Shown piece after piece: positions 1 to 64,000 of a DNA stretch of 64,000 bases (positions are counted from its first letter, which is position 1; each line of letters opens with the position of its first letter). The stretch comes from Ruegeria marina (GTDB taxonomy: Bacteria > Pseudomonadota > Alphaproteobacteria > Rhodobacterales > Rhodobacteraceae). Under the pieces are notes generated by a model. It saw nothing but the letters and a program-made list of their open reading frames with translations, did no database searches and had not been told where the DNA came from. A program made the position numbers and the translations under genes. The stretch covers positions 1 through 64,000 of the forward strand of contig NZ_FMZV01000013.1 in NCBI RefSeq assembly GCF_900101475.1, written 5' to 3'.

Positions 1-411
1 CTGGCGGAGATTGTCAATTTGTCGCCGACGCCTTGTCTGGCCCGCCTTGCAAGATTGAAGGCCGGGGGTTTCATACGCGGCTATCATGCGGATATCGCGC
101 TTGATCGCGTGTGCGATTTCACCCAGGTCGTCGTGACGGTTTCGCTGACACATCACCGCAAGTCTGATTTCGACCGCTTCGAGGGCCATATTCGGGCGCT
201 GGACGAGGTCACGGAATGCATCGCCACCGGCGGCGGCATGGATTATGTCCTCCAGGTATTCACCCCGAACCTGGCGGTTTTTCAGGAGTTGATGGAAACC
301 CTGCTTGCGGCCGAACTTGGGATTGACCGCTACATGACCTACATCGTGACGCGCCATGTCAAATCCGCCCAGCCGAATCTTGCCCGATTGGCGGCCAAAT
401 CCGGCAAATGA
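1..411 (+). CDS. Lrp/AsnC-family transcriptional regulator, 5' end outside the window
   Basis: The reading frame is open from base 1, so the gene begins upstream; 136 residues are visible. They begin inside the helix-turn-helix ('NLSPTPCLARL', then 'GGFIRGYHA'), the usual Lrp/AsnC recognition helix and wing. The C-terminal part looks like the RAM effector-binding domain ('ATGGGMDYVLQVF', 'DRYMTYIVTRHVK'). Such regulators bind DNA as oligomers and respond to amino acids or related small molecules. The next gene starts about 160 bases downstream on the same strand, so local control of the 573-4645 set is possible, but no operator was recognised. The effector is unknown. Confidence 0.88.
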   Translation: MAEIVNLSPTPCLARLARLKAGGFIRGYHADIALDRVCDFTQVVVTVSLTHHRKSDFDRFEGHIRALDEVTECIATGGGMDYVLQVFTPNLAVFQELMETLLAAELGIDRYMTYIVTRHVKSAQPNLARLAAKSGK

Positions 412-572
412 CGAAACCCGTCTGAAAAGTCTGCCGGCCTGTCGGACATCAGTCCGTTTGGTCTCTCCAAGGCCTGTTTTCAGTCCACGCCCGGCCCGTC
501 TGTGCGAGTAATTCTCACCCAGTTCAAAACAGTCCGCGGCTGACCGGCCCGGCGGTGCAAAGGGTGAAAGAA

Positions 573-1715
573 ATGATGAAATCAGACGGCTTCGGGTTCG
601 GCACACAGATCCGCAAATCTCCCTATTTCGACGCCACCGTGCGCTGGGGTGCCAAGGGGTTCTCGGTTTACAATCACATGTACATCCCGCGCGATTTCGG
701 CGATCCGGAACAGAACTTCTGGAACCTCGTGAACGACGCGATCCTGTGCGACGTGGCGGTGGAGCGCCAGGTGGAGATCACCGGGCCCGACGCCGCGAAG
801 TTCGTGCAGATGCTCACCCCGCGTGATCTTTCGAAAATGGCCGTGGGCCAGTGCAAGTACATCCTGATCACCAATGCCGACGGCGGCATCCTGAACGACC
901 CGATCCTGCTGCGGCTGGCGGAAAACCACTTCTGGATCTCGCTGGCCGACAGCGACATCCTGCTCTGGGCGCAGGGTGTGGCGGTGCATTCGGGCATGGA
1001 TGTGCAGATTGGCGAACCCGATGTCTCGCCCCTGCAGTTGCAGGGTCCGAAATCGGGCGAGATCATGCGTGCGCTGTTCGGCGAAAGCATCATGGATCTG
1101 AAATACTACTGGCTGCGCGCGGTCGAACTGGACGGCATTCCGCTGATCGTGTCGCGCACCGGCTGGTCGAGCGAGCTGGGCTACGAGCTCTACCTGCAGG
1201 ACGGATCGCGCGGCGACGAGCTGTGGGAAAAGATCATGGCGGCGGGCAAGCCGTTCAACCTGCAGCCGGGCCATACTTCGTCGATCCGCCGGATCGAGGG
1301 CGGCATGCTGTCCTACCATGCCGATGCCGATATCAACACCAACCCGTTCGAACTGGGCTTTGACCGGCTGATCAACCTGGACATGGAAGCCGACTTCATC
1401 GGCAAGGCCGCGCTGCGCCGCATCAAGGAACAGGGTGTCAGCCGCAAGCAGGTGGGCCTGGTCATCGGCGGCGAGCCGCTGAAGGGGCCGAACACCACGT
1501 TCTGGGCGATCAACCGGAATGGCGAACCGGTGGGCAAGGTCACATCCGCGATCTATTCGCCGCGCCTGGAGCAGAACATCGCCCTGGCGATGGTTTCTGT
1601 CGACAACGCAGGGATCGGCACCGAACTGGAAGTCGTCACCGCGTCCGGACCGGTCCGCGCCACGGTTGTGGAAGTCCCCTTCTACGACCCCAAGAAATCG
1701 CTGGCCGTGGCCTGA
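573..1715 (+). CDS. GcvT/aminomethyltransferase-family protein, DmdA-like
   Basis: A 380-residue protein of the folate-binding GcvT fold, the family of glycine-cleavage T protein, sarcosine-oxidase-like domains and DMSP demethylase DmdA. Features resembling DmdA are 'KGFSVYNHM' near the N-terminus, 'CDVAVERQVEI', 'DVSPLQLQGPKSGEIM' and 'SRTGWSSELGYELYL', with a C-terminal barrel ending 'VEVPFYDPKK'. A tetrahydrofolate-dependent demethylation or aminomethyl transfer in the cytoplasm is the likely chemistry; the substrate is not settled. Start: ATG 573 (or the adjacent ATG 576) lies 8 bases after AGGG at 561-564; an upstream in-frame GTG at 555 lacks this spacing. It leads a same-strand run with OsmC, crotonase and CoA ligase genes. 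Confidence 0.8.
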   Translation: MMKSDGFGFGTQIRKSPYFDATVRWGAKGFSVYNHMYIPRDFGDPEQNFWNLVNDAILCDVAVERQVEITGPDAAKFVQMLTPRDLSKMAVGQCKYILITNADGGILNDPILLRLAENHFWISLADSDILLWAQGVAVHSGMDVQIGEPDVSPLQLQGPKSGEIMRALFGESIMDLKYYWLRAVELDGIPLIVSRTGWSSELGYELYLQDGSRGDELWEKIMAAGKPFNLQPGHTSSIRRIEGGMLSYHADADINTNPFELGFDRLINLDMEADFIGKAALRRIKEQGVSRKQVGLVIGGEPLKGPNTTFWAINRNGEPVGKVTSAIYSPRLEQNIALAMVSVDNAGIGTELEVVTASGPVRATVVEVPFYDPKKSLAVA

Positions 1716-1738
1716 GCGGAAAACGGGAGACACGCGAG

Positions 1739-2188
1739 ATGTCTGACCTTTCCATCCAGTTGCACTGGCACCGCACCACGCCCGAGTTGAAGCCGGGCGC
1801 CTATTCGGCCGAGCACATGGTGCAGTACAACAGCAGCTTCGATGTCATGGCTGATGCCGCCCCGGATTGGGGCGGCGATCCGGCCAACACCAATCCCGAG
1901 CAGGCGCTGGCCGCGGCCCTGTCGAGCTGCCACATGATGACCTTCCTGGCGCTGGCGGCCAAGGCCGGATGGCCGGTCGCCAGCTATCACGATCACGCGG
2001 TCGCCCACCTGGGCAAGAACCCTCGGGGGCAAATGTCGGTGACACGCATTGACCTGCACCCGGTGGTCCGCTTCGACACCGGCTTTCAGGTCGGCGACGA
2101 GGAAATGGACCAGATGCAGGACCGCGCGCATCGCTACTGCTTCATCGCCAACACGCTCGCCGACAGTGTCGACGTCAACATCCTGTAA
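1739..2188 (+). CDS. OsmC-family protein
   Basis: A 149-residue OsmC/Ohr-fold protein. The two family cysteines are present at about residue 64 ('SSCHMM') and 135 ('RYCFIANTL'); in this family they form the peroxidatic pair that reduces organic hydroperoxides using lipoyl or other thiol donors. The motif 'TNPEQALAAALSSCH' is typical. It sits 23 bases behind the GcvT-family gene and 22 bases before the crotonase gene, so co-transcription is likely. A peroxidase or thiol-detoxification role for the local pathway is inference. A second OsmC/Ohr-type gene at 51699 is a different subgroup. Confidence 0.85.
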   Translation: MSDLSIQLHWHRTTPELKPGAYSAEHMVQYNSSFDVMADAAPDWGGDPANTNPEQALAAALSSCHMMTFLALAAKAGWPVASYHDHAVAHLGKNPRGQMSVTRIDLHPVVRFDTGFQVGDEEMDQMQDRAHRYCFIANTLADSVDVNIL

Positions 2189-2210
2189 CCCCGTCCAAGG
2201 AACGCCACCA

Positions 2211-3011
2211 ATGCAAGCCGACGATATCCTTCTGCACGATCTGGATGACAAGGGCATCCTGCGCCTGACCCTGAATGACGGCGCCCGGCGCAATCCCCTG
2301 TCCGAGGCGATGCTGACCCGGCTTGGCACGGCCTTCGCCGAGGCCGGGGCCGATCCGGCGGTGCGCGTCATCATCCTGGCCGCGAACGGACCCGCCTTCA
2401 GCGCCGGTCACGACCTCAAGGAAATGACCGCCGGCCGGGCCGGTCCCGACCGCGGGCGGGCCTATTTCACCAGGATCCTGGGGATGTGCTCGGACACGAT
2501 GCAGGCGATCATCACCTGCCCCAAACCGGTGATTGCCGAGGTCGCGGGGATTGCCACGGCGGCGGGCTGCCAGCTGGTCGCCAGCTGCGATCTGGCGGTT
2601 GCGGCGGATACCGCGCAGTTCAGCACGCCGGGCGTGCATATCGGCCTGTTCTGTTCGACCCCGATGGTCGCCCTGTCCCGCAATGTCGGCAACAAGCACG
2701 CGATGGAGATGCTGCTGATCGGCGACATGACGCCCGCTGCCCGCGCTGCCGAGATCGGTCTGGTCAACCGGGTGGTATCGCCCGAGGCGCTGCGCGGAAC
2801 CACCCTGGAAATCGCCGGGAAAATCGCGGCCAAGTCCAGCATGACGCTCGCCACCGGCAAGCGCGCCTTCTATGCGCAGCGCGAGATGACCCTGGGCGAG
2901 GCTTACGATTACGCCACCCGCGTCATGGTCGAGAACATGCTGGCCCGCGACGCCGAAGAAGGTATCGGCGCCTTCATCGAAAAACGCAGCCCCCAATGGC
3001 AGGATGCCTGA
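2211..3011 (+). CDS. Crotonase-fold protein, ECHDC3-like, lacking both catalytic glutamates
   Basis: A 266-residue crotonase-superfamily protein. 'AFSAGHDLKEM' (about 62-72) is the oxyanion-hole/CoA segment. Where classical enoyl-CoA hydratase has Glu in 'GGGCEL' and 'GQPEILLG', this protein has Gln121 ('AAGCQLVAS') and Gly141 ('STPGVHIG'). It resembles the ECHDC3 subgroup, so simple hydratase activity should not be assumed. ATG 2211 is chosen because the upstream in-frame extension overlaps the OsmC gene and because AAGG precedes it. The CoA ligase ATG follows 2 bases after this stop, which implies coupled translation. Possible roles include another crotonase reaction on a CoA thioester or a regulatory function. 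Confidence 0.85.
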   Translation: MQADDILLHDLDDKGILRLTLNDGARRNPLSEAMLTRLGTAFAEAGADPAVRVIILAANGPAFSAGHDLKEMTAGRAGPDRGRAYFTRILGMCSDTMQAIITCPKPVIAEVAGIATAAGCQLVASCDLAVAADTAQFSTPGVHIGLFCSTPMVALSRNVGNKHAMEMLLIGDMTPAARAAEIGLVNRVVSPEALRGTTLEIAGKIAAKSSMTLATGKRAFYAQREMTLGEAYDYATRVMVENMLARDAEEGIGAFIEKRSPQWQDA

Positions 3012-3013
3012 AC

Positions 3014-4645
3014 ATGGCCAATCCTTATAACACCGGTCTCGACCGCAACCCGGCAAACTACCAGCCGCTGACGCCACTGACGTTCCTCGAACGGGCTGCC
3101 AGCGTCTTTCCCGATCATGTCGCCATCGTGCATGGTGCCTTGCGGCGCAGCTATGCCGAGTTCTACGCCCGTTCGCGGCGGCTGGCCTCGGCCCTGGCCG
3201 GGCAAGGGATCGGGCGCGGCGATACGGTGTCGGCGCTTCTGCCCAACACACCGGCCATGCTGGAATGCCATTATGGCGTGCCGATGTGCGGTGCCGTGCT
3301 GCACTCGATCAACACTCGGCTCGATGCGGCCATCATCGCGTTCCAGCTGGATCACGCGATGTCGAAAGTGGTGATCGTGGACAGCGAATTCATGCCGCTT
3401 ATGCAGGAGGCGCTGGCCCTGGCCGAGGTGTCCCCGCTGGTGATCCAGTGTGACGACCCCGAATATGACGGTGCGCGCGTCGAGGTCGAAGCAGGGGATT
3501 ACGAGGCTTTTCTGTCCGGCGGCGACCCCGACTATGCCTGGCTGATGCCGCAGGACGAATGGGACGCGATCTCGATCAACTACACCTCGGGCACCACGGG
3601 CGATCCCAAGGGCGTGGTCTCGCATCACCGCGGCGCCTATCTGCTGGCGCAAGGCAATGCGTTGACCACCTCGATGCGCAAACACGCGGTCTATCTGTGG
3701 ACCCTGCCGATGTTCCATTGCAACGGCTGGTGTTTCCCCTGGACCCTGTCGGCGATCATCGGCACCCATGTCTGCCTGCGGCAGGTGCGGGCCGCGCCGA
3801 TCTGGAACGCACTCGCGGACGAGGGTGTCACCCATCTGTGCGGCGCGCCGATCGTGATGTCGCTGATGATCTCGGCGCCGGAGGCGGAAAAGCGCCAGCT
3901 CGACCGGACCGTGCAGTTCTTTACCGCCGCCGCCCCGCCGCCCGAAAAGCTGCTGGCCGACATGAAAGAAGCCGGCTTCGACGTGACACATCTTTACGGC
4001 TTGACCGAAACTTACGGCCCGGCAGTGGTCAATGACTGGCACGAAACCTGGTCCGACCTGCCCAAGCCCGAACAGGCGGCGCTCAAGGCGCGCCAGGGTG
4101 TGCGCTACCTGCCGCTGGAAGGGCTCGACGTGCTCGATCCCGAAACCATGCTGCCGGTGCCGCGCGATGGCCGGACCATGGGCGAGGTGATGTTCCGCGG
4201 CAACGTGGTGATGAAGGGCTATTTCCGAAACCCCGAAGCCACCGGGAAAGCCTTTGCCGGCGGCTGGTTCCATTCGGGTGATCTGGGTGTCATGCATCCA
4301 GACGGCTATATCCAGCTCAAGGACAGATCGAAGGACATCATCATCTCGGGCGGGGAGAATATCTCGTCGATCGAGGTCGAAGAGGCGCTCTATCGCCATC
4401 CGGCCGTCGCCGTCGTGGCTGTCGTCGCCATGCCCCACGAAAAATGGGGCGAAACGCCCTGCGCCTTCGTCGAACTGGCCGAGGGGCAGCAGGCCGATAC
4501 CGAAGCCTTGCGCGCCTGGTGCCGCGAACAGCTTGCTCCCTACAAGGTTCCGGGCAGATTCGTGTTCACCGCAATACCCAGAACCTCGACAGGAAAGATC
4601 CAGAAATTTACCCTGCGCGAGCAGGCACGGGAAATCGCCTCCTGA
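3014..4645 (+). CDS. AMP-forming acyl-CoA synthetase
   Basis: A 543-residue member of the ANL ligase family, which activates a carboxylic acid with ATP to an acyl-adenylate and then forms the CoA thioester. Visible motifs are the P-loop-like 'YTSGTTGDPKGV' (near 190-201), 'YGLTETYGP', the hinge region 'SGDLGVMHPDGYIQLKDR' and the C-terminal catalytic lysine in 'PRTSTGKIQKF'. The start follows directly on the crotonase stop. The sequence type is the medium/short-chain group that includes methylmercaptopropionate-CoA ligase DmdB-like proteins, but the substrate cannot be read from motifs. With the DmdA-like and crotonase genes it suggests a small acid-degradation module. Confidence 0.9.
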   Translation: MANPYNTGLDRNPANYQPLTPLTFLERAASVFPDHVAIVHGALRRSYAEFYARSRRLASALAGQGIGRGDTVSALLPNTPAMLECHYGVPMCGAVLHSINTRLDAAIIAFQLDHAMSKVVIVDSEFMPLMQEALALAEVSPLVIQCDDPEYDGARVEVEAGDYEAFLSGGDPDYAWLMPQDEWDAISINYTSGTTGDPKGVVSHHRGAYLLAQGNALTTSMRKHAVYLWTLPMFHCNGWCFPWTLSAIIGTHVCLRQVRAAPIWNALADEGVTHLCGAPIVMSLMISAPEAEKRQLDRTVQFFTAAAPPPEKLLADMKEAGFDVTHLYGLTETYGPAVVNDWHETWSDLPKPEQAALKARQGVRYLPLEGLDVLDPETMLPVPRDGRTMGEVMFRGNVVMKGYFRNPEATGKAFAGGWFHSGDLGVMHPDGYIQLKDRSKDIIISGGENISSIEVEEALYRHPAVAVVAVVAMPHEKWGETPCAFVELAEGQQADTEALRAWCREQLAPYKVPGRFVFTAIPRTSTGKIQKFTLREQAREIAS

Positions 4646-4656
4646 TCGGGGGAGCA

Positions 4657-4677
4657 GCACTCCAGCCAATGGAGTGC
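4657..4677 (+). terminator. Hairpin after the acyl-CoA synthetase gene
   Basis: A perfect 8-bp inverted repeat, GCACTCCA at 4657-4664 and TGGAGTGC at 4670-4677, with a 5-base loop, starts 11 bases after the stop codon. There is no U-run behind it, so it may be a 3' stabilising hairpin or a weak terminator. Confidence 0.45.
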
Positions 4678-4879
4678 ACTGCATTCTAGACAGCCGTTCT
4701 GGATGACCAGGAAACTTTTGGGGGAAACCCCGCATCGCCAATGCACCGTGGCGCTCAACGCTTTCGGACATTGGCGATGATGCATTTTCAGGTATTCCCG
4801 GATCGCGTCAAGCAGGCCAAGAACCTTGGCCCGCATGCAAATCAGGCGAGCGCGCGTTGGTTGTCCGGGTCAATGGGAT

Positions 4880-5656
4880 CTAGATCCCTTCCCTGCTTTC
4901 GGCCACGACCACCTCTGTATTCCAACCCCGACAGGCGGCCAGCAACTGCGGTGACAATTTCCTGTCCGTAAAAAGAACATCGACATCTGCAAGAGACGCG
5001 ATCTTCGCAGGCGCGCTCCTTGAGAATTTCGTGTGGTCTGCGACCAGGAAGACCTTTCGGGACTGCCGGATAATGGCGCGGCTCACGCTCACCTCCTGGA
5101 CGTCGAAATCCAACATGTCTCCGTCCTGATCGAGCGCGGAACAGCTGATGACGGCCAAGTCGAACTTGAATTGCAGGATCGAGTTTTCAGCAATGGTTCC
5201 GATGAGGCCGCCATCCGTGCGGCGGAGATGTCCTCCGGTCACGATGATCTGACAATCCTGGTTCTGAACAAGGATGTTCGCCACGTTCATATTGTTCGTC
5301 ACCAGCATCAAGCCCTTGTGCTGGATCAGTTCCTGCGCCACGGCCTCGGTCGACGTACCGATATTCAGGAACAGGGAAATATTGTTGGGAATACGCGCGG
5401 CGCACACGCCTGCCATCCTGGTCTTGGCTTCCTGATTCAGCCAACGGCGCTCTTCGTAGCCGATATTTGTCGTGCCAGAGGGCAGAACGGCGCCGCCATG
5501 GACGCGCTCAAGCTTTCCGGCATCCGCCAGATCCTTCAGGTCGCGTCGTATCGTTTGCAGGGTGACTCCGAAATGATCCGCGAGACCTTCGACGGTAACC
5601 TTGCCGTCGGTGCGCGCGATTTCCAGAATTTCGGGGTGGCGGAATGTTTGAGACAT
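4880..5656 (-). CDS. glpR: DeoR-family glycerol regulon repressor
   Basis: A 258-residue DeoR-family repressor. The N-terminal winged helix has the classic 'VTVEGLADHFGVTLQTIRRDL' pattern (about residues 19-39), followed by a sugar-phosphate sensing domain with 'NIGTSTEAVAQEL', 'TNNMNVA', 'VTGGHLRRTDGGLIG' and 'FLVADHTKF'. It is divergent from glpD and the glycerol transport/kinase genes, and GlpR-type half-sites (CGAACA) lie in the shared gap. In enterobacteria GlpR is released by glycerol 3-phosphate; the same signal is the simplest inference here. No strong ribosome binding site precedes the ATG at 5656. Confidence 0.92.
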   Translation of the reverse strand: MSQTFRHPEILEIARTDGKVTVEGLADHFGVTLQTIRRDLKDLADAGKLERVHGGAVLPSGTTNIGYEERRWLNQEAKTRMAGVCAARIPNNISLFLNIGTSTEAVAQELIQHKGLMLVTNNMNVANILVQNQDCQIIVTGGHLRRTDGGLIGTIAENSILQFKFDLAVISCSALDQDGDMLDFDVQEVSVSRAIIRQSRKVFLVADHTKFSRSAPAKIASLADVDVLFTDRKLSPQLLAACRGWNTEVVVAESREGI

Positions 5657-5723
5657 GGTTGGTTTTTCGAATCCCCGGTTCGATGGGTGCCTGTACGCGG
5701 TCTGGACCGACTTTTGCCAGAAA

Positions 5724-5887
5724 CGAACATTTTAGCAAATCAATTTTCGTAAAAGCACACAATTTCCAGTGTGATAGGGCCGAAAATTGACAAATAACCA
5801 TCTGATATAACTGTATTAATCAAAAATCGAACAAAACCGAACAAAAGTGCTTGCCTAACGCTGCGTCGCTTGTCAAAAATAGAACAT
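5724..5887. promoter_or_regulatory. Cluster of GlpR-type operator half-sites between glpR and glpD
   Basis: The gap carries repeated copies of the known GlpR half-site type CGAACAT/CGAACAA: CGAACAT at 5724-5730, an inverted, degenerate partner ATTTTCG at 5743-5749, CGAACAAAA at 5828-5836 and again at 5838-5846 (direct repeat, exactly 10 bases apart), and a variant AGAACAT around 5881-5887. The enterobacterial GlpR operator is built from the same half-site. The placement allows repression of both glpR and glpD-glpS. Binding is inferred. Confidence 0.6.
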
Positions 5888-5911
5888 AAACGCGCCTTGG
5901 AGGAGATTCGC

Positions 5912-7510
5912 GTGAAACATTCCAGACAAACTGGGGCACTGGACCTATTCATCATCGGCGGCGGCATCAACGGGTGCGGCATAGCTCGGGATGCGGCGGG
6001 GCGTGGGCTCTCTGTCGGTCTGGCTGAGATGAACGATCTGGCCTCGGCCACATCCTCTGCGTCCACGAAACTCTTCCATGGCGGATTGCGGTATCTCGAG
6101 TATTTCGAATTCCGTTTGGTGCGCGAGGCGCTGATCGAGCGTGAGACGCTGTTGAAGGCGATGCCGCACATCAGTTGGCCGATGAGGTTTGTGCTTCCTT
6201 ATCATGTAGATATGCGCTTTGAATCGGACACGCCGACGTCCAAGCTGCTTGGCCTTTTCATGCCCTGGATGAAGGGACGGCGCCCCGCTTGGCTGATCCG
6301 GCTGGGACTGTTCATGTACGATCACCTGGGGGGGCGCAAAATCCTTCCGGGGACGAATACGCTTGACCTGACTGGGACAAAGGAAGGTGCGCCGCTGCAG
6401 GAGCGCTTTGCCAGGGCTTATGAATATTCCGACTGCTGGGTCGAGGATTCCCGCCTAGTGGTGCTCAATGCCCGCGATGCCGAAGCGCGCGGCGCGCAGA
6501 TCATGACGCGCACGCAGGTTATCAGCGCATCGAGCGAAAATGGCGTCTGGCGCATCGAAACGCGCAATACCGAAAACAACCAGTTGCGAACCTTTCATGC
6601 GCGCATGCTGGTCAATGCCGGTGGCCCCTGGGTCGGCGACATCATCCAGACCAAGGTGCGGCTGAATTCACGCGAAGGCGTGCGCCTGGTGCGCGGCTCC
6701 CATATCGTGACCCGCAAGCTCTATGATCACGACAAGTGCTATTTCTTTCAGGGCACGGACGGGCGGATCATCTTCGCCATCCCTTACGAGACGGATTTCA
6801 CCCTGATCGGCACGACCGATGCCGAGCATGCCGACCCGTCGGTCAGACCGGAATGCACCCCGGAAGAACAGGACTATCTGCTGAGCTTTGCCAACCAGTA
6901 TTTCAAGCGGCAACTGACGCGGGACGACGTGGTCTGGACTTATTCCGGGGTGCGCCCGCTTTACGATGACGGCGCCAGCAGCGCCACGGCGGCGACGCGG
7001 GACTACACGTTGAAAGTAGACACCAGCGCGGGCGCGCCGATGCTCAACATCTTCGGTGGCAAGATCACCACCTATCGTCGCCTTGCGGAAAGCGCGATGG
7101 AGAAGATTGGCGAACACCTGACCCTGGCGAAGGGGAAATGGACTGCCGGCGTTCCATTGCCCGGCGGGGACTTCCCGGTGGACGGTGTGGCGAGGCTGAT
7201 CGCGGAACTCAAATCCGGATTTCCGTTTCTGACCGATTTCTGGGCGCGGCGGCTGGTACGGGCCTACGGCACGGAAGCGGTCGACATTCTCGGCAACGCC
7301 AAGCATGTTTCTGAACTTGGGCAGGATTTCGGCGCCACGCTGACCGAGGCCGAAGTTTCCTGGCTCATGACATATGAATATGCGCGCACGGCAGAAGACG
7401 TGATCTGGCGGCGCAACAAACTGGGGCTGCGGCTGACCGCCGAGCAAGTCCGCGCACTTGATGATTGGATGGCGCAGCATCGCCATCGCACGCCCGCGGC
7501 AGCGGAATAA
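5912..7510 (+). CDS. glpD: Aerobic glycerol-3-phosphate dehydrogenase
   Basis: FAD enzyme that oxidises sn-glycerol 3-phosphate to dihydroxyacetone phosphate and passes electrons to the quinone pool at the inner membrane. The dinucleotide fold 'LFIIGGGINGCGIARDAAGRG' is at the N-terminus, followed by 'SSASTKLFHGGLRYLE' and, later, 'GTTDAEHADPS' and 'FGGKITTYRRLAE', all typical of GlpD. Start: GTG 5912 has GGAGGA at 5899-5904 in front; an in-frame TTG at 5870 has none and would add 14 unlikely residues. The resulting protein is 532 residues, normal for the family. It leads the operon; glpS starts 13 bases after its stop. Confidence 0.95.
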   Translation: MKHSRQTGALDLFIIGGGINGCGIARDAAGRGLSVGLAEMNDLASATSSASTKLFHGGLRYLEYFEFRLVREALIERETLLKAMPHISWPMRFVLPYHVDMRFESDTPTSKLLGLFMPWMKGRRPAWLIRLGLFMYDHLGGRKILPGTNTLDLTGTKEGAPLQERFARAYEYSDCWVEDSRLVVLNARDAEARGAQIMTRTQVISASSENGVWRIETRNTENNQLRTFHARMLVNAGGPWVGDIIQTKVRLNSREGVRLVRGSHIVTRKLYDHDKCYFFQGTDGRIIFAIPYETDFTLIGTTDAEHADPSVRPECTPEEQDYLLSFANQYFKRQLTRDDVVWTYSGVRPLYDDGASSATAATRDYTLKVDTSAGAPMLNIFGGKITTYRRLAESAMEKIGEHLTLAKGKWTAGVPLPGGDFPVDGVARLIAELKSGFPFLTDFWARRLVRAYGTEAVDILGNAKHVSELGQDFGATLTEAEVSWLMTYEYARTAEDVIWRRNKLGLRLTAEQVRALDDWMAQHRHRTPAAAE

Positions 7511-7523
7511 GGAGGAGAACCTG

Positions 7524-8612
7524 ATGACGCTGGAACTGAAAGGCGTATCAAAGACCGTCGAGGGGCAGACACATATCTACCCGACGGATCTGACGCTGGA
7601 GAAGGGCACGATGAATGTGCTGCTTGGGCCGACCCTGTCGGGCAAGACATCTCTGATGCGGCTGATGGCCGGTCTGGACGTGCCCGCCACGGGCCGGGTT
7701 CTCTGGAATGGCGAGGATGTTACCGGCCAGCGTGTCCAGGACCGCAAGGTCGCGATGGTCTATCAGCAATTCATCAACTACCCGTCGATGAGCGTTTATG
7801 ACAACATCGCCTCGCCGATGAAGCTGATGGGTGTGGACAAGGCCGAGATCGATCGCCGCGTCCGCGAAACGGCCGAGCTGATGAAGCTCACACCCATGCT
7901 TGAGCGCAAGCCGCTGGAATTGTCCGGTGGTCAGCAGCAGCGCTGTGCGCTGGCACGCGCTCTGGTCAAGAACGCCGGTCTGGTGCTGCTCGACGAACCG
8001 CTGGCCAACCTCGATTACAAGCTGCGCGAGGAACTGCGGGTCGAGATCCCGAAGATCTTCGAAGCCTCGGGCTCGATCTTTGTCTATGCCACGACCGAAC
8101 CGGAAGAGGCGCTTCTGCTGGGCGGAAACGTCGCCACGTTGTGGGAAGGCCGCATCACCCAATTCGGCCTGACGCCCTCGGTCTATCGCCAGCCGGTGGA
8201 TGCCACCACCGCACGCGTTTTCTCCGATCCGCCGATGAACTTCCTGCCGATCTCAAAGACCGGCAACCGCATCATGTTCGGCAATGGTCAAAGCGCGCCA
8301 GCCACCGGCAAACTCGCCGAGCTGGTGGATGGCCGTTACACCGCCGGTTTCCGTCCGAACCACCTGGAAATCGGCCGGCATACGGCGGACGCGATGGAAT
8401 TCAAGGCGACGTTGTCGGTGACCGAGCTGACCGGATCGGAAACCTTTGTTCACCTCGCCCACCATGGCGAACGCTGGGTCGGCCTGATCCACGGGGTTCA
8501 TGAATTGACCCTTGGCGAAGAGCTCAGTGTCTGGCTCGACCCCCGGCACGTCTACATTTTCGGCGAGGACGGCAAGCTCGTGGCGCCCGCCGCCTATGCG
8601 CTTGCGGCCTGA
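7524..8612 (+). CDS. glpS: Glycerol ABC transporter ATP-binding subunit GlpS
   Basis: A 362-residue MalK/UgpC-like ATPase with a C-terminal TOBE-type regulatory domain. Walker A is 'GPTLSGKT' (35-42), the signature is a full 'LSGGQQQR' (133-140) and Walker B is 'LVLLDEP' with the catalytic Glu at 158. The switch histidine is replaced: the usual 'THD' reads 'ATTEP', with Thr at 191. Gene order glpD-S-T-P-Q-U-V matches the glycerol transporter described in Rhizobium leguminosarum. It should pair with GlpT (next gene), whose defect is complementary. ATG 7524 follows a strong GGAGGAG. Confidence 0.92.
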   Translation: MTLELKGVSKTVEGQTHIYPTDLTLEKGTMNVLLGPTLSGKTSLMRLMAGLDVPATGRVLWNGEDVTGQRVQDRKVAMVYQQFINYPSMSVYDNIASPMKLMGVDKAEIDRRVRETAELMKLTPMLERKPLELSGGQQQRCALARALVKNAGLVLLDEPLANLDYKLREELRVEIPKIFEASGSIFVYATTEPEEALLLGGNVATLWEGRITQFGLTPSVYRQPVDATTARVFSDPPMNFLPISKTGNRIMFGNGQSAPATGKLAELVDGRYTAGFRPNHLEIGRHTADAMEFKATLSVTELTGSETFVHLAHHGERWVGLIHGVHELTLGEELSVWLDPRHVYIFGEDGKLVAPAAYALAA

Positions 8613-8623
8613 GGGAGGACACA

Positions 8624-9699
8624 ATGGCCAAGATCACACTCGATAATCTGGCGCATTCCTACCTGCCCAATCCGCGCAGCGAGGATGACTTTGCGTTGAA
8701 GGAACTGAACCATGACTGGGACGATGGCGCGGCCTATGCGCTGCTGGGCTCCTCAGGCTGTGGCAAGTCCACACTTTTGAACATCATTTCGGGGCTGTTG
8801 CACCCGTCGCAGGGCCGCATCCTGTTCGACGGCAAGGACGTGACCCGCGCGCCCACCGCCGAGCGCAACATCGCGCAGGTGTTCCAGTTCCCGGTCGTCT
8901 ACGACACGATGACAGTACACGACAACCTGGCCTTCCCGCTGCGCAATCGTGGCCGGGACGAAGCCTATGTGGCGGAACGTGTTCAGGAAATCGCCCGCAT
9001 GATCGGCATGGAGGACATGCTGAAGAAAAAGGCGCGCGGACTGACAGCGGATGCCAAGCAAAAAATTTCGCTGGGCCGCGGCATGGTGCGCAAGGACGTG
9101 AACGCGCTCTTGTTTGACGAGCCGCTGACGGTGATCGACCCGCATATGAAGTGGGAGCTGCGCACCCAGCTCAAAAAGCTGCATCACGATTTCGGCCACA
9201 CCATGATTTATGTGACTCATGACCAGACCGAGGCCCTGACCTTTGCCGACAAGGTCGTGGTCATGTATGACGGGCGCGTCGTGCAGATCGGCACACCCGA
9301 AGAACTGTTCGAGCGGCCCGAGCATACTTTCGTGGGCTATTTTATCGGTTCGCCCGGTATGAACGTGATCCCGGCGCGGATCGACGGGAACAAGGCTTAT
9401 GTGAACGGCTCCTATGTGCAGCTGGCGCGGGGCTACGGGGCACTGGACGGCAAGGTGGAGATCGGCGTTCGTCCGGAATTCGCCCGCCTGTCGCAGACCG
9501 AAGGCCTTCCGGTCAAGGTGCGCCGTGTCGAAGACGTGGGTCGTCACAAGATCATCCGCGCCGAGTTCTTCGGTACCGACATCAACATCATCGCGGGTGA
9601 AGACGACCGCATCAGCGCGGACATGAACCGCGTCACCTTCGATGCCGCGCATGTCAACGTCTACGCCAACGACTGGCGCGTGCAAGGGGAGGCCGCGTA

Positions 9700-9700
<1 letters not shown>
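8624..9700 (+). CDS. glpT: Glycerol ABC transporter ATP-binding subunit GlpT
   Basis: A 358-residue ATPase, the second nucleotide-binding subunit of the glycerol importer and not the glycerol-3-phosphate antiporter that carries the same symbol in E. coli. Walker A 'GSSGCGKST' (42-50), Walker B 'ALLFDEP' (Glu166) and the switch His199 ('VTHDQTEA') are intact, but the signature motif is degenerate: where LSGGQ is expected the chain reads 'LTADAKQ' (140-146). A GlpS/GlpT heterodimer would therefore have one canonical and one degenerate ATP site. Its stop overlaps the glpP start (TAATG). Confidence 0.92.
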
Positions 9701-10569
<869 letters not shown>

Positions 10570-10572
10570 GTG

Positions 10573-11424
<852 letters not shown>

Positions 11425-11447
11425 GCCTGAAACAGGGAGAATTTCCA

Positions 11448-11720
11448 ATGGACTGGATGGCATGGACCTGGCCGACCGCGATCTTCTTCGCCGTCATCGC
11501 CACGCTGCTGATCACCTTCACGGTGCTCGCGATCAAGTTTCCGGAAACGCCCCGCACGGGCATTCTTCGGATCGAAACGACGAGAGGCGACCGGCTTTTC
11601 ATCACCCTACTGGGTTCGGCCTTCATCAATCTGGCCTGGCTCGGGATCGTCGGGGCGCATCAACCTTACGCCCTCATCGTTTGCCTTGCCTATGCCGTCA
11701 CGGTCTTCCGCTGGGTATAG
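11448..11720 (+). CDS. glpU: Small membrane protein GlpU (DUF2160-like)
   Basis: A 90-residue protein with three predicted hydrophobic stretches (about 5-27, 50-66 and 70-87) separated by a short hydrophilic link around 'FPETPRTGILRI'. It lies between permease and binding-protein genes, the position of GlpU in the rhizobial glycerol operon. Its function is not known; a structural or regulatory role in the transporter is plausible. ATG 11448 is preceded by AGGGAGA; the longer in-frame opening is inside glpQ. Confidence 0.87.
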   Translation: MDWMAWTWPTAIFFAVIATLLITFTVLAIKFPETPRTGILRIETTRGDRLFITLLGSAFINLAWLGIVGAHQPYALIVCLAYAVTVFRWV

Positions 11721-11730
11721 GCACGGGCTC

Positions 11731-11761
11731 CGTGGCCGGGACAGGAGGAGATCCGGCCACG
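11731..11761 (+). other. Intercistronic hairpin in front of glpV
   Basis: A perfect 9-bp inverted repeat, CGTGGCCGG at 11731-11739 and CCGGCCACG at 11753-11761, with a 13-base loop containing AGGAGG. No U-run follows. Such hairpins before or after binding-protein genes commonly set unequal mRNA stability or readthrough within a transport operon. Confidence 0.5.
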
Positions 11762-11807
11762 TTCAAAAATTCCTCATTCATCGGTTCAAAATGGGAGGAC
11801 AAAACCA

Positions 11808-13526
11808 ATGAACCTTAAACTCAACCTCAAATCCACCACAGCGGCGCTGCTGGTCCTCGCGGGTCCAGCCTTTGCCGACATGGATGCCGCCAGGGCGTTC
11901 CTCGACGCGGAGATCGGCGATCTGTCGTCGCTTTCCCGCGCCGAGCAGGAAGCGGAGATGCAGTTCTTTGTCGACGCGGCCAAGCCGTTCGCCGGCATGG
12001 AGATCAAGGTCGTTTCCGAGACCATCACCACGCATGAATACGAAAGCCAGGTGCTGGCGCCGGCCTTCACCGCGATCACCGGCATCAAGGTCACCCATGA
12101 CCTGATCGGCGAAGGTGACGTGGTCGAAAAGCTGCAAACCCAGATGCAGTCGGGTGAGAACATCTATGACGCCTATGTCAACGACTCCGACCTGATCGGC
12201 ACCCACTGGCGTTATCAGCAGGTGCGCAACCTGACCGACTGGATGTCCGGCGAAGGCGCGGCAGTGACCCTGCCGACACTGGATCTGGAAGATTTCATCG
12301 GCCTGAGCTTTACCACCGGTCCGGACGGTAAAGTCTACCAGATGCCGACCCAGCAATTCGCGAACCTCTACTGGTTCCGCTATGACTGGTTCAACGACCC
12401 CAAGAACCAGGAAGACTTTAAGGCGGCCTACGGCTACGACCTTGGTGTTCCGGTCAACTGGTCGGCCTATGAGGATATCGCCGAATTCTTCACCGGCCGC
12501 GACCTGTCGCACCTGGGTGTCGAAGGCGAAGTCTTTGGCAACATGGACTACGGCAAGAAAGACCCCTCGCTCGGCTGGCGTTACACCGACGCGTGGATGT
12601 CGATGGCCGGCATGGGAGACGTGGGTGAGCCCAACGGTCTGCCCGTGGACGAATGGGGAATTCGTGTGAACGAAAACTCCCAGCCCACCGGTTCCTGCGT
12701 GGCCCGTGGCGGCGCGACCAACTCGCCCGCGGCCGTCTACGCCGTGACCAAGGCCATCGAGTGGCTGAACAAGTACTCGCCGCCCGCAGCCGCCGGTATG
12801 ACCTTCTCCGAGGCCGGCCCGATCCCGGCGCAGGGCAACGTGGCCCAGCAGATGTTCTGGTACACCGCCTTCACCGCCGACACCGTGAAACCCGGCCTGC
12901 CGGTGATGAACGAGGACGGCACGCCCAAGTGGCGCATGGCGCCCAGTCCGCATGGCGTCTACTGGAAGGAAGGACAGAAGGTCGGCTATCAGGACGCAGG
13001 GTCCTGGACGCTGATGAAATCCACCCCGGTGGATCGTGCCCAGGCGGCCTGGCTCTATGCCCAGTTCGTGACGTCGAAAACCGTGGACGTGAAGAAATCC
13101 CACGTGGGCCTGACCTTCATCCGCGAGTCGACCGTGCAGCATGACAGCTTCACCGAGCGTGCGGACAAGTTGGGTGGTCTGGTGGAATTCTACCGTTCGC
13201 CCGCCCGTGTCGCATGGTCGCCCACCGGCACCAACGTCCCGGATTACCCGAAGCTGGCCCAGCTGTGGTGGCAGAACATCGGCGACGCCATGTCGGGCGC
13301 CAAGACCCCCCAGGAAGCGCTTGATGCACTCTGTGCCGATCAGGAGCGGGTTCTGGAGCGTCTGGAGCGTGCGGGCATCCAGGGTGACATTGGTCCCAAG
13401 CTGAACGAAGAGATGTCTGCCGAACACTGGTTCGCCCAGCCCGGCGCGCCTTATGCCAAGCTTGAGAACGAAGACGAAGAACCCAAGACCGTCAGCTATG
13501 ACGAGCTGATCGCGTCCTGGAAGTAA
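11808..13526 (+). CDS. glpV: Glycerol ABC transporter substrate-binding protein GlpV
   Basis: A 572-residue periplasmic binding protein, large for a CUT1-type receptor. The N-terminus is a Sec signal ('KSTTAALLVLAGPAFA' with an Ala-x-Ala cleavage region near residue 23). The mature chain has 'KVVSETITTHEYES' and 'TGIKVTHDLIGEGDV', consistent with a solute-binding fold that delivers glycerol to GlpPQ. Two hairpins flank the gene (11731-11761 and 13544-13571), consistent with higher expression of the receptor than of the membrane parts. Good ribosome binding site GGGAGGA upstream of the ATG. Confidence 0.92.
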   Translation: MNLKLNLKSTTAALLVLAGPAFADMDAARAFLDAEIGDLSSLSRAEQEAEMQFFVDAAKPFAGMEIKVVSETITTHEYESQVLAPAFTAITGIKVTHDLIGEGDVVEKLQTQMQSGENIYDAYVNDSDLIGTHWRYQQVRNLTDWMSGEGAAVTLPTLDLEDFIGLSFTTGPDGKVYQMPTQQFANLYWFRYDWFNDPKNQEDFKAAYGYDLGVPVNWSAYEDIAEFFTGRDLSHLGVEGEVFGNMDYGKKDPSLGWRYTDAWMSMAGMGDVGEPNGLPVDEWGIRVNENSQPTGSCVARGGATNSPAAVYAVTKAIEWLNKYSPPAAAGMTFSEAGPIPAQGNVAQQMFWYTAFTADTVKPGLPVMNEDGTPKWRMAPSPHGVYWKEGQKVGYQDAGSWTLMKSTPVDRAQAAWLYAQFVTSKTVDVKKSHVGLTFIRESTVQHDSFTERADKLGGLVEFYRSPARVAWSPTGTNVPDYPKLAQLWWQNIGDAMSGAKTPQEALDALCADQERVLERLERAGIQGDIGPKLNEEMSAEHWFAQPGAPYAKLENEDEEPKTVSYDELIASWK

Positions 13527-13543
13527 TCCGGGTTTCTTCCCAA

Positions 13544-13571
13544 GGAGCGAGGCGCACCAGCGCCTCGCTCC
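13544..13571 (+). terminator. Strong hairpin between glpV and glpK
   Basis: A perfect 12-bp inverted repeat, GGAGCGAGGCGC at 13544-13555 and GCGCCTCGCTCC at 13560-13571, with a 4-base loop. It starts 18 bases after glpV and lacks a U-run, so it probably acts as an attenuating or 3'-protecting structure rather than a full terminator, because glpK follows in the same direction. Confidence 0.65.
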
Positions 13572-13663
13572 ACCTTGCACAATCCCACCAAACCTCAAGC
13601 CCGAGCAGGGCGGTGTTGCCACCGCTCAAAAGTCTTGCGGCCAGTCGACAAGGTTGAGATCCC

Positions 13664-15151
13664 ATGAAGTACGTTCTTGCTGTTGATCAGGGCACGACCT
13701 CCACACGCGCGATCCTCTTTGATGAAAACCTGAGGCTGGTGGCGACGTCCCAAGATGAATTTGCCCAACACTTTCCGCGCTCCGGTTGGGTAGAGCATGC
13801 CCCGGATGACCTTTGGGCCTCTTCCGCCGGAACCTGTCGTTCCGTGATCGAGCGCGCGGGCGTGGCACCGCAGGACATTGTGTCGATCGGCATTACCAAC
13901 CAACGCGAAACCACGATCGTGTGGGACAAGGCCACGGGTCAACCGATCTACAACGCGATCGTCTGGCAGGACCGCCGTACGGCAGACTATTGCGAGGAAC
14001 TGCGCAAAGCGGGTCATGGCGAAATGTTCGCCGACCGGACGGGCCTACTTGTCGATCCCTACTTCTCGGCCACCAAGCTCAAATGGATCCTCGATCACGT
14101 CGAAGGTTCCCGCGCGCGCGCCGCCCGTGGCGAGCTTCTTTTCGGGACGGTTGACACCTACCTGATCTGGAAGCTGACCGGTGGCAAGGTTCATGCCACC
14201 GATGCGACCAATGCCGCGCGCACCATGCTCTATGATATCCGCAAGGGTCGATGGAGCAGCACTATTTGCGCGCTCTTCGACATCCCGATGCAGATGTTGC
14301 CCGAGGTCAAGGACAGCGCTTCCGACTTCGGCAGAAGCCGCGCGGACCTCTTCGGCCGCGAGATACCCATTTGCGGCGTCGCGGGCGATCAGCAAGCCGC
14401 CACACTCGGCCAGGCTTGTTTTGAGCCCGGAATGCTCAAGGCCACCTACGGTACGGGCTGTTTTGCGCTGTTGAACACGGGCGGCACGCCGGTACGGTCG
14501 AAGAACCGCCTGTTGACAACGATTGCCTACCAGTTGAACGGAACGCCGACCTATGCTCTGGAAGGGTCGATCTTCATCGCCGGAGCCGTTGTTCAGTGGC
14601 TGCGAGACGGGTTGCGCATCATTCATGAAGCCTCGGAGACGCAGCCTCTGGCCGAAAAGGCGGATCCCTCCCAGAACGTCGTTCTCGTGCCCGCCTTCAC
14701 GGGGCTCGGTGCACCTTATTGGAACCCGGAATGCCGCGGGGCCGTATTTGGCCTGACCCGGAATTCCGGTCCCAACGAACTCGCCAAGGCCGCACTGGAA
14801 AGCGTGGCCTACCAGACTCGGGATCTGCTGGATGCGATGACGTCGGATATGGGGCCAGCGGCTCAGGCCTCGGTCTTGCGGGTGGATGGGGGCATGAGCG
14901 CATCGGACTGGGCGATGCAGTTTCTGGCCGACATCATCAATGGGCCGGTTGACCGGCCGCAGATCCTGGAGACCACGGCCCTGGGGGTTGCCTGGCTCGC
15001 AGGTATGCAGGTCGGCGCGATGCCGGGGCAGGACGAGTTTGCAAGGCTCTGGGCGCTCGACCGCGAGTTCACGCCACAGATGGCACAAGCCGTCCGCGAC
15101 GAGAAATACAGCGCATGGCGCCGCGCTGTCGAGAGCACCTTGGCGTTCTGA
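13664..15151 (+). CDS. glpK: Glycerol kinase
   Basis: A 495-residue FGGY-family kinase that phosphorylates glycerol with ATP to sn-glycerol 3-phosphate in the cytoplasm, trapping it after uptake. The N-terminal '[14 protein letters not shown]' phosphate-binding motif, '[13 protein letters not shown]', '[11 protein letters not shown]', '[10 protein letters not shown]' and '[13 protein letters not shown]' are all glycerol-kinase hallmarks, and 'GALxxRVDGG'-type residues appear as '[13 protein letters not shown]'. Length is normal. It follows glpV after an intercistronic hairpin, and the next gene starts immediately after its stop codon, so it shares a transcript with the dehydrogenase. Confidence 0.96.
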
Positions 15152-16297
15152 ATGCAGACGGTCTTCCAAATCAATGTGCCGACATCCGTGCGGTTCGGCA
15201 CCGGGGCGATCCAGGCATTGAGATCGCTCTTGCCCGCTCATCCTGGCCTTGTTTTGCTCGTGCGTGGGGCCTCGGCGGAAACGTCGAAACCCGTCCGGGA
15301 CGTTTTCGAGGCGTCGGGCATCGCCTTTTGTCAGGTCCAGGCCCAGGGAGAGCCGACCATCGCATCGGTCAACGCCGCCTTCTCCGAGGTCGCGCCGAAG
15401 GATGTGTCGGCCATAGTTGCTTGTGGTGGCGGATCGGTTCTGGATACGGCCAAGGCCCTGCGGTTTTGCATCGATATCCGCTCCACATTGCCCGACGATC
15501 TGAGCGCGCTGGATGCAGAGGCGCTGAACCGCCCTTCGTCATTGCCCCTGATCGCCATTCCAACCACCGCGGGCACCGGGGCCGAGGTGACTTGCAATGC
15601 GGTGCTGGGCACCGCGACATCCAAGACCAGTATCCGCGGTCAGGGTCTTTATCCCGATGTGGCGCTTGTTGATCCCTCGGTCATGTCGTCGGCGCCGAAG
15701 CACGTCATCCTCGGCGCGGGACTTGATGCAGTCACACAAACGATAGAGGCCTATACATCCTGCAAATCCACGCCGTTCACCAACGCATTGACGGAGCCCA
15801 ACGTGCGGATTGGGCCACAAGCGCTGCGCGCTGTCGTGGAACGAGGTGACGTCGCCGGGTGGAACCGGATTGCCTGGGTCAGCCTGAGCAGCGGCCTTGC
15901 ACTGTCCAACGGAGGGTTGGGCGCGGCGCATGGTCTGGCGGCCGTACTGGGGGCGCGTCTGGGCGCACCGCATGGCCTTCTCTGCGGGCGGCTTCTGGGA
16001 CCGGTCTTGCTTAGGAACCGCGCCGGAGCAGAGCGCGGCTCTGACACGTTCCGAAAGCTCGAAGCCTGCATCGGAGCTCTGGCGGACGCCTTTCCGTCCC
16101 AAGACATGAGCGCGCCCTTGTCGGGTTTTGATGCCTGGCTGCAGACACATCAGGTTCCGCGACTGAGGGACTATGGGGCCGAAGTCTCGCGCTTTGACAC
16201 GGTTGCCGAAGCGGCAGTCTTTGCCTCGTCCAGCACAAAGAACGCCGTTCCTCTGAAAACGTCGGATTTCAGGGAAATCCTTGATGCCGCTTTTTGA
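15152..16297 (+). CDS. Iron-containing alcohol dehydrogenase-family protein
   Basis: A 381-residue group III (iron-type) alcohol dehydrogenase-like protein. The NAD(P) site is 'ACGGGSVLDTAKAL' (about 90-103), and 'PTTAGTGAEVT' (138-147) follows. Of the usual metal ligands, Asp192, His260 and His274 are present, while the second ligand is Gln196 ('DAVTQTIEAYTS') instead of His, a variation I recall from other subfamilies. The ATG directly abuts the glpK stop. The substrate is unknown; an aldehyde or ketone linked to glycerol or dihydroxyacetone metabolism is suggested only by position. Maleylacetate reductase-like assignment is possible but not supported by context. Confidence 0.82.
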   Translation: MQTVFQINVPTSVRFGTGAIQALRSLLPAHPGLVLLVRGASAETSKPVRDVFEASGIAFCQVQAQGEPTIASVNAAFSEVAPKDVSAIVACGGGSVLDTAKALRFCIDIRSTLPDDLSALDAEALNRPSSLPLIAIPTTAGTGAEVTCNAVLGTATSKTSIRGQGLYPDVALVDPSVMSSAPKHVILGAGLDAVTQTIEAYTSCKSTPFTNALTEPNVRIGPQALRAVVERGDVAGWNRIAWVSLSSGLALSNGGLGAAHGLAAVLGARLGAPHGLLCGRLLGPVLLRNRAGAERGSDTFRKLEACIGALADAFPSQDMSAPLSGFDAWLQTHQVPRLRDYGAEVSRFDTVAEAAVFASSSTKNAVPLKTSDFREILDAAF

Positions 16298-16309
16298 ACC
16301 TGGAATGCC

Positions 16310-17728
16310 ATGACACCCAACCGAACGAACACAAAAATACTCGCAACGCTGGGTCCCGCATCCCGCGACAAAGATGTCATCCGGGCACTATTCGAACGAG
16401 GGGCCAATGTCTTTCGGTTGAATATGAGCCACGGCGATCACGAAACGATTGCCAAGACCCATGCAACCATCCGCGAGATCGAGACTGAACTTGGCCGTCC
16501 CATCGGGATCCTCGCCGACCTGCAGGGCCCAAAGATCCGCTGCGGCACATTTGAAGCCGGGACATATATCCTGCAACCAGGCGACACGTTTACGTTTGAC
16601 GATAACCCTGCACCGGGGAACAGCGAACGCGTGCAGCTTCCGCATCCCGAGATCCTTGCGGCATTGAACGTGGGTTCGACAGTGCTTGTGAATGATGGAA
16701 AACTGCGGCTCGAAGTGCGCGCGTGCTCGGAGACATCGGCGACCTGCGAGGTCTTGGTCGGCGGACAAATATCGGACCGCAAGGGCGTGAACCTGCCTGA
16801 TGTTCTGTTGCCTCTGAGCGCACTCAGCGACAAGGACCGGCTCGATCTGGAATTCGTATGTGAACTGGGGATCGACTGGCTCGCCTTGTCCTTTGTACAG
16901 AAAGCCTCGGATATTGCCGAGGCAGCCTCGCTGGTGAAGGGCAGAGCACGGATCATCGCGAAAATCGAAAAGCCGCTGGCGGTCGAAAACTTCGATGCCA
17001 TCCTCGCAACGGCCGATGGAATCATGATTGCACGCGGCGATCTCGGCGTCGAGTTGCCGGTTCATCAGGTCCCGCGGGTGCAGCGGAGCCTGGTCGCCAG
17101 GGCGCGCGCTGCCGGCAAGCCAGTTGTCGTCGCAACTCAAATGCTTGAGAGCATGATTGATGCGCCGGTTCCGACCCGGGCAGAAGTCTCTGACGTTGCA
17201 ACCGCGATTTATGACGGGGCAGATGCCGTCATGCTTTCGGCGGAAACCGCCGCGGGCGCCTTCCCCCGAGAGGCGGTCAGCGTGATGTCAGCCGTCGCGC
17301 GGGAGACGGAAGCCGATCCCAAATATGCTGCGCTCATGAAGGAGCGTGAACCAGATCTCGCTGAAATAGATACGTCCCACGCCATTGCGGCTGCGGCGCG
17401 GGAAATCTCGGACCGGGCCCGGATCTCCGCGATCTGCTGCTTCACGCAGTCCGGCACGACGGCCTTTCTCGTTGCGCGCGAAAAGCCGAGCAAACCTGTT
17501 CTGGCGCTTACGCCCAGCGTACAGACCGCGCGGCAACTTTGCCTTGTCTGGGGACTGCAAAGCGTGGTCGTGCCCCAGGCTACTCGGTTCAAGGAGGCGG
17601 GACAGTTCGCCTGTGCACAATGTCTGACGCATGGCGTTGCCCGGAAAGGCGACGAAATCGTTTTCACGGCGGGCGTGCCGATTGAGGACGCCGGAACCAC
17701 CAACATTCTCCGGGTTTGGAGAGTTTGA
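16310..17728 (+). CDS. pyk: Pyruvate kinase
   Basis: A 472-residue pyruvate kinase converting phosphoenolpyruvate and ADP to pyruvate and ATP. Motifs: 'KILATLGPASRDKDVI' and 'FRLNMSHGDHE' at the N-terminus, 'IIAKIEKPLAVENFD', the metal site 'MIARGDLGVELP', 'VVVATQMLESMI' and 'DGADAVMLSAETAAGAFP'. It has the A/B/C domain layout at full length. It begins 12 bases after the dehydrogenase stop, so it belongs to the glycerol operon, giving a dedicated lower-glycolysis step. Whether another pyruvate kinase exists elsewhere in the genome cannot be seen. Confidence 0.95.
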   Translation: MTPNRTNTKILATLGPASRDKDVIRALFERGANVFRLNMSHGDHETIAKTHATIREIETELGRPIGILADLQGPKIRCGTFEAGTYILQPGDTFTFDDNPAPGNSERVQLPHPEILAALNVGSTVLVNDGKLRLEVRACSETSATCEVLVGGQISDRKGVNLPDVLLPLSALSDKDRLDLEFVCELGIDWLALSFVQKASDIAEAASLVKGRARIIAKIEKPLAVENFDAILATADGIMIARGDLGVELPVHQVPRVQRSLVARARAAGKPVVVATQMLESMIDAPVPTRAEVSDVATAIYDGADAVMLSAETAAGAFPREAVSVMSAVARETEADPKYAALMKEREPDLAEIDTSHAIAAAAREISDRARISAICCFTQSGTTAFLVAREKPSKPVLALTPSVQTARQLCLVWGLQSVVVPQATRFKEAGQFACAQCLTHGVARKGDEIVFTAGVPIEDAGTTNILRVWRV

Positions 17729-17742
17729 TTTTGCATAAGATG

Positions 17743-17752
17743 TTAGCGCTAA
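17743..17752. promoter_or_regulatory. LacI-type palindrome upstream of tpiA
   Basis: The perfect palindrome TTAGCGCTAA lies in the 108-base gap between pyk and tpiA, 84 bases before the tpiA start. A central CG flanked by AT-rich arms is the common operator form of LacI-family sugar regulators. No LacI-family gene is in this window, so the cognate regulator would be encoded elsewhere. Confidence 0.4.
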
Positions 17753-17836
17753 AGGTGGTGTGGCGACAGTATCAGTCAATGGGGCTGATCGGATTGAACG
17801 CAATCTCCTGCGCATGATCCTGAAAGGGGTAGGGAA

Positions 17837-18604
17837 ATGAACACAGTGACCTCTGATGCGCCGTTCCTCGTCATCGGAAACTGGAAGATGAACGGGTCGC
17901 GCACGCTTCTGGGCGATTTCGCTCGAGAGTTGTCAGCCCAAAGCCCGGCGGGCTGCAAACGGATCCTCTGTCTGCCCTCCGTGCTGCTGACTTCAGGTGT
18001 TGTCTCGTTGTCCGACGTTGACGTGGAGCTTGGCGCGCAAGATTGCAGCGAGGCACCATCGGGGGCACGGACGGGGGAAGTGTCCGCCGGTATGCTTGTC
18101 GAGGCCGGGGCGCGCTGGGTGATCGTCGGACACTCCGAAAGGCGAGCGGCGTTTGGGGAAACAAGCACAGCGGTGCGCGACAAAGCGCACGCCGCCGCTG
18201 CTGCCGGACTTGTTCCCATCATTTGCATCGGAGAAAGCAAGACCGATCGGGATGCGGGGCGGCACCTTGATGTCATTCTCGAGCAGCTGGAGTTGTCGAT
18301 GCCGCCGGTCGCGAATGAACTCCTGTGTGTCATCGCCTATGAACCGGTCTGGGCCATCGGAAGTGGCCAGAGCGCATCCGCGGATCAGGTTGCGGAGGCG
18401 CATGGTGTGATCGCAAACTGGCTCAATAAGAAAGATTGCCGGATACCGGTGCTGTATGGTGGTTCGGTCAAGCCGGATTCGGCGCCAGAACTTGCGCGGC
18501 TGCCACATGTGGATGGCTTTCTGGTCGGCGGTGCGTCGCTTGAGCCCGCGTCGTTTGAAGACATTGCCAAACAGGCTGCCAAGGCGCGGTTGCCGATGTC
18601 GTGA
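17837..18604 (+). CDS. tpiA: Triose-phosphate isomerase
   Basis: A 255-residue TIM-barrel enzyme interconverting dihydroxyacetone phosphate and glyceraldehyde 3-phosphate, which channels the GlpD product into central metabolism. Catalytic residues are visible: the Asn/Lys of 'GNWKMNG', His in 'VIVGHSERR', Glu in 'IAYEPVWAIGSG' and the phosphate loop 'LYGGSVKP'. It closes the glycerol gene run. The start has 'AGGGGTAGGGAAATG' in front. A LacI-type palindrome in the upstream gap suggests an additional promoter or operator for this gene alone. Confidence 0.95.
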   Translation: MNTVTSDAPFLVIGNWKMNGSRTLLGDFARELSAQSPAGCKRILCLPSVLLTSGVVSLSDVDVELGAQDCSEAPSGARTGEVSAGMLVEAGARWVIVGHSERRAAFGETSTAVRDKAHAAAAAGLVPIICIGESKTDRDAGRHLDVILEQLELSMPPVANELLCVIAYEPVWAIGSGQSASADQVAEAHGVIANWLNKKDCRIPVLYGGSVKPDSAPELARLPHVDGFLVGGASLEPASFEDIAKQAAKARLPMS

Positions 18605-18611
18605 AGGTTAA

Positions 18612-18629
18612 TCCGACATCCTGTCCGGA
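18612..18629 (+). terminator. Possible hairpin after tpiA
   Basis: Short imperfect inverted repeat, TCCGACA at 18612-18618 with TGTCCGGA at 18622-18629 (one bulged base), a few bases after the tpiA stop. The remaining gap to truB (about 220 bases) shows nothing else I can support. Confidence 0.25.
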
Positions 18630-18850
18630 AAGATATGCCACTCCGCCTATGTTGTTTGGATCAATCTTCCAAATCATCCAGAATCTCGCGGCCGTCGGTA
18701 TGAGTGTCCGCTCTCCCTTGTGCTTGGCAGTTGACCGTTACAGCAGGTTTCGGTCCTGCACCTGCGCGTATCGTCAAGCCGTTCCGCAGGTGACAAGCTG
18801 TCGTGCGGTCATCAGGGCGCACGCTGTTCGATCTCCGTAAAACAGGTGCT

Positions 18851-19768
18851 TTACCCTTCCGAAGGCGTGACAAAGACCCTCACCGGGTGCAACTCGCCCG
18901 ATTTGTAGATTCCGACGGCAACCGGGCGTCCCTGGAACGAAGCCCAGGCCTCCTCGCCGTATTCGGCGTCTCCGGGATAGACCATGCCGGGATTGCCGTT
19001 GCGCAGACGCACAACGCCTTCGGGTGTGCATTTCAGTTCGGGCAGGTCGGCCAATCCGGCTTCGAGCGGCATCAGGTATTCGTCGAGCGCGGGCGTCTTG
19101 GCCAGTGCATCGACCTGCTCGAGGCTGATGCCGTCCTCGGCTTCGAAAGGGCCGGACCAGATGCGGCGCAATTCCCTCACATGGCCGAAACACCCCAGGG
19201 CCGCGCCCAGATCACGGGCGATTGCGCGGACATATCCGCCCTTGCCGCAAGTCATTTCCAGCACCACATGATCGGCGTCTGGCCGGTCCACCAGCACCAG
19301 TTCCTCGACCCAGAGAGGGCGGGCCGCGATTTCGAAATCGGCATCTTCGCGGGCCAGTTTATAGGCGCGCTGCCCGTCGATCTTGACCGCCGAGAACTTG
19401 GGCGGGACCTGCATGATCTCGCCCAGAAAAGGCGTCAGCGCCTCCTTGATCTGTGTGTCGGTTGGTCGCAGGTCGCTTTCGGCGATCACCTCGCCTTCGG
19501 CATCGTCGGTGTTGGTTGCCTGTCCCAGCCGCACGGTAAACACATAGGCTTTCAGCGCATCGGTGATATAGGGGACAGTCTTGGTCGCCTCGCCCAGTGC
19601 GATCGCAAGGACACCGGTGGCATCTGGGTCGAGCGTACCCGCATGGCCGGCCTTGTTGGCGCCCAGAGCCCAGCGCACCTTGTTCACGACAGCGGTCGAG
19701 GTGATGCCGGCAGGCTTGTCCACCACCAGCCATCCCGAGATATCGCGTCCCTTGCGTTTGCGTGCCAT
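18851..19768 (-). CDS. truB: tRNA pseudouridine(55) synthase
   Basis: A 305-residue TruB that forms pseudouridine 55 in the T-loop of tRNAs. The motif '[20 protein letters not shown]' is at the N-terminus, and '[24 protein letters not shown]' carries the catalytic Asp. Later '[14 protein letters not shown]' is the conserved KGxYIR-type segment. On the minus strand it is downstream of rbfA, with a secreted glycosidase-like gene in between; rbfA-truB adjacency is common in bacteria. Convergent with tpiA. Confidence 0.95.
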
Positions 19769-19846
19769 GTCGTCCTCATTCGATCCAAGGCGCGCCGGTT
19801 AGCCCATTGTCGTCAGCCTGTCAAATCGGCATGGGACACTGGCCGG

Positions 19847-20584
19847 TCACGAACCGGCTTCGACCACACCCACGATCGGCCCCATTGAGAAGCCCGGGTC
19901 CGAACGCCCCAGTTGCGGGGCGAAGAGGCGCGAAATGTTGCCATCGAAATAAAGCGCGTTGGGCGTTTTCAGCACATCCCGGAACAGGCCGGCAAATTCG
20001 TGGAACGTCACCGAATTGCCCGAGATCGCAAAAACCGCGCGCGTGCCGTCCGCGCTGGTGCCGACCCCGTTTCGGAGGTAGCGCGAAGTCGAATCCGGCA
20101 GAAAACGCGGATGCAGCGCGCCGTCGATCACCAGCATCGGGCCCGACTGGGTGGCATGGGTGCAATCGGGTTGATTGGCCTGATAGGCCAGCGTCTCGAT
20201 GACATCCGCGCGTTGGGGCCGGATGCAGAATACCCCGTTGGGAAGCAGGCCAAAATTGCCGGGACCCGCGTTCGGGATCACGCGCTTTTGCTCGATCCCG
20301 TTTTCCACGTAGTGCCCGACCGGCGAGCGATCGACGTGATACATCCCGGCGTTCATTGCAAATGCCAGCCGTTTGCCCTCGGTCTGCAGGGCCGAGGCCA
20401 CTGCCGAAAACTGGCCCAGAAGACGGCCTTCGCCATCGTTCAGGAACAGGCGCAAGTCCTCTGTGCGCGGATCGACTTCGCACACGGAATAAAGATTGCC
20501 CTGATGGGTCAGGTCACGGCAGTCCACCGCAGCGGCAGAGCCGGCTACGACAAATGCGAGGAAGGCCGCAACCGTGCGGATCAC
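19847..20584 (-). CDS. Exported phosphodiester glycosidase-family protein (NAGPA/DUF2233-like)
   Basis: A 245-residue protein with a signal peptide ('[22 protein letters not shown]'). The mature domain has '[24 protein letters not shown]', '[17 protein letters not shown]', '[19 protein letters not shown]' and '[14 protein letters not shown]', the pattern of the phosphodiester glycosidase fold shared with the mammalian mannose-6-phosphate uncovering enzyme. It should act in the periplasm on a sugar phosphodiester; the bacterial substrate is not known. Its ATG overlaps the rbfA stop (ATGA), so it is co-translated with rbfA. Confidence 0.85.
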
Positions 20585-20976
20585 TCGTCAAGATCGCGGC
20601 GCACCGCGTCCTGATCGAACATGCGCCGGGTTTCGTCGAGCCGGTCAAAGGTCTCGTCTAGCCGGAATCGCAGGTCGGGGGTAAATTTCAGTCCGAGCTT
20701 CTTGCCGACGATGCGACGCAGTTCGCTCTTGTTGCGGGCGAGGAGTTGCAGCACGTCCTCCTGCCCCTTGCCGCCCAGCGGCAGGACGAAGGCGGTCGCG
20801 ATCTTGAGGTCGGGTGAGGTGCGCACCTCTCCAACCGTGATCGACAGGCGGTTGAGATCGGGGTCATGCACATCGCCGCGCGCCAGCACCTCGGACAGGG
20901 TGCGGCGGATCACTTCGCCTACACGCAACTGCCGCTGCGACGGGCCGGGGCCATCGTGGAACTTGTTCTTTGCCAT
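20581..20976 (-). CDS. rbfA: Ribosome-binding factor A
   Basis: A 131-residue RbfA, a KH-like protein needed for 16S rRNA 5' processing and 30S maturation, especially in the cold. The N-terminal '[29 protein letters not shown]' and the following '[22 protein letters not shown]' are typical. The C-terminal extension after '[17 protein letters not shown]' is acidic and short. It heads the minus-strand run rbfA - glycosidase - truB; dapB is transcribed divergently 87 bases away. Confidence 0.94.
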
Positions 20977-21063
20977 GGTTTCGATCTACGCCCAAAGCCG
21001 GGCTTTGCCAAGCGGCCCCGAACAGGCTAGGACGCATATTGCCAAGGACAGGAAGGACGACCC

Positions 21064-21873
21064 ATGACCCATATCCCAGGTATCGTGATCACCGGAGCCT
21101 CGGGCCGCATGGGTCAGATGCTGGTGCGGACCGTATCGGCCAGCGACAAGGCGCGTCTGGTGGGGGCGGTGGAGCGTCCCGGTCATGACTGGATCGGACG
21201 GGATGTGGGCGAGGCGATGGGCGGCCAGCCTCTGGGCGTCATCGTCACCGACGATCCGCTCGAGGCGTTTTCCAAGGCGCAGGCGGTGATCGACTTCACG
21301 GCGCCGGTCGCAACGCTGGAATTTGCCGCCCTGGCGGCGCAGGCCCGCTGTGTTCACGTGATCGGAACGACCGGTATGACGCCCGAACAGATCGCGGCGC
21401 TGGAGCCCGCATCGCGTCATGCCGTGATCGTGCGCGCGGGCAACATGAGCCTTGGCGTCAACCTGCTGGTGCAACTGACGAAGAAGGTCGCCGCCGCGCT
21501 GGACGAGGAATTCGACATCGAAATCATCGAAGCGCATCACCACCACAAGGTCGATGCGCCTTCGGGAACCGCGCTGATGCTGGGCGAGGCCGCCGCCGAA
21601 GGGCGCGGGGTGATTCTGGATGAGGTGGCCGATCGTGCGCGCGACGGCATCACCGGCGCCCGCCAGCGCGGCGCTATCGGGTTTCACGCCATTCGGGGGG
21701 GCGATATCGTCGGCGAGCATGATGTCCTGTTTGCCGCGCCGGGCGAGCGGATCGTGCTGCGCCATCTGGCGACCGACCGGGCGGTGTTCGCGCGGGGAGC
21801 GCTCAAGGCCGCGCTCTGGGGGCAGGGCAAGGCACCTGGTCAATATGACATGGTCGACGTTCTGGGGCTTTGA
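21064..21873 (+). CDS. dapB: 4-hydroxy-tetrahydrodipicolinate reductase
   Basis: A 269-residue DapB of lysine and diaminopimelate biosynthesis, reducing 4-hydroxy-tetrahydrodipicolinate with NAD(P)H. The nucleotide site is '[15 protein letters not shown]', '[13 protein letters not shown]' and '[11 protein letters not shown]' follow, and the catalytic segment is '[21 protein letters not shown]'. The C-terminal '[18 protein letters not shown]' is also conserved. Single-gene unit; the Anbu operon starts about 107 bases further on the same strand. Confidence 0.96.
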
Positions 21874-21979
21874 GCTGACTTCGTCCGCATTGCCTAATTT
21901 TTGAGCACGAATCGGGAAACCATAGGGCGTCCCATGCAAGGCGATTGTCTTTCCTCTGGGTCTGCCTAAACTCGACCCC

Positions 21980-23404
21980 ATGAAACAAGGTCAATTGTTC
22001 GACGAGATGTGGGGAATGGACGGCGCGCTGCGCGAGGCCTATTCCGATTTCAACGGTTGGTTCGAAAGCGAAGATCCCTCCCGTTTGCGCAAGAAACAGG
22101 CAGAAGCGGAACGTCTGTTCCGCCTTACCGGCATCACCTTCAATGTCTATGGGCGTGCCGAGGCGACCGAGCGCCTGATCCCCTTCGACATCATCCCCCG
22201 CATCATTTCGGCCCGCGAATGGTCGCGCCTGTCCCGCGGCATCGAACAGCGGGTAAGGGCAATAAACGCATTTCTGCACGACATCTATCATCGCCAGGAA
22301 ATCATCCGTGCTGGTCGGTTGCCTGTCGAAATGATTGCGAAGAACGCGGCGTTCCTGCCGCAGATGATCGGCGTATCGCCGCCGGGTGGAGTCTATACCC
22401 ACATCGTGGGTATCGACCTTGTGCGCACCGGGCCCGACGAGTTCTTCGTGCTTGAAGACAACGCCCGCACCCCTTCGGGTGTCAGCTACATGCTCGAAAA
22501 CCGCGAGACCATGTTGCACATGTTCCCCGAACTGTTCTCGCAGAACCGGGTGCAGCCGGTCCAGAACTACCCCCGTCAATTGCGCCGTTCCCTGGCGGCT
22601 TGCGCCCCGACTTCGGCGGGTGACAGGCCAACGGTGGCGGTGCTTACTCCGGGCATCTACAACTCGGCCTATTACGAACACAGTTTCCTGGCCGACAAGA
22701 TGGGTGTCGAACTGGTCGAGGGTCATGACCTCAGGGTGGTGGACGGGCGCGTCGCGATGCGCACCACGCGTGGGTACCAGCCGATCGATGTTCTTTATCG
22801 CCGGGTCGACGATGATTTTCTCGATCCGTTGAACTTCCGGCCTGACTCGGCGTTGGGTGTTCCGGGTATTCTCGACGTCTACCGCGCCGGTGGAATCACC
22901 ATTGCCAATGCGCCCGGCACCGGCATTGCCGATGACAAGGCCATCTACTCCTACATGCCCGAGATCGTCGAATTCTACACCGGCGAGAAGGCTTTGTTGA
23001 AGAACGTGCCGACATGGCGCTGCAACGAACCGGAGAGCCTGGCCTATGTTCTCGATAATCTCGCCGAGCTGGTCGTGAAAGAGGTACACGGATCGGGCGG
23101 GTATGGCATGCTGATCGGACCTACTTCCTCGAAACGAGAACTGGAGGAATTCCGAAAGAAGCTGAAGGCCAAGCCAGACAATTACATCGCCCAGCCGACA
23201 CTTTCGTTGTCGACCGTGCCGATATTCACCAAGTCCGGTCTTGCGCCAAGGCATGTTGATCTGCGCCCCTTCGTTCTGGTTTCGCCGCAAGGGGTCGATA
23301 TCACCCCCGGCGGCCTGACCCGCGTCGCATTGAAAAAGGGCAGCCTGGTGGTGAACTCCTCGCAGGGGGGCGGCACCAAGGATACCTGGGTGCTGGAGGA
23401 CTAG
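21980..23404 (+). CDS. Circularly permuted ATP-grasp protein of the Anbu operon
   Basis: A 474-residue circularly permuted ATP-grasp protein. Key segments are 'VLEDNARTPSGVSYMLENR', 'LTPGIYNSAYYEHSFLA', 'VVKEVHGSGGYGMLIGP', 'HVDLRPFVL' and the C-terminal 'LTRVALKKGSLVVNSSQGGG'. ATP-grasp enzymes ligate a carboxylate to an amine or thiol through an acyl-phosphate; a peptide-synthesising or tagging reaction has been proposed for this family by comparative genomics. It starts a tight four-gene run (gaps of 3, 3 and 9 bases) with alpha-E, transglutaminase and Anbu genes. The biological substrate is unknown. Confidence 0.9.
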   Translation: MKQGQLFDEMWGMDGALREAYSDFNGWFESEDPSRLRKKQAEAERLFRLTGITFNVYGRAEATERLIPFDIIPRIISAREWSRLSRGIEQRVRAINAFLHDIYHRQEIIRAGRLPVEMIAKNAAFLPQMIGVSPPGGVYTHIVGIDLVRTGPDEFFVLEDNARTPSGVSYMLENRETMLHMFPELFSQNRVQPVQNYPRQLRRSLAACAPTSAGDRPTVAVLTPGIYNSAYYEHSFLADKMGVELVEGHDLRVVDGRVAMRTTRGYQPIDVLYRRVDDDFLDPLNFRPDSALGVPGILDVYRAGGITIANAPGTGIADDKAIYSYMPEIVEFYTGEKALLKNVPTWRCNEPESLAYVLDNLAELVVKEVHGSGGYGMLIGPTSSKRELEEFRKKLKAKPDNYIAQPTLSLSTVPIFTKSGLAPRHVDLRPFVLVSPQGVDITPGGLTRVALKKGSLVVNSSQGGGTKDTWVLED

Positions 23405-23407
23405 GAT

Positions 23408-24352
23408 ATGCTGGGAAAGACCGCTGGCGGCCTCTTCTGGATGTTCCGCTACCTTGAGCGCTCGGAAAACACCGCCCGCCTGATCGAAGCGGGCCAGCGC
23501 ATCGCGCTGACCCGGTCCAGCTCTGCCGAGGACGAATGGGCCAGCGTGCTGCAATCGGCAGGCGCTTTTGGCGGATATGTCGAAAAGCATGGATCTGAAG
23601 TCAATCGTGATGGCGCGATCGACTGGATGCTGCGCGATCCGGACAATCCGTCATCGGTTCTGAACATGGCCGAAGCCGCGCGCAACAACGGCAAGACGGT
23701 ACGCACCGCGTTGACCCGCGAGGCATGGGAAAGCGTGAACGAGAACTGGATGACCCTCCGCGATGCGCTGGCGCGCAAGGTTCCCGAACGCGACCTGCCC
23801 GACGTGCTGACCCTGATCCGGCAGCGTTCGGCCTTCGTGCGCGGGGCCATGCACGGCACGATGCTCCGCAACGATATTTACGATTTTGCCCGCATCGGCA
23901 CCTTCATGGAACGGGCCGACAACACCGCCCGCATTCTGGACGTGAAATACTATGTCCTGCTGCCGTCGGTGGTGGCGGTGGGCACGTCCATCGACAACGT
24001 CCAGTGGCAGACCATCCTGCGCTCGGTTTCGGCCGAAGGCGGTTTTCACATGACATTCGGCCAGGACGCCCGGCCGCGCGAGATCGCGCAATTCCTGATC
24101 CTGGACAAGCGGATGCCACGTAGCCTGGCGTTTTGCGTGGACAAGATCCAGTCCAATCTGGGGTATCTGGCCACGGACTACGGCGTCCGGCTTTCCTGCC
24201 ACGATCTGTGCGACCAGTTGGCCGATCACACCATGTCGCATTCTATCGACGAAATCATCGAGATGGGTCTGCACGAGTTCATCAGTGACTTCCTGAAATC
24301 TCTCGCGGCACTCGGCAGCCAGATCGAAATCGACTACAGGTTCTACAACTGA
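23408..24352 (+). CDS. Alpha-E domain protein (DUF403)
   Basis: A 314-residue, predicted all-helical protein of the alpha-E family, named for a conserved glutamate. N-terminal 'LFWMFRYLERSENTARLIEAG' and later 'YDFARIGTFMERADNTARILD' are internally similar segments, suggesting a duplicated helical unit. The family accompanies permuted ATP-grasp and transglutaminase-like proteins and has no established activity. The gap to the ATP-grasp gene is 3 bases and to the transglutaminase gene 3 bases, so a complex or consecutive steps are likely. Confidence 0.9.
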   Translation: MLGKTAGGLFWMFRYLERSENTARLIEAGQRIALTRSSSAEDEWASVLQSAGAFGGYVEKHGSEVNRDGAIDWMLRDPDNPSSVLNMAEAARNNGKTVRTALTREAWESVNENWMTLRDALARKVPERDLPDVLTLIRQRSAFVRGAMHGTMLRNDIYDFARIGTFMERADNTARILDVKYYVLLPSVVAVGTSIDNVQWQTILRSVSAEGGFHMTFGQDARPREIAQFLILDKRMPRSLAFCVDKIQSNLGYLATDYGVRLSCHDLCDQLADHTMSHSIDEIIEMGLHEFISDFLKSLAALGSQIEIDYRFYN

Positions 24353-24355
24353 CCC

Positions 24356-25156
24356 ATGCGCCTCAGTATCAGTCATACGACCCGCTACACCTATGACCAG
24401 CCGGTGCCTTACGCCCTGCAACAGCTTCGGCTGACGCCAAAGTCGGGGCATGGACAGACAGTGCACAGTTGGAACGTAACAGTCGAAGGTGGACAGAAGG
24501 AACTGAGTTTCGAAGACCAGCATCACAATATCGTCGATCTGATCAGTTTTGCTCCGGGCACGAGCGAGATCACCGTGCATTGCAGCGGAGTAATCGAAGT
24601 CGAGGAAACCCACGGCGTCATCGGCCAGCACGGCGGTTACATGCCCATGTGGATGTTCTTGCGAGCCACCGAGGCCACGAAAGTCGGGCCGCTGGTCCGA
24701 AAGCTGGTTTCCGGTCTGAGTGGCGATCCGGGTGGCCTGGAATGGTTGCACGCACTTTCGGCGGCCATTCTCGCGGCGGTGACCTATGAAACCGGAAAGT
24801 CCGACGTCGGCTGGACGGCCGAGGACGCGCTCGAAGCCGGTCACGGCGTGTGTCAGGACCACGCGCACGTTTTCATCGCCTGTTGCCGGCACATGGGTGT
24901 CCCGGCCCGTTATGTCTCGGGCTACCTGATGATGAACGACCGTATCGAGCAGGAGGCGACCCATGCCTGGGCCGAGGCAAATGTCGACGGGCTGGGCTGG
25001 GTCGGTTTCGACGTGTCCAACGGGATTTCCCCCGATACCCGCTACGTGCGCGCCGCAACGGGGCTGGACTATGCCGAGGCGGCTCCGGTATCAGGGACGC
25101 GGTTCGGCACCGCGGGCGAAGCGCTGACGGTGCAGGTTCAGGTCCAGCAGCAATAA
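24356..25156 (+). CDS. Transglutaminase-like cysteine protease family protein
   Basis: A 266-residue protein with an N-terminal beta-rich domain ('LSISHTTRYTYDQPV') and a transglutaminase-like core. The catalytic triad can be seen as Cys in 'GHGVCQDHAHVF', His in 'EATHAWAEA' and Asp in 'GWVGFDVSNG'. Bacterial members mostly hydrolyse peptide or isopeptide bonds. No signal peptide, so it is cytoplasmic like its operon partners. Proposed role: a hydrolase or transferase acting with the ATP-grasp ligase on a peptide tag; this is inference from the conserved neighbourhood. Confidence 0.9.
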   Translation: MRLSISHTTRYTYDQPVPYALQQLRLTPKSGHGQTVHSWNVTVEGGQKELSFEDQHHNIVDLISFAPGTSEITVHCSGVIEVEETHGVIGQHGGYMPMWMFLRATEATKVGPLVRKLVSGLSGDPGGLEWLHALSAAILAAVTYETGKSDVGWTAEDALEAGHGVCQDHAHVFIACCRHMGVPARYVSGYLMMNDRIEQEATHAWAEANVDGLGWVGFDVSNGISPDTRYVRAATGLDYAEAAPVSGTRFGTAGEALTVQVQVQQQ

Positions 25157-25165
25157 AGGCGTGCG

Positions 25166-25897
25166 ATGACATATTGCGTAGGGATGCGGCTCGACCGCGG
25201 TCTCGTCTTCATGTCGGATACCCGTACCAACGCGGGCGTCGACAATATCTCGACCTTTCGCAAGATGTTCACCTTCGAGGAGGCGGGAGAGCGGTTCATC
25301 ACCATTCTGACCGCTGGCAATCTGGCTACCACCCAGGCGGTGATCTCGATGCTCGAGGAGCGCACAAAGGCGCCCGCCGAACGCAGCCCCTCGATCATGG
25401 ACGCGCCGTCGATGTTCCAGGTGGCGCGGTTGGTGGGTCAGACCCTGCGCGAAGTGATCGCGGCCAATGCCGAAACAGGCCAGCGGGCCGATACTGCCTT
25501 CAACGCGACCCTGATCGTCGGCGGCCAGATCGCGGACAGCCCGCCGCGGCTGTTCATGGTCTACCCCGAGGGAAATTTCATCGAGGCCGGTGAGGACACA
25601 CCCTATTTCCAGATCGGCGAAACCAAGTACGGCCGTCCGATCCTGGTGCGGGCCTACGAGCCGGACATGAGCTTCGAGGCGGCAGTGAAACTGCTGCTGG
25701 TCAGCTTCGATTCGACGATCAAGGCAAACCTTTCGGTGGGCCTGCCTCTGGATCTGCAACTCTATGAGGCTGACAGTTGCAAACAGGGGCTGTCACGCCG
25801 GATCGACGCCGAAGACCCCTATTTTCAGGCCATCTCGACAGGCTGGGGTTCGGCGCTGAAACGCGCCTTCGACAGCCTGCCTGACATCACGCTCTGA
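25166..25897 (+). CDS. Anbu, bacterial proteasome-like N-terminal nucleophile protein
   Basis: A 243-residue Anbu (ancestral beta subunit). After removal of Met the chain starts with the catalytic Thr ('TYCVGM'), with Asp17 in 'MSDTRTNAG' and a Lys near position 32 ('STFRKMF'), the residues expected for an Ntn hydrolase. There is no propeptide, as usual for Anbu. Known Anbu structures form open helical or ring-like dodecamers; endogenous substrates are unknown. It ends the four-gene operon, 9 bases behind the transglutaminase gene. Confidence 0.93.
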   Translation: MTYCVGMRLDRGLVFMSDTRTNAGVDNISTFRKMFTFEEAGERFITILTAGNLATTQAVISMLEERTKAPAERSPSIMDAPSMFQVARLVGQTLREVIAANAETGQRADTAFNATLIVGGQIADSPPRLFMVYPEGNFIEAGEDTPYFQIGETKYGRPILVRAYEPDMSFEAAVKLLLVSFDSTIKANLSVGLPLDLQLYEADSCKQGLSRRIDAEDPYFQAISTGWGSALKRAFDSLPDITL

Positions 25898-25933
25898 GCC
25901 GCCGCCCGCTGGCGCGGGCGTCGGGTTCGGCTA

Positions 25934-28147
25934 TCACCCTTTACGGCGCGGCGGTGCATCGCCGCCTCGTGTAGCGGGCTTGCCCGCAGGCCGTGCGCCG
26001 GGTTTGGCAGGCTTGCCGGCGTTCGGCTTGGCAAAGCGGGCGGGTTTGGTCCCCTCGGGTTTGCTGCCCCGGTAGGGCTTGTCACCATCGGGCTTGGCGA
26101 AACGTGTAGGTTTCCCGCCTTCGGGTTTGCCGCTGCGGAAAGGCTTTTCACCGCCTGGTTTTCCGGGACGGGAGGGTTTGCCTCCCTCGGGCTTCTTGAA
26201 CCGCGCGGGTTTGTCCCCCTCGGATCTTTCCGCCCGGAAGGGTTTGTCACCGCGCGGCTTGGTTGCGCGGAACGAACGACTGCTGTCCGCCGCGTCAGAT
26301 GAAGCGGGGCGAGCGGACTTGAAGGGCTTTTTCGCCACGGGCTTCGCCTCGACAGTCTCCTTGCGGTCAGCGAACTTGTCCGACTTCGGCTTCAGGCGCG
26401 GTTTCGGCGCCGGCGGCGGGGTTTGCTCACGAACCGGTTCCGGCGACCAATCACGCGCTTCCGCCGTTTTTTCACGCGGTGGGCGGGGCTCTTTCCGGGC
26501 CGGTCGCGGCGCACGCTCGGCATCGCGGTCAAAGCGCTTCTTGGGCGCGCGCTGGCGCGGTTCGTCCGCTGGCACGCCCTCGATCGCTTTTGCCGTGATC
26601 TCGCCTTCGAGCACTCCGTTCGGTCCCAGATGGGCGAGAAACCCCTGAACCGCCGCTTCGGCCAGTTCGACATGGGTTTCGTCCGCCTGCATCCGGATCT
26701 TGCCGATCTGGCTTTTTTCCAGGTTGCCCGCACGGCACAAAAGCGGCAGCAGCCAGCGCGGTTCGGCCCGCTGGTTGCGTCCGACCGACAGCGCCACCCA
26801 GGCCGAAGGACCAAAGCTTGCCGCCGGATCCGCGCGCACATCCGCGCGCATGGGTGCGCGGTTCAACTCTTCGGGCGCGGTCAACCCGGCGCGGTGCAGC
26901 CGCAGACAGGCAATCGCAATTTGCTCCGCGCTGAACCGTTCCATCAACTCGGCGGCAAAGCGGCTTTCGTCCTCGTCCACTTCGGCGGTCCAAAGGGGGT
27001 TGTCCAGCAGCCGCGCCTCATCCTTGGCAAGGATGTCCTCGGGCGTCGGGGCAAAGGTCCATTCGGCCTCGATCTTGGCCCATTTCAGCAGCCGCTGCGC
27101 CTTCTTGGCGATCTTGTCCGACACGATCAGCGCCGAAATGCCCTTGCGCCCCGCCCGGCCGGTCCGGCCCGAACGGTGCAGCAGGCCCTCGGTATTGATC
27201 GGGAGATCTGCGTGGATGACCAGGTCGAGGTTCGGCAAGTCGATGCCGCGCGCGGCCACGTCGGTCGCCACGCAGACCCGGGCCCGCCCGTCGCGCATCG
27301 CCTGCAACGCATGGCTGCGCTCGTCCTGGCTCAACTCGCCCGACAGGCTGACCACGGCAAACCCGCGGTTGGCGAAACGCGCGGTCAGGCGCGCGACGGC
27401 GGCGCGGGTATTGGCGAAAACGATGGCAGTGGGCGCATCGTGGAACCGCAGCAGGTTGATGATGGCATGTTCGGCGTCATGGGCCGCCACCTGTACCGCC
27501 TGATAGGCGATATCGGCGTGCTGGCTTTTGGCGGAAATCGTCGAAACACGCACAGCCTCGCGCTGATAAGTCTTGGCCAGTTCCGCGATGGCGGGCGAAA
27601 CGGTGGCCGAGAACATCAGGGTGCGACGCCCTTCCGGCGCCTCGCCCAGCATGAACTCCAGATCCTCGCGGAAGCCAAGGTCGAGCATCTCGTCGGCCTC
27701 GTCCAGAACCACGGCACGAATGTCGCTCAGGTCCAGCGCGCCGCGCTCGATATGATCGCGCAGCCGGCCCGGGGTGCCGACGACGACATGCGCGCCGCGC
27801 TCCAGTGCGCGCCGTTCGGTGCGGGCATCCATGCCGCCGATGCACGTGGCCACGCTGGCGCCCGTCCGGGCATAGAGCCAGATCAGTTCGCGGCTGACCT
27901 GCATCGCCAGTTCGCGCGTGGGCGCCACGATCAGCGCCAGTGGCGCGGCAGGCGGGTCCAGGCGCTCGGCCTCGCGCAGCAATGTCGGCGCAATCGCAAG
28001 GCCAAAGGCCACGGTCTTGCCCGAACCGGTCTGGGCAGAAACCAGAAGGTCCGCTTCGGTCAACTCGGGCGCGGTAACGGCCTGTTGCACGTCGGTCAGC
28101 GTATCAAAGCCGCGTTCGGCCAGCGCATCGAAAAGAGGGGAAGTCAT
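25934..28147 (-). CDS. DEAD-box RNA helicase with DbpA-like domain and repetitive basic tail
   Basis: A 737-residue helicase. Motifs in order: Q-motif region 'RGFDTLTDVQQA', I 'AQTGSGKT', Ia 'PTRELAMQV', Ib 'GTPGRL', II 'LDEADEM', III 'FSATV', and VI 'HRSGRTGRAGR'. A C-terminal stretch 'VALSVGRNQRAEPRWLLPLL' to 'VELAEAAVQGF' resembles the DbpA RNA-binding domain. The last 200 residues are Lys/Arg/Pro-rich and include 8 tandem 11-residue repeats. Start: the ATG at 28147 begins 'MTSPLFDALAERGF', matching family starts; an in-frame ATG at 28216 would add 23 atypical residues. Likely role in ribosome assembly or RNA decay, possibly in cold adaptation. Confidence 0.92.
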   Translation of the reverse strand: MTSPLFDALAERGFDTLTDVQQAVTAPELTEADLLVSAQTGSGKTVAFGLAIAPTLLREAERLDPPAAPLALIVAPTRELAMQVSRELIWLYARTGASVATCIGGMDARTERRALERGAHVVVGTPGRLRDHIERGALDLSDIRAVVLDEADEMLDLGFREDLEFMLGEAPEGRRTLMFSATVSPAIAELAKTYQREAVRVSTISAKSQHADIAYQAVQVAAHDAEHAIINLLRFHDAPTAIVFANTRAAVARLTARFANRGFAVVSLSGELSQDERSHALQAMRDGRARVCVATDVAARGIDLPNLDLVIHADLPINTEGLLHRSGRTGRAGRKGISALIVSDKIAKKAQRLLKWAKIEAEWTFAPTPEDILAKDEARLLDNPLWTAEVDEDESRFAAELMERFSAEQIAIACLRLHRAGLTAPEELNRAPMRADVRADPAASFGPSAWVALSVGRNQRAEPRWLLPLLCRAGNLEKSQIGKIRMQADETHVELAEAAVQGFLAHLGPNGVLEGEITAKAIEGVPADEPRQRAPKKRFDRDAERAPRPARKEPRPPREKTAEARDWSPEPVREQTPPPAPKPRLKPKSDKFADRKETVEAKPVAKKPFKSARPASSDAADSSRSFRATKPRGDKPFRAERSEGDKPARFKKPEGGKPSRPGKPGGEKPFRSGKPEGGKPTRFAKPDGDKPYRGSKPEGTKPARFAKPNAGKPAKPGARPAGKPATRGGDAPPRRKG
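26003..26266 (-). repeat. Tandem 33-bp repeats encoding an 11-residue basic motif in the helicase tail
   Basis: Eight consecutive units of consensus x-x-K-P-E-G-x-K-P-x-R (for example 'FKKPEGGKPSR', 'SGKPEGGKPTR', 'GSKPEGTKPAR') without frame interruption. Units differ at the third codon position and at residues 1, 2, 7 and 10, so the array is diverged and not freshly duplicated. Such basic, disordered tails bind RNA and can drive condensate formation in other DEAD-box proteins. Confidence 0.85.
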
Positions 28148-28295
28148 AGGGGGAATGTCCAGCAGGGCGCGGGACTCACCCGTCGCAAAGTCTGCGCGTA
28201 TAGGGGAGACGGGCAATCTTGTCCAGCCTCATGCATGGGACGGATTGCGAAAACCGGGCTGCTTCTGTTTGCTGTGGACCAGGAGGAAGTCGACC

Positions 28296-29036
28296 ATGAA
28301 ATTTACGGGAAAGCGCGCCTTCGTGACCGGCGGCAGCCGGGGCATCGGACGCGGCATTGTCGAGGCGCTGGCGGCGGAAGGCGCGGAGGCAGGCACATGC
28401 GGCCGCGGGGCGCGGCCCGAGGATCTGCCGGACCGCATCCATTGGCACCAACTCGACGTTGCCGACCCGCAAGCCGTGCAACGGCTGGCCGACGCGGTCG
28501 GCGGCATTGACATTCTGGTGAACAATGCCGGTGTGCAGGTCGAAAAGACGGTTGCCGACAGTACGGACGACGACTGGGACCACGTGATCGGTACAAACTG
28601 TCGGGGTGTCTTCAACATGTGCCGCGCCTTCATCCCCCGGATGGGGCAGGGCGGCAGCATCGTGAACATCGGCTCGATCTCGGGCCAGTTCGCTGATCCC
28701 TCAATGGCGCTCTACAATGCGTCCAAGGCTTTCGTCCACGGCCTCACCCGGTCCATTGCCGTCGATCACGGGCCCGCAATCCGCTGCAACGCGATATGTC
28801 CCGGCTGGATCGAGACCGGAATGCTGGAGGCCGCGTTCGAGTTGTCGTCGGATCAGGTCGCGGCACGTCGCGATGCGCTGGCGCGCCACGCGGTGCGGCG
28901 TTTCGGCCGGCCTGCCGATATTGCCGCCATGGCGATCTGGCTGGCCTCTGACGATGCGGCCTTTGTCACGGGGCAACTCTTTACGGTCGATGGCGGGTTG
29001 ACCGCCGCCTCGCCGATCAACCCCGCGCTTTACTGA
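28296..29036 (+). CDS. SDR-family oxidoreductase
   Basis: A 246-residue classical short-chain dehydrogenase/reductase. The cofactor site 'VTGGSRGIGRGI', 'NNAGV' at about 75-79, the catalytic Ser in 'IGSISG', the active-site 'YNASK' and 'CPGWIETGM' are in place. ATG 28296 has AGGAGGA in front; the longer in-frame opening runs into the divergent helicase region. The substrate cannot be inferred. Its end overlaps the end of the convergent cyclodeaminase-like gene by 7 bases. Confidence 0.9.
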   Translation: MKFTGKRAFVTGGSRGIGRGIVEALAAEGAEAGTCGRGARPEDLPDRIHWHQLDVADPQAVQRLADAVGGIDILVNNAGVQVEKTVADSTDDDWDHVIGTNCRGVFNMCRAFIPRMGQGGSIVNIGSISGQFADPSMALYNASKAFVHGLTRSIAVDHGPAIRCNAICPGWIETGMLEAAFELSSDQVAARRDALARHAVRRFGRPADIAAMAIWLASDDAAFVTGQLFTVDGGLTAASPINPALY

Positions 29037-29977
29037 ACCGTGTTCCAGACATGGTCGGCGCAGGCAAGATCCTGCGCGGCGATCCCGAGCGAGCGGTAGA
29101 GCGTGATCCCATCCGGGCCGCTGCGCCCCGGCACGGCGCCAGCCAGGACCTCGCCGATCTCTGCCTGAACATGATCCTTGGTCATTGTGCCGCTTTCCAG
29201 CGCCGAAATGATCTCGCGCGCCTGGGCAAAGGCCGAGGGGCGGTAATCGACGAATAGCTGCGATTTCATGACCAGCGCCGCGTCGATTTCCTGCATCGAG
29301 GGGATCGAGGCGCCCACCGCGTTCACATGGGTGCCGGGGCCGATCCAGTCGCCGTGCAGGACCACCGAGGCCGAAGAGGTGACCGTGCAGACGATATCGG
29401 CCCCTGCAACCGCCCGTTCCGCATCCGGAGCGGCGGTAAAGGCGATGCCGGGATGATGATCCGCCATCCGCCGGGCAAATTCGGCAGCGCGCTCGGGCGT
29501 GCGCCCCGCGATCCTGATTTCGGAGACATCGCGCACAAGTGTCAGCGCCTCGACATGGCTTTCGGCCTGTTCTCCGGTGCCGATCAACGCCAGCACCCGT
29601 GCGTCGGGCCGGGCCAGCGCCCGCGTGGCCACGGCGGTTGCGGCTGCGGTACGGATCGCGGTGATCGCATCGGCATCCATTGACACGCTGGGCCGCCCGG
29701 TCTCGGGGTCGAACAGCAGCACCGTGCCGATATGCGAACTCAGCCCCCTGGCGGGATTGCCGGGAAACAGGCTCAGAACCTTGACGCCGTAGATCGTCGG
29801 GTCACTCAGTGCGCCGGGCATCACGCCCAGCCGGTTGGTGCCGTCGATATCCATCACCGTGCGCAGCGGCAGATTGGCCTTTCCCTGCGAAACCCGGATC
29901 ATCGTTTTTTCGACGATCTCGATCGCGTCCAGTATCGGCAGGTGCCGACGAACATCCTCTGCGTTCAGAACTTTCAT
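29030..29977 (-). CDS. Ornithine cyclodeaminase/mu-crystallin-family protein
   Basis: A 315-residue NAD-binding protein of the ornithine cyclodeaminase/mu-crystallin family. 'LSLFPGNPARGLSSHIGTVLLFD', 'DADAITAIRTAAATAVA', the Rossmann loop 'LALIGTGEQAESHVEAL' and 'VNAVGASIPSMQEID' are characteristic. Members include ornithine cyclodeaminase, alanine dehydrogenase and imine reductases, so the exact reaction is open. ATG 29977 has GGAGAGG upstream and overlaps the stop of the alpha/beta hydrolase gene (ATGA); an ATG 27 bases further upstream is less likely. Confidence 0.87.
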   Translation of the reverse strand: MKVLNAEDVRRHLPILDAIEIVEKTMIRVSQGKANLPLRTVMDIDGTNRLGVMPGALSDPTIYGVKVLSLFPGNPARGLSSHIGTVLLFDPETGRPSVSMDADAITAIRTAAATAVATRALARPDARVLALIGTGEQAESHVEALTLVRDVSEIRIAGRTPERAAEFARRMADHHPGIAFTAAPDAERAVAGADIVCTVTSSASVVLHGDWIGPGTHVNAVGASIPSMQEIDAALVMKSQLFVDYRPSAFAQAREIISALESGTMTKDHVQAEIGEVLAGAVPGRSGPDGITLYRSLGIAAQDLACADHVWNTVQ

Positions 29978-30831
29978 GACAGGCTCTCCTCTCCGTCGGT
30001 CCAATAGGTGCCACCGGACGGCAGGCCCAGAACTTCGCGCAGCAGTGCGGTATAGGCCTCTGGTCCGGTAACATAGGGAAAGTGACTTGCAGCTCGGAAA
30101 CGGAAGGTGCGTGCCGGGTTCAGTGCTGCCTTCAGACCAGCCCGCATCTGCGGATGGATCAGATGGTCGTCATCGCTTTCGACCGTGAAGATGCGGTTTT
30201 GCGGCAGGCACTGCGCGGGCAGGTCCGGTGCCGTCTTCAGCGCCTGCAACCGGGCGCGCAATTCCCCTTCGGGAATGCGGCCGCGCACTTCGCGCAGCAG
30301 CAGAGCCGCCAGATCGCGATAGCGGTGATCGTTGGCGCACCACCCCTGCAACCCGGTCTCGAATCCGGCCCGCAGTGTGTCGATCGGCGTGGCCATCAGG
30401 TCCAGCGAATATGGCGGCACCTGGTCGATCCCCTGGACCGAGGCCAGTGTATTGGCCGCCACCAGCCCGCCGCAAAGCTCGGGTCTGATGGCGGTCAGAT
30501 ATTGCGCCAGATACCCGCCCAGCGACGAGCCGAGCACCGTTGCGCCCTGCAGTCCGGCCTCGGCGATCAATTGCGCCAGATCGTCCGCCCAGTCGGGGAT
30601 GCCACCCGAGGCGGGATAGCTGACCGAGAGGATGCGTGCCTCGCCCGACAGCGCCACGATCTGTTGCCAGAAGATATCGGCCCGGCCCAGCGTGCCGGGT
30701 ATGAGCAGCAGTGCGGGGCCGTTTTGCCCCGCCCGGATCACGCCCCAGTCGCGGCGATGCACGACATGGCGTGCCTCGGGATGCAGCGTCGCGAACCGGT
30801 CACGTTCGGCAACAAGATCGCGTGTCGCCAT
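29974..30831 (-). CDS. Alpha/beta-fold hydrolase
   Basis: A 285-residue alpha/beta hydrolase. Oxyanion-hole region 'LLLIPGTLGRADIFWQQ', nucleophile elbow 'GSSLGGYLA' with Ser at about 104, and a C-terminal His in 'RAASHFPYVTGP' form the expected triad elements. No signal peptide. It overlaps the cyclodeaminase-like gene by 4 bases and lies 3 bases after pepT, so the three form one minus-strand unit. The substrate is unknown; an ester or amide linked to the neighbouring amino-acid enzymes is a guess. Confidence 0.87.
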   Translation of the reverse strand: MATRDLVAERDRFATLHPEARHVVHRRDWGVIRAGQNGPALLLIPGTLGRADIFWQQIVALSGEARILSVSYPASGGIPDWADDLAQLIAEAGLQGATVLGSSLGGYLAQYLTAIRPELCGGLVAANTLASVQGIDQVPPYSLDLMATPIDTLRAGFETGLQGWCANDHRYRDLAALLLREVRGRIPEGELRARLQALKTAPDLPAQCLPQNRIFTVESDDDHLIHPQMRAGLKAALNPARTFRFRAASHFPYVTGPEAYTALLREVLGLPSGGTYWTDGEESLS

Positions 30832-30834
30832 GCC

Positions 30835-32073
30835 TCAGCCCCTTGCCGCCATCTGCGCCAGCGTCAGGCAGGTGCGCGTTGCGGTGGCCATGTCCTGAAC
30901 CGAAATCCATTCCAGCGGGCCGTGGATGCACTGCATGCCGGTAAAGATGTTCGGTGTCGGCACACCCATTTCGGTCAGGCGCGACCCGTCGGTGCCGCCC
31001 CGGATCGGGACCGAGACCGGCTCCACCCCCTGCGCCCGCGCTGCCTCGCGCGCCAGCTCGACCGGGGTCATGTCCTTTTCCAGCCAATAGCGCATGTTTC
31101 GGTACTGCGGGTAGATCTCGCATTTGATCGCCGCGCGCGGCTCGCCCGCCTGCACGGTGGCGCAGACCTGGCGCAGCAGCTCGCCCTTGGCAGCCAGCCC
31201 GTCCCGCTCGAAATCGCGCAGGATGAACTTGATCACCATCTGCGACGAGCCGCCGTCCATGTCGGTGGCGTGGATGAATCCCTCGCGGTCGGCGGTGGTT
31301 TCGGGGGTCATCGTTGCCTGTGGCAGGGTTTGTACAATCTTCGAGGCGAGGTGGATCGCGTTGACCATCTTCTCCTTGGCCCAGCCAGGATGGATCGACA
31401 CGCCCGTCACCGTCACCACCGCGCGGTCGGCCGAGAAGCTTTCGTATTCGATCTCACCCACTTGTCCGCCATCCAGCGTATAGGCGAAATCGGCGCGCAG
31501 GTCCTTGGGCAACCGTTCGTTCACGCCGCGCCCGATTTCCTCGTCGGGGGTAAAGGCCACCCGGACCGGGCCGCGCCCGATGTCGGGGTTGTTCAGCAGA
31601 TGCCGCGCCATGGTCATGATGATGGCCACGCCCGCCTTGTCATCGGCCCCCAACAGCGTGGTGCCCGAAGCGGTGATCAGGTCGTGACCGATCTTTTCCG
31701 CCAGATAGGGGTGCTCGGCGGGCGACAGAACCAAAGCGGGATCGTCAGGAAAGGTGATGTCGCCGCCATTATATCCCTTGATCACGCGGGGCTTTACCCC
31801 GGTCGCATTGAATTGCGGTGCGGTGTCCACATGGGCGAGGAAGCCGATGGTTGGTCCCGGCGCGGTACCGGGGATGGTGGCCAGCACGGTGCCGTAATCG
31901 GTCAGTTCTACATCCTGCGCGCCCATTGCGGCCAGTTCGTCGCGCAGCAGGTTCAGCATGCCGAACTGGCAGGCGGTGCTGGGGGTGCCGGGTGCGGTCT
32001 CGTCGCTCTGGCTGTCGATGGCGGCATAGCGTACAAGCCGCTCCTGAAGCTCCTGATCGAATTGGTCTTGCAT
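30835..32073 (-). CDS. pepT: Peptidase T (tripeptidase)
   Basis: A 412-residue M20-family aminotripeptidase that releases the N-terminal residue from tripeptides. Zinc ligands and catalytic residues are visible: 'FLAHVDTAPQFN' (His, Asp), 'LLGADDKAGVAII' (bridging Asp), 'FTPDEEIGRG' (Glu pair), 'DGGQVGEIEYE' and 'GGTDGSRLTEMG'. ATG 32073 with AGGAG five bases before is preferred over an ATG 27 bases upstream. First gene of the minus-strand run with the hydrolase and cyclodeaminase-like genes, suggesting peptide or amino-acid scavenging. Confidence 0.93.
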   Translation of the reverse strand: MQDQFDQELQERLVRYAAIDSQSDETAPGTPSTACQFGMLNLLRDELAAMGAQDVELTDYGTVLATIPGTAPGPTIGFLAHVDTAPQFNATGVKPRVIKGYNGGDITFPDDPALVLSPAEHPYLAEKIGHDLITASGTTLLGADDKAGVAIIMTMARHLLNNPDIGRGPVRVAFTPDEEIGRGVNERLPKDLRADFAYTLDGGQVGEIEYESFSADRAVVTVTGVSIHPGWAKEKMVNAIHLASKIVQTLPQATMTPETTADREGFIHATDMDGGSSQMVIKFILRDFERDGLAAKGELLRQVCATVQAGEPRAAIKCEIYPQYRNMRYWLEKDMTPVELAREAARAQGVEPVSVPIRGGTDGSRLTEMGVPTPNIFTGMQCIHGPLEWISVQDMATATRTCLTLAQMAARG

Positions 32074-32242
32074 GTCATCTCCTGCGGTTGCCGCGATCAA
32101 AGAGGCGGGACCGGGTCAAGTCAAGCGGGCCGCTACGCCACCTTCGAGTGCCGCAAAAAGACGGGCGGACTGGCCAGCATGCTTTACCTCTGGGCCCCGG
32201 ACCGCTAGCCATTGCGGGAAACCAGAGGGAAAGGACCGTGCC

Positions 32243-33079
32243 ATGATCGAAACCGTCTCGGAAAACGCCTGTTTCGGGGGCGTTCAGGGGGTCTATCGCC
32301 ATGCCTCCGCAGCCACCGGTTGCGACATGACCTTTGGCCTGTTTCTGCCGGTCGAGGCCAAGGACGGCCCGGTGCCGGTGCTTTGGTACCTGTCGGGTCT
32401 GACCTGCACCCACGAGAACGCGATGGTCAAGGCGGGTGCACAGGGCTGGGCCGCCGAACAGGGCATCGCGCTGGTCTTTCCCGATACCTCGCCGCGCGGC
32501 GAGGGCGTGGCCGACCACCCCGACTATGACCTGGGTCAGGGCGCGGGCTTTTACGTGAACGCCACGCAGGAGCCCTGGGCACCGCATTTCCGCATGTGGG
32601 ATTATGTCGCCGACGAGCTGCCCGCGCTTTTGGCGGAACATTTCCCCATCGACCCCGAGCGGCAGTCGATCACCGGCCATTCCATGGGCGGGCATGGCGC
32701 GCTGACCCTGGCGATGAACCTGCCGGGCCGTTACCGCTCGGTCTCGGCCTTTGCGCCGATTTCGAACCCGACGGGCAGCGACTGGGGCCGCAAGCAACTG
32801 ACCGCCTATCTGGGGGATGATGAGGCCGCATGGGCCAAACATGATGCGACGCTGATGATGAAGGCCAAGGGCTTTGACGGTCCGATCCTGATCGACACCG
32901 GCACCAACGACCAGTTCATCGACCTGCTGCGCCCCGAGGCGCTGGCCGCCGCCATCGCTGAACGCCGCCAGCAGGCGACCATGCGGCTGCAACCGGGTTA
33001 TGATCATTCCTATTTCTTCGTGTCCAGTTTCATGGAGGACCACGTGAGTTTCCATGCCGACGCCTTGTACCGGGATTGA
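32243..33079 (+). CDS. fghA: S-formylglutathione hydrolase
   Basis: A 278-residue esterase-D-type serine hydrolase of glutathione-dependent formaldehyde oxidation, splitting S-formylglutathione to formate and glutathione. 'WYLSGLTCTHENAM', 'VFPDTSPRGEG', nucleophile 'GHSMGGHGAL', 'LIDTGTNDQF' and the final His in 'GYDHSYFF' match the family. It is 3 bases from sthA. The partner formaldehyde dehydrogenase is not in this window. Its location near a PQQ alcohol dehydrogenase cluster hints at one-carbon side products, but that is only contextual. Confidence 0.94.
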   Translation: MIETVSENACFGGVQGVYRHASAATGCDMTFGLFLPVEAKDGPVPVLWYLSGLTCTHENAMVKAGAQGWAAEQGIALVFPDTSPRGEGVADHPDYDLGQGAGFYVNATQEPWAPHFRMWDYVADELPALLAEHFPIDPERQSITGHSMGGHGALTLAMNLPGRYRSVSAFAPISNPTGSDWGRKQLTAYLGDDEAAWAKHDATLMMKAKGFDGPILIDTGTNDQFIDLLRPEALAAAIAERRQQATMRLQPGYDHSYFFVSSFMEDHVSFHADALYRD

Positions 33080-33082
33080 TCC

Positions 33083-34534
33083 ATGAACGGCCATGACTAC
33101 GATCTGATCATCATCGGGTCCGGCCCCTCGGGGCGTGCCGCCGCGATACAGGCGGGAAAACTGAAGCGCCGGGTGCTGGTGATCGACCGCAAGGACCGGC
33201 TGGGCGGTGTTTCGGTACATACCGGTACAATCCCGTCCAAGACCCTGCGCGAGACGATGCTGAACCTGTCGGGCTGGCGCGAGCGCAGCTTTTACGGCCT
33301 GTCCTACCGGGTCAAGGACCGGATCAGCGCCGAGGACCTCAAGGCGCGGCTGCACATGACGCTCGATTACGAGGTCGACGTGCTGGAACATCAGTTCAAC
33401 CGCAACCATGTGGACACGCTGAACGGGCTGGCCCGGTTCGTCGGCCCGCACGAGATCGAAGTCGCGACCGAGGCCGGGGAAACCACGCGCCTGACCGCGT
33501 CGAAGTTCCTGATCGCCACGGGAACCAAGACCTATCGTCCGGATTACGTTCCGTTCAACGGGCGCACCGTGGTCGATGGCGACGAGTTCCTGGAGATGGA
33601 GGCGATCCCCCGCTCGCTCGCCGTGATCGGTGCGGGCGTGATCGGTGTGGAATATGCCACGATGTTCTCGGCGCTGGATGTGCGGGTTACGCTGATCGAG
33701 CCGCGCGAGACGTTTCTCGACTTCATCGACCGGCGTCTGATCGAGGATTTTACCCATCAGATAAGGGAAAACGGGGTCGATCTGCGGTTGGGCTCGGCAG
33801 TGGAAAGGATTGAGGATGCCGGCGATCATGTCGAGATCAGCCTTGCCAACAAGCGGCATGTGCGGGCCGAAATGCTGCTGTTCGCCGCCGGACGCATGGG
33901 CGCGACCTCGGCGCTGAACCTCGATGCGGTGGGGCTCAAGACCGACCACCGCAACCGGATCGCGGTGGACCGCAGGACCTATCAGACGGCGGTTCCGCAT
34001 ATCTATGCGACCGGCGACGTGATCGGGCATCCGTCGCTGGCCTCGACCTCGTTGCAGCAGGGGCGGGTGGCCGCCTGCCATGCGCTGGAAACCCCGACGC
34101 TGCCGGAAAGCCCCTGGTATCCCTACGGAATCTACTCGGTGCCCGAGATGTCCACCTGTGGCATGTCCGAGGAGGAGTTGCAGGAGCGCGGCATCCCCTA
34201 CGAGGTGGGCGTGGCGCGGTTCCGCGAAACCTCGCGCGGACATATCATGGGGCTGGAACATGGCATGTTGAAGATGCTTCTATCCTTGAAGACAAGGCGG
34301 GTTCTGGGCGTGCAGATCGTGGGCGAGGGGGCTACCGAACTGATCCATATCGCGCAGGCGGTGATGAACCTCAAAGGCACGGTGGACTATTTCGTACAGA
34401 ATACGTTCAACTACCCGACGCTTGCCGAAGCCTACAAGATCGCCGGACTCGACGCCTTCAACCGGATGCCGATCCCCGAGGAATTCAAGGTGCGCCGCAA
34501 GGAAGCCATCACACCGGAAGACCCGCAGAACTGA
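33083..34534 (+). CDS. sthA: Soluble (Si-specific) NAD(P)+ transhydrogenase
   Basis: A 483-residue flavoprotein that exchanges hydride between NADPH and NAD+ in the cytosol. FAD loop 'LIIIGSGPSGRAAAIQAG', NAD loop 'LAVIGAGVIGVEYATMF', and 'HIYATGDVIGHPSLASTS' are standard for the disulfide-reductase superfamily. The region of the redox disulfide reads 'GGVSVHTGTIPSKTLRE', with no cysteine, which excludes dihydrolipoamide dehydrogenase or glutathione reductase and supports SthA. It follows fghA after 3 bases. Role: NADPH/NADH balance. Confidence 0.93.
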   Translation: MNGHDYDLIIIGSGPSGRAAAIQAGKLKRRVLVIDRKDRLGGVSVHTGTIPSKTLRETMLNLSGWRERSFYGLSYRVKDRISAEDLKARLHMTLDYEVDVLEHQFNRNHVDTLNGLARFVGPHEIEVATEAGETTRLTASKFLIATGTKTYRPDYVPFNGRTVVDGDEFLEMEAIPRSLAVIGAGVIGVEYATMFSALDVRVTLIEPRETFLDFIDRRLIEDFTHQIRENGVDLRLGSAVERIEDAGDHVEISLANKRHVRAEMLLFAAGRMGATSALNLDAVGLKTDHRNRIAVDRRTYQTAVPHIYATGDVIGHPSLASTSLQQGRVAACHALETPTLPESPWYPYGIYSVPEMSTCGMSEEELQERGIPYEVGVARFRETSRGHIMGLEHGMLKMLLSLKTRRVLGVQIVGEGATELIHIAQAVMNLKGTVDYFVQNTFNYPTLAEAYKIAGLDAFNRMPIPEEFKVRRKEAITPEDPQN

Positions 34535-34568
34535 CCGTTTTGTACCCGTCGGGCGGGTCAATCGTCTG

Positions 34569-34586
34569 TTACGCGACACCGCGTAA
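34569..34586 (+). terminator. Hairpin after sthA
   Basis: A perfect 7-bp inverted repeat, TTACGCG at 34569-34575 and CGCGTAA at 34580-34586, with a 4-base loop, followed by AACGAT. It lies 35 bases after the sthA stop and in front of the GntR regulator; it may end the fghA-sthA transcript, although no U-run is present. Confidence 0.35.
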
Positions 34587-34643
34587 AACGATATCCCAGC
34601 CGTGACAAAGTGTTCATGAGCGACTAAGTTGGAGAGAAAAGAC

Positions 34644-34658
34644 TGAATTCCGAGTTCA
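34644..34658. promoter_or_regulatory. Operator-like palindrome upstream of the GntR gene (copy 1 of 4)
   Basis: TGAATTC-C-GAGTTCA, one mismatch from the consensus TGAATTC-N-GAATTCA that recurs at 38542, 38705 and 46558. It ends 19 bases before the GntR start codon, so it probably mediates autoregulation. Confidence 0.65.
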
Positions 34659-34677
34659 GTGTATCTGGAGAATGCGC

Positions 34678-35427
34678 GTGCAACGATTGTCGAGCGTCCC
34701 GAGCAGGACCGAGCAGGTTTATCAATCCGTTCGGGAAAGCATCTGTGATTGTGTCCTGGAACCGGGCACCCATCTGATTCAGGAGGAACTGGCCGCAACG
34801 CTGGGCGTGTCCCGCCAGCCGATCCAGCAGGCGATGCTTTTGCTCAAGAATGACGGGCTGGTGGTCGAGACCGGCGGGCGCGGGCTCTATGTGGCGCCGA
34901 TCGACCGCGCGGGCATGGAGCATCATTATCAGATCCGGATGGTGCTGGACCAGCTTGCCGCGCGTCTCGTGGCCGAGCAGTCGCGGTCGGACTCGGCCTT
35001 TCGGTCGCGGCTGCGGCGCGAAGGCGACGCCATTCTGGCCACCGGCTCGGGCGCGCTCGAGAGTGGCAGCGCAGCGGATGCCGTGCGCCATGACGTGGCG
35101 TTTCACACTTTCATCTATGACATGTCGGGCAATCCCCAGATCCGACCAACGGCCGAGGCGCATTGGCTGTTTCTCAGGCGGGTCATGATCGGGGTGCTGT
35201 TGCACGCCGAGCGGGGACCGCTGGTCTGGGCGCAGCACGAACACATCCTCGATGCGCTGGTTGCGGGCGACGTGGAGGGGGCGGTTGCTCTGGCCACGGA
35301 ACATGTTACCGGCGCAAAGAACGCGCTGCTTGCCGCCATGGCGTCGGGGAAGGCGGACCATTTGTTCGCGTCCCCGGGCGAAGCGGATGCACGGCCTCAG
35401 AGCGGCGAGATTCAGGTGCGGCGATAG
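34678..35427 (+). CDS. GntR-family regulator with FCD domain
   Basis: A 249-residue FadR-subfamily regulator. N-terminal winged helix: 'TEQVYQSVRESICDCVLEPG' then 'EELAATLGVSRQPIQQAMLLL'. The C-terminal helical FCD domain has metal/ligand residues in 'RHDVAFHTFIYDMSGN' and 'WAQHEHILDALVAGD'. GTG 34678 lies 7 bases after GGAG; ATG 34672 in the same frame has that GGAG only one base away and is the less likely start. It converges on pqqE with a 16-base overlap. The four TGAATTC-N-GAATTCA palindromes at this gene, pqqA, the cytochrome gene and the CoA ligase gene make it the likely regulator of the PQQ/alcohol region; the effector is unknown. Confidence 0.9.
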   Translation: MQRLSSVPSRTEQVYQSVRESICDCVLEPGTHLIQEELAATLGVSRQPIQQAMLLLKNDGLVVETGGRGLYVAPIDRAGMEHHYQIRMVLDQLAARLVAEQSRSDSAFRSRLRREGDAILATGSGALESGSAADAVRHDVAFHTFIYDMSGNPQIRPTAEAHWLFLRRVMIGVLLHAERGPLVWAQHEHILDALVAGDVEGAVALATEHVTGAKNALLAAMASGKADHLFASPGEADARPQSGEIQVRR

Positions 35428-36485
35428 ATATAGGTGTCGTCGGCTTTGCCCTCTTCGGCCAGGAGGGCATCCAGCACGGCGCGGCCTGGGCTCTTGCGGC
35501 AGACGGGGTCGGGGGCAGAGGCATCTCCGAGGATCGCAAGGGCCTGGCAACGGCAGCCGCCGAAATCCACTTCGCGGCGGTCGCAGGACCGGCACAGATC
35601 CGGCATCCAGTCGGTACCGCGATAGGCGTTGAAGGCCGGGCTATCGTGCCAGATTGCAGCCAGCGGACGATCCGTGACACGTTCGAATATGAGATGCGGG
35701 ATTGTCTGCGCCGCGTGGCAAGGCAGGACAGTGCCATCGGGGGTCACATTCAGCCCGGTTGATCCCCAGCCGCTCATGCAGGCTTTCGGCAGGTCGGAAT
35801 AGTAATCCGGCGGCACGAAATCGATGACCAGCCGTCTCTTCATCTGCTCGACGGCATCGCGCACAATGCCTTTCGCCCGATCAACCTGGGCGCGGGTGGG
35901 TTGCAGACGCGCCCGGTTGGCCAGGGCCCAGCCCTGGAACTGCACGCAGGCGATTTCGATCCGGCGCGCGCCCAGCCGTTCGGCCATGGCAATCGTGGCG
36001 GGCAGGTCATCGAGGTTGTCGCGGTGCATCACCGCGTTCAGCGTCAGCGGAAATCCCAGGCGCGCGATATGATCCGCGACCTGCATCTTGCGGTCGAAAC
36101 CGCCCTTGTAGCCGCCGATCCGGTCGGCGATCTCGGCGCGCACGCCCTGCACCGACAACTGGATGTGATCCAGCCCGGCGTCGTTCAGCGCCTCGAGCCG
36201 CGCCTCGGTCAGGCCGATGCCGGAGGTGATGAGATTGGTGTAGAGCCCCGCTTCGCGCGCGGCGATCACAAGCTCGACAAGATCGCGGCGCGAGGCAGGC
36301 TCGCCACCGGACAGATGCAGTTGCAGAACGCCCAGATCGGCCGCCTGACGGAATACGTCGGCCCATTGTTCCGTGGTCAGTTCCCTGTCCCGCGCGGTCA
36401 GTTCCTGCGGGTTGGAGCAATAGGGGCACATCAGCGGACAACGGTGGGTCAGTTCGGCGAGCATCGCCAGCGGCAGGTCAGGCAT
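35412..36485 (-). CDS. pqqE: PqqA peptide cyclase (radical SAM)
   Basis: A 357-residue radical SAM enzyme that links Glu and Tyr side chains of PqqA by a carbon-carbon bond. The SAM cluster motif is 'HRCPLMCPYCSNP' (CxxxCxxC) and the SPASM region near the C-terminus carries the auxiliary-cluster cysteines ('VLPCHAAQ', 'DLCRSCDRREVDFGGCRCQA', 'PVCRKSP'). ATG 36485 overlaps the pqqD end by 8 bases; upstream ATGs would lie deep inside pqqD. Last gene of pqqABCDE. Confidence 0.95.
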   Translation of the reverse strand: MPDLPLAMLAELTHRCPLMCPYCSNPQELTARDRELTTEQWADVFRQAADLGVLQLHLSGGEPASRRDLVELVIAAREAGLYTNLITSGIGLTEARLEALNDAGLDHIQLSVQGVRAEIADRIGGYKGGFDRKMQVADHIARLGFPLTLNAVMHRDNLDDLPATIAMAERLGARRIEIACVQFQGWALANRARLQPTRAQVDRAKGIVRDAVEQMKRRLVIDFVPPDYYSDLPKACMSGWGSTGLNVTPDGTVLPCHAAQTIPHLIFERVTDRPLAAIWHDSPAFNAYRGTDWMPDLCRSCDRREVDFGGCRCQALAILGDASAPDPVCRKSPGRAVLDALLAEEGKADDTYIYRRT

Positions 36486-36756
36486 GTTTGAACTCCACAA
36501 GGCGTTTTTCCGCCAGATCGCCAAGGTATTCCATCACGTCGGTTTCGATCTGGTCCCGTGGCGCGGCGAAGGTTCGGGCCAGATCCTCGCTGATCGCGCG
36601 AACCGACTGTGTCCCCGTCACGCGCGACAGCACTTCGGTTCCGATCTGATCGAGCATCAGCACCCGCTCGGGGCCCAGAAGGACCGGAACACCGCGCACC
36701 CGGTCATGCGCGCAGCGCACGCCGCGGGGCAGGTAGGGGACCGACTGCGGGGTCAC
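36478..36756 (-). CDS. pqqD: PQQ biosynthesis peptide chaperone
   Basis: A 92-residue PqqD with the RiPP recognition fold that presents PqqA to PqqE. 'YLPRGVRCAHDRVRGVPVLLGPE', 'LDQIGTEVLSRV' and 'VMEYLGDLAEKRLVEF' are typical. It overlaps pqqC by 4 bases and pqqE by 8 bases, so stoichiometric translation with both is likely. Confidence 0.94.
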   Translation of the reverse strand: MTPQSVPYLPRGVRCAHDRVRGVPVLLGPERVLMLDQIGTEVLSRVTGTQSVRAISEDLARTFAAPRDQIETDVMEYLGDLAEKRLVEFKHA

Positions 36757-37496
36757 AACAGCCCCTCGCCGGGTTGCCAGGCGCCGGGCGGGATGCGGCT
36801 GGGTTCCACGTAGGCGGACCAGAGCGCGTCAAGCTGGGCCCAGAGAACCTCGGTCTTGAAGATGAGCGCGCGCGCGGCGGCGTCCTGATCTGCCTTTGTC
36901 ACGGCGCGATCGAGGACCCAGGCCAGGCCAAAGGCCACGTCCTGCGGCGCCTCGGTCAGGCGATGCTTGAAATAAGAGATCGTGGTCTCATTTGCGAATT
37001 CGTAGTGTTTCAGCAGCCCGGCGATCCGGTCGGCGTGGATCTTGGGCGCGAACAGCTCGGTCAGCGACGAGGCGACGGCAAGCAGCAGCGGCTCGTCGCG
37101 CACGAAACGGACATAGGCATCCACCGCAAAGCGGGTGGCGGGCAGGATGCCGACCTCGGAGGCCACGTAATCCGGGTCAAGCCCGACCCCTTCGGCCAGC
37201 TTCAGCCAGCGGGCGATGCCGCCTTCACCGGGGGCCCGCCCGTCGTGATCCTCGATCCGCGAACGCCAGGCGCGGCGCAGCGCGGGGTCGGAGACGCGCG
37301 ACATGAAGGCTGCGTCCTTCATCGGGATGCGTGACTGGTAATAGTAGCGGTTGATGACCCAGGCGCGTACCTGATCCGGCGTGCAATCGCCGGAATGTAG
37401 GCGCTGATGGAAAGGATGCCTGTCGTGATAGCGTTCTTCGCCGATGGCGCGCAGGCGCGCTTCGAAAAACTCTCTGGTGTCCGGCCTGGCGGTCAT
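36753..37496 (-). CDS. pqqC: Pyrroloquinoline-quinone synthase
   Basis: A 247-residue cofactorless oxidase that performs the last ring closure and eight-electron oxidation to PQQ. The family segments 'HPFHQRLHSGDCTPDQVRAW', 'NRYYYQSRIPMKDAAF', 'EDHDGRAPGEGGIARWL' and 'LKHYEFANETTISYFKHRL' are all present. ATG 37496 overlaps the pqqB stop (ATGA); the longer opening adds 12 unlikely residues. Confidence 0.96.
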   Translation of the reverse strand: MTARPDTREFFEARLRAIGEERYHDRHPFHQRLHSGDCTPDQVRAWVINRYYYQSRIPMKDAAFMSRVSDPALRRAWRSRIEDHDGRAPGEGGIARWLKLAEGVGLDPDYVASEVGILPATRFAVDAYVRFVRDEPLLLAVASSLTELFAPKIHADRIAGLLKHYEFANETTISYFKHRLTEAPQDVAFGLAWVLDRAVTKADQDAAARALIFKTEVLWAQLDALWSAYVEPSRIPPGAWQPGEGLL

Positions 37497-38380
37497 GGCG
37501 TGATCTCCTGTCCGTCCCGTGCGATTTCCCATCCGGCGCGCATCAGCGCGGCGCGCTCGGGGCCGTCCGGTTGCAGCACGGGGTTGGTGTTGTTGACGTG
37601 GATAAAGACCTTGCGTGCATTGATCGGAGCAAGGCGGGCGAGGCTGCCCATGTCCCCCTGCATCGGGAGATGGCCCATCCGCGCCCCGGTCTTTTCCCCG
37701 GTGCCGGTGCGGGCCATGTCGTCGTTCTCCCAGACCGTGCCGTCGAACAGCAGCAGGTCAACGTCACGGAGTCGGTCAACCAGCCAATCGGGCAGGGCGG
37801 CACAGCCGGGGATATAGGCAACCTTGCGCCTGCCGTCCTCGATCATCAGCCCGATGGTCTGTTCGCCGATCTCCTGCAAACCGACGGTCTCGCCTTCGAG
37901 AAACAGCGCCACCTTGCCCGGCACGGCAAACGGGGTCAGAGTCAGGTCGGGCAGGGGGGTTATGGTCTGTTCCAGCGCAAAACCGGTTCGGGGAATCAAA
38001 GTCCGGTCCATCACGTCGAAGATCCGGTTGGCTTCGAGCGTCTGCAGGATGTCGGCGGTGCCGAAAACCGTGAACCCGGTCTTTTCGCGCAGAGTCAGAA
38101 GGCCGGCGATGTGATCCACATCCGCGTTTGTAAGCACCACGGCGGCAATCGGCGTGTCGCGAAGCCCCCGAGGGTGCAGCGCCGGCGTTGCCTGGATCTG
38201 TGCGCGAATGTCGGGCGATGCATTCAGCAGCACCCAGGACGCGCCGTCTACCGAGATCGCCACCGAGGACTGTGTCATCGGGGCGATCCTGCCTGCTCGG
38301 GCATCGGTGCAGTTCCGGCACCCGCAATTCCATTGGGGCAGCCCGCCTCCGGCTGCTGCCCCAAGTACCTTCACGATCAT
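37493..38380 (-). CDS. pqqB: PQQ biosynthesis protein B
   Basis: A 295-residue metallo-beta-lactamase-fold protein that oxidises the cross-linked tyrosine during PQQ formation. 'VKVLGAAAGGGLPQWNCGCRNC' holds the conserved CxCxxC-type zinc site and 'LTNADVDHIAGLL' the metal-binding segment; 'FIHVNNTNPVL' is the C-terminal signature. It starts 16 bases after pqqA and overlaps pqqC. Confidence 0.95.
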   Translation of the reverse strand: MIVKVLGAAAGGGLPQWNCGCRNCTDARAGRIAPMTQSSVAISVDGASWVLLNASPDIRAQIQATPALHPRGLRDTPIAAVVLTNADVDHIAGLLTLREKTGFTVFGTADILQTLEANRIFDVMDRTLIPRTGFALEQTITPLPDLTLTPFAVPGKVALFLEGETVGLQEIGEQTIGLMIEDGRRKVAYIPGCAALPDWLVDRLRDVDLLLFDGTVWENDDMARTGTGEKTGARMGHLPMQGDMGSLARLAPINARKVFIHVNNTNPVLQPDGPERAALMRAGWEIARDGQEITP

Positions 38381-38396
38381 GAAATCCGACGGCGAA

Positions 38397-38504
38397 TCAG
38401 ATCACGTCGCGGCCGGACTGGCGATCATCGTCTTCGCCGGGGCCGTACATGTTGATTTCCATACCGCATTTGATTTCGCGAGCGACGGGTTTGCTCCAGG
38501 CCAT
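38397..38504 (-). CDS. pqqA: PQQ precursor peptide
   Basis: A 35-residue ribosomal precursor. The core 'CGMEINMYGPGE' supplies Glu16 and Tyr20 with the required E-x-x-x-Y spacing. ATG 38504 is preceded by GGAGGAGA at ideal distance. The tail after Tyr20 is 15 residues long and acidic, ending 'GRDVI', which is longer than in the 23- to 29-residue PqqA peptides I recall. The gene is followed after 16 bases by pqqB and preceded by an operator-like palindrome at 38542. Confidence 0.93.
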   Translation of the reverse strand: MAWSKPVAREIKCGMEINMYGPGEDDDRQSGRDVI

Positions 38505-38541
38505 GGTGTCTCCTCCTTTTACTTGAGCGAGGAAAGAATAC

Positions 38542-38556
38542 CGAATTCGGAATGCA
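38542..38556. promoter_or_regulatory. Operator-like palindrome upstream of pqqA (copy 2 of 4)
   Basis: CGAATTC-G-GAATGCA, two mismatches from TGAATTC-N-GAATTCA, inside a perfect CCGAATTCGG core (38541-38550). It lies 38 bases upstream of the pqqA start on the minus strand, a position suitable for repression of pqqABCDE. Confidence 0.55.
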
Positions 38557-38675
38557 AGACAAGAATGAAGATTCTGGCTGATGCCGAAAGGATCGGGGCT
38601 GGAGCCGATTCGCACTTGATTTCCAAGGCTAATGCGCTGGTGGATAACACATATTTAATTTGCGTCTTTCCGCGC

Positions 38676-38719
38676 TTGACAATGAGGGACTGTATTCCCC
38701 ATTCTGAATTCAGAATTCG
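38676..38719 (+). promoter_or_regulatory. Promoter with operator-like palindrome for the cytochrome/PQQ dehydrogenase unit (copy 3 of 4)
   Basis: A perfect -35 box TTGACA at 38676-38681 is followed by the palindrome TGAATTC-A-GAATTCG at 38705-38719 (one mismatch from consensus), embedded in the perfect 16-bp palindrome at 38701-38716. The palindrome begins where a -10 box would end, so a bound regulator would block RNA polymerase. The -10 sequence itself is weak. Confidence 0.65.
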
Positions 38720-38748
38720 GAACCCCGAATCCTGATGGGAGGAATCAC

Positions 38749-39141
38749 ATGCCGATGAGGCTGAACACGCTGTCCGCAGTGTCCGGGATCGTTTTTGCCC
38801 TTGGGTTTGCCGTGGTGTCGCAAGGTGCGGTCGCCGATGCCGCAACCGTCACGACCGCCGTGCCCGCCGAGGTCATGGAGGAGGGGGCAGCGCTCTACAA
38901 GAAAAATTGCCGCTTCTGCCATGGCACAAATGGCACGTCGGGCAAGCGGCTGGCCGGGAACGAGATGCTCGCCGACTCCGATTATGTGGCGACCGTGATC
39001 CTGACCGGTCCCGGCTACATGACACCGTTCGAAGAACATCTGAGCGACGAGGAAATCGCGCTGATCACGACTTACGTCCGCAACGCCTGGGGTCATGCCT
39101 ATGGCCCGATGCAGGCGGATGATGTGGCGCAGCTGCGCTGA
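38749..39141 (+). CDS. Periplasmic c-type cytochrome, likely electron acceptor of the PQQ dehydrogenase
   Basis: A 130-residue monoheme cytochrome c. The signal peptide spans roughly the first 31 residues ('SGIVFALGFAVVSQGAVADA'). The heme site is 'CRFCH', and a Met axial ligand is probably in 'GPGYMTPFEEHL'. Size and position directly upstream of the PQQ alcohol dehydrogenase match the class I cytochromes that accept its electrons. ATG 38749 has GGGAGGA upstream. First gene of the rightward unit behind the operator at 38705. Confidence 0.9.
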   Translation: MPMRLNTLSAVSGIVFALGFAVVSQGAVADAATVTTAVPAEVMEEGAALYKKNCRFCHGTNGTSGKRLAGNEMLADSDYVATVILTGPGYMTPFEEHLSDEEIALITTYVRNAWGHAYGPMQADDVAQLR

Positions 39142-39223
39142 CAATACCCGGGCTGGAGGAGAGTCCCGGGTTTTCACCAAAGCCCAAAGGCAGGGTGCCA
39201 AACGGGCAAATAGGGAGACTGAC

Positions 39224-40951
39224 ATGAAACGCAAATCCTGGCTTCTGGCCACATCCCTGGCGGCGCTGAGCTTCGCCGTGCCGCTTCAGGCAGGCGAGAT
39301 CGCCGATTACGCAAGTGTGACCGCCGAGCGGCTCGCGGCGCCGGAAGACGGCAACTGGCTCTTGACCCGCCGGACCTATGACGGTCAGGCACACAGCCCG
39401 CTCACCGAGATCACCAAGGATAACGTCGCGGGTCTTCAGGTCGCCTGGAGCCTGCCCACCGGCCCCTATGTGAAGCTGTCCGATTTCGCAGCACTGCCCG
39501 CGCGTCCGGCGCATCAGGCGCCTGCGCTGGTCAATGACGGTGTCATGTTCATGACCACGCCGGATCAGCAGATCATCGCTGTCGACGCCGCCACCGGTGC
39601 CGAGCATTGGCGCTTCCGTCACGATCTGCCCTCGGAGATCATCCCGGTCCACCCGACCAACCGTGGTGTGGCGCTTTGGGAAGACAAGCTCTTCATGGCG
39701 ACGCTGGATGCCAAGGTCGTGGCTGTCGATGCCAAGACTGGCGCCAAGCTTTGGGAAGCGACCATGGAGAACTGGGAGAACGGCTATTATAGCACGCTTG
39801 CCCCGCTCGTCGTGGATGGCGTCGTGATGGCCGGTGTCTCGGGCGGCGAATTCGGTATTCGCGGTTTCGTGCAGGGTTTTGACGCCAACACCGGTGACAG
39901 CCTGTGGAAGACCCATACCATCCCCGCACCGGGTGAACCGGGTTCGGAAACCTGGCCGGGCGACACCTGGAAGACGGGTGGCGGTTCGGTCTGGATCACC
40001 GGCAACTACGACCTCAAGAACGGCTTGGCGATGTGGGGCGTGGGCAACGCGGCACCCTGGATCGGCGACATGCGTCCGGGTGACAACCTTTACACCACCT
40101 CGACCATCGGCATCGACCCCAAGACCGGCAACATCGACACGCATTTCCAGTACCACTGGAACGACAGCTGGGACTGGGACGAAGTGGTTCCGCCGACCCT
40201 CATGACGCTCGACGGTCAGGACCTTGCCGTGCGTTTCGCGCGCAATGGCTGGATCTACAAGATGGACCGCACCGGCGGCGCCTTGAAGTTCATCGAAGGC
40301 ACGCCCTACGTCTTCCAGAACGTCTTCACCGGTCTGGATGAGAACGGCCGCCCCTCCTACAATCCCGACCACGTGGCGGGCACCGGCAAGCGTGCCGATT
40401 TCTGTCCCTCGGCCTGGGGCGGGCGCGACTGGCCGGCCGAGGCCTATAACCCGAACCTCGCCACGGTCTTCATCTCGGTGAACGAGAACCACTGCGGCTC
40501 GGCCGAAGGCTCTCCGGTGGAATACGAACCGGGCGTGCTGTTCCTTGGCTCCGGCCTTGAGATGGCCCCGACAGAGGCCGCCAAGGACCATATCGGCGCG
40601 CTGCAGGCCTGGGACATCCGGACCATGGAGAAGAAGTGGCAGGTCAACTTCAAGTCGCCGAACTGGGGTCCGGTCTTGTCCACAGAGGGTGGTCTGGTCT
40701 TCGTTGGCGGCACGGGTGACGCGATGTTCCGCGCCTTCGACGCCGAGTCGGGCGAGGTGCTGTTCGAGCACCAGATGGACGGCGGCATCATCGCGCCTCC
40801 GACCAGCTTCGAGGTTGACGGCAAGCAATACATCGCCGTGACCACCGGCTGGGGCGTCGATGGCGACCGCTTCCAGGGATACATCGATGCCGGCATGGGC
40901 ACCGAGACCAAGATCCCGCAGGGCGGCACCATCTGGGTCTTCGCACTCTGA
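39224..40951 (+). CDS. PQQ-dependent methanol/ethanol-family dehydrogenase, lanthanide-type metal site
   Basis: A 575-residue periplasmic quinoprotein with a signal peptide ('LLATSLAALSFAVPLQAG') and an eight-bladed propeller. Metal/catalytic residues: Glu209 ('GGEFGIRG'), Asn275 ('GVGNAAPW') and catalytic Asp317, with a further Asp319 ('SWDWDE'). Asp at +2 is the feature that separates lanthanide enzymes (XoxF, PedH, ExaF) from calcium enzymes, which carry Ala, Ser or Thr there. The vicinal Cys-Cys usually found before 'NRGVA' is absent ('PVHPTNRGVALW'). A Cys394/Cys424 pair remains. No heme domain, so it needs the adjacent cytochrome. Substrate: primary alcohol, identity unknown. Confidence 0.92.
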   Translation: MKRKSWLLATSLAALSFAVPLQAGEIADYASVTAERLAAPEDGNWLLTRRTYDGQAHSPLTEITKDNVAGLQVAWSLPTGPYVKLSDFAALPARPAHQAPALVNDGVMFMTTPDQQIIAVDAATGAEHWRFRHDLPSEIIPVHPTNRGVALWEDKLFMATLDAKVVAVDAKTGAKLWEATMENWENGYYSTLAPLVVDGVVMAGVSGGEFGIRGFVQGFDANTGDSLWKTHTIPAPGEPGSETWPGDTWKTGGGSVWITGNYDLKNGLAMWGVGNAAPWIGDMRPGDNLYTTSTIGIDPKTGNIDTHFQYHWNDSWDWDEVVPPTLMTLDGQDLAVRFARNGWIYKMDRTGGALKFIEGTPYVFQNVFTGLDENGRPSYNPDHVAGTGKRADFCPSAWGGRDWPAEAYNPNLATVFISVNENHCGSAEGSPVEYEPGVLFLGSGLEMAPTEAAKDHIGALQAWDIRTMEKKWQVNFKSPNWGPVLSTEGGLVFVGGTGDAMFRAFDAESGEVLFEHQMDGGIIAPPTSFEVDGKQYIAVTTGWGVDGDRFQGYIDAGMGTETKIPQGGTIWVFAL

Positions 40952-40961
40952 TCCTCCCCCC

Positions 40962-40986
40962 GGGGCGGGCGTTCAGCGCCCGTCCC
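40962..40986 (+). terminator. Hairpin after the PQQ dehydrogenase gene
   Basis: A 10-bp stem with one G-T pair, GGGGCGGGCG at 40962-40971 and CGCCCGTCCC at 40977-40986, 5-base loop, followed by the pyrimidine-rich ACCTCTTCCTG. It probably reduces readthrough into the transporter-like genes after the highly expressed dehydrogenase. Confidence 0.6.
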
Positions 40987-41023
40987 ACCTCTTCCTGTCT
41001 GACTGGCCCCGTGGAGATCCGTA

Positions 41024-41818
41024 ATGTTCCGTTCGCTTGCCCTTTCCGTGCTGACGCTGGCAATTGCCGCGCCTGCCGCGGCCTGGGAGCTGGCGGTATG
41101 TTCAGATCCTGCGGGGCTTCCTTATTCTGCGCGTGACGAAAGCGGGTATGACAACCGCATCGCCGCGATCCTGGCCGATGAACTGGGAGCCGATCTGCGA
41201 TTTGTCTGGATGCCGGATAACCGCCAGCGCACCGCGCGCGGTTTTCTGCACGAAGGCGCCTGCGATGTGATCATGGGCGTGATCGACGGTCAGAACGGCA
41301 CGCTGACCAGCCATGCCTATTACCGCACCACCTATGTGTTTGTCAGCCGGGATGGCGCTGTGACATCGCTCGATTCCCCGGAACTGGCGGATATGCGCAT
41401 TGGTGTGATCGGCGGCGCGCGACGCACGACGCCGGCCTCTGTCGGGCTGATGCGGCGGGGCTATCTGAGCCAAATTGTGCATTTCGGTGCTTCCGCGACC
41501 GCAGGCGAAACCGAAACCGCCATGCTGGATGCGCTTGAGACGGGCGAGATCGACCTCGCTATTCTCTGGGGTCCGATGGCCGCGCATCTGGAACGCGACG
41601 GTCTGGTGACCTCTCCGGTTGCCCCCGAGATCGACATTCCCTTTCTACCGATGTTCGCCGCGCTGACCGTCGGCGTGCGTCCACAGGACGAAGCGTTGCG
41701 CGATGCAATTGACCATGCGCTGGCCCAGCGCTGGGACGATGTGCAGGCCGTGCTGACCGAGGCTTCGGTGCCGGTGTTGTACCTGCCGCAACCACAATTG
41801 CCGGAGGCCACGCAATGA
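41024..41818 (+). CDS. Quinoprotein-associated substrate-binding-like protein (MxaJ/XoxJ type)
   Basis: A 264-residue periplasmic protein with signal peptide ('LALSVLTLAIAAPAAAW'). Its N-terminal mature part 'LAVCSDPAGLPYSARDESGYDNRIA' and 'GACDVIMGVIDGQNG' match the solute-binding-like proteins that accompany methanol-type dehydrogenases (MxaJ, XoxJ). XoxJ is thought to help activate the dehydrogenase rather than to transport. It overlaps the next gene by 4 bases. Placement right after the dehydrogenase supports a maturation or partner role. Confidence 0.88.
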   Translation: MFRSLALSVLTLAIAAPAAAWELAVCSDPAGLPYSARDESGYDNRIAAILADELGADLRFVWMPDNRQRTARGFLHEGACDVIMGVIDGQNGTLTSHAYYRTTYVFVSRDGAVTSLDSPELADMRIGVIGGARRTTPASVGLMRRGYLSQIVHFGASATAGETETAMLDALETGEIDLAILWGPMAAHLERDGLVTSPVAPEIDIPFLPMFAALTVGVRPQDEALRDAIDHALAQRWDDVQAVLTEASVPVLYLPQPQLPEATQ

Positions 41819-43110
41819 CCGCGCGTATGACCCGGCGGAGCCTTCTGGGCGGTATGGTGGTCACGCCCGCGCTGCTGACTGCGGCTTTTGCGCAAGGCGG
41901 ATTTGACCTGCGCGTAGGTGTCGTGCTTCCTCTGGGTGGCCCTTCCCGTTCGGAAGGCACTGAAAACCTTGAGGAGATTGCCGAAATCGCGCGTCAGGGC
42001 GCGATCATGGGCGAAGAGGAAATGGGCCGCAACGGCGCCCTCTTTGGCCATCAGGTCACGCTGTTGCAGGCCAACGCGCCCGGCGCCGAGGCGGCGGAAC
42101 GCGCTGCGCGGCGCATGGTGGCGCTGGACGGTGCGCAGGTGCTGGTCGGCGGCTTTTCCGAGGCCGAGGCACGGGCCCTGGGAAAGGTGGCCGAAGATAC
42201 CGGCATCCTGTTCCTCAACATCGCGGCGACAAGTGACGCGCTGCGCGCCGAATGCGGCAGCCAGACCTTCCACATCGAGGCCAGCGCGGCCATGTATCTC
42301 GACGCGCTGGCGGGTTGGTATGTGCGCGCCGGGCATCGGCGCTGGGTGATCCTGCATGGGACCGATCCTGAAGGCGCCGCGCGTCTGGCGCGCGCCCGGG
42401 CCAGCCTTTCCAACCGGCACTGGGGCGCAAAGATCGCCGCGACAGTACCGGTCGAAGGGCGAGAATTCGCCCCTGCGTTGGCGGCTGTCGCGTCGGAAAA
42501 GCCCGACGCGGTGCTGCTTTTGACCGACTGGCATACCCAGCTTGATTTCCTCGCCCGCTACGAGGCCGAGGGGCTGCGCGTACCCGTGGCCGCCTTCCCC
42601 GAGGCCGCCACCCAGACCCGCAGTTTCTATTCCGCCGCGATGGCCGCCGCATCTCATGCCGGTGCCGGGCACCGCGCCGCGCTCTGGGAACCGACGCTTG
42701 ATGCCTATGGCGCACGCGAGTTGAACGCACGGGCCGCCGCACGCTGGGGCCGGCCGCTGGATTCCGTTGGTTGGGCGGCATTTCAGGCGATGAAGATAGC
42801 CTATGACGCGGCACAATTCGGCGGCGCAGCAGAGGGCAAGGCTATGGCGGAATGGCTGGCACGCGAGGGCAGCGTGCTGGACCTGCACAAAGGGATCGGC
42901 GTCAGCTTCCGACCCTGGGATCATCAACTGCGCCAGTCGCTGTATCTGGTCGATCTGAACCCCGAGGCGGGCACCTCGCGCGACGTGGACGCGGTCAAGA
43001 ACCGGGCGCATTTGGTTGGCGAATTGCCCGCCATCTACATGCCCGGCACCGATCCGGTGGAACGGCTGGATCAACTGGGTGACATCACACCGCGCGGCAA
43101 ATGTGAATAA
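41815..43110 (+). CDS. ABC transporter substrate-binding protein of the PQQ alcohol dehydrogenase system
   Basis: A 431-residue type I periplasmic binding protein related to branched-chain amino acid receptors, of the subgroup known from PQQ-alcohol-dehydrogenase gene neighbourhoods. The N-terminus 'MTRRSLLGGMVVTPALLTAAFAQG' is a Tat-like signal. 'VGVVLPLGGPSRSEGTENLEE' and 'LVGGFSEAEARALG' are fold markers. It overlaps the previous gene and lies 15 bases before the beta-propeller gene. What it binds is unknown, since the transporter downstream is of exporter type. Confidence 0.85.
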   Translation: MTARMTRRSLLGGMVVTPALLTAAFAQGGFDLRVGVVLPLGGPSRSEGTENLEEIAEIARQGAIMGEEEMGRNGALFGHQVTLLQANAPGAEAAERAARRMVALDGAQVLVGGFSEAEARALGKVAEDTGILFLNIAATSDALRAECGSQTFHIEASAAMYLDALAGWYVRAGHRRWVILHGTDPEGAARLARARASLSNRHWGAKIAATVPVEGREFAPALAAVASEKPDAVLLLTDWHTQLDFLARYEAEGLRVPVAAFPEAATQTRSFYSAAMAAASHAGAGHRAALWEPTLDAYGARELNARAAARWGRPLDSVGWAAFQAMKIAYDAAQFGGAAEGKAMAEWLAREGSVLDLHKGIGVSFRPWDHQLRQSLYLVDLNPEAGTSRDVDAVKNRAHLVGELPAIYMPGTDPVERLDQLGDITPRGKCE

Positions 43111-43125
43111 GGGGGAGGACACAAC

Positions 43126-44124
43126 ATGCTTTGCAAGACCTTGACGGCAATGGCGCTGATTTTGACGGCAACGGTGTCCTCTGCCGAACAGTTCCGACTG
43201 TTCGTCTCGAACGAATATGGCGCGAACCTGTCGGTGCTTTCGTCTGACGCCAGCCAGCACGGCGAGATCGAGATTTCGGGTCGTCCCGGCGATGTCCGCC
43301 CCCGTGGCATGGCCCTCAGCCCCGACGGCAAAATCGTCTATGTCGCGGTGAGCGATTTCCTGCCGCAGACGGAAAAGCCCGAGGATGCCATCGTTGCCAT
43401 CGACGTGGCCAGCAATGAAATCCTGCGCCGCTACCGCGCGGGCGGCAATCCCGAACGCATCGCCATCAGCCCCGATGGCAAGCAGATCTGGGCCGCCCTG
43501 GAAGCCATAGCCCAAGGCGTCGGCATCGACGCCGTGACCGGCGAGGAACTGGGCCGTTTTCCCACGGGTGTTGAACCCGAGGGTGTCGACGTCAGCCCCG
43601 ATGGCCGCTGGGCCTATATCACCGGCGAGACCAGCCATACCGTCACCGTGATCGACACGCAGGCGCTCAAGATCGTCACCCATATGCTGGTCGGCAACCG
43701 CCCTCGCGACGTGGTGTTCTCGCCAGACAGCACCCGCGCCTATGCCAGCGCCGAGATCGGCGGAACGATTTCCGTAATCGATGTCACTCAGCACCGGGTG
43801 ATCGGCACGATCTCGCTGGGGCTGGATTCACGTCCGGTCGAGGTGGACCTGAGTCCGGACGGCAAGCTGTTGTATGTCGCGGGCGGCGGGACCAGCGCGG
43901 TCTATGTGGTCGACACCGAAAAGGGCGAGGTCGCCCATGTGATCAAGGAACGCATGGGGCGTCGCCCCTGGGGCGTGACGGTCAGCCCCGATGGCAGCAC
44001 TGTCTATACCGCCAACGGCCTCAGCGACAGCGTAAGTGTGATCGACACCGCCTGCATGTGCGTGACGGATGAAATCGCAGCAGGGCGTGGTGCCCATTCC
44101 ATCGAGGTTGGCCATGTGGACTGA
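43126..44124 (+). CDS. Exported YVTN-type beta-propeller protein, PQQ-catabolism associated
   Basis: A 332-residue protein with a signal peptide ('MLCKTLTAMALILTATVSSA') and about seven propeller repeats marked by 'ALSPDGKIVYVA', 'AISPDGKQIWAA', 'DVSPDGRWAYIT', 'VFSPDSTRAYAS', 'DLSPDGKLLYVA' and 'TVSPDGSTVYTA'. The C-terminus has a pair of cysteines ('DTACMCVTDE'). Family members occur with PQQ dehydrogenases and ABC genes; the function is unproven. Its last 11 bases overlap the next gene. Confidence 0.87.
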   Translation: MLCKTLTAMALILTATVSSAEQFRLFVSNEYGANLSVLSSDASQHGEIEISGRPGDVRPRGMALSPDGKIVYVAVSDFLPQTEKPEDAIVAIDVASNEILRRYRAGGNPERIAISPDGKQIWAALEAIAQGVGIDAVTGEELGRFPTGVEPEGVDVSPDGRWAYITGETSHTVTVIDTQALKIVTHMLVGNRPRDVVFSPDSTRAYASAEIGGTISVIDVTQHRVIGTISLGLDSRPVEVDLSPDGKLLYVAGGGTSAVYVVDTEKGEVAHVIKERMGRRPWGVTVSPDGSTVYTANGLSDSVSVIDTACMCVTDEIAAGRGAHSIEVGHVD

Positions 44125-44875
44125 TCGCATTGCGCTGAGCGCCGCTCTGGCCGCATTGATGATGCCCGCATGGGCGGACTATGCAAATGCGCCATTCCAT
44201 GATCGCGCCTACGAGGTGGCCGATACCGCCCTGCGTGTGCTGGAGGGCGAGGCTGTGGCCGTTCCGACGGAGGACGCGCCGCTGGCGGCCGCTGTGGCGG
44301 CGCTGCTTCTGATTTCTGAAGTCGGCCTAGCCGAGGCGTTTGAAGAGGCGGTCGAGGGGGATGACGAGGAGGAGGACGCAAGCAACGGGGATGGCTACGC
44401 CAATGCCTACGCCTTATTGCAAACCGTCCGCCCCTGGGTGGCCGCAGTGCCGTCTGATGCCGAGATTGTTGACCTGATGGGTCGGCTCGACGCGTTGATG
44501 CCCACAGCGGAGCGTCCGGAAAAGCTCGATGCCGATCCCGAGGCCGCCGAGGTTGTGGCGCAGGCCCTGGTGGGGCAACTGGAGCGGGCGGCGAATGCCG
44601 ATCTCTATCTGGGGCGTGATCTGGCCCGGGCCATGGCGACGGTGTCGCAACTGGCCGCGCACGGCTGCGCCTATGATGAAGCGGTCCGTCCACGCTGGTT
44701 CGAGATTGCAGCACTTTATTTCGAAGACGCGCTCGAAGCGCCGCTTTCGGTCATGGCGGCGGACCCGGCCGAGCAGATCGAGGACGGGCTGGAGCGCTTG
44801 CGGGATGGCGATCTGTCGGCCTGCGATTCCGTGGGCAAGGCTTTCGTGGATGCAAAAGAGAGGCTGTTCCCATGA
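44114..44875 (+). CDS. Acidic exported protein of unknown function
   Basis: A 253-residue protein I cannot assign. It starts with a signal peptide ('MWTDRIALSAALAALMMPAWA') and continues as an Ala/Glu/Asp-rich, mostly helical chain with a very acidic stretch ('AVEGDDEEEDASNGDG', about residues 84-99). ATG 44114, inside the end of the propeller gene, is preferred because it places the signal peptide at the N-terminus; an ATG 45 bases upstream is possible. It overlaps the ABC ATPase gene by 4 bases, so it belongs to the transporter set. Metal binding by the acidic patch is only a suggestion. Confidence 0.75.
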   Translation: MWTDRIALSAALAALMMPAWADYANAPFHDRAYEVADTALRVLEGEAVAVPTEDAPLAAAVAALLLISEVGLAEAFEEAVEGDDEEEDASNGDGYANAYALLQTVRPWVAAVPSDAEIVDLMGRLDALMPTAERPEKLDADPEAAEVVAQALVGQLERAANADLYLGRDLARAMATVSQLAAHGCAYDEAVRPRWFEIAALYFEDALEAPLSVMAADPAEQIEDGLERLRDGDLSACDSVGKAFVDAKERLFP

Positions 44876-45663
44876 GTGCTGTCCCTATCATCGAGGCCCG
44901 CGAACTATCCCGCCGCTTTGGCGGAAGGGCAGTGGTCACGAATGTCAGCCTGAACCTGAATGAAGGCGAGTCTCTGGCACTGATCGGACCGAACGGGGCC
45001 GGCAAGACCACCACGCTGGGCATGCTGACCACGGCGTTGCGCCCCGACAGCGGCTCTGTGCGGATCGCCGGACAGGACGCGCTGGCCGATCCGCGCAGGG
45101 CGCGCGCAATGCTCGGGGTGCTGTTCCAGGACCCGGCGCTGGATGATCGCATGACCCCGCGCGAGACCTTGCGCCTGCACGCCGCGCTGCATGGGTTGCC
45201 TCGGAGGGACACCGCGGCGCTGGTGGCCGATGCGCTGGAACGCGCCGGGCTGTCCGAGGCGGCGGACCGGACCATTCGCGGCTTTTCCGGCGGCATGAAG
45301 CGGCGGCTGGAACTGGCCCGCGCTCTGATGCATGAACCGCGCCTGCTGGTGCTGGATGAACCCACGCTGGGGTTGGACCCGCAGGGGCGGCTCGATCTCT
45401 GGGCGCGGATCGGGGCATTGCGGGCGTCCGGCATGGCGGTGCTGATGACCACCCATGTGTTGAGCGAGGCCGAAAGCTTTGACCGTGTCGGCATTCTGGA
45501 TGGCGGGCGACTGGTGGCGCTGGATACGCCCCGGGCACTGAAACTGGCACATGGCGGGTCGTCGGAGGCCAGCCTTGACGATGTGTTCTTTCATCTCACC
45601 GGCCGGGCGCTGCGCGATGGCGACGCGCCCTTGCGCCCCGCGCTGGTTCGGAGGCGGGCATGA
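44872..45663 (+). CDS. ABC transporter ATP-binding protein, PQQ dehydrogenase-associated (PedA-like)
   Basis: A 263-residue ABC ATPase of the ABC-2 exporter type. Walker A 'GPNGAGKTT' (about 39-47), signature 'FSGGMKRRLE', Walker B 'LLVLDEPTLGLDPQ' and switch 'MTTHVLSEAE' are intact. It overlaps the genes on both sides by 4 bases (acidic protein, permease). Related ATPases are encoded beside PQQ alcohol dehydrogenases in pseudomonads (ped region). Cargo unknown. Confidence 0.9.
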   Translation: MSAVPIIEARELSRRFGGRAVVTNVSLNLNEGESLALIGPNGAGKTTTLGMLTTALRPDSGSVRIAGQDALADPRRARAMLGVLFQDPALDDRMTPRETLRLHAALHGLPRRDTAALVADALERAGLSEAADRTIRGFSGGMKRRLELARALMHEPRLLVLDEPTLGLDPQGRLDLWARIGALRASGMAVLMTTHVLSEAESFDRVGILDGGRLVALDTPRALKLAHGGSSEASLDDVFFHLTGRALRDGDAPLRPALVRRRA

Positions 45664-46541
45664 TTGCCGCGGACCAAATGACCGGCGCAATTGATACGCG
45701 TGTGATCTGGGCGCTGTGGCGGCGCGAGGTCACTTCATATCTGCGCGACCGGTCGCAGGTCTTTGGCGGTTTCTCGCGCACCGTGCTGTGGCTGGTGATC
45801 CTGGGCTTCGGGCTTGGCGCAACGCTGCGCGAGATCGAGGGTTATTCCTATTCGCAATACATCCTGCCCGGTGTAATGGTTCTGAACGTGCTGTTCGCGT
45901 CGATGCAATCGGCTTTTGCCCTGGTTTATGACCGCAAGCACGGGCTCTTGCGTCAGGTGCTGGTGTCGCCTGCGCCGCTCATGTCGGTGACGCTTGGCAA
46001 GCTGTCGGGCGGGGCCACGATTGCGGTGCTGCAAGGCTCCATCCCGCTGCTGTTCGCGCCGGTGATCGGTGTACCGCTGAGCCTGCCGGGCCTGCTGGCG
46101 GCCTGGGCGGTGATGTTCGCCATGGGATTCGCCCTGACCGGGGTGGGGGTGGTGATCGCCCTGCGCCTCAAGGGATTGCAGGGCTTCGGCAGCATCTCGA
46201 ACGGGGTGATCCAGCCGCTTTACTTCCTGTCAGGCTCGATCTTTCCGCTCAAGGGCATCGTTGGCGGGATCGGTTTTCTCGATATTCCGCAAGGCTTGCG
46301 TGACGAGCTGCGCAGCCACGGCATTTACGCCATCGGTGGAGGCTGGGTCGTGGAACTGCCGCTCTGGCTTGAGGTCATCGTGCGGGCCAATCCCATCAGC
46401 TACCAGCTTGACCTCATGCGCGAGGCGCTTTTGGGGTATCATCAATTGCCCCAGGACTTGGGGCTGGCAATCTGCGCGGGCTTTCCGCTGGCCGCACTGG
46501 CGGCTGCGTATTGGGCGCTGAGCAACATCCGGCAAGGTTGA
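45660..46541 (+). CDS. ABC-2 type permease, PQQ dehydrogenase-associated (PedC-like)
   Basis: A 293-residue inner-membrane protein with about six hydrophobic helices, for example 'TVLWLVILGFGLGATL', 'LLAAWAVMFAMGFALTGVGVVI' and a C-terminal 'LAICAGFPLAALAAAYWAL'. ABC-2 permeases export drugs, polysaccharides or other compounds. It ends the unit that begins with the cytochrome gene; the next promoter lies at its 3' end. Confidence 0.88.
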   Translation: MIAADQMTGAIDTRVIWALWRREVTSYLRDRSQVFGGFSRTVLWLVILGFGLGATLREIEGYSYSQYILPGVMVLNVLFASMQSAFALVYDRKHGLLRQVLVSPAPLMSVTLGKLSGGATIAVLQGSIPLLFAPVIGVPLSLPGLLAAWAVMFAMGFALTGVGVVIALRLKGLQGFGSISNGVIQPLYFLSGSIFPLKGIVGGIGFLDIPQGLRDELRSHGIYAIGGGWVVELPLWLEVIVRANPISYQLDLMREALLGYHQLPQDLGLAICAGFPLAALAAAYWALSNIRQG

Positions 46542-46572
46542 CAAAAAATGAAAACTCTGAATTCTGAATTCA
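46538..46572 (+). promoter_or_regulatory. Promoter with operator-like palindrome for the CoA ligase unit (copy 4 of 4)
   Basis: TTGACA at 46538-46543 overlaps the permease stop codon. The perfect palindrome TGAATTC-T-GAATTCA spans 46558-46572 and covers the expected -10 region. The ribosome binding site AAAGGAGG follows directly and the gene starts at GTG 46586. This is the best match of the four copies to the shared consensus. Confidence 0.7.
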
Positions 46573-46585
46573 AAAGGAGGCTGAC

Positions 46586-48175
46586 GTGACCAAATCCCTG
46601 TTGACCTTTGGGCAGATGCTGGACGGGTTTGCACGCCTGCGGCCCAATGACCTTGGCGCGCGGGATCTCGAACGCGCGCTGACCTTTTCGCAATGGAACG
46701 AACGGGCACGGCGTCTTGGCAATGCCTTGCTCGGGCTGGGACTGAGCACGGGCGATCGCGTCGCCGTGCTGGCCTATAACCGGCTGGAATGGGCCGAGAT
46801 CTATGCCGCGACGGCCAAGGCCGGGCTGATCGCGGTGCCGTTGAACTTCCGCCTCAGCGCGCTGGAAATGCGCTTCATCATCGAGGATTGCGCCGCGGCG
46901 GCCGTCCTGTCGGAACATGGGCTGCACGGGGCTATCGAAGAGGTCCGGGCCGATCTGGCGATTCCGGAATCGCGCTATGTGCTGTTTGGTGGTCGCGCGG
47001 CAGGCTGGCACGACTACGAGGATCTTCTGAGCCGCGCGGCGTCCTCTGCGCCGGATGTTGCCGTCAGCGACACGGATCCTTGGGCGCTGATGTATACATC
47101 GGGCACCACCGGAAAGCCAAAGGGCGTGATCCGCAGCCACCGCAGCCAGGCGCTTGTCGGGCTGGTGACCGAGATCGAGCTTGGCATCGGCGCGCGTGAT
47201 GACGCGCTGCTGGTCATGCCCATGTGCCACGCGAACTCGCTGAATTTCTTTTCGTCCTTCAGTTATCGCGGCGGTGTCACCTCGATCTTTTCGCGCGCCA
47301 GTTTCGACGCCGAAGAGGCGCTGGACGTGATGGAACGCTCGGGGGCGACCTTCACCTCGCTGGTGCCGACCCATTACATCATGATGCTGGAACAGGCCAA
47401 GGCCGAGAGCCGCACGCGCGACCTGGGCCGAATGACCAAGCTGATGATCTCGTCCGCGCCGGCGCGGGCCGATACCAAGCGCGCGGTGATGGAAATGTTC
47501 CCCAATTCCGGCCTGTTCGAGCTTTACGGTTCGTCAGAGGGCGGCTGGGTCACGATGCTGCATCCCGACGAGCAATTCACAAATCTGGGCACCGTGGGCC
47601 GCGAATGCGTGGGCACCGCGCCGATTCGCCTGCTGGACGATGATGGCAACGAGGTGCCGGACGGGCAGCCGGGCGAGTTGTTCCACTGCACGCCCTACAC
47701 GTTCGACGGTTACTGGAACCTGCCCGAAAAGACCGCCGAGGCCTTCCGCGGGGAATATTGCACCGTGGGCGACATGGCGCTCAGGGACGAGAATGGTTTC
47801 ATCAAGCTGATCGACCGCAAGAAGAACATGATCATTTCCGGCGGCGAGAACATCTATCCCGCCGAGGTCGAAGCGGTGCTGGGCGCCGCGCCTGAAGTGC
47901 GCGACGTGGCAGTGATCGGCTTGCCGGACGAGAAATGGGGTGAACGCGTCCATGCGGTCGTCGTCCTGAAGGATGGTGCGCGGGCCAGCGAGGCCGATGT
48001 GATCGGCTGGTGCGGCGAACGGATCGCACGGTTCAAGCGCCCGCGCAGCGTCAGTTTCGTCGCCGCCGAGGACATTCCGCGCACCGCCACCGGGAAGATC
48101 CAGCACGGAATACTCAAGGAAAAGCTCCTGACCGGGGCCTTTGACAGGACACATATGGCAGGAGCAGCAGAATGA
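46586..48175 (+). CDS. AMP-forming acyl-CoA ligase
   Basis: A 529-residue ANL-family ligase. Motifs: '[21 protein letters not shown]', '[14 protein letters not shown]', '[23 protein letters not shown]' and the C-terminal catalytic Lys in '[11 protein letters not shown]'. It starts at GTG 46586 behind a strong AGGAGG and a dedicated promoter/operator, and overlaps the ThDP-enzyme gene by 4 bases. It likely activates the acid handled by this cluster; by context it corresponds to the ligase (LvaE role) of levulinate-type pathways. The substrate is unproven. Confidence 0.9.
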
Positions 48176-49899
48176 GCCAGGATCTTAACAGCGACGGTTT
48201 GAGCGTTGCAGCATGGATCGCGCGTTTTCTTCAGGCGCGGGGTGTGGACCGGATCTTCGGTCTTCAGGGCGGGCATATCCAGCCGATCTGGGACTTTGCT
48301 GCGCAGCGCGGCATCCGCATCGTCGATGTGCGTCATGAATGCGCCGCGGTGCACATGGCCCATGCCCATGCCGAGCTGACGGGCGGATTTGCGGTGGCCA
48401 TGGTCACCGCCGGGCCGGGTGTGACCAATACCGTGACCGCCATCGCCAATGCGTCGCTGGCCCGCATCCCGGTGCTGGTGATCGGCGGTTGCACCTCGCG
48501 CCCGCAGGCCAATATGGGTCCGTTGCAGGACATCCCGCATGTGGACATCATCAAGCCGGTGGCGCGCCTGTCGAGGACCGCGCGCGTCGCCGATCAGGTG
48601 ATCCGCGAACTGGACGAGGCCGTGGCGCGCGCGATGGGCGACGGCGGCGAACCGGGGCCGGTCTACCTTGAGATCCCGACGGATGTGCTGCGCCAGCACG
48701 TGCCGGAACACATGGTGCTGGATGACTGGATGTCGCCCAAGGCGCCGCGTGTCATGCCGCCCGATCCGACCGCGGTGGCCGAGGCGGCCAAGGCGCTGTG
48801 GACCGCGAAACGCCCGGTGGTCGTTGCGGGCCGCGGCGCCAATGGCGCGGCCGAGGCGCTGAACCGGCTACTCGATGCCTCGGGAGCGCTTTATCTCGAC
48901 ACGCAAGAGGCGCGCGGGCTGGTCTCGGGCGAACATGGCTCTTTCGTGGGGGCGATGCGCGGGCAGGTGATGCAAGAGGCCGATCTGGTCATCACGGTGG
49001 GCCGGCGGCTGGACTACCAGCTTGGGTATGGGTCTCCGGCGGTGTTCCCTCATGCGCGCTTCATTCGCATTTCGGACACGGCGTCGGAACTGATCGACAA
49101 CCGGCGCGGTACGCCTGAACTGCTGGCCACGCCAGCACTGGCATTGGACGCGATTGCCGAGGCGGGCACGGCGCTGGGCGCTCCGGCGCTGGATCGCGAC
49201 TGGGCCGAGGGTACGCGGGCGAAACATGTTGCACGCGCCTCGGGTGGCAATCGCGAGGTGCCGCAAACCGGCAAGGACGGCAAGATCCACCCGATGGCCA
49301 TTTTCGACGCGCTCAAGCAGGTGGCTGACAAGGATTACATCGCGGTTGCCGATGGCGGCGATTTCCTCAGTTTCGCGCGCGTCGGGCTGGAGGCGAAAAC
49401 CTATCTTGATGCCGGGGCCTTTGGCTGTCTGGGCGTGGGTGTGCCTTATGCCAATGCCGCGTCTCTGGCCTTCCCGGACCGCCAGGTGGTCTGTGTCACC
49501 GGCGATGGGGCCTATGGGTTGAACGCGATGGAGATCGACACTGCGGTGCGGCAGGGCGCCAAGCCCGTGATCATCGTCTCGAACAACGCCGCCTGGAATA
49601 TCGAGCGTTTCGACCAGGCTGACAACTACGGCGGGCGCATCGTGGGCACGTTGCTGCGCCATTCCGATTACGCCGGCATGGCGACCGCGCTGGGCCTCTA
49701 TGGCGAGCGGGTCGAGGACCCCGCCGACCTGCCTGCCGCGATCCGGCGCGCGCTGGAGAACGCGCCTGCGGTGGTCGATGTGGTCACCTCGCAGGATGCG
49801 GTTTCGTCGGATGCCAAGAAGGGCCTGGGCTTTGTGCCCGATTACCAGCCGCTGACCGTCTGGGACGATGCCGAGCGCAAGCGCCGGGGCCTGGCATGA
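48172..49899 (+). CDS. Thiamine diphosphate-dependent enzyme (acetolactate synthase-like/2-hydroxyacyl-CoA lyase-like)
   Basis: A 575-residue ThDP enzyme with the three-domain decarboxylase layout. The cofactor-activating Glu is in '[14 protein letters not shown]' (about residue 53), and the pyrophosphate/metal motif runs from '[13 protein letters not shown]' to 'VSNNAAWN'. This family includes acetolactate synthase, benzoylformate decarboxylase, oxalyl-CoA decarboxylase and 2-hydroxyacyl-CoA lyase. Linkage to a CoA ligase (4-base overlap) favours a carboligase or lyase on a 2-hydroxyacyl-CoA or 2-oxo acid; branched-chain synthesis is unlikely because no small subunit is present. Confidence 0.82.
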
Positions 49900-50699
49900 T
49901 GCGCGATCTTGCCAAACCGTCGCCGGCTCTGGCCGAGCGGTTTTCGCTGGCCGGCCGTCGCGCGCTGGTCACTGGGGCCTCGGGCGTGCTGGGCGCGCGG
50001 TTCGCACAGGTGCTGGCCGAGGCGGGCGCCGCCGTCACGCTGGCGGCACGCCGGGTCGAGCCGATGCTGGCGCTGCGGGACCGGATCGAAGGCGCGGGCG
50101 GACAGGCCTGTGTCGTGCCGCTCGATCTGGCCGATGCGCCCACCATCGCCGCCGCCTTCGATACGGCGGAGGAAGCCCTGGGCGGACCCGTTGACCTGGT
50201 GGTGAACAATTCCGGTATCGCGTCGCCGGGGCTGTTGCTGGAGCAGTCGGAAGATGACTGGGCGCAGCTGATGGCCGTCAATCTCGATGGCGCGCGCCGC
50301 GTGGCGGCCGAGGCCGCGCGCCGTCTGGTGGCGGCGGGCGAGGGGGGCAGCATCGTCAATGTCGCCTCGATTCTCGGGCTGCGGCAGGGGGCGGGGGTGG
50401 CGGCCTATGCCACGTCCAAGGCGGCGCTGGTGCAGCTGACCAAGCAACAGGCGCTGGAATGGGCGCGCCATGGCATTCGCGTCAACGCGCTCTGCCCCGG
50501 CTATATCGAGACCGATATCAACCGCGATTTCTTTGCTTCCGACGCCGGGCAGGCGCAGGTCAAGCGCATCCCGATGCGGCGACTGGGCCGGCCTTCGGAA
50601 CTCGACGGGGCGCTTCTGCTGCTGGCCTCGGAGGCGGGCAGTTTCATGACCGGCACGGCGCTGGTGGCCGATGGTGGCCACCTATTGAACCCCTTGTAG
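49896..50699 (+). CDS. SDR-family oxidoreductase of the CoA-ligase cluster
   Basis: A 267-residue short-chain dehydrogenase. '[17 protein letters not shown]' is the cofactor loop, '[11 protein letters not shown]' follows, the catalytic Ser is in 'NVASILG' and the active-site Tyr-Lys in 'YATSKAAL', with '[10 protein letters not shown]' downstream. A TGA/ATG overlap couples it to the ThDP enzyme gene. In levulinate pathways an SDR reduces the 4-oxoacyl-CoA to 4-hydroxyacyl-CoA; a comparable step is possible here. Confidence 0.9.
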
Positions 50700-50709
50700 G
50701 GAGAAAATC

Positions 50710-51687
50710 ATGCAGGATTACAGGATCGTGGCACGCGAACCGGGCGGATCGGAGGTGCTGGAGCGCCGCGATTTCACGCCTGACGCGCCGGGGCAGGGCG
50801 AGGTGCTGGTGCGCCATGAGGCCATTGGGCTCAATTTCCTCGATATCTACCACCGCAGCGGGCTCTACCCCTGGGCCGCGCCGCGCGACCTGGTGCCCGG
50901 CTCCGAGGCGGCAGGCGTTGTCGAGGCGGTGGGGCCGGGTGTCACCGGTCTGAACCGGGGCGACCGCGTCGCCTATACCCATCCGCTGGGCGCTTATGCC
51001 TCGGCGCGGGTGATTGCCGCCGACCGGCTGCTCAGGCTGCCGGACGGGATCTCGTCCGAGGTTGCCGCGGGGGTGATCCTCAAGGGCCTGACGGCGCATT
51101 ACCTGATCCATGACAGCTATGTGGCGCAGAAGGGCGACACCGTGCTGGTGCATGCCGCTGCGGGCGGGGTTGGTCTGCTCATGGGTCAATGGCTGGCGGC
51201 TAGGGGTGTCCGGGCCATCGGCACGGCAGGCGGGGCCGAGAAATGCGCGCTGGCGCGGTCGCATGGCTATGACACGGTGATCGACTACAGCGCCGGCGAT
51301 TTCGTTGGTCGGGTCATGGAGTTGACCGGCGGCGCCGGGGTGCAGGCCGTCTATGACAGCGTCGGCGCCGATACCTGGCGCGGCTCGCTGGCTTGTCTGG
51401 CGACCCATGGCAGCTTTGTGAATTTCGGCCAATCCTCTGGGCCGATCACGGGTTTCGCCTTTGGTGATCTGGCCAAGGGCTCGTTCTTTGCCACGCGGCC
51501 CGTCCTTTTCCACTTCACTGCCGATCCCGCCGAATTGCAGCGCCGGGGCGCGGCGCTTTTCGCCGCTTTGGGCGATGGCACGCTGGTCAGCGAGGTGCGC
51601 AATCGCTTTGCGCTGGCCGATGCCGCCAAGGCGCATGACGCGCTGGAAAGCCGGAGCACGACCGGCACGACCGTCCTCATTCCCTGA
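50710..51687 (+). CDS. Quinone oxidoreductase-like MDR-family protein
   Basis: A 325-residue zinc-free medium-chain reductase, the QorA type. N-terminal 'HEAIGLNFLDIYHRSGLYPW', cofactor region 'VLVHAAAGGVGLLMGQWLA' and 'GAGVQAVYDSVG' are typical. Such NADPH-dependent enzymes reduce quinones or alpha,beta-unsaturated carbonyls. It follows the SDR gene by 10 bases. It may detoxify reactive enals made from alcohol oxidation; the precise role is not evident. Confidence 0.9.
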   Translation: MQDYRIVAREPGGSEVLERRDFTPDAPGQGEVLVRHEAIGLNFLDIYHRSGLYPWAAPRDLVPGSEAAGVVEAVGPGVTGLNRGDRVAYTHPLGAYASARVIAADRLLRLPDGISSEVAAGVILKGLTAHYLIHDSYVAQKGDTVLVHAAAGGVGLLMGQWLAARGVRAIGTAGGAEKCALARSHGYDTVIDYSAGDFVGRVMELTGGAGVQAVYDSVGADTWRGSLACLATHGSFVNFGQSSGPITGFAFGDLAKGSFFATRPVLFHFTADPAELQRRGAALFAALGDGTLVSEVRNRFALADAAKAHDALESRSTTGTTVLIP

Positions 51688-51698
51688 AGGAACACGCC

Positions 51699-52163
51699 AT
51701 GAAAACCATCTACGCCACGTCCTGCACCGCAACCCACGAAGCCCGCAATGGCTCGGTCCGCTCGGAGGACGGCCATCTCGACGTCAAGCTTGCCGCGCCG
51801 AAAGAACTGGGCGGGCCGGGCGGCGGCACCAATCCCGAGCAACTGTTCGCCGCCGGCTATGCGGCCTGTTTCACCTCGGCCATGTTGCGCGTGGCGCGCG
51901 AAGCCAAGACCCCCATCGGCAAACCCGCAGTCACCGTGCATTCCGGGCTGCGTTCGGATGGACCGGATCGCTATGCGCTGATTGCCGAGGTCAAGGTGGC
52001 GCTGTCCGATCTGGACCGTGACACGGCGCTGTCCATCGTGCAGGGCGCGCACCGGATCTGTCCGTTTTCCAAGGCCGTGGGCGAGAGCCTGGGCGTGACC
52101 GTCACGCTGACCGACTGGCAGGGCGCGACCGATGGTGAAACGCTGGAACTGGAGCGCGCGTAA
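51699..52163 (+). CDS. Ohr-type organic hydroperoxide resistance protein
   Basis: A 154-residue OsmC/Ohr protein. The cysteine pair lies in 'YAACFTSAML' and 'HRICPFSKAV', the Ohr pattern, with 'GGTNPEQLFAAGYAACF' typical. It should reduce organic or lipid hydroperoxides in the cytoplasm. It stands 11 bases after the MDR gene and 2 bases before the acyl-CoA dehydrogenase, so it is part of the catabolic transcript and may cope with peroxide from flavin oxidation. No OhrR regulator is nearby. Confidence 0.88.
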   Translation: MKTIYATSCTATHEARNGSVRSEDGHLDVKLAAPKELGGPGGGTNPEQLFAAGYAACFTSAMLRVAREAKTPIGKPAVTVHSGLRSDGPDRYALIAEVKVALSDLDRDTALSIVQGAHRICPFSKAVGESLGVTVTLTDWQGATDGETLELERA

Positions 52164-52165
52164 CC

Positions 52166-53392
52166 ATGGATTTCACGCTTTCCCCCCGTATCGAGGACTA
52201 TCGCGCCCGGATCGCCCGGTTTGTCGAGGATGAAATCCTGCCGGTCGAAGAGAACCGCGCCAATTGGGATGCGCATGGCAATATCGCCAGCGCACCGCTG
52301 GAAATCCTGCGCGACAAGGCGCGTGCCGAAGGTCTGTGGTGCTTGCAGCTGAAGCCCGAGACCGGCGGGCAGGGGCTGGGCCGCGTCGGCATGGCGGTCT
52401 GCTACGAGGAGATGAACCGCTCGATATTTGGTCCGGTAGTGTTCAACTCTGCCGCGCCCGATGACGGCAACATGATGGTGCTGGAACAGGCCGCGACCGA
52501 GGCGCAGAAAACCCGCTGGCTTGACCCGATCGTGCGCGGCGAGGTGCGCTCGGCCTTTGTCATGACCGAACCGCATCCCGGCGGCGGGTCGGACCCCGGC
52601 ATGATGCTGACCACCGCGAAGAAACAGCGTGACTCTTATGTGATCCGGGGCCGCAAATGGTTCATCACCGGGGCCGAGGACGCGGCGCATTTCATCCTGA
52701 TGGCTCGCACCTCGGACGATCCGCGCCGGGGGTTGACCGCCTTCCTGCATCACCGCGACGAGCCCGGCTGGCGCATCGACCGGCGCATTCCGATCATGGG
52801 GCCCGAGGAACATGGCGGCCATTGCGAACTGGTCTATGAGGGGATGGAACTGCCCGCCGACCGCGTGCTGCTGGGCGAAGGGCTGGGGCTGAAGCTGACC
52901 CAGATGCGGCTTGGCCCCGCGCGGCTGACCCATTGCATGCGCTGGCTGGGGCTGGCCAAGCGCTGCACCGAGATCGCGCAGGAATATGCGCAGAACCGAC
53001 ATGGTTTTGGCGTGCGCCTGTCGGACCGCGAAAGCATCCAGATCAAGATGGGTGATCTGGCCATGGGGATCGAGATCGGCCGCCTGCTGGTGATGAAGGC
53101 CGCCTGGGCGCTCGATCAGGGCAGTTTCGCGCGCAAGGAAGTGTCCATGGCCAAGATCCATGTGGCGAACCTTTTGCACAAGGCCGCCGATGTGGCGATC
53201 CAGGTCAATGGCGCGCGCGGCTACAGCTGCGACACGGTGCTGGAATGGATCTACCGCTATGCCCGGCAGGCCCGTCTGGTCGATGGCGCGGACGAGGTGC
53301 ACCAGATGGTGCTGAACCGGTTCCTGGGCGACGAGGGGCGGGGTTTCTGGACCTGGCCGGTTGCGCCGCACGTGGCGGGGGCGGCGGAATGA
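52166..53392 (+). CDS. Acyl-CoA dehydrogenase, ACAD10/11-like
   Basis: A 408-residue flavoprotein of the acyl-CoA dehydrogenase fold. Segments recalling the ACAD domain of mammalian ACAD11 are 'IFGPVVFNSAAPDDGNMMVL', 'AFVMTEPHPGGGSDP', 'MRLGPARLTHCMRWLGLA' and the C-terminal 'DGADEVHQMVL'. It overlaps the following kinase-like gene by 4 bases. In ACAD11 and the Pseudomonas levulinate enzyme LvaC, the dehydrogenase domain eliminates phosphate from a 4-phosphoacyl-CoA to give an enoyl-CoA; the same role is inferred here. Ordinary beta-oxidation remains the alternative. Confidence 0.9.
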   Translation: MDFTLSPRIEDYRARIARFVEDEILPVEENRANWDAHGNIASAPLEILRDKARAEGLWCLQLKPETGGQGLGRVGMAVCYEEMNRSIFGPVVFNSAAPDDGNMMVLEQAATEAQKTRWLDPIVRGEVRSAFVMTEPHPGGGSDPGMMLTTAKKQRDSYVIRGRKWFITGAEDAAHFILMARTSDDPRRGLTAFLHHRDEPGWRIDRRIPIMGPEEHGGHCELVYEGMELPADRVLLGEGLGLKLTQMRLGPARLTHCMRWLGLAKRCTEIAQEYAQNRHGFGVRLSDRESIQIKMGDLAMGIEIGRLLVMKAAWALDQGSFARKEVSMAKIHVANLLHKAADVAIQVNGARGYSCDTVLEWIYRYARQARLVDGADEVHQMVLNRFLGDEGRGFWTWPVAPHVAGAAE

Positions 53393-54426
53393 GTGATCTG
53401 GACCTCACCGCGCTGGAAGGCTGGCTGGCGGGCAAGACCGCTGGCGGTGATCTGCGCCTGGAACGCATCGGCGGCGGCCAGTCGAACCCGACGTGGTTCG
53501 TCGACTGGGGCGAAAGCCGCTATGTTCTGCGCAAGAAGCCGGCCGGGCCGATCCTGCCCGGCGCGCATGCCATCGAACGGGAATTCCGCGTGCTGCGCGC
53601 GCTGGAGGGCACGGATGTTCCGGTGCCGCGCGCGCTCTGGCTGGAAGAGGATGCCAGCATCCTCGGCACCCCTTTCTACGTGATGGAGCGGCTGGACGGG
53701 CGGGTGTTCACCGACTGCACCCTGCCGGGTCTGACGCCGGAGGATCGGCGCGCGATCTACCTCGACATGGCGCGCACGCTGGCGCGGCTGCATGCGGTGC
53801 GGCCCGAGGCCGTAGGCCTTGGTGATTTCGGCAAGCCGGGCAATTACTTCGAGCGCCAGATCAACCGCTGGGGGCGGCAATACCGCGAAAGCCCCGGCGG
53901 GCGGGTCGCGGCGCTGGACCGGCTGCTGGACTGGCTCACGGCGAATATGCCCGAAGATGATGGCGCGGTGTCGATTGCGCATGGCGATTTCCGGTTGGGC
54001 AACATGCTGTTCCACCCCACCGAACCGCGGGTGATCGGCGTGCTGGACTGGGAATTGTCCACGCTGGGTCATCCGCTGGCCGACCTCGGCTTCTGCGTGA
54101 TGCCCTGGCATACCGCGCCGGACGAATATGGCGGCCTAGTGGGCACCGGCTGGCAGGATGCGGGCATTCCGACCCGCGCCGAGTTCGAGGCGGAATACCA
54201 CGCTCACGCCATCCCGACCGCGCCATTGACCGCATTCCACATGGCCTTTGCGCTGTTCCGTTTCGCGGTGATCTTTGTCGGCATCGCCGACCGGGCGCGG
54301 GCGGGCAACGCCGCCTCGGACGAAGCGGCGACGCTGGCGCCGCTGGCAGAGCGCTTTGCCATCCGCGCGCTGGAGGTGATCCGGGGCGGACATCAGACGA
54401 CATCCAAGCAACGACGACACGCCTGA
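53389..54426 (+). CDS. APH-like kinase of the ACAD10/11/LvaA type
   Basis: A 345-residue aminoglycoside-phosphotransferase-fold kinase. Glycine-rich region '[13 protein letters not shown]', ATP Lys in 'YVLRKKPAG', catalytic loop '[15 protein letters not shown]' and the metal Asp in '[19 protein letters not shown]' are nearly those of the ACAD10/11 kinase domain. LvaA and ACAD10/11 kinases phosphorylate the hydroxyl of 4-hydroxyacyl-CoAs. The ATG lies inside the acyl-CoA dehydrogenase stop region (ATGA), so the two are translated together, as two genes rather than one fused protein. Aminoglycoside resistance is not supported. Confidence 0.9.
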
Positions 54427-54452
54427 CCAGGCGCAACCCAGGGAGGAGACCC

Positions 54453-54905
54453 ATGAAGAAACTGACCATCAACGGCATCCAGAAGGAGGTGGCCTCGGAC
54501 GGCCAGACACCTCTGCTCTGGGTCATTCGCGAAGAACTGGGCATGACCGGAACCAAGTTCGGCTGCGGCCAGGGGCTGTGCGGCGCCTGCACCGTGCATG
54601 TGGGCGGACAGGCCGTGCGTTCCTGCCAGACCTGGCTTGAGGATCTCGACGAAGGGGCCGAAGTGACCACGATCGAGGGTCTGCATCCCACCGGCGAGCA
54701 TCCGCTGCAACTGGCCTGGATCAAGCATCAGGTCCCGCAATGCGGCTATTGCCAGTCCGGCCAGATCATGCAGGCGGCCGATCTTCTGGCCAACAACCCC
54801 GATCCGTCTGACGCAGAGATCGTCGAGGCCATGAACGGCAACCTGTGCCGCTGCATGACCTACGAAAGCATCCGCGCGGCCATCAAGACCGCGGCGAAAG
54901 CCTGA
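54453..54905 (+). CDS. 2Fe-2S subunit of a molybdenum hydroxylase
   Basis: A 150-residue xanthine oxidase-family small subunit. Plant-type ferredoxin cluster: '[15 protein letters not shown]' with a fourth Cys in 'AVRSCQT'. Second cluster: '[11 protein letters not shown]' and '[10 protein letters not shown]'. It has no signal peptide; if the partner is exported by Tat, this subunit would travel with it after folding. It starts after GGGAGGAG and lies 14 bases before the large-subunit gene. Confidence 0.93.
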
Positions 54906-54919
54906 GGGAGGACAACAAC

Positions 54920-57187
54920 ATGACAATTCAGCAAAAACCGGGCGTCAGCCGCCGCGCCTTCCTTGTCGGTGCAAGTACGGCAGGTGCAGCGGTCACCATG
55001 GGATGGGGTCTGCTCTCGCCAACCTCCGCCGATGTGCGCAGCATGATTTCACCCACGCTGTTCTTCGACATTCACGCAGATGAAAGCGTGGTGATCCACA
55101 TCCAGAAGGCCGAAGTCGGTCAACACGTCGGCACCGCGCTGGCGCAGATCGTCGCGGACGAACTGGAAGTGGACTGGAAGAATGTTTCCATCGACTACAT
55201 CGGCTTTGATCCGCGCCTTGGTCTGCATCTGACCGGTGGTTCGTGGTCGATCAACTGGACCTTTGATGCGCTGTCGCGCGCCGGCGCGTCCGGCCGGATC
55301 ACCATGCTGGAAGCCGCGGCCGAGAAATTCGGCGGATCGCCCAGCGACTATACCGCAAAAAAGGGTGTCATCACCGGTAACGGGCATATGGTCACCTATG
55401 GCGCGCTGGTTGCGTCCGGCATCACCGCGCGCAGCTTCTCCGAAGAAGAGATGAAGGCGATCACGCTGAAGACAGCGGATCAGCGCCACTATGTTGGCAC
55501 CAGCCTCGAAGCGCTTGATATCCCTGCCAAGTCGCGCGGTCAGGCCATGTATGGCATTGACGCAAAAGTGCCGGGCATGGTTGTCGCGACACCGCTGATC
55601 CCGGCCGTGCGCAACGGCGCGCGGGTAGTTTCGGTCGATGACAGCGAAGCCAAGTCGGTCAAGGGATATCACGGCTATCACGTCGCCGAAGGCGATGTGA
55701 TCGAGCACTACTACACCGGTATCGTGCTGGCCGTCGCGGACACCTACTTTGCGGCCCGCAAGGCCGCCGAGCTGATCAAGGTCGAATACGATGTCGGCCC
55801 GAATGCCAAGTTGTCCCTCAAGGATCTGCGCGCCGAAAACCTGCGCCTGATCGAAAGCGGCGAGGCGGAATCGCACTTCCTCAAGGAAGGGGATGCCGAA
55901 GCGGCCATCGCCAATGCCGAAAGCAAGGTCGAAGCCATCTACGAAGTCGGTGTAAACCTGCACGGCGCTTTGGAACCGCAAACCTGTCTGGTCGACATTC
56001 AGGATGGGGTCTATCATGTCTATACCGGGACACAGATTCAGACCTTCATGGTCGAGGATCTGAAAAAACTCGGTATTCCGCAGGAAAACATCGTGGTGCA
56101 CCAGCAGCTTCTGGGCGGATCGTACGGTCGGCGTCAGTATTCCGACCCGCATATCCTTGCGGCGATGGCAGCAAAGCAGTTTGGCAAGCCGGTCAAGGTC
56201 ATCTACTCGCGCGAATTCGAACAGGTGATGGACTATTCGCGCCCGGTGAACGCTGTAAAGCTGACTGCGGGCCTGAACGGTGGCAAGATCGACGGAATGC
56301 GGGCCGCGAACGCCGGTTCTTACTTGATCCCGATCCTTGCTCCGCCTTTCATGGCACCGGACAAGACCGGCAAGGAAGGCGCTCCGATGCACGATCCCTT
56401 TGCGGTAAACGGGTTGGATCACTGGTATACGGTGCCAAACCAGACCGTTGTGACCTCGCTCAATCAGGTCGCACAATCCGCGTTGCCGCCGGGCGCGGTG
56501 CGGGCGGTAGGCCCGGGCTACCAGTATTTCGCGCTGGAAAGCTTTATCGACGAGATCGCGAACGAAATCGGCAAGGACCCGTTGTCGCTGCGTCTGGAAC
56601 TGCTGGACGGAACCGGCAAGAACGCGGGTTCGGGTGCACAGCAGGATGGCGCGAAACGTCTGGCGGCGGTTCTGCGCGAAGCGGTCAACCGCTCCGGCTA
56701 TGGCAAGCCGCTGCCGGCGGGTGAATCCATCGGTATTGCCTGTTCGGCACCGCAGGAACGCGCCTCGGCGATCTGGAACGCCTGCGCGGCCCATGTCGCG
56801 GTCGATGCTGAAACCGGCGAATTCGAGGTGAAGAAGCTGACGCTGGTGTCCGAACACGGCACGCTGGTGAACCCGCAGATGACCCGTGACCAGCTGATGG
56901 GGGCAGCCCTCTGGGGTCTGGCCTTTGCTGCGCTCGAAGATGTTCAGTTTGAGGATGGGCGATTGATCGCGGAGTCGTTCCAAGATATGAACCCGTTGCG
57001 TCAGGAGCACCTGCCGGAACTGGATCTGACCGTATTGGACAGCGGTCACTATCCGGTCGGCGTGGGCGAGGCCGGGGCCACCGTGATCGCACCCGCGATT
57101 GCCAACGCCATCTTCAAGGCGGTTGGTGCACGTGTTCGGTCGCTGCCGATCACGCCGGAGAAGGTCAAGGCCGCCATGTCGGCCTGA
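54920..57187 (+). CDS. Molybdopterin-binding subunit of an aldehyde oxidase/isoquinoline-oxidoreductase-like enzyme, Tat-exported
   Basis: A 755-residue molybdenum hydroxylase large subunit. The N-terminus 'GVSRRAFLVGASTAGAA' is a twin-arginine signal, so the enzyme acts in the periplasm. Cofactor-binding segments: 'GGSYGRRQYSDPH', 'PPGAVRAVGPGYQYFALE' and the catalytic Glu in 'GVGEAGATVIAPAIANA'. No FAD subunit is present, as in isoquinoline 1-oxidoreductase and acetic-acid-bacterial aldehyde dehydrogenases, so electrons should go to a cytochrome. By context it would oxidise the aldehyde made by the PQQ enzyme to the acid. Confidence 0.9.
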   Translation: MTIQQKPGVSRRAFLVGASTAGAAVTMGWGLLSPTSADVRSMISPTLFFDIHADESVVIHIQKAEVGQHVGTALAQIVADELEVDWKNVSIDYIGFDPRLGLHLTGGSWSINWTFDALSRAGASGRITMLEAAAEKFGGSPSDYTAKKGVITGNGHMVTYGALVASGITARSFSEEEMKAITLKTADQRHYVGTSLEALDIPAKSRGQAMYGIDAKVPGMVVATPLIPAVRNGARVVSVDDSEAKSVKGYHGYHVAEGDVIEHYYTGIVLAVADTYFAARKAAELIKVEYDVGPNAKLSLKDLRAENLRLIESGEAESHFLKEGDAEAAIANAESKVEAIYEVGVNLHGALEPQTCLVDIQDGVYHVYTGTQIQTFMVEDLKKLGIPQENIVVHQQLLGGSYGRRQYSDPHILAAMAAKQFGKPVKVIYSREFEQVMDYSRPVNAVKLTAGLNGGKIDGMRAANAGSYLIPILAPPFMAPDKTGKEGAPMHDPFAVNGLDHWYTVPNQTVVTSLNQVAQSALPPGAVRAVGPGYQYFALESFIDEIANEIGKDPLSLRLELLDGTGKNAGSGAQQDGAKRLAAVLREAVNRSGYGKPLPAGESIGIACSAPQERASAIWNACAAHVAVDAETGEFEVKKLTLVSEHGTLVNPQMTRDQLMGAALWGLAFAALEDVQFEDGRLIAESFQDMNPLRQEHLPELDLTVLDSGHYPVGVGEAGATVIAPAIANAIFKAVGARVRSLPITPEKVKAAMSA

Positions 57188-57202
57188 CGCTAATAAGTCA
57201 AA

Positions 57203-57229
57203 GGGGCAATGCACATGTAGCGTTGCCCC
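57203..57229 (+). terminator. Hairpin after the molybdenum hydroxylase genes
   Basis: A 9-bp stem with one G-T pair, GGGGCAATG at 57203-57211 and CGTTGCCCC at 57221-57229, 9-base loop, 15 bases after the stop codon. No long U-run follows. It separates the hydroxylase genes from the TRAP genes. Confidence 0.55.
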
Positions 57230-57274
57230 AATAAGATGCCCCTAAGGGCTGAATACCAAGGGAGGAGAAAACCC

Positions 57275-58318
57275 ATGAAGACCATTGCAACCGTCGCCGT
57301 GGCGGCATGTCTGACTGCCGGTGCCGTTCAGGCGCAGGAAGTGTTCGAGATGACGAGCGCTTTCGGAAAAAACCTGCCGATCCTGGGCACGGCCGGTGTC
57401 GATTTCGTCGACAAGATCAATGCAATTTCGAGCGAGGTTGAATTCAAGCATTACGATCCCGGTGAACTGGTGCCGACCTTGGAAGCGCTCGACGCGGTGT
57501 CGAACGGCTCGGTGGATGCGGCCTATACCACCTCGGGTTACTGGCAGGGCAAGATGGCGGCTGCCTCGCTTTTTGCCGCCGTGCCCTTTGGCCCGGAAGC
57601 GGGCGAGTTCCTGGGCTGGATGCTCTATGATGACGGCGCCGCGCTGTTTCAGCAGATGTATGACGAAAACGGCTATAACGTTAAGGTTCTGCCCTGCGGT
57701 GTGATCGCGCCGGAGACTTCGGGCTGGTTCAAGAACGAAATCAACTCGCTCAAGGATCTCGAAGGTCTGAACATGCGCTTCTTCGGCCTGGGCGCCGAGG
57801 TGATGCAGAAACTGGGCGTGTCGACCTCGCTGCTCGCGGGTGGCGACATCTTCCCGGCGCTGGAGCGCGGCGCGATTGACGCGACCGAGTTCTCGATGCC
57901 GCGTATCGATGCGCGTCTCGGCTTCCACCAGATTGCCAAGTACAACTACTTCCCCGGTTGGCACCAGCCCGCGACCCTGTTCGAACTCCTGATCAACAAG
58001 GATCGCTGGGAAGATCTGGACGAGTCCGCGCAGAAGCAGATCGAGATCGCCTGTCTCGCCAACATCACCACCAACTTCGCCGAGGGCGAGGCCACGAACT
58101 TCCCGGCCATGGTGGACAATGTCGAGAATAACGGCGTGACCATCAAGCAATGGACCCCCGAGCAACTGTCCGCGTTTGAAGCAGCCTGGAACGAGGTGGC
58201 CGGCGAACTGGCGGCCGAGGATGCCTTCTTCAAGAAGGTCTGGGATGACCTGAGCGAGTACCGTGAAGGCTACAAGACCTGGGGCAACACGATCTATCTG
58301 CCGCGTCCGCGCGACTGA
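57275..58318 (+). CDS. TRAP transporter substrate-binding protein (TakP-like DctP)
   Basis: A 347-residue periplasmic receptor with signal peptide ('TVAVAACLTAGAVQAQE'). 'GGDIFPALERGAIDATEFSMP' and the substrate-anchoring Arg in 'LEGLNMRFFGLGAEVMQKLG' fit the 2-oxo-acid/monocarboxylate branch (TakP type) of TRAP receptors. It should present a carboxylate, plausibly the acid produced in the periplasm by this cluster, to the DctQM channel. ATG 57275 is preceded by GGAGGAG. A strong hairpin follows the gene. Confidence 0.92.
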   Translation: MKTIATVAVAACLTAGAVQAQEVFEMTSAFGKNLPILGTAGVDFVDKINAISSEVEFKHYDPGELVPTLEALDAVSNGSVDAAYTTSGYWQGKMAAASLFAAVPFGPEAGEFLGWMLYDDGAALFQQMYDENGYNVKVLPCGVIAPETSGWFKNEINSLKDLEGLNMRFFGLGAEVMQKLGVSTSLLAGGDIFPALERGAIDATEFSMPRIDARLGFHQIAKYNYFPGWHQPATLFELLINKDRWEDLDESAQKQIEIACLANITTNFAEGEATNFPAMVDNVENNGVTIKQWTPEQLSAFEAAWNEVAGELAAEDAFFKKVWDDLSEYREGYKTWGNTIYLPRPRD

Positions 58319-58342
58319 TCGGGCGGCGCTTCCGGCTGAGAC

Positions 58343-58370
58343 GGGACAGGCCCGAATACGGGCCTGTCCC
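58343..58370 (+). terminator. Strong hairpin between the TRAP receptor and permease genes
   Basis: A perfect 12-bp inverted repeat, GGGACAGGCCCG at 58343-58354 and CGGGCCTGTCCC at 58359-58370, 4-base loop, followed by TTGCTG. Its form matches the glpV-glpK hairpin and would favour receptor mRNA over permease mRNA. Confidence 0.7.
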
Positions 58371-58437
58371 TTGCTGCACCCGCAAAACCGCACCTGCACA
58401 TTATCGCTGCCGCGCCTGCGCGCGGTGAGGGGGACAC

Positions 58438-59256
58438 ATGCATGAAGAAGAAACAGTAATCGGGGGGGACGAGCCGAGCGTTGCGATCAATGATCCCGGC
58501 GAGATCGACCGGGGCGAGCATGGTCGTGGCGACAGGTTTGTCGTCAACCTGTCCAATGTGGTGGCCTGGCTTTTTCCCATCCTGATGATCGCCATCTGCG
58601 CCCAGGTCGTGCTGCGCCAGGCAGGCAACAACCAGGCCTGGCTGGACGATTTCCAGTGGTGGCTGTACGGCGCGGCGGTACTGGTGGGCGTGGCCTATGC
58701 GGTGACCACCAACAGCCATGTGCGCGTGGATATCTTCTATGACAATTTCGACCCCAGGCGCAAAGCACGCATCGACGTCTTTGCGCTGGCGTGGTGTTTC
58801 CTGCCCTTCGTGATCCTCAGCTGGGATGTGACGCTGGGCTATGCGATTTCCTCGGTGGTCGCCGATGAAGGCTCGGACAGCCCCAACGGGCTGCACAACC
58901 TTTGGATTCTCAAGGTGGTGCTGAACCTGTCCTTCGTTCTGATCGCGATGGCAACCTGGTCGATGTACAAACGCCGCCTAAAGGTGCTGACCGCGCCGAC
59001 GCTGGGGCGCAAGCTGCTCTATGCCCTGCCGTCCACCATGTTCGCGATCAACCTCGCGGCCTATTACGCGATATACGTGTATCACTGGCTCACGTTGCCC
59101 GAGGGCGAAAACCCGCGCGCCATCGCGCGCAAACCGATCTTCGACGAGTTCGAGGCCGGGCCATGGGATATCAAGTACACCATCGTCATCACCGTGGTCC
59201 TGACGATCGTTGTTGTCGGTCTCGCGCTTCTGCGTGACGCACGGAGGGCGCGCTGA
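58438..59256 (+). CDS. TRAP transporter small permease (DctQ family)
   Basis: A 272-residue membrane protein, longer than the typical 160-200 residues, with an N-terminal hydrophilic, acidic extension of about 35 residues ('EEETVIGGDEPSV') before the first helix. Further hydrophobic helices are near 'GAAVLVGVAYAVTT', 'CFLPFVILSW', 'VLNLSFVLIAMATW' and the C-terminal 'VITVVLTIVVVGLALL'. Its last base is shared with the large-permease ATG. Large DctQ proteins of this kind go with TakP-like receptors. Confidence 0.9.
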   Translation: MHEEETVIGGDEPSVAINDPGEIDRGEHGRGDRFVVNLSNVVAWLFPILMIAICAQVVLRQAGNNQAWLDDFQWWLYGAAVLVGVAYAVTTNSHVRVDIFYDNFDPRRKARIDVFALAWCFLPFVILSWDVTLGYAISSVVADEGSDSPNGLHNLWILKVVLNLSFVLIAMATWSMYKRRLKVLTAPTLGRKLLYALPSTMFAINLAAYYAIYVYHWLTLPEGENPRAIARKPIFDEFEAGPWDIKYTIVITVVLTIVVVGLALLRDARRAR

Positions 59257-60704
59257 TGCTGAGCTTTGTCGGTCAATTCCTGACGCTGAACGAGATCGCG
59301 GTGATCTTCATGTTCGGCGGTTTCATCGTCATGCTGTTTCGCGGCGTACCGGTGGCGATGGCGCTGGTGGGGATCAGCCTTATCTTCGTGCTGATCGCCG
59401 AATTCCTGCTCGATCCGTTCCGCGGGACCTTCCGCGATATCATCGATTTCAACCGCACCGGGATCGAATACCAGAAACTGCACGCCCTCTCGGGGCGGCT
59501 GTTTGGCTCGATCGTCAAGAACCCGGTGCTGGTGGCGCTGCCGATGTTCATCTTCATGGGGTTGATGCTGGACCAGTCCGGCGTGGCGCTCCGCATGATG
59601 CAGTCGATGCAGAAACTGTTCCGGGGGTTGCGCGGCGGGCTGTCGCTGACCGTGCTGCTGATCGGGATCATCCTTGCCGCCTCGACCGGGGTGATCGGCG
59701 CATCCGTCACGCTGCTTGGCGTGATGGCGCTGCCGCAGATGATGAACCAGAACTATTCCAAGCCCATCGCCACCGGCACCATCGCCTCGGCGGGGACGCT
59801 GGGCATCCTGATCCCGCCGTCGATCATGCTGGTGATCATGTCGGATCAGCTGGCCATCAGCCTTGGGGATCTGTTCATGGGCGCATTGTTCCCAGGGCTG
59901 TTGCTGGGCGCGCTTTATATCGTCTTCATCGTGATCTACGGCTTCATCAATCCCAAGGCGATGCCCGCGCCGGAGAAATCCGAGCATGTCGGCTGGCCGG
60001 TGGTCAAGGAGGTGCTGCTGGCGGTGGTGCCGCCGATGCTGCTGATCCTTCTGGTTCTGGGCTCGATCTTTGCGGGTTTCGCCACACCGACCGAAGCCTC
60101 GGGTCTGGGGGCGCTGGGGGCGACGCTGCTGGCGCTGGCCAACCGCAAGCTTGACCTGAAGGTGCTGGCCACTGTCAGCCGATCGACGCTGAATACCTCG
60201 GGCTATATCGTCGGCATCTTCCTCGCGGCGAACTTCTTTGCCTTCATCCTGCGGCGCTATGGCGGGGACGAGATCATCGAGCACATGGTGCTGAATGCCT
60301 TTGACGGGCACCCCTACTGGACCGTGGCGTTCATCCTGTTCATCGTGTTCCTGCTGGGTTTCCTGCTGGACTGGATCGAGATCACGATCATCATCATGCC
60401 GCTGATGCTGCCGGTGATCCTGTCGCTGAACTTGCCGATCGAAGGCTACGACACGGTCAATCAGCCGTCCGTCGTGTGGTTCGCGATCCTTGTGGCGGTC
60501 ACATTGCAGACCAGCTTTCTGACGCCGCCGGTGGGTTTTGCGCTGTTCTACCTCAAGGGGGTCTGTCCGCCCGGCGTGTCGCTGAGCCACATCTACAAGG
60601 GCGTGATCCCCTTCGTCATGCTGCAGCTTCTGGGCCTGTTCATCGTCTTTGAATTCCCGGCCCTGGTGACATGGTTGCCGGCCTACGCCTATGGCACTCA
60701 ATAA
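59256..60704 (+). CDS. TRAP transporter large permease (DctM family)
   Basis: A 482-residue sodium-coupled transport protein with about twelve hydrophobic segments. 'LSGRLFGSIVKNPVLVALP', 'AGTLGILIPPSIMLVIMSDQ' and 'ATPTEASGLGALGATLLAL' are the conserved DctM signatures. The start codon overlaps the small-permease stop. With the two preceding genes it makes a complete TRAP system; the thiolase gene follows after 19 bases. Confidence 0.94.
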   Translation: MLSFVGQFLTLNEIAVIFMFGGFIVMLFRGVPVAMALVGISLIFVLIAEFLLDPFRGTFRDIIDFNRTGIEYQKLHALSGRLFGSIVKNPVLVALPMFIFMGLMLDQSGVALRMMQSMQKLFRGLRGGLSLTVLLIGIILAASTGVIGASVTLLGVMALPQMMNQNYSKPIATGTIASAGTLGILIPPSIMLVIMSDQLAISLGDLFMGALFPGLLLGALYIVFIVIYGFINPKAMPAPEKSEHVGWPVVKEVLLAVVPPMLLILLVLGSIFAGFATPTEASGLGALGATLLALANRKLDLKVLATVSRSTLNTSGYIVGIFLAANFFAFILRRYGGDEIIEHMVLNAFDGHPYWTVAFILFIVFLLGFLLDWIEITIIIMPLMLPVILSLNLPIEGYDTVNQPSVVWFAILVAVTLQTSFLTPPVGFALFYLKGVCPPGVSLSHIYKGVIPFVMLQLLGLFIVFEFPALVTWLPAYAYGTQ

Positions 60705-60723
60705 TTAGATCGGGGATCTGCAC

Positions 60724-61902
60724 ATGAAAGACATCGTCATTGCTTCAGCCGCCCGTACCGCCATCGGCGATTTCGGTGGCGCGTTGAAGGACGTCAGCCC
60801 CACCGAACTGGGCATTGTAACCGCCCGCGCGGCCATCGCGCGGGCGGGGATCTCGGCCTCCGATGTGGGGCAGGCATTCTTTGGCAATGTTATCCATTCC
60901 GAAGCTCGCGACATGTACCTGTCCCGCACCATCGCGATGGGCGCTGGCGTGCCGGACAGCGCGCCTGCACTGACAGTCAACCGTCTTTGCGGCTCTGGGT
61001 TGCAGGCCATCGTGTCGGGCATACAGGCCATCGCCCTTGGGGATGCCGAGGTTGTTCTTGCCGGCGGGGCGGAAAGCATGAGCCGCGCGGGCTATCTGAT
61101 ACCTTCTGCGCGCTGGGGGCAAAAGATGGGGGATGCGCAGGCCATCGACATGATGACCGCGGTGCTTCACGATCCCTTCGGTCACGGCCATATGGGGATC
61201 ACCGCCGAGAACGTGGCCGAGCGTCACGGGATCGACCGCGCGGCGCAGGACGCCTTTGCCGTCGAAAGCCACCGGCGCGCGGCGGCGGCCATCGCGGCGG
61301 GGCATTTCCGCGAGCAGATCGTGCCGGTGGTGCAACAGACCCGCAAGGGCGAGGTGGTGTTCGACACCGATGAACATGTGCGCGCGGATGCGAACCTTGA
61401 GGGCATGGCGGGCCTGCGGGCGGCATTCAGGAAGGACGGGACCGTGACGGCGGGCAATGCCTCGGGCATCAACGACGGCGCGGCCTCGCTCATCCTGATG
61501 AGTGCCGAGGCGGCAGAGCGCCTGGGCGTGACGCCACTGGCGCGCGTGGTTTCCTACGGTCATGCCGGGGTAGCACCCGAGGTGATGGGGCTGGGTCCGG
61601 TGCCCGCGATGCGTATCGCGCTCGGGCGGGCGGGGATCACGGCGGGGGACCTGGACGTGGTGGAAAGCAACGAAGCCTTCGCGGCCCAGGCCTGCGCCGT
61701 CACTGCGGAACTCGGGCTTGATCCGGCACGGGTCAACCCCAATGGCGGGGCTGTTGCGCTTGGCCATCCCATCGGGGCCAGCGGGGCGATCATTACCACC
61801 AAGCTGGTTTATGAAATGCGCCGAACGGGCGCCCGAAAGGGCGCGGCGACCATGTGTATCGGCGGCGGGCAGGGGATTGCCCTGATCGTCGAGGCGCTGT
61901 GA
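60724..61902 (+). CDS. Thiolase (acetyl-CoA acetyltransferase family)
   Basis: A 392-residue thiolase. The nucleophilic Cys is in '[12 protein letters not shown]' (about residue 89), and the acid/base residues are His in '[15 protein letters not shown]' and Cys in '[10 protein letters not shown]'. It either condenses two acetyl-CoA or cleaves 3-oxoacyl-CoA; inside a catabolic cluster with ligase and dehydrogenase genes, cleavage is more likely. No hydratase or 3-hydroxyacyl-CoA dehydrogenase of classical type is adjacent, so those steps must be provided elsewhere. Confidence 0.94.
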
Positions 61903-61943
61903 ACGGAGGCGGCGGGTTCACATCGCGAACAAGGAGGCAACGC

Positions 61944-62062
61944 ATGAAACCGGGGGTATTGCGGTGCTTATTCTGATGGTCGGTCCCGTGCTGGCGCAAC
62001 AGCCGGTCACGGACGATGCCGACACAGGCGAAAGGCTCCGAAATGCAGGCTTTCGAGCTTGA
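61944..62062 (+). pseudogene. Possible remnant of an exported protein gene
   Basis: A good ribosome binding site (AAGGAGG at 61931-61937) precedes ATG 61944, but that frame stops after 10 codons. One added base in the run of five G at 61952-61956 would join the ATG to a frame encoding a signal-peptide-like stretch ('GIAVLILMVGPVLAQQPV') followed by 'DDADTGERL', a sequence reminiscent of cytochrome c N-termini. The frame ends at 62060-62062, inside the epoxide hydrolase start. This looks like a truncated, frameshifted leftover, but the stretch is short and chance cannot be excluded. Confidence 0.35.
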
Positions 62063-63134
62063 GATTGCGCAGGGGCAGATCGACGATCTGCACGACAGAT
62101 TGGGCCGGACCCGGCTGCCGGATCGCACGCCCGGCCCGGATTGGGCTTTTGGCACCGATCCGGACTGGTTGGCCGATCTGATCGGCTATTGGCGCGACAG
62201 GTTCGACTGGCGTGCCCAGGAGGCGGCGCTGAACGCCTTCGAACAGGTCATGCTGCCGCTGCACGGGATCGATCTGCACACCATCATCGCCAAGGGGCAG
62301 GGACCATCGCCCAGGCCGCTTCTGTTGCTGCATGGCTGGCCGGGATCGGTGTTCGAATTCCTCGACATCCTGCCGATACTCACCGATCCCGCGCGGTTCG
62401 GCGGCAGGCCGGAGGATGCCTTTACCGTGGTCGCCCCGTCGCTTCCGGGGTTCGGACTGTCCTTTGCGCCAGGGCAAAAGCGCTTCAGCGTCCAGGAAAT
62501 GGCCGCGCTGTTTGCTGATCTGATGAGCGCATTGGGATACCCGCGGTTTGGCGTTCAGGGCGGCGATTGGGGCGCCTTCACGGGGTCGGCACTGGCCCTG
62601 CGCCATCCCGACCGGGTGACGGGGTTGCACCTGAACTACCTGCCCCTGCGGCCTGAGCCGTCGGAGTTCGAGCGGGAGGAAACCGCCTATGCGATCATCC
62701 AGGGCACCAAGCCGCAGACGCTGGCCTATGCCCTAACCGACTCGCCTGCCGGGCTGGCCGCCTGGATCGGCGAGAAATTCCACCGCTGGACAGATCACGG
62801 CGGCGACCCCTTTACTGCGGTCAGCCGCGACCGGATGCTGGCCAATATCTCGCTCTATTGGTTCACAGGTGCCATCGGCTCGTCGTTCTGGCCCTATTAT
62901 GCGCGTTTGCATGGCGATTGGCCGGTGCCCGACGGTGCACAGGTCCGCGTGCCCATGGGCCATGCCGCCTTCCCGCGCGAAATCCGCAGGCCGGAACGGG
63001 AGGCTGCGGCGCAGATGTTCCCGGATATCCGCCGTTGGACCGGGATGGAGAAGGGCGGACATTTCGCCGCCATGGAGCAGCCCGCGGCGCTCGCGGCGGA
63101 GATCCGGGCCTTCTTTGCGGACCTGCCTGCTTAA
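62043..63134 (+). CDS. Epoxide hydrolase (EHN/microsomal type)
   Basis: A 363-residue alpha/beta hydrolase with the N-terminal epoxide-hydrolase domain ('DDLHDRLGRTRLPDR'). 'LLLHGWPGSVFEFLDIL' is the oxyanion region, the nucleophilic Asp is in 'GVQGGDWGAFTG' and the His in 'MEKGGHFAAMEQP'; Tyr residues of the lid lie in 'NISLYWFTGAIGSSFWPYYA'. No signal peptide. ATG 62043 is preferred; an in-frame ATG at 62016 adds nine residues without a ribosome binding site. The substrate is unknown; an epoxide intermediate would be compatible with oxidation of an unsaturated alcohol. Confidence 0.9.
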   Translation: MQAFELEIAQGQIDDLHDRLGRTRLPDRTPGPDWAFGTDPDWLADLIGYWRDRFDWRAQEAALNAFEQVMLPLHGIDLHTIIAKGQGPSPRPLLLLHGWPGSVFEFLDILPILTDPARFGGRPEDAFTVVAPSLPGFGLSFAPGQKRFSVQEMAALFADLMSALGYPRFGVQGGDWGAFTGSALALRHPDRVTGLHLNYLPLRPEPSEFEREETAYAIIQGTKPQTLAYALTDSPAGLAAWIGEKFHRWTDHGGDPFTAVSRDRMLANISLYWFTGAIGSSFWPYYARLHGDWPVPDGAQVRVPMGHAAFPREIRRPEREAAAQMFPDIRRWTGMEKGGHFAAMEQPAALAAEIRAFFADLPA

Positions 63135-63139
63135 AAACG

Positions 63140-63168
63140 TTCACCCGCAACAGTGTGCTGCGGGTGAA
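63140..63168 (-). terminator. Intrinsic terminator between convergent genes
   Basis: A perfect 10-bp stem, TTCACCCGCA at 63140-63149 and TGCGGGTGAA at 63159-63168, with a 9-base loop. On the minus strand it is followed by CGTTTTTAA, the U-run of an intrinsic terminator for the class II aldolase gene; on the plus strand it directly follows the epoxide hydrolase stop. Confidence 0.8.
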
Positions 63169-63194
63169 GTTGGCATGGAATCGGGGGCCCCGAT

Positions 63195-64000
63195 TCAGTC
63201 GAACATGTCGGGCTGATCCTCGACCAGCTGGTTCCAGATGGTCTGGAAATGCAACCAGCCGATATACTCGCTGCCCACATGCTCGCGGCTATAGCGCGCC
63301 CGGCCTTCGGGGATGCGGATCGGCTCGATGCCGCTGGCGGCGATATCGAGCTGCTGCTTGCAGCAGCGCTCCAGAGCGATGAACCAGAAAGCCGCCGATT
63401 CAATAGAATGGCGCGATGCGGTGAGCAGCCCGTGGTTTTGGTGCAGCGCGGCCTTGACGCCCTTGAACGCCTTGGCCACGTCGGAACCCGCGTGATTTTC
63501 CACTGCCACCTGGCCGCCCTGTTCGCCGATCACCACGTGATCCTCGAAAAAGGCGCAGGCATCCTGGGTAATCGGGTCGATCGGCCGCCCGGTCGCGCAC
63601 CAGGCGGTGCCATAGATGGTGTGCGCATGGCACATCGCGATGATGTCGGGATGTTCCTCGTGGACATTGGCGTGCAGCACAAAGCCAGCGCGGTTCACGG
63701 CGTAATTCCCCTCGATCACCTTGCCCGCATGATCGACGAGGATCAGGTTGGACATCCTGACCTTGTCGAAATGCACGCACATCGGGTTGGTCCAGTAAAG
63801 CTCCGGGCGTTCCGGATCCCGCACGGTCAGGTGGCCCGCAAAGCCATAGTCAAAGCCCTGCTGGGCAAAGGCGCGGCAGGCGGCGACAAGACGCTCCTTG
63901 CGATGGCGCCGTTCGTCTTCGACAGTGTCGAATTCAGGGATTTCGGGAAAGATCAGCCCTTCCTGTTCGGGCTGGTAGATCGAGATTCGGTTGCCAAGAT
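63195..64000 (-). CDS. Class II aldolase/adducin-family protein, 5' end outside the window
   Basis: About 268 residues are visible; the frame is still open at base 64000, so the N-terminus lies beyond the edge and the GTG at 63824 is internal. 'GFDYGFAGHLTVRDPERPELYW' belongs to the same chain upstream of that GTG. Metal-binding residues: His-x-His in 'AMCHAHTIYGTAWC' and His in 'HQNHGLLTASRH', with 'HANVHEEHPDI' before. Such enzymes cleave or decarboxylate hydroxy or keto compounds with a divalent metal. Relation to the catabolic cluster is unclear, since it is transcribed towards it. Confidence 0.88.
   Translation of the reverse strand, partial: LGNRISIYQPEQEGLIFPEIPEFDTVEDERRHRKERLVAACRAFAQQGFDYGFAGHLTVRDPERPELYWTNPMCVHFDKVRMSNLILVDHAGKVIEGNYAVNRAGFVLHANVHEEHPDIIAMCHAHTIYGTAWCATGRPIDPITQDACAFFEDHVVIGEQGGQVAVENHAGSDVAKAFKGVKAALHQNHGLLTASRHSIESAAFWFIALERCCKQQLDIAASGIEPIRIPEGRARYSREHVGSEYIGWLHFQTIWNQLVEDQPDMFD

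Follow-up and report, generated by a model that had tools for sequence, protein, structure and literature searches.

Gene content of the island

The window, by which we mean the whole stretch of 64,000 nucleotides of Ruegeria marina DNA analysed here, contains an island of genes (Table 1) that includes an acyl-CoA dehydrogenase (ACAD) of 408 aa and a kinase of the APH fold. The initial annotation had likened these two adjoining genes to the halves of ACAD11 and reported an overlap of 4 bases, and both points hold exactly in the sequence, as the ATG of the kinase gene at 53389 sits within the stop of the ACAD gene (gcggaATGAgtgat; overlap 53389-53392). An alternative, longer kinase frame opens at 53245, but the homologous start is the one at 53389. 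The four peptides that had been quoted were all present in the translations, and the genes listed upstream, namely those for the ligase, the ThDP enzyme, the SDR, the MDR enzyme and Ohr, were all recovered, at the starts in Table 1, from open reading frames and family matches.

Table 1. Features of the island, with positions in the window
Feature	Position	Strand	Basis
GntR-family regulator	34672..35427	+	NCBIfam GntR-type matches, below cut-off
PQQ biosynthesis block	35412..38380	-	TIGR02109, TIGR02111, TIGR02108, above cut-off
pqqE	35412-36524	-	
Small frame in pqqD position	36478-36756	-	gene order only
pqqC	36753-37532	-	
pqqB	37493-38380	-	
PQQ-dependent alcohol dehydrogenase, methanol/ethanol family	39218..40951	+	TIGR03075, 513.4 bits (cut-off 480.05)
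PQQ-alcohol-dehydrogenase-associated genes	41024..46541	+	TIGR03871, TIGR03863, TIGR03866, TIGR03864, TIGR03861, all below cut-off
Acyl-CoA ligase, lyase-linked family	46586..48175	+	PF00501, PF13193; relatives adjoin lyase
2-Hydroxyacyl-CoA lyase (ThDP), Actinomycetospora type	48172..49899	+	NF058623, 1026.7 bits (cut-off 600); 7pt1, 720.7 bits
SDR, proposed 4-oxoacyl/4-hydroxyacyl-CoA oxidoreductase	49896..50699	+	PF13561
MDR/quinone-reductase-like enzyme	50710..51687	+	NF008024, 313.4 bits, below cut-off (348)
Ohr-family protein, accessory	51699..52163	+	TIGR03561, 137.4 bits (cut-off 88.85)
ACAD10/11-like ACAD, proposed 4-phosphoacyl-CoA phosphate-eliminating	52166..53392	+	residues, PDB sequence matches, tree
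ACAD key residues R248, R253, H256-C257-M258-R259, D373	within 52166..53392	+	
APH-fold kinase, ACAD11 class, proposed 4-hydroxyacyl-CoA kinase; catalytic D200, N205	53389..54426	+	Pfam, PDB matches, tree
Two-subunit molybdenum aldehyde oxidase-like (IorA/IorB type)	54453..57187	+	NCBIfam aldehyde oxidoreductase/xanthine dehydrogenase, below cut-off
TRAP transporter: binding protein, small and large permease	57236..60704	+	read from translations; collinear in L012
Beta-ketothiolase, BktB-like	60724..61902	+	NF006552, 628.7 bits (cut-off 565)
Alpha/beta hydrolase with epoxide-hydrolase N-terminal domain	62016..63134	+	PF06441, PF00561; 86 % in L009

The block downstream of the PQQ-dependent alcohol dehydrogenase gene encodes two substrate-binding proteins, a beta-propeller protein, an unknown protein (44069) and an ABC ATPase and permease, and is collinear in loci L008, L009 and L011. 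Ped-type PQQ alcohol dehydrogenase islands likewise unite the PQQ enzyme with beta-propeller, binding protein and ABC genes, but in the window the PQQ genes form one run with the ligase, lyase, SDR, ACAD and kinase genes. Homologues of the GntR regulator adjoin the ligase-lyase pair elsewhere (cluster C2, with 11 loci, one of them in the window), and the R. marina genome encodes a formate dehydrogenase that scores above cut-off.

Relationships of the ACAD

The ACAD includes the Pfam domains PF00441 (118 bits), PF02770 and PF02771, and its best relatives of known structure are 4hr3 (229 bits), mouse ACAD11 (8v3u and 8v3v, 228 and 226) and human ACAD11 (2wbi, 217), with other ACADs of known structure scoring no higher than 157.4 bits. 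In mouse ACAD11, R626, R631, H634-C-M-R637 and D753 are given in passages of PMC12440821 as ACAD10/11-specific or catalytic residues, and in our alignment they correspond to R248, R253, H256-CM-R259 and D373 of the window ACAD. An Azoarcus ACAD retains all of them, as do 12 relatives (64-92 % identity). Among the 19 PF00441 matches in the R. marina genome, the H-x-x-R motif is found only in the window ACAD and in L078 (contig C44); L078 excepted, none of the 17 other R. marina ACADs aligned shows it. The catalytic D373 lies in VDGADEVH, with Asp replacing Glu, though this Asp is not exclusive to the group, as an ordinary R. marina ACAD (L072) shares it but does not include the HCMR motif.

Phylogenetic analysis placed the ACADs of this kind in three clades, the window type (19 rows, 100/99), the ACAD11 type (3 rows, 100/100) and those in the position of LvaC (3 rows, 100/99), which join at 100/99 apart from the ordinary ACADs included; an earlier tree gave the common clade the same support. 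The ordinary ACADs in both trees come solely from the R. marina genome, where partial or very divergent ACADs were left out (five in the first tree, and L076, L079, L080, L081, L084, L085 and L087 in the later one), and a Mesorhizobium ACAD (L116) was entered only up to its in-frame stop. The references for LvaC, LvaD and LvaE are taken from a syntenic locus, L144, and were assigned by position, not by name. The affinity to ACAD10/11 proposed in the initial annotation is thus upheld by the tree and also by structure-based comparison, in which 4hr3 and chains of ACAD11 fill the first four places among the PDB matches of the ACAD model; the two structure models are of modest confidence (mean pLDDT 71.5 and 70.7), and around the catalytic Asp in the ACAD model the value falls below 50.

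The window ACAD nevertheless lies outside the ACAD11 branch, in a separate clade and with 36-37 % identity, and is also separate from the LvaC-position ACAD, with which it shares 41 %. L078, at 50 % identity to mouse ACAD11, is the closer ACAD11 relative in this genome. On these sequence relationships, the window ACAD is a third subfamily beside the ACAD11 type and the LvaC-position type. It has in common with ACAD11/ACAD10 the R-x4-R-x2-HCMR motif, the catalytic Asp, the class of kinase and the pairing of kinase and ACAD on one task, but differs in identity and clade and in being encoded, with its kinase, by separate genes, whereas in mammals the two are fused in one protein. Though an identity of 56-62 % between ACAD11/ACAD10 and LvaC is stated in part of PMC11342911, the syntenic LvaC is only 34 % identical to ACAD11. 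Hence, either the syntenic locus does not include the true LvaC or the figures were counted differently.

Kinase classes and DUF6285

The kinase scores 195.6 bits with APH (PF01636; cut-off 23.2), its best solved relatives are 3dxp (318.7 bits) and then ACAD11 (236.8), and 3dxp is also the nearest match of its structure model. In the kinase tree, the partner kinases split cleanly into two classes and the window kinase falls inside the ACAD11 class (100/98), in accord with the original proposal. L102, L103, L104 and the R. marina kinases L003 and L004 are not in this tree, which carried warnings for a long branch (R. marina L006) and for unusual composition (the ACAD11 kinase and L093).

It had also been remarked that no small protein like LvaB was visible. 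DUF6285, which is probably LvaB, is absent from the window and from the R. marina genome, and none of 17 loci with a kinase 42-88 % identical to that of the window has it; eight of these were placed in the ACAD11 class by the tree and nine by identity alone. DUF6285 accompanies the kinase class that is lacking from the window, and in four loci is fused to the kinase. The DUF6285 matches examined are those with a locus, 32 in all, with L107 left out because it belongs to the same place as L106. The window has no LvaB-like protein, as expected, because its kinase is of the ACAD11 class, beside which no DUF6285 was found. We had considered DUF6285 as a constant companion of the window-type ACAD, but the 17 loci and the window rule this out. 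Nor need it be present with every kinase of the second class: at a Cupriavidus locus (L118) the kinase, which is 32 % identical and outside the tree, has no DUF6285 within 19 kb, and at L113 no kinase was found.

The lyase and its ligase

The ThDP enzyme is present as first listed, but had not been named as a 2-hydroxyacyl-CoA lyase, and this identity changes the likely pathway. It is a full-length relative of AcHACL (PDB 7pt1) and shares with it the catalytic residues E493 and Q128, the size-limiting L127 and I492 and the C-terminal lid motif. From these residues, its substrates would be 2-hydroxyacyl-CoAs of at most about C5. According to parts of PMC7176365, the partners of AcHACL are mpdB and mpdC and the ligase of that system, HCL, is 465 aa; the window lyase is instead accompanied by SDR, ACAD and kinase, and the window ligase, which matches PRK06187 best, is 529 aa, the two ligases being compared by length.

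The relatives of the window ligase (44-88 % identity) are ligases that adjoin 2-hydroxyacyl-CoA lyases. It had been taken for the counterpart of LvaE, but is only 32 % identical to the LvaE-position ligase, and this assignment was abandoned. Five other ACAD loci have a ligase between the ACAD and kinase genes; the window has no ligase of that kind.

Linkage and separability of the two modules

An intact ACAD10/11-type ACAD gene adjoins the lyase gene in seven of 31 lyase loci, with differing gene orders. None was seen in a further 23, eight of which stop short, within 2.5 kb downstream; the remaining locus (L026) has an ACAD fragment only. L063-L066 duplicate L017, L012, L023 and L026 and were counted once, and a second Cupriavidus plasmid match (H2) is outside the loci examined. 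The SDR-ACAD-kinase trio and the lyase are adjacent in several lineages, in which gene orders, kinases or ACAD subfamilies vary. In Azoarcus the ACAD at the lyase locus belongs to a different subfamily, and this plasmid region includes PQQ alcohol dehydrogenase, aldehyde dehydrogenase, formate dehydrogenase, lyase, kinase, SDR, ACAD and TRAP genes. The run from ligase to kinase is present in two named strains, Maliponia aquimaris CECT 8898 and Brevirhabdus pacifica DSM 27767.

Each module is also found without the other. Lyase-free loci, all on other replicons, were found in Sulfitobacter dubius (BktB thiolase, SDR, ACAD, ligase, kinase, TRAP, a quinone-reductase-like gene and a hydrolase), strain La 6 (thiolase, SDR, ACAD, ligase, kinase and TRAP) and Mesorhizobium (a quinone-reductase-like gene, SDR, ligase and kinase around the interrupted ACAD gene). 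SDRs adjoining window-type ACADs are 51-59 % identical to the window SDR where the lyase is missing and 54-83 % where it is present. Conversely, the island is collinear in L012 but includes neither the SDR nor the run of Ohr, ACAD, kinase and aldehyde oxidase, and no window-type ACAD was found in that genome (G133, 90 % complete) at E <= 1e-80; the lyase module is therefore apparently independent of the SDR and ACAD-kinase genes. Window-type ACADs were present in three of nine lyase-positive and six of 40 lyase-negative genomes, the latter hand-selected, mostly larger and complete and not random, and the ACAD fragment of G020 being excluded. As this is not a clear enrichment, the claim of linkage rests on adjacency, not on co-occurrence.

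Possible roles of the island

Given the ACAD10/11 residues and the placement of the clade, phosphorylation of 4-hydroxyacyl-CoA with elimination of phosphate by the kinase-ACAD pair is well supported by inference. We consider it likely that the pair is a 4-hydroxyacyl-CoA converter in an island for short hydroxy compounds, with the lyase as a separable module, a reading built on the observed gene content, residues, phylogeny, recurrent linkage and separability of the modules. The PQQ-dependent alcohol dehydrogenase and the molybdenum aldehyde oxidase would generate hydroxy acids, the TRAP transporter would import them and the ligase would form the CoA ester. With ATP, the kinase would add a phosphate to the 4-hydroxyl group of a short 4-hydroxyacyl-CoA; the ACAD, which contains FAD, would then eliminate this phosphate and supply beta-oxidation and the BktB-like thiolase with a 2-enoyl-CoA. 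The SDR would interconvert 4-oxoacyl-CoA and 4-hydroxyacyl-CoA. The lyase would separately cleave its 2-hydroxyacyl-CoA to a carbonyl compound and formyl-CoA. We infer both reactions, the order of the steps and a single substrate set (diols, hydroxy acids or lactones) feeding both modules. Against this reading stand the 23 lyase loci with no ACAD10/11-type ACAD, the lack of a clear enrichment among genomes, the catalytic Asp shared by L072, the low identity of the syntenic LvaC to ACAD11 and the lack in the window of a ligase like those between ACAD and kinase in the five other loci. The kinase-ACAD and lyase genes are paired in distant bacteria too, which suggests an uncharacterised means of catabolising short hydroxylated compounds.

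The assignment of ACAD10/11 chemistry is recent, and there is little on its diversity in bacteria in the open-licence PMC literature, where the best-ranked matches included no description of a kinase-ACAD pair linked to a 2-hydroxyacyl-CoA lyase. The third ACAD subfamily, the split of the kinases into two classes with DUF6285 assigned to one and the recurrent link to the lyase are described here, and the defined set of proteins and the named strains offer an entry to the search for a pathway by which short hydroxylated compounds are catabolised. To our knowledge, none of the ethylene glycol, citramalate, pantoate, isoprene-diol and methylerythritol routes covers both modules. Peroxisome inventories (PMC8919083, for example) name both 2-hydroxyacyl-CoA lyase and ACAD11. 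The 1,4-butanediol genes PP_2047-2051 of P. putida were dropped as a precedent because the word kinase is absent from the main text of PMC7090098.

One linear pathway, in which the carbonyl product of the lyase becomes the 4-hydroxyacyl-CoA for the kinase and ACAD, either after reduction by the SDR or, if it is a lactone, after the hydrolase has opened the ring, and in each case with re-activation, is rather unlikely. The single ligase in the window's run, the gathering of both sets of genes on the Azoarcus plasmid and the adjacency that recurs in different gene orders and even with another ACAD subfamily all speak for it, but L012 and G133 retain the lyase without the other genes, the ACAD-kinase module occurs at loci without the lyase and, if the limit of about C5 is correct, few products with a gamma-hydroxyl remain. 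The putative version of this in which the lyase makes the kinase-ACAD precursor in a single uncharacterised route of alpha-cleavage and gamma-phospho-elimination is less probable again. As an example, tetrahydrofurfuryl alcohol might be converted to 2-hydroxytetrahydrofuroyl-CoA (C5, tertiary) by the aldehyde oxidase, the ligase and the PQQ dehydrogenase, together with a ring hydroxylation to which no gene is assigned, which the lyase would cut to formyl-CoA and gamma-butyrolactone; the hydrolase would open the lactone, and 4-hydroxybutyryl-CoA would be phosphorylated and yield crotonyl-CoA.

The parallel with LvaA-LvaE of Pseudomonas levulinate degradation, as drawn in the initial annotation, stands in part. 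The enzyme types (kinase, ACAD with HCMR, SDR and ligase) are common to both, the residues and tree positions of ACAD and kinase fit the proposed chemistry, and the SDR resembles LvaD, with 51 % identity to the LvaD-position SDR of the syntenic operon. However, the ACAD subfamily, the class of kinase and the family of ligase are all different, DUF6285 is absent, and the L144 regulator has a sigma-54-type motif while that of the window is of the GntR family. This evidence favours the reservation made at the time, that the same chemistry may here serve a different pathway. That the trio is a plain levulinate/4-hydroxyvalerate pathway in the lyase island by chance is consequently improbable, even though Sulfitobacter dubius has the trio by itself, together with BktB thiolase and TRAP genes, as the link to the lyase recurs and no island gene was assigned (without a profile search) as a sigma-54 regulator.

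Salvage of lipid peroxidation products, in which Ohr would reduce hydroperoxides, the quinone-reductase-like enzyme 2-alkenals, and the kinase and ACAD would clear 4-hydroxy acids, has a mammalian precedent in the action of ACAD10/11 on 4-hydroxy fatty acids (described in parts of PMC12440821 and PMC11342911), and the run includes an MDR gene as well as an Ohr-family gene that scores above cut-off. It is very improbable, as a deletion of ~300 bases disrupts the Ohr gene in the otherwise collinear L010, and the adjoining genes, for the lyase and the PQQ alcohol dehydrogenase, suggest substrates among short alcohols and acids. An ordinary ACAD beside an unrelated APH-fold kinase, acting for example on a steroid-like alcohol, is the least credible reading: a 25-hydroxysteroid kinase is among the next structural matches of the kinase model, but the ACAD10/11-specific residues and clade and the nearest relatives of the kinase, by sequence and by fold, argue against it, as does the presence of an APH gene at 24 of the 25 ACAD loci examined.

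Gene organization

Adjacent, overlapping acyl-CoA dehydrogenase (ACAD) and kinase genes had been reported in the initial annotation, whose coordinates and peptides for the pair were correct; the 4 bases common to both genes are ATGA. The run that includes them is listed in the table with the features compared.

Features of the R. marina window and of other loci
Feature	Location	Strand	Remark
PQQ alcohol dehydrogenase, methanol/ethanol family, and associated genes	upstream of run		
pqqB, pqqC, pqqE	upstream of run	-	opposite strand to run
268-aa protein	44069-44875		
CoA ligase	46586	+	same run as ACAD/kinase
ThDP enzyme (lyase)	48172	+	
SDR	49896	+	
MDR	50710	+	
Ohr	51699	+	
ACAD	52166-53392	+	
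Kinase	53389-54426	+	
Molybdenum aldehyde-oxidase-like pair	54453-57187	+	
TRAP transporter	57236-60704	+	
BktB-like thiolase	60724	+	
Epoxide-hydrolase-fold protein	62016	+	
Aldehyde dehydrogenase-like gene, 477 aa	L009:16393-17826		Maliponia
Decaying island relative	L026:8976-13630		
Second R. marina ACAD with HCMR motif	L078:724-1980		contig C44
Class-A kinase	L069:9543-10571		R. marina contig C17
Kinase-DUF6285 fusion	L105:337-1797		
Kinase-DUF6285 fusion	L106:1441-2802		
Kinase-DUF6285 fusion	L142:1435-2862		
Kinase-DUF6285 fusion	L143:400-1791		
Histidine-phosphatase-family gene	L094:14620-14943		Azospirillum
Histidine-phosphatase-family gene	L097:14502-15179		Azoarcus

The 268-aa protein, with no match in Pfam or NCBIfam, has counterparts of 70-72 % identity in the PQQ-associated runs of L008, L009 and L011. 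The aldehyde dehydrogenase-like gene of L009 stands at the place of the molybdenum pair, which suggests that one aldehyde-oxidising enzyme was swapped for another.

Relationships of the dehydrogenase

In the available text of PMC12440821, the residues that mark out ACAD10/11 and LvaC (the ACAD of the Pseudomonas levulinate pathway) are R626, H634 and R637 (both within an HCMR motif) and D753, the catalytic Asp, and R631 is named alongside as a general residue. When aligned, the window ACAD was found to carry all of them (R248, H256-C-M-R259, D373 and R253), as do 12 relatives (64-92 % identity) and the Azoarcus ACAD. Among the other R. marina ACADs aligned, the H-x-x-R motif was found in L078 only, and L072 shares the catalytic Asp without the HCMR motif. 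L078 is 50 % identical to mouse ACAD11, and an APH search found no kinase on its contig.

In a 35-row tree, which included ordinary ACADs of the same genome, three clades unite with support of 100/99, apart from the other R. marina ACADs included: the window type (19 rows, 100/99), an ACAD11 type (mouse ACAD11, the solved relative 4hr3 and L078; 100/100), and a LvaC-position clade (Azoarcus, Cupriavidus L118 and L144, a syntenic lva-like operon; 100/99). The window ACAD is therefore of the ACAD10/11-LvaC kind, yet in neither of the named branches; support for how the three clades branch from one another is weak (88/88). The first matches to its predicted structure (mean pLDDT 71.5) were 4hr3 and ACAD11 chains. 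The L144 ACAD shares 34 % identity with ACAD11, at odds with the 56-62 % given for LvaC against ACAD11/ACAD10 in the available part of PMC11342911.

Linkage with the lyase

The ThDP enzyme of the window is a 2-hydroxyacyl-CoA lyase of the Actinomycetospora type (like AcHACL), scoring 1026.7 bits with NF058623 (cut-off 600) and 720.7 bits with the solved AcHACL 7pt1; it keeps the catalytic E493 and Q128, the size-limiting L127 and I492, and a C-terminal lid motif. Such lyases are scarce: among 295 genomes sampled from the family, 9 exceed the cut-off. Lyase loci numbered 31 (24, together with L062, L067, L068, L096, L097, L098 and the window), and in seven of them the lyase has an intact ACAD10/11-type ACAD as a neighbour: the window, L009 (Maliponia), L010 (Brevirhabdus), L016 (Stappia), L017 and L018 (Rhabdonatronobacter type) and L097 (Azoarcus). 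L026 has an ACAD fragment only, and no such ACAD was seen in the remaining 23, eight of which stop within 2.5 kb downstream. Gene orders vary (lyase-SDR-MDR-(Ohr)-ACAD-kinase, lyase-SDR-ACAD-kinase or lyase-ACAD-kinase-DUF6285-SDR), and in Azoarcus, where the ACAD is of the LvaC-position type, the arrangement is divergent, with PQQ alcohol dehydrogenase, aldehyde dehydrogenase, formate dehydrogenase and TRAP genes. Because the adjacency is repeated and differently built, it argues for a functional link between lyase and ACAD-kinase. Against such a link, there was no clear enrichment at the genome level, the window-type ACAD occurring in 3/9 lyase-positive versus 6/40 lyase-negative genomes, the latter picked by us, though in all three genomes holding both, the two are neighbours.

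One ligase family adjoins the lyase in 22 of the 24 loci (44-88 % identity to the window's ligase), in L062, L067, L068 and L096 (59-63 %), and in Azoarcus (55 %), but not in Methylibium L098. The window ligase belongs to this lyase-linked family. It differs in kind from the ligases that sit between the ACAD and kinase genes of five loci lacking the lyase (30-32 % identity).

Among the top matches listed from open-licence PMC, no title or abstract brought together 2-hydroxyacyl-CoA lyase and bacterial ACAD10/11-type genes; peroxisome inventories of animals among these matches (e.g. PMC8919083) include both names.

In L026, blocks collinear with window 39375-40436, 48583-50044, 50268-50594, 52393-52739 and 54423-55905 abut one another, overlapping by 3-8 bases at each junction, which leaves several genes truncated; this is a metagenome assembly, where misassembly is possible.

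Separable modules and proposed chemistry

L012 is collinear with the island over window 46599-49889, 50702-51691 and 57278-61895. It still has the ligase, lyase, MDR, TRAP and thiolase genes, but the SDR is missing, as is a stretch that covers most of Ohr together with ACAD, kinase and aldehyde oxidase; no window-type ACAD was found in its genome at E <= 1e-80. In Brevirhabdus L010, a deletion of ~300 bases hits Ohr alone in that run. These natural deletions mark the module borders. The converse also holds: loci without the lyase carry the ACAD-kinase pair, in most cases along with the SDR. In Sulfitobacter dubius such a locus also has BktB and TRAP, a ligase of its own, a quinone-reductase-like gene and a hydrolase. 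Since each module occurs without the other, we prefer a model of two separable thioester modules that share one front end for alcohol oxidation and import; a strictly linear route through both is possible but less likely.

According to the available texts, the kinase of ACAD10/11 phosphorylates 4-hydroxyacyl-CoA, followed by FAD-dependent phosphate elimination (PMC12440821, PMC11342911), and AcHACL cleaves 2-hydroxyisobutyryl-CoA (PMC7176365, PMC8760513). By analogy, the window kinase and ACAD would perform gamma-dehydration by phosphate elimination in one of the two modules and the lyase alpha-cleavage in the other, with the SDR acting, like LvaD, at the 4-oxo/4-hydroxy level. The acids would come from the PQQ enzyme and the aldehyde oxidase.

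Kinase classes and DUF6285

In the kinase tree, a clean division (100/98) separates class A (12 rows: the window kinase and its relatives, ACAD11, the solved relative 3dxp and R. marina L069) from class B (nine rows), with one further long-branched row unassigned. DUF6285, named in Pfam as a family of unknown function and present in 38/398 sampled genomes of the phylum, follows the kinase (or, in L105, is fused to it) in all class-B rows by Pfam or profile, and a class-B-like kinase adjoins it in 32/32 examined DUF6285 loci. The natural fusions, four single open frames of 453-486 aa, support a direct partnership of the two proteins. No title or abstract among the top open-licence PMC matches listed linked DUF6285 with these kinases. 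In 21 of the 32 loci (L099-L106, L120-L143), no ACAD relative was found within ~3.3 kb.

L144 comprises a divergent 650-aa regulator (GESGTGKE motif), class-B-like kinase (352 aa), DUF6285 (118 aa), ACAD, SDR (255 aa) and ligase, the order of lvaR and lvaA-E. In the available text of PMC6692424, LvaB is a 12-kDa protein, the P. citronellolis kinase and SDR homologues are 352 and 255 aa, and lvaB itself was not found in that strain. By comparison with L144, LvaB is probably a DUF6285 protein. That no LvaB-like protein was initially visible agrees with the absence of DUF6285 from the window and genome; it is also absent from 17 loci with kinases 42-88 % identical to the window's. The exception to the pattern of kinase classes and DUF6285 is L118, with a kinase of 32 % identity and no DUF6285 in the locus.

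Class-B-like kinases with DUF6285 accompany window-clade ACADs in L017, L018, L094, L095, L117 and L146. As both classes occur with members of one ACAD clade, the kinase has been exchanged within one ACAD lineage. The L069 kinase, 47 % identical to the window's, lies near SDRs and two ACADs without the HCMR motif, perhaps another pathway with phosphorylated alcohols. Next after the kinase and DUF6285 genes of L094 and L097 comes a gene of the histidine phosphatase family, and one is described near lvaA of P. citronellolis in the available text of PMC6692424; its product may reverse stray phosphorylation.
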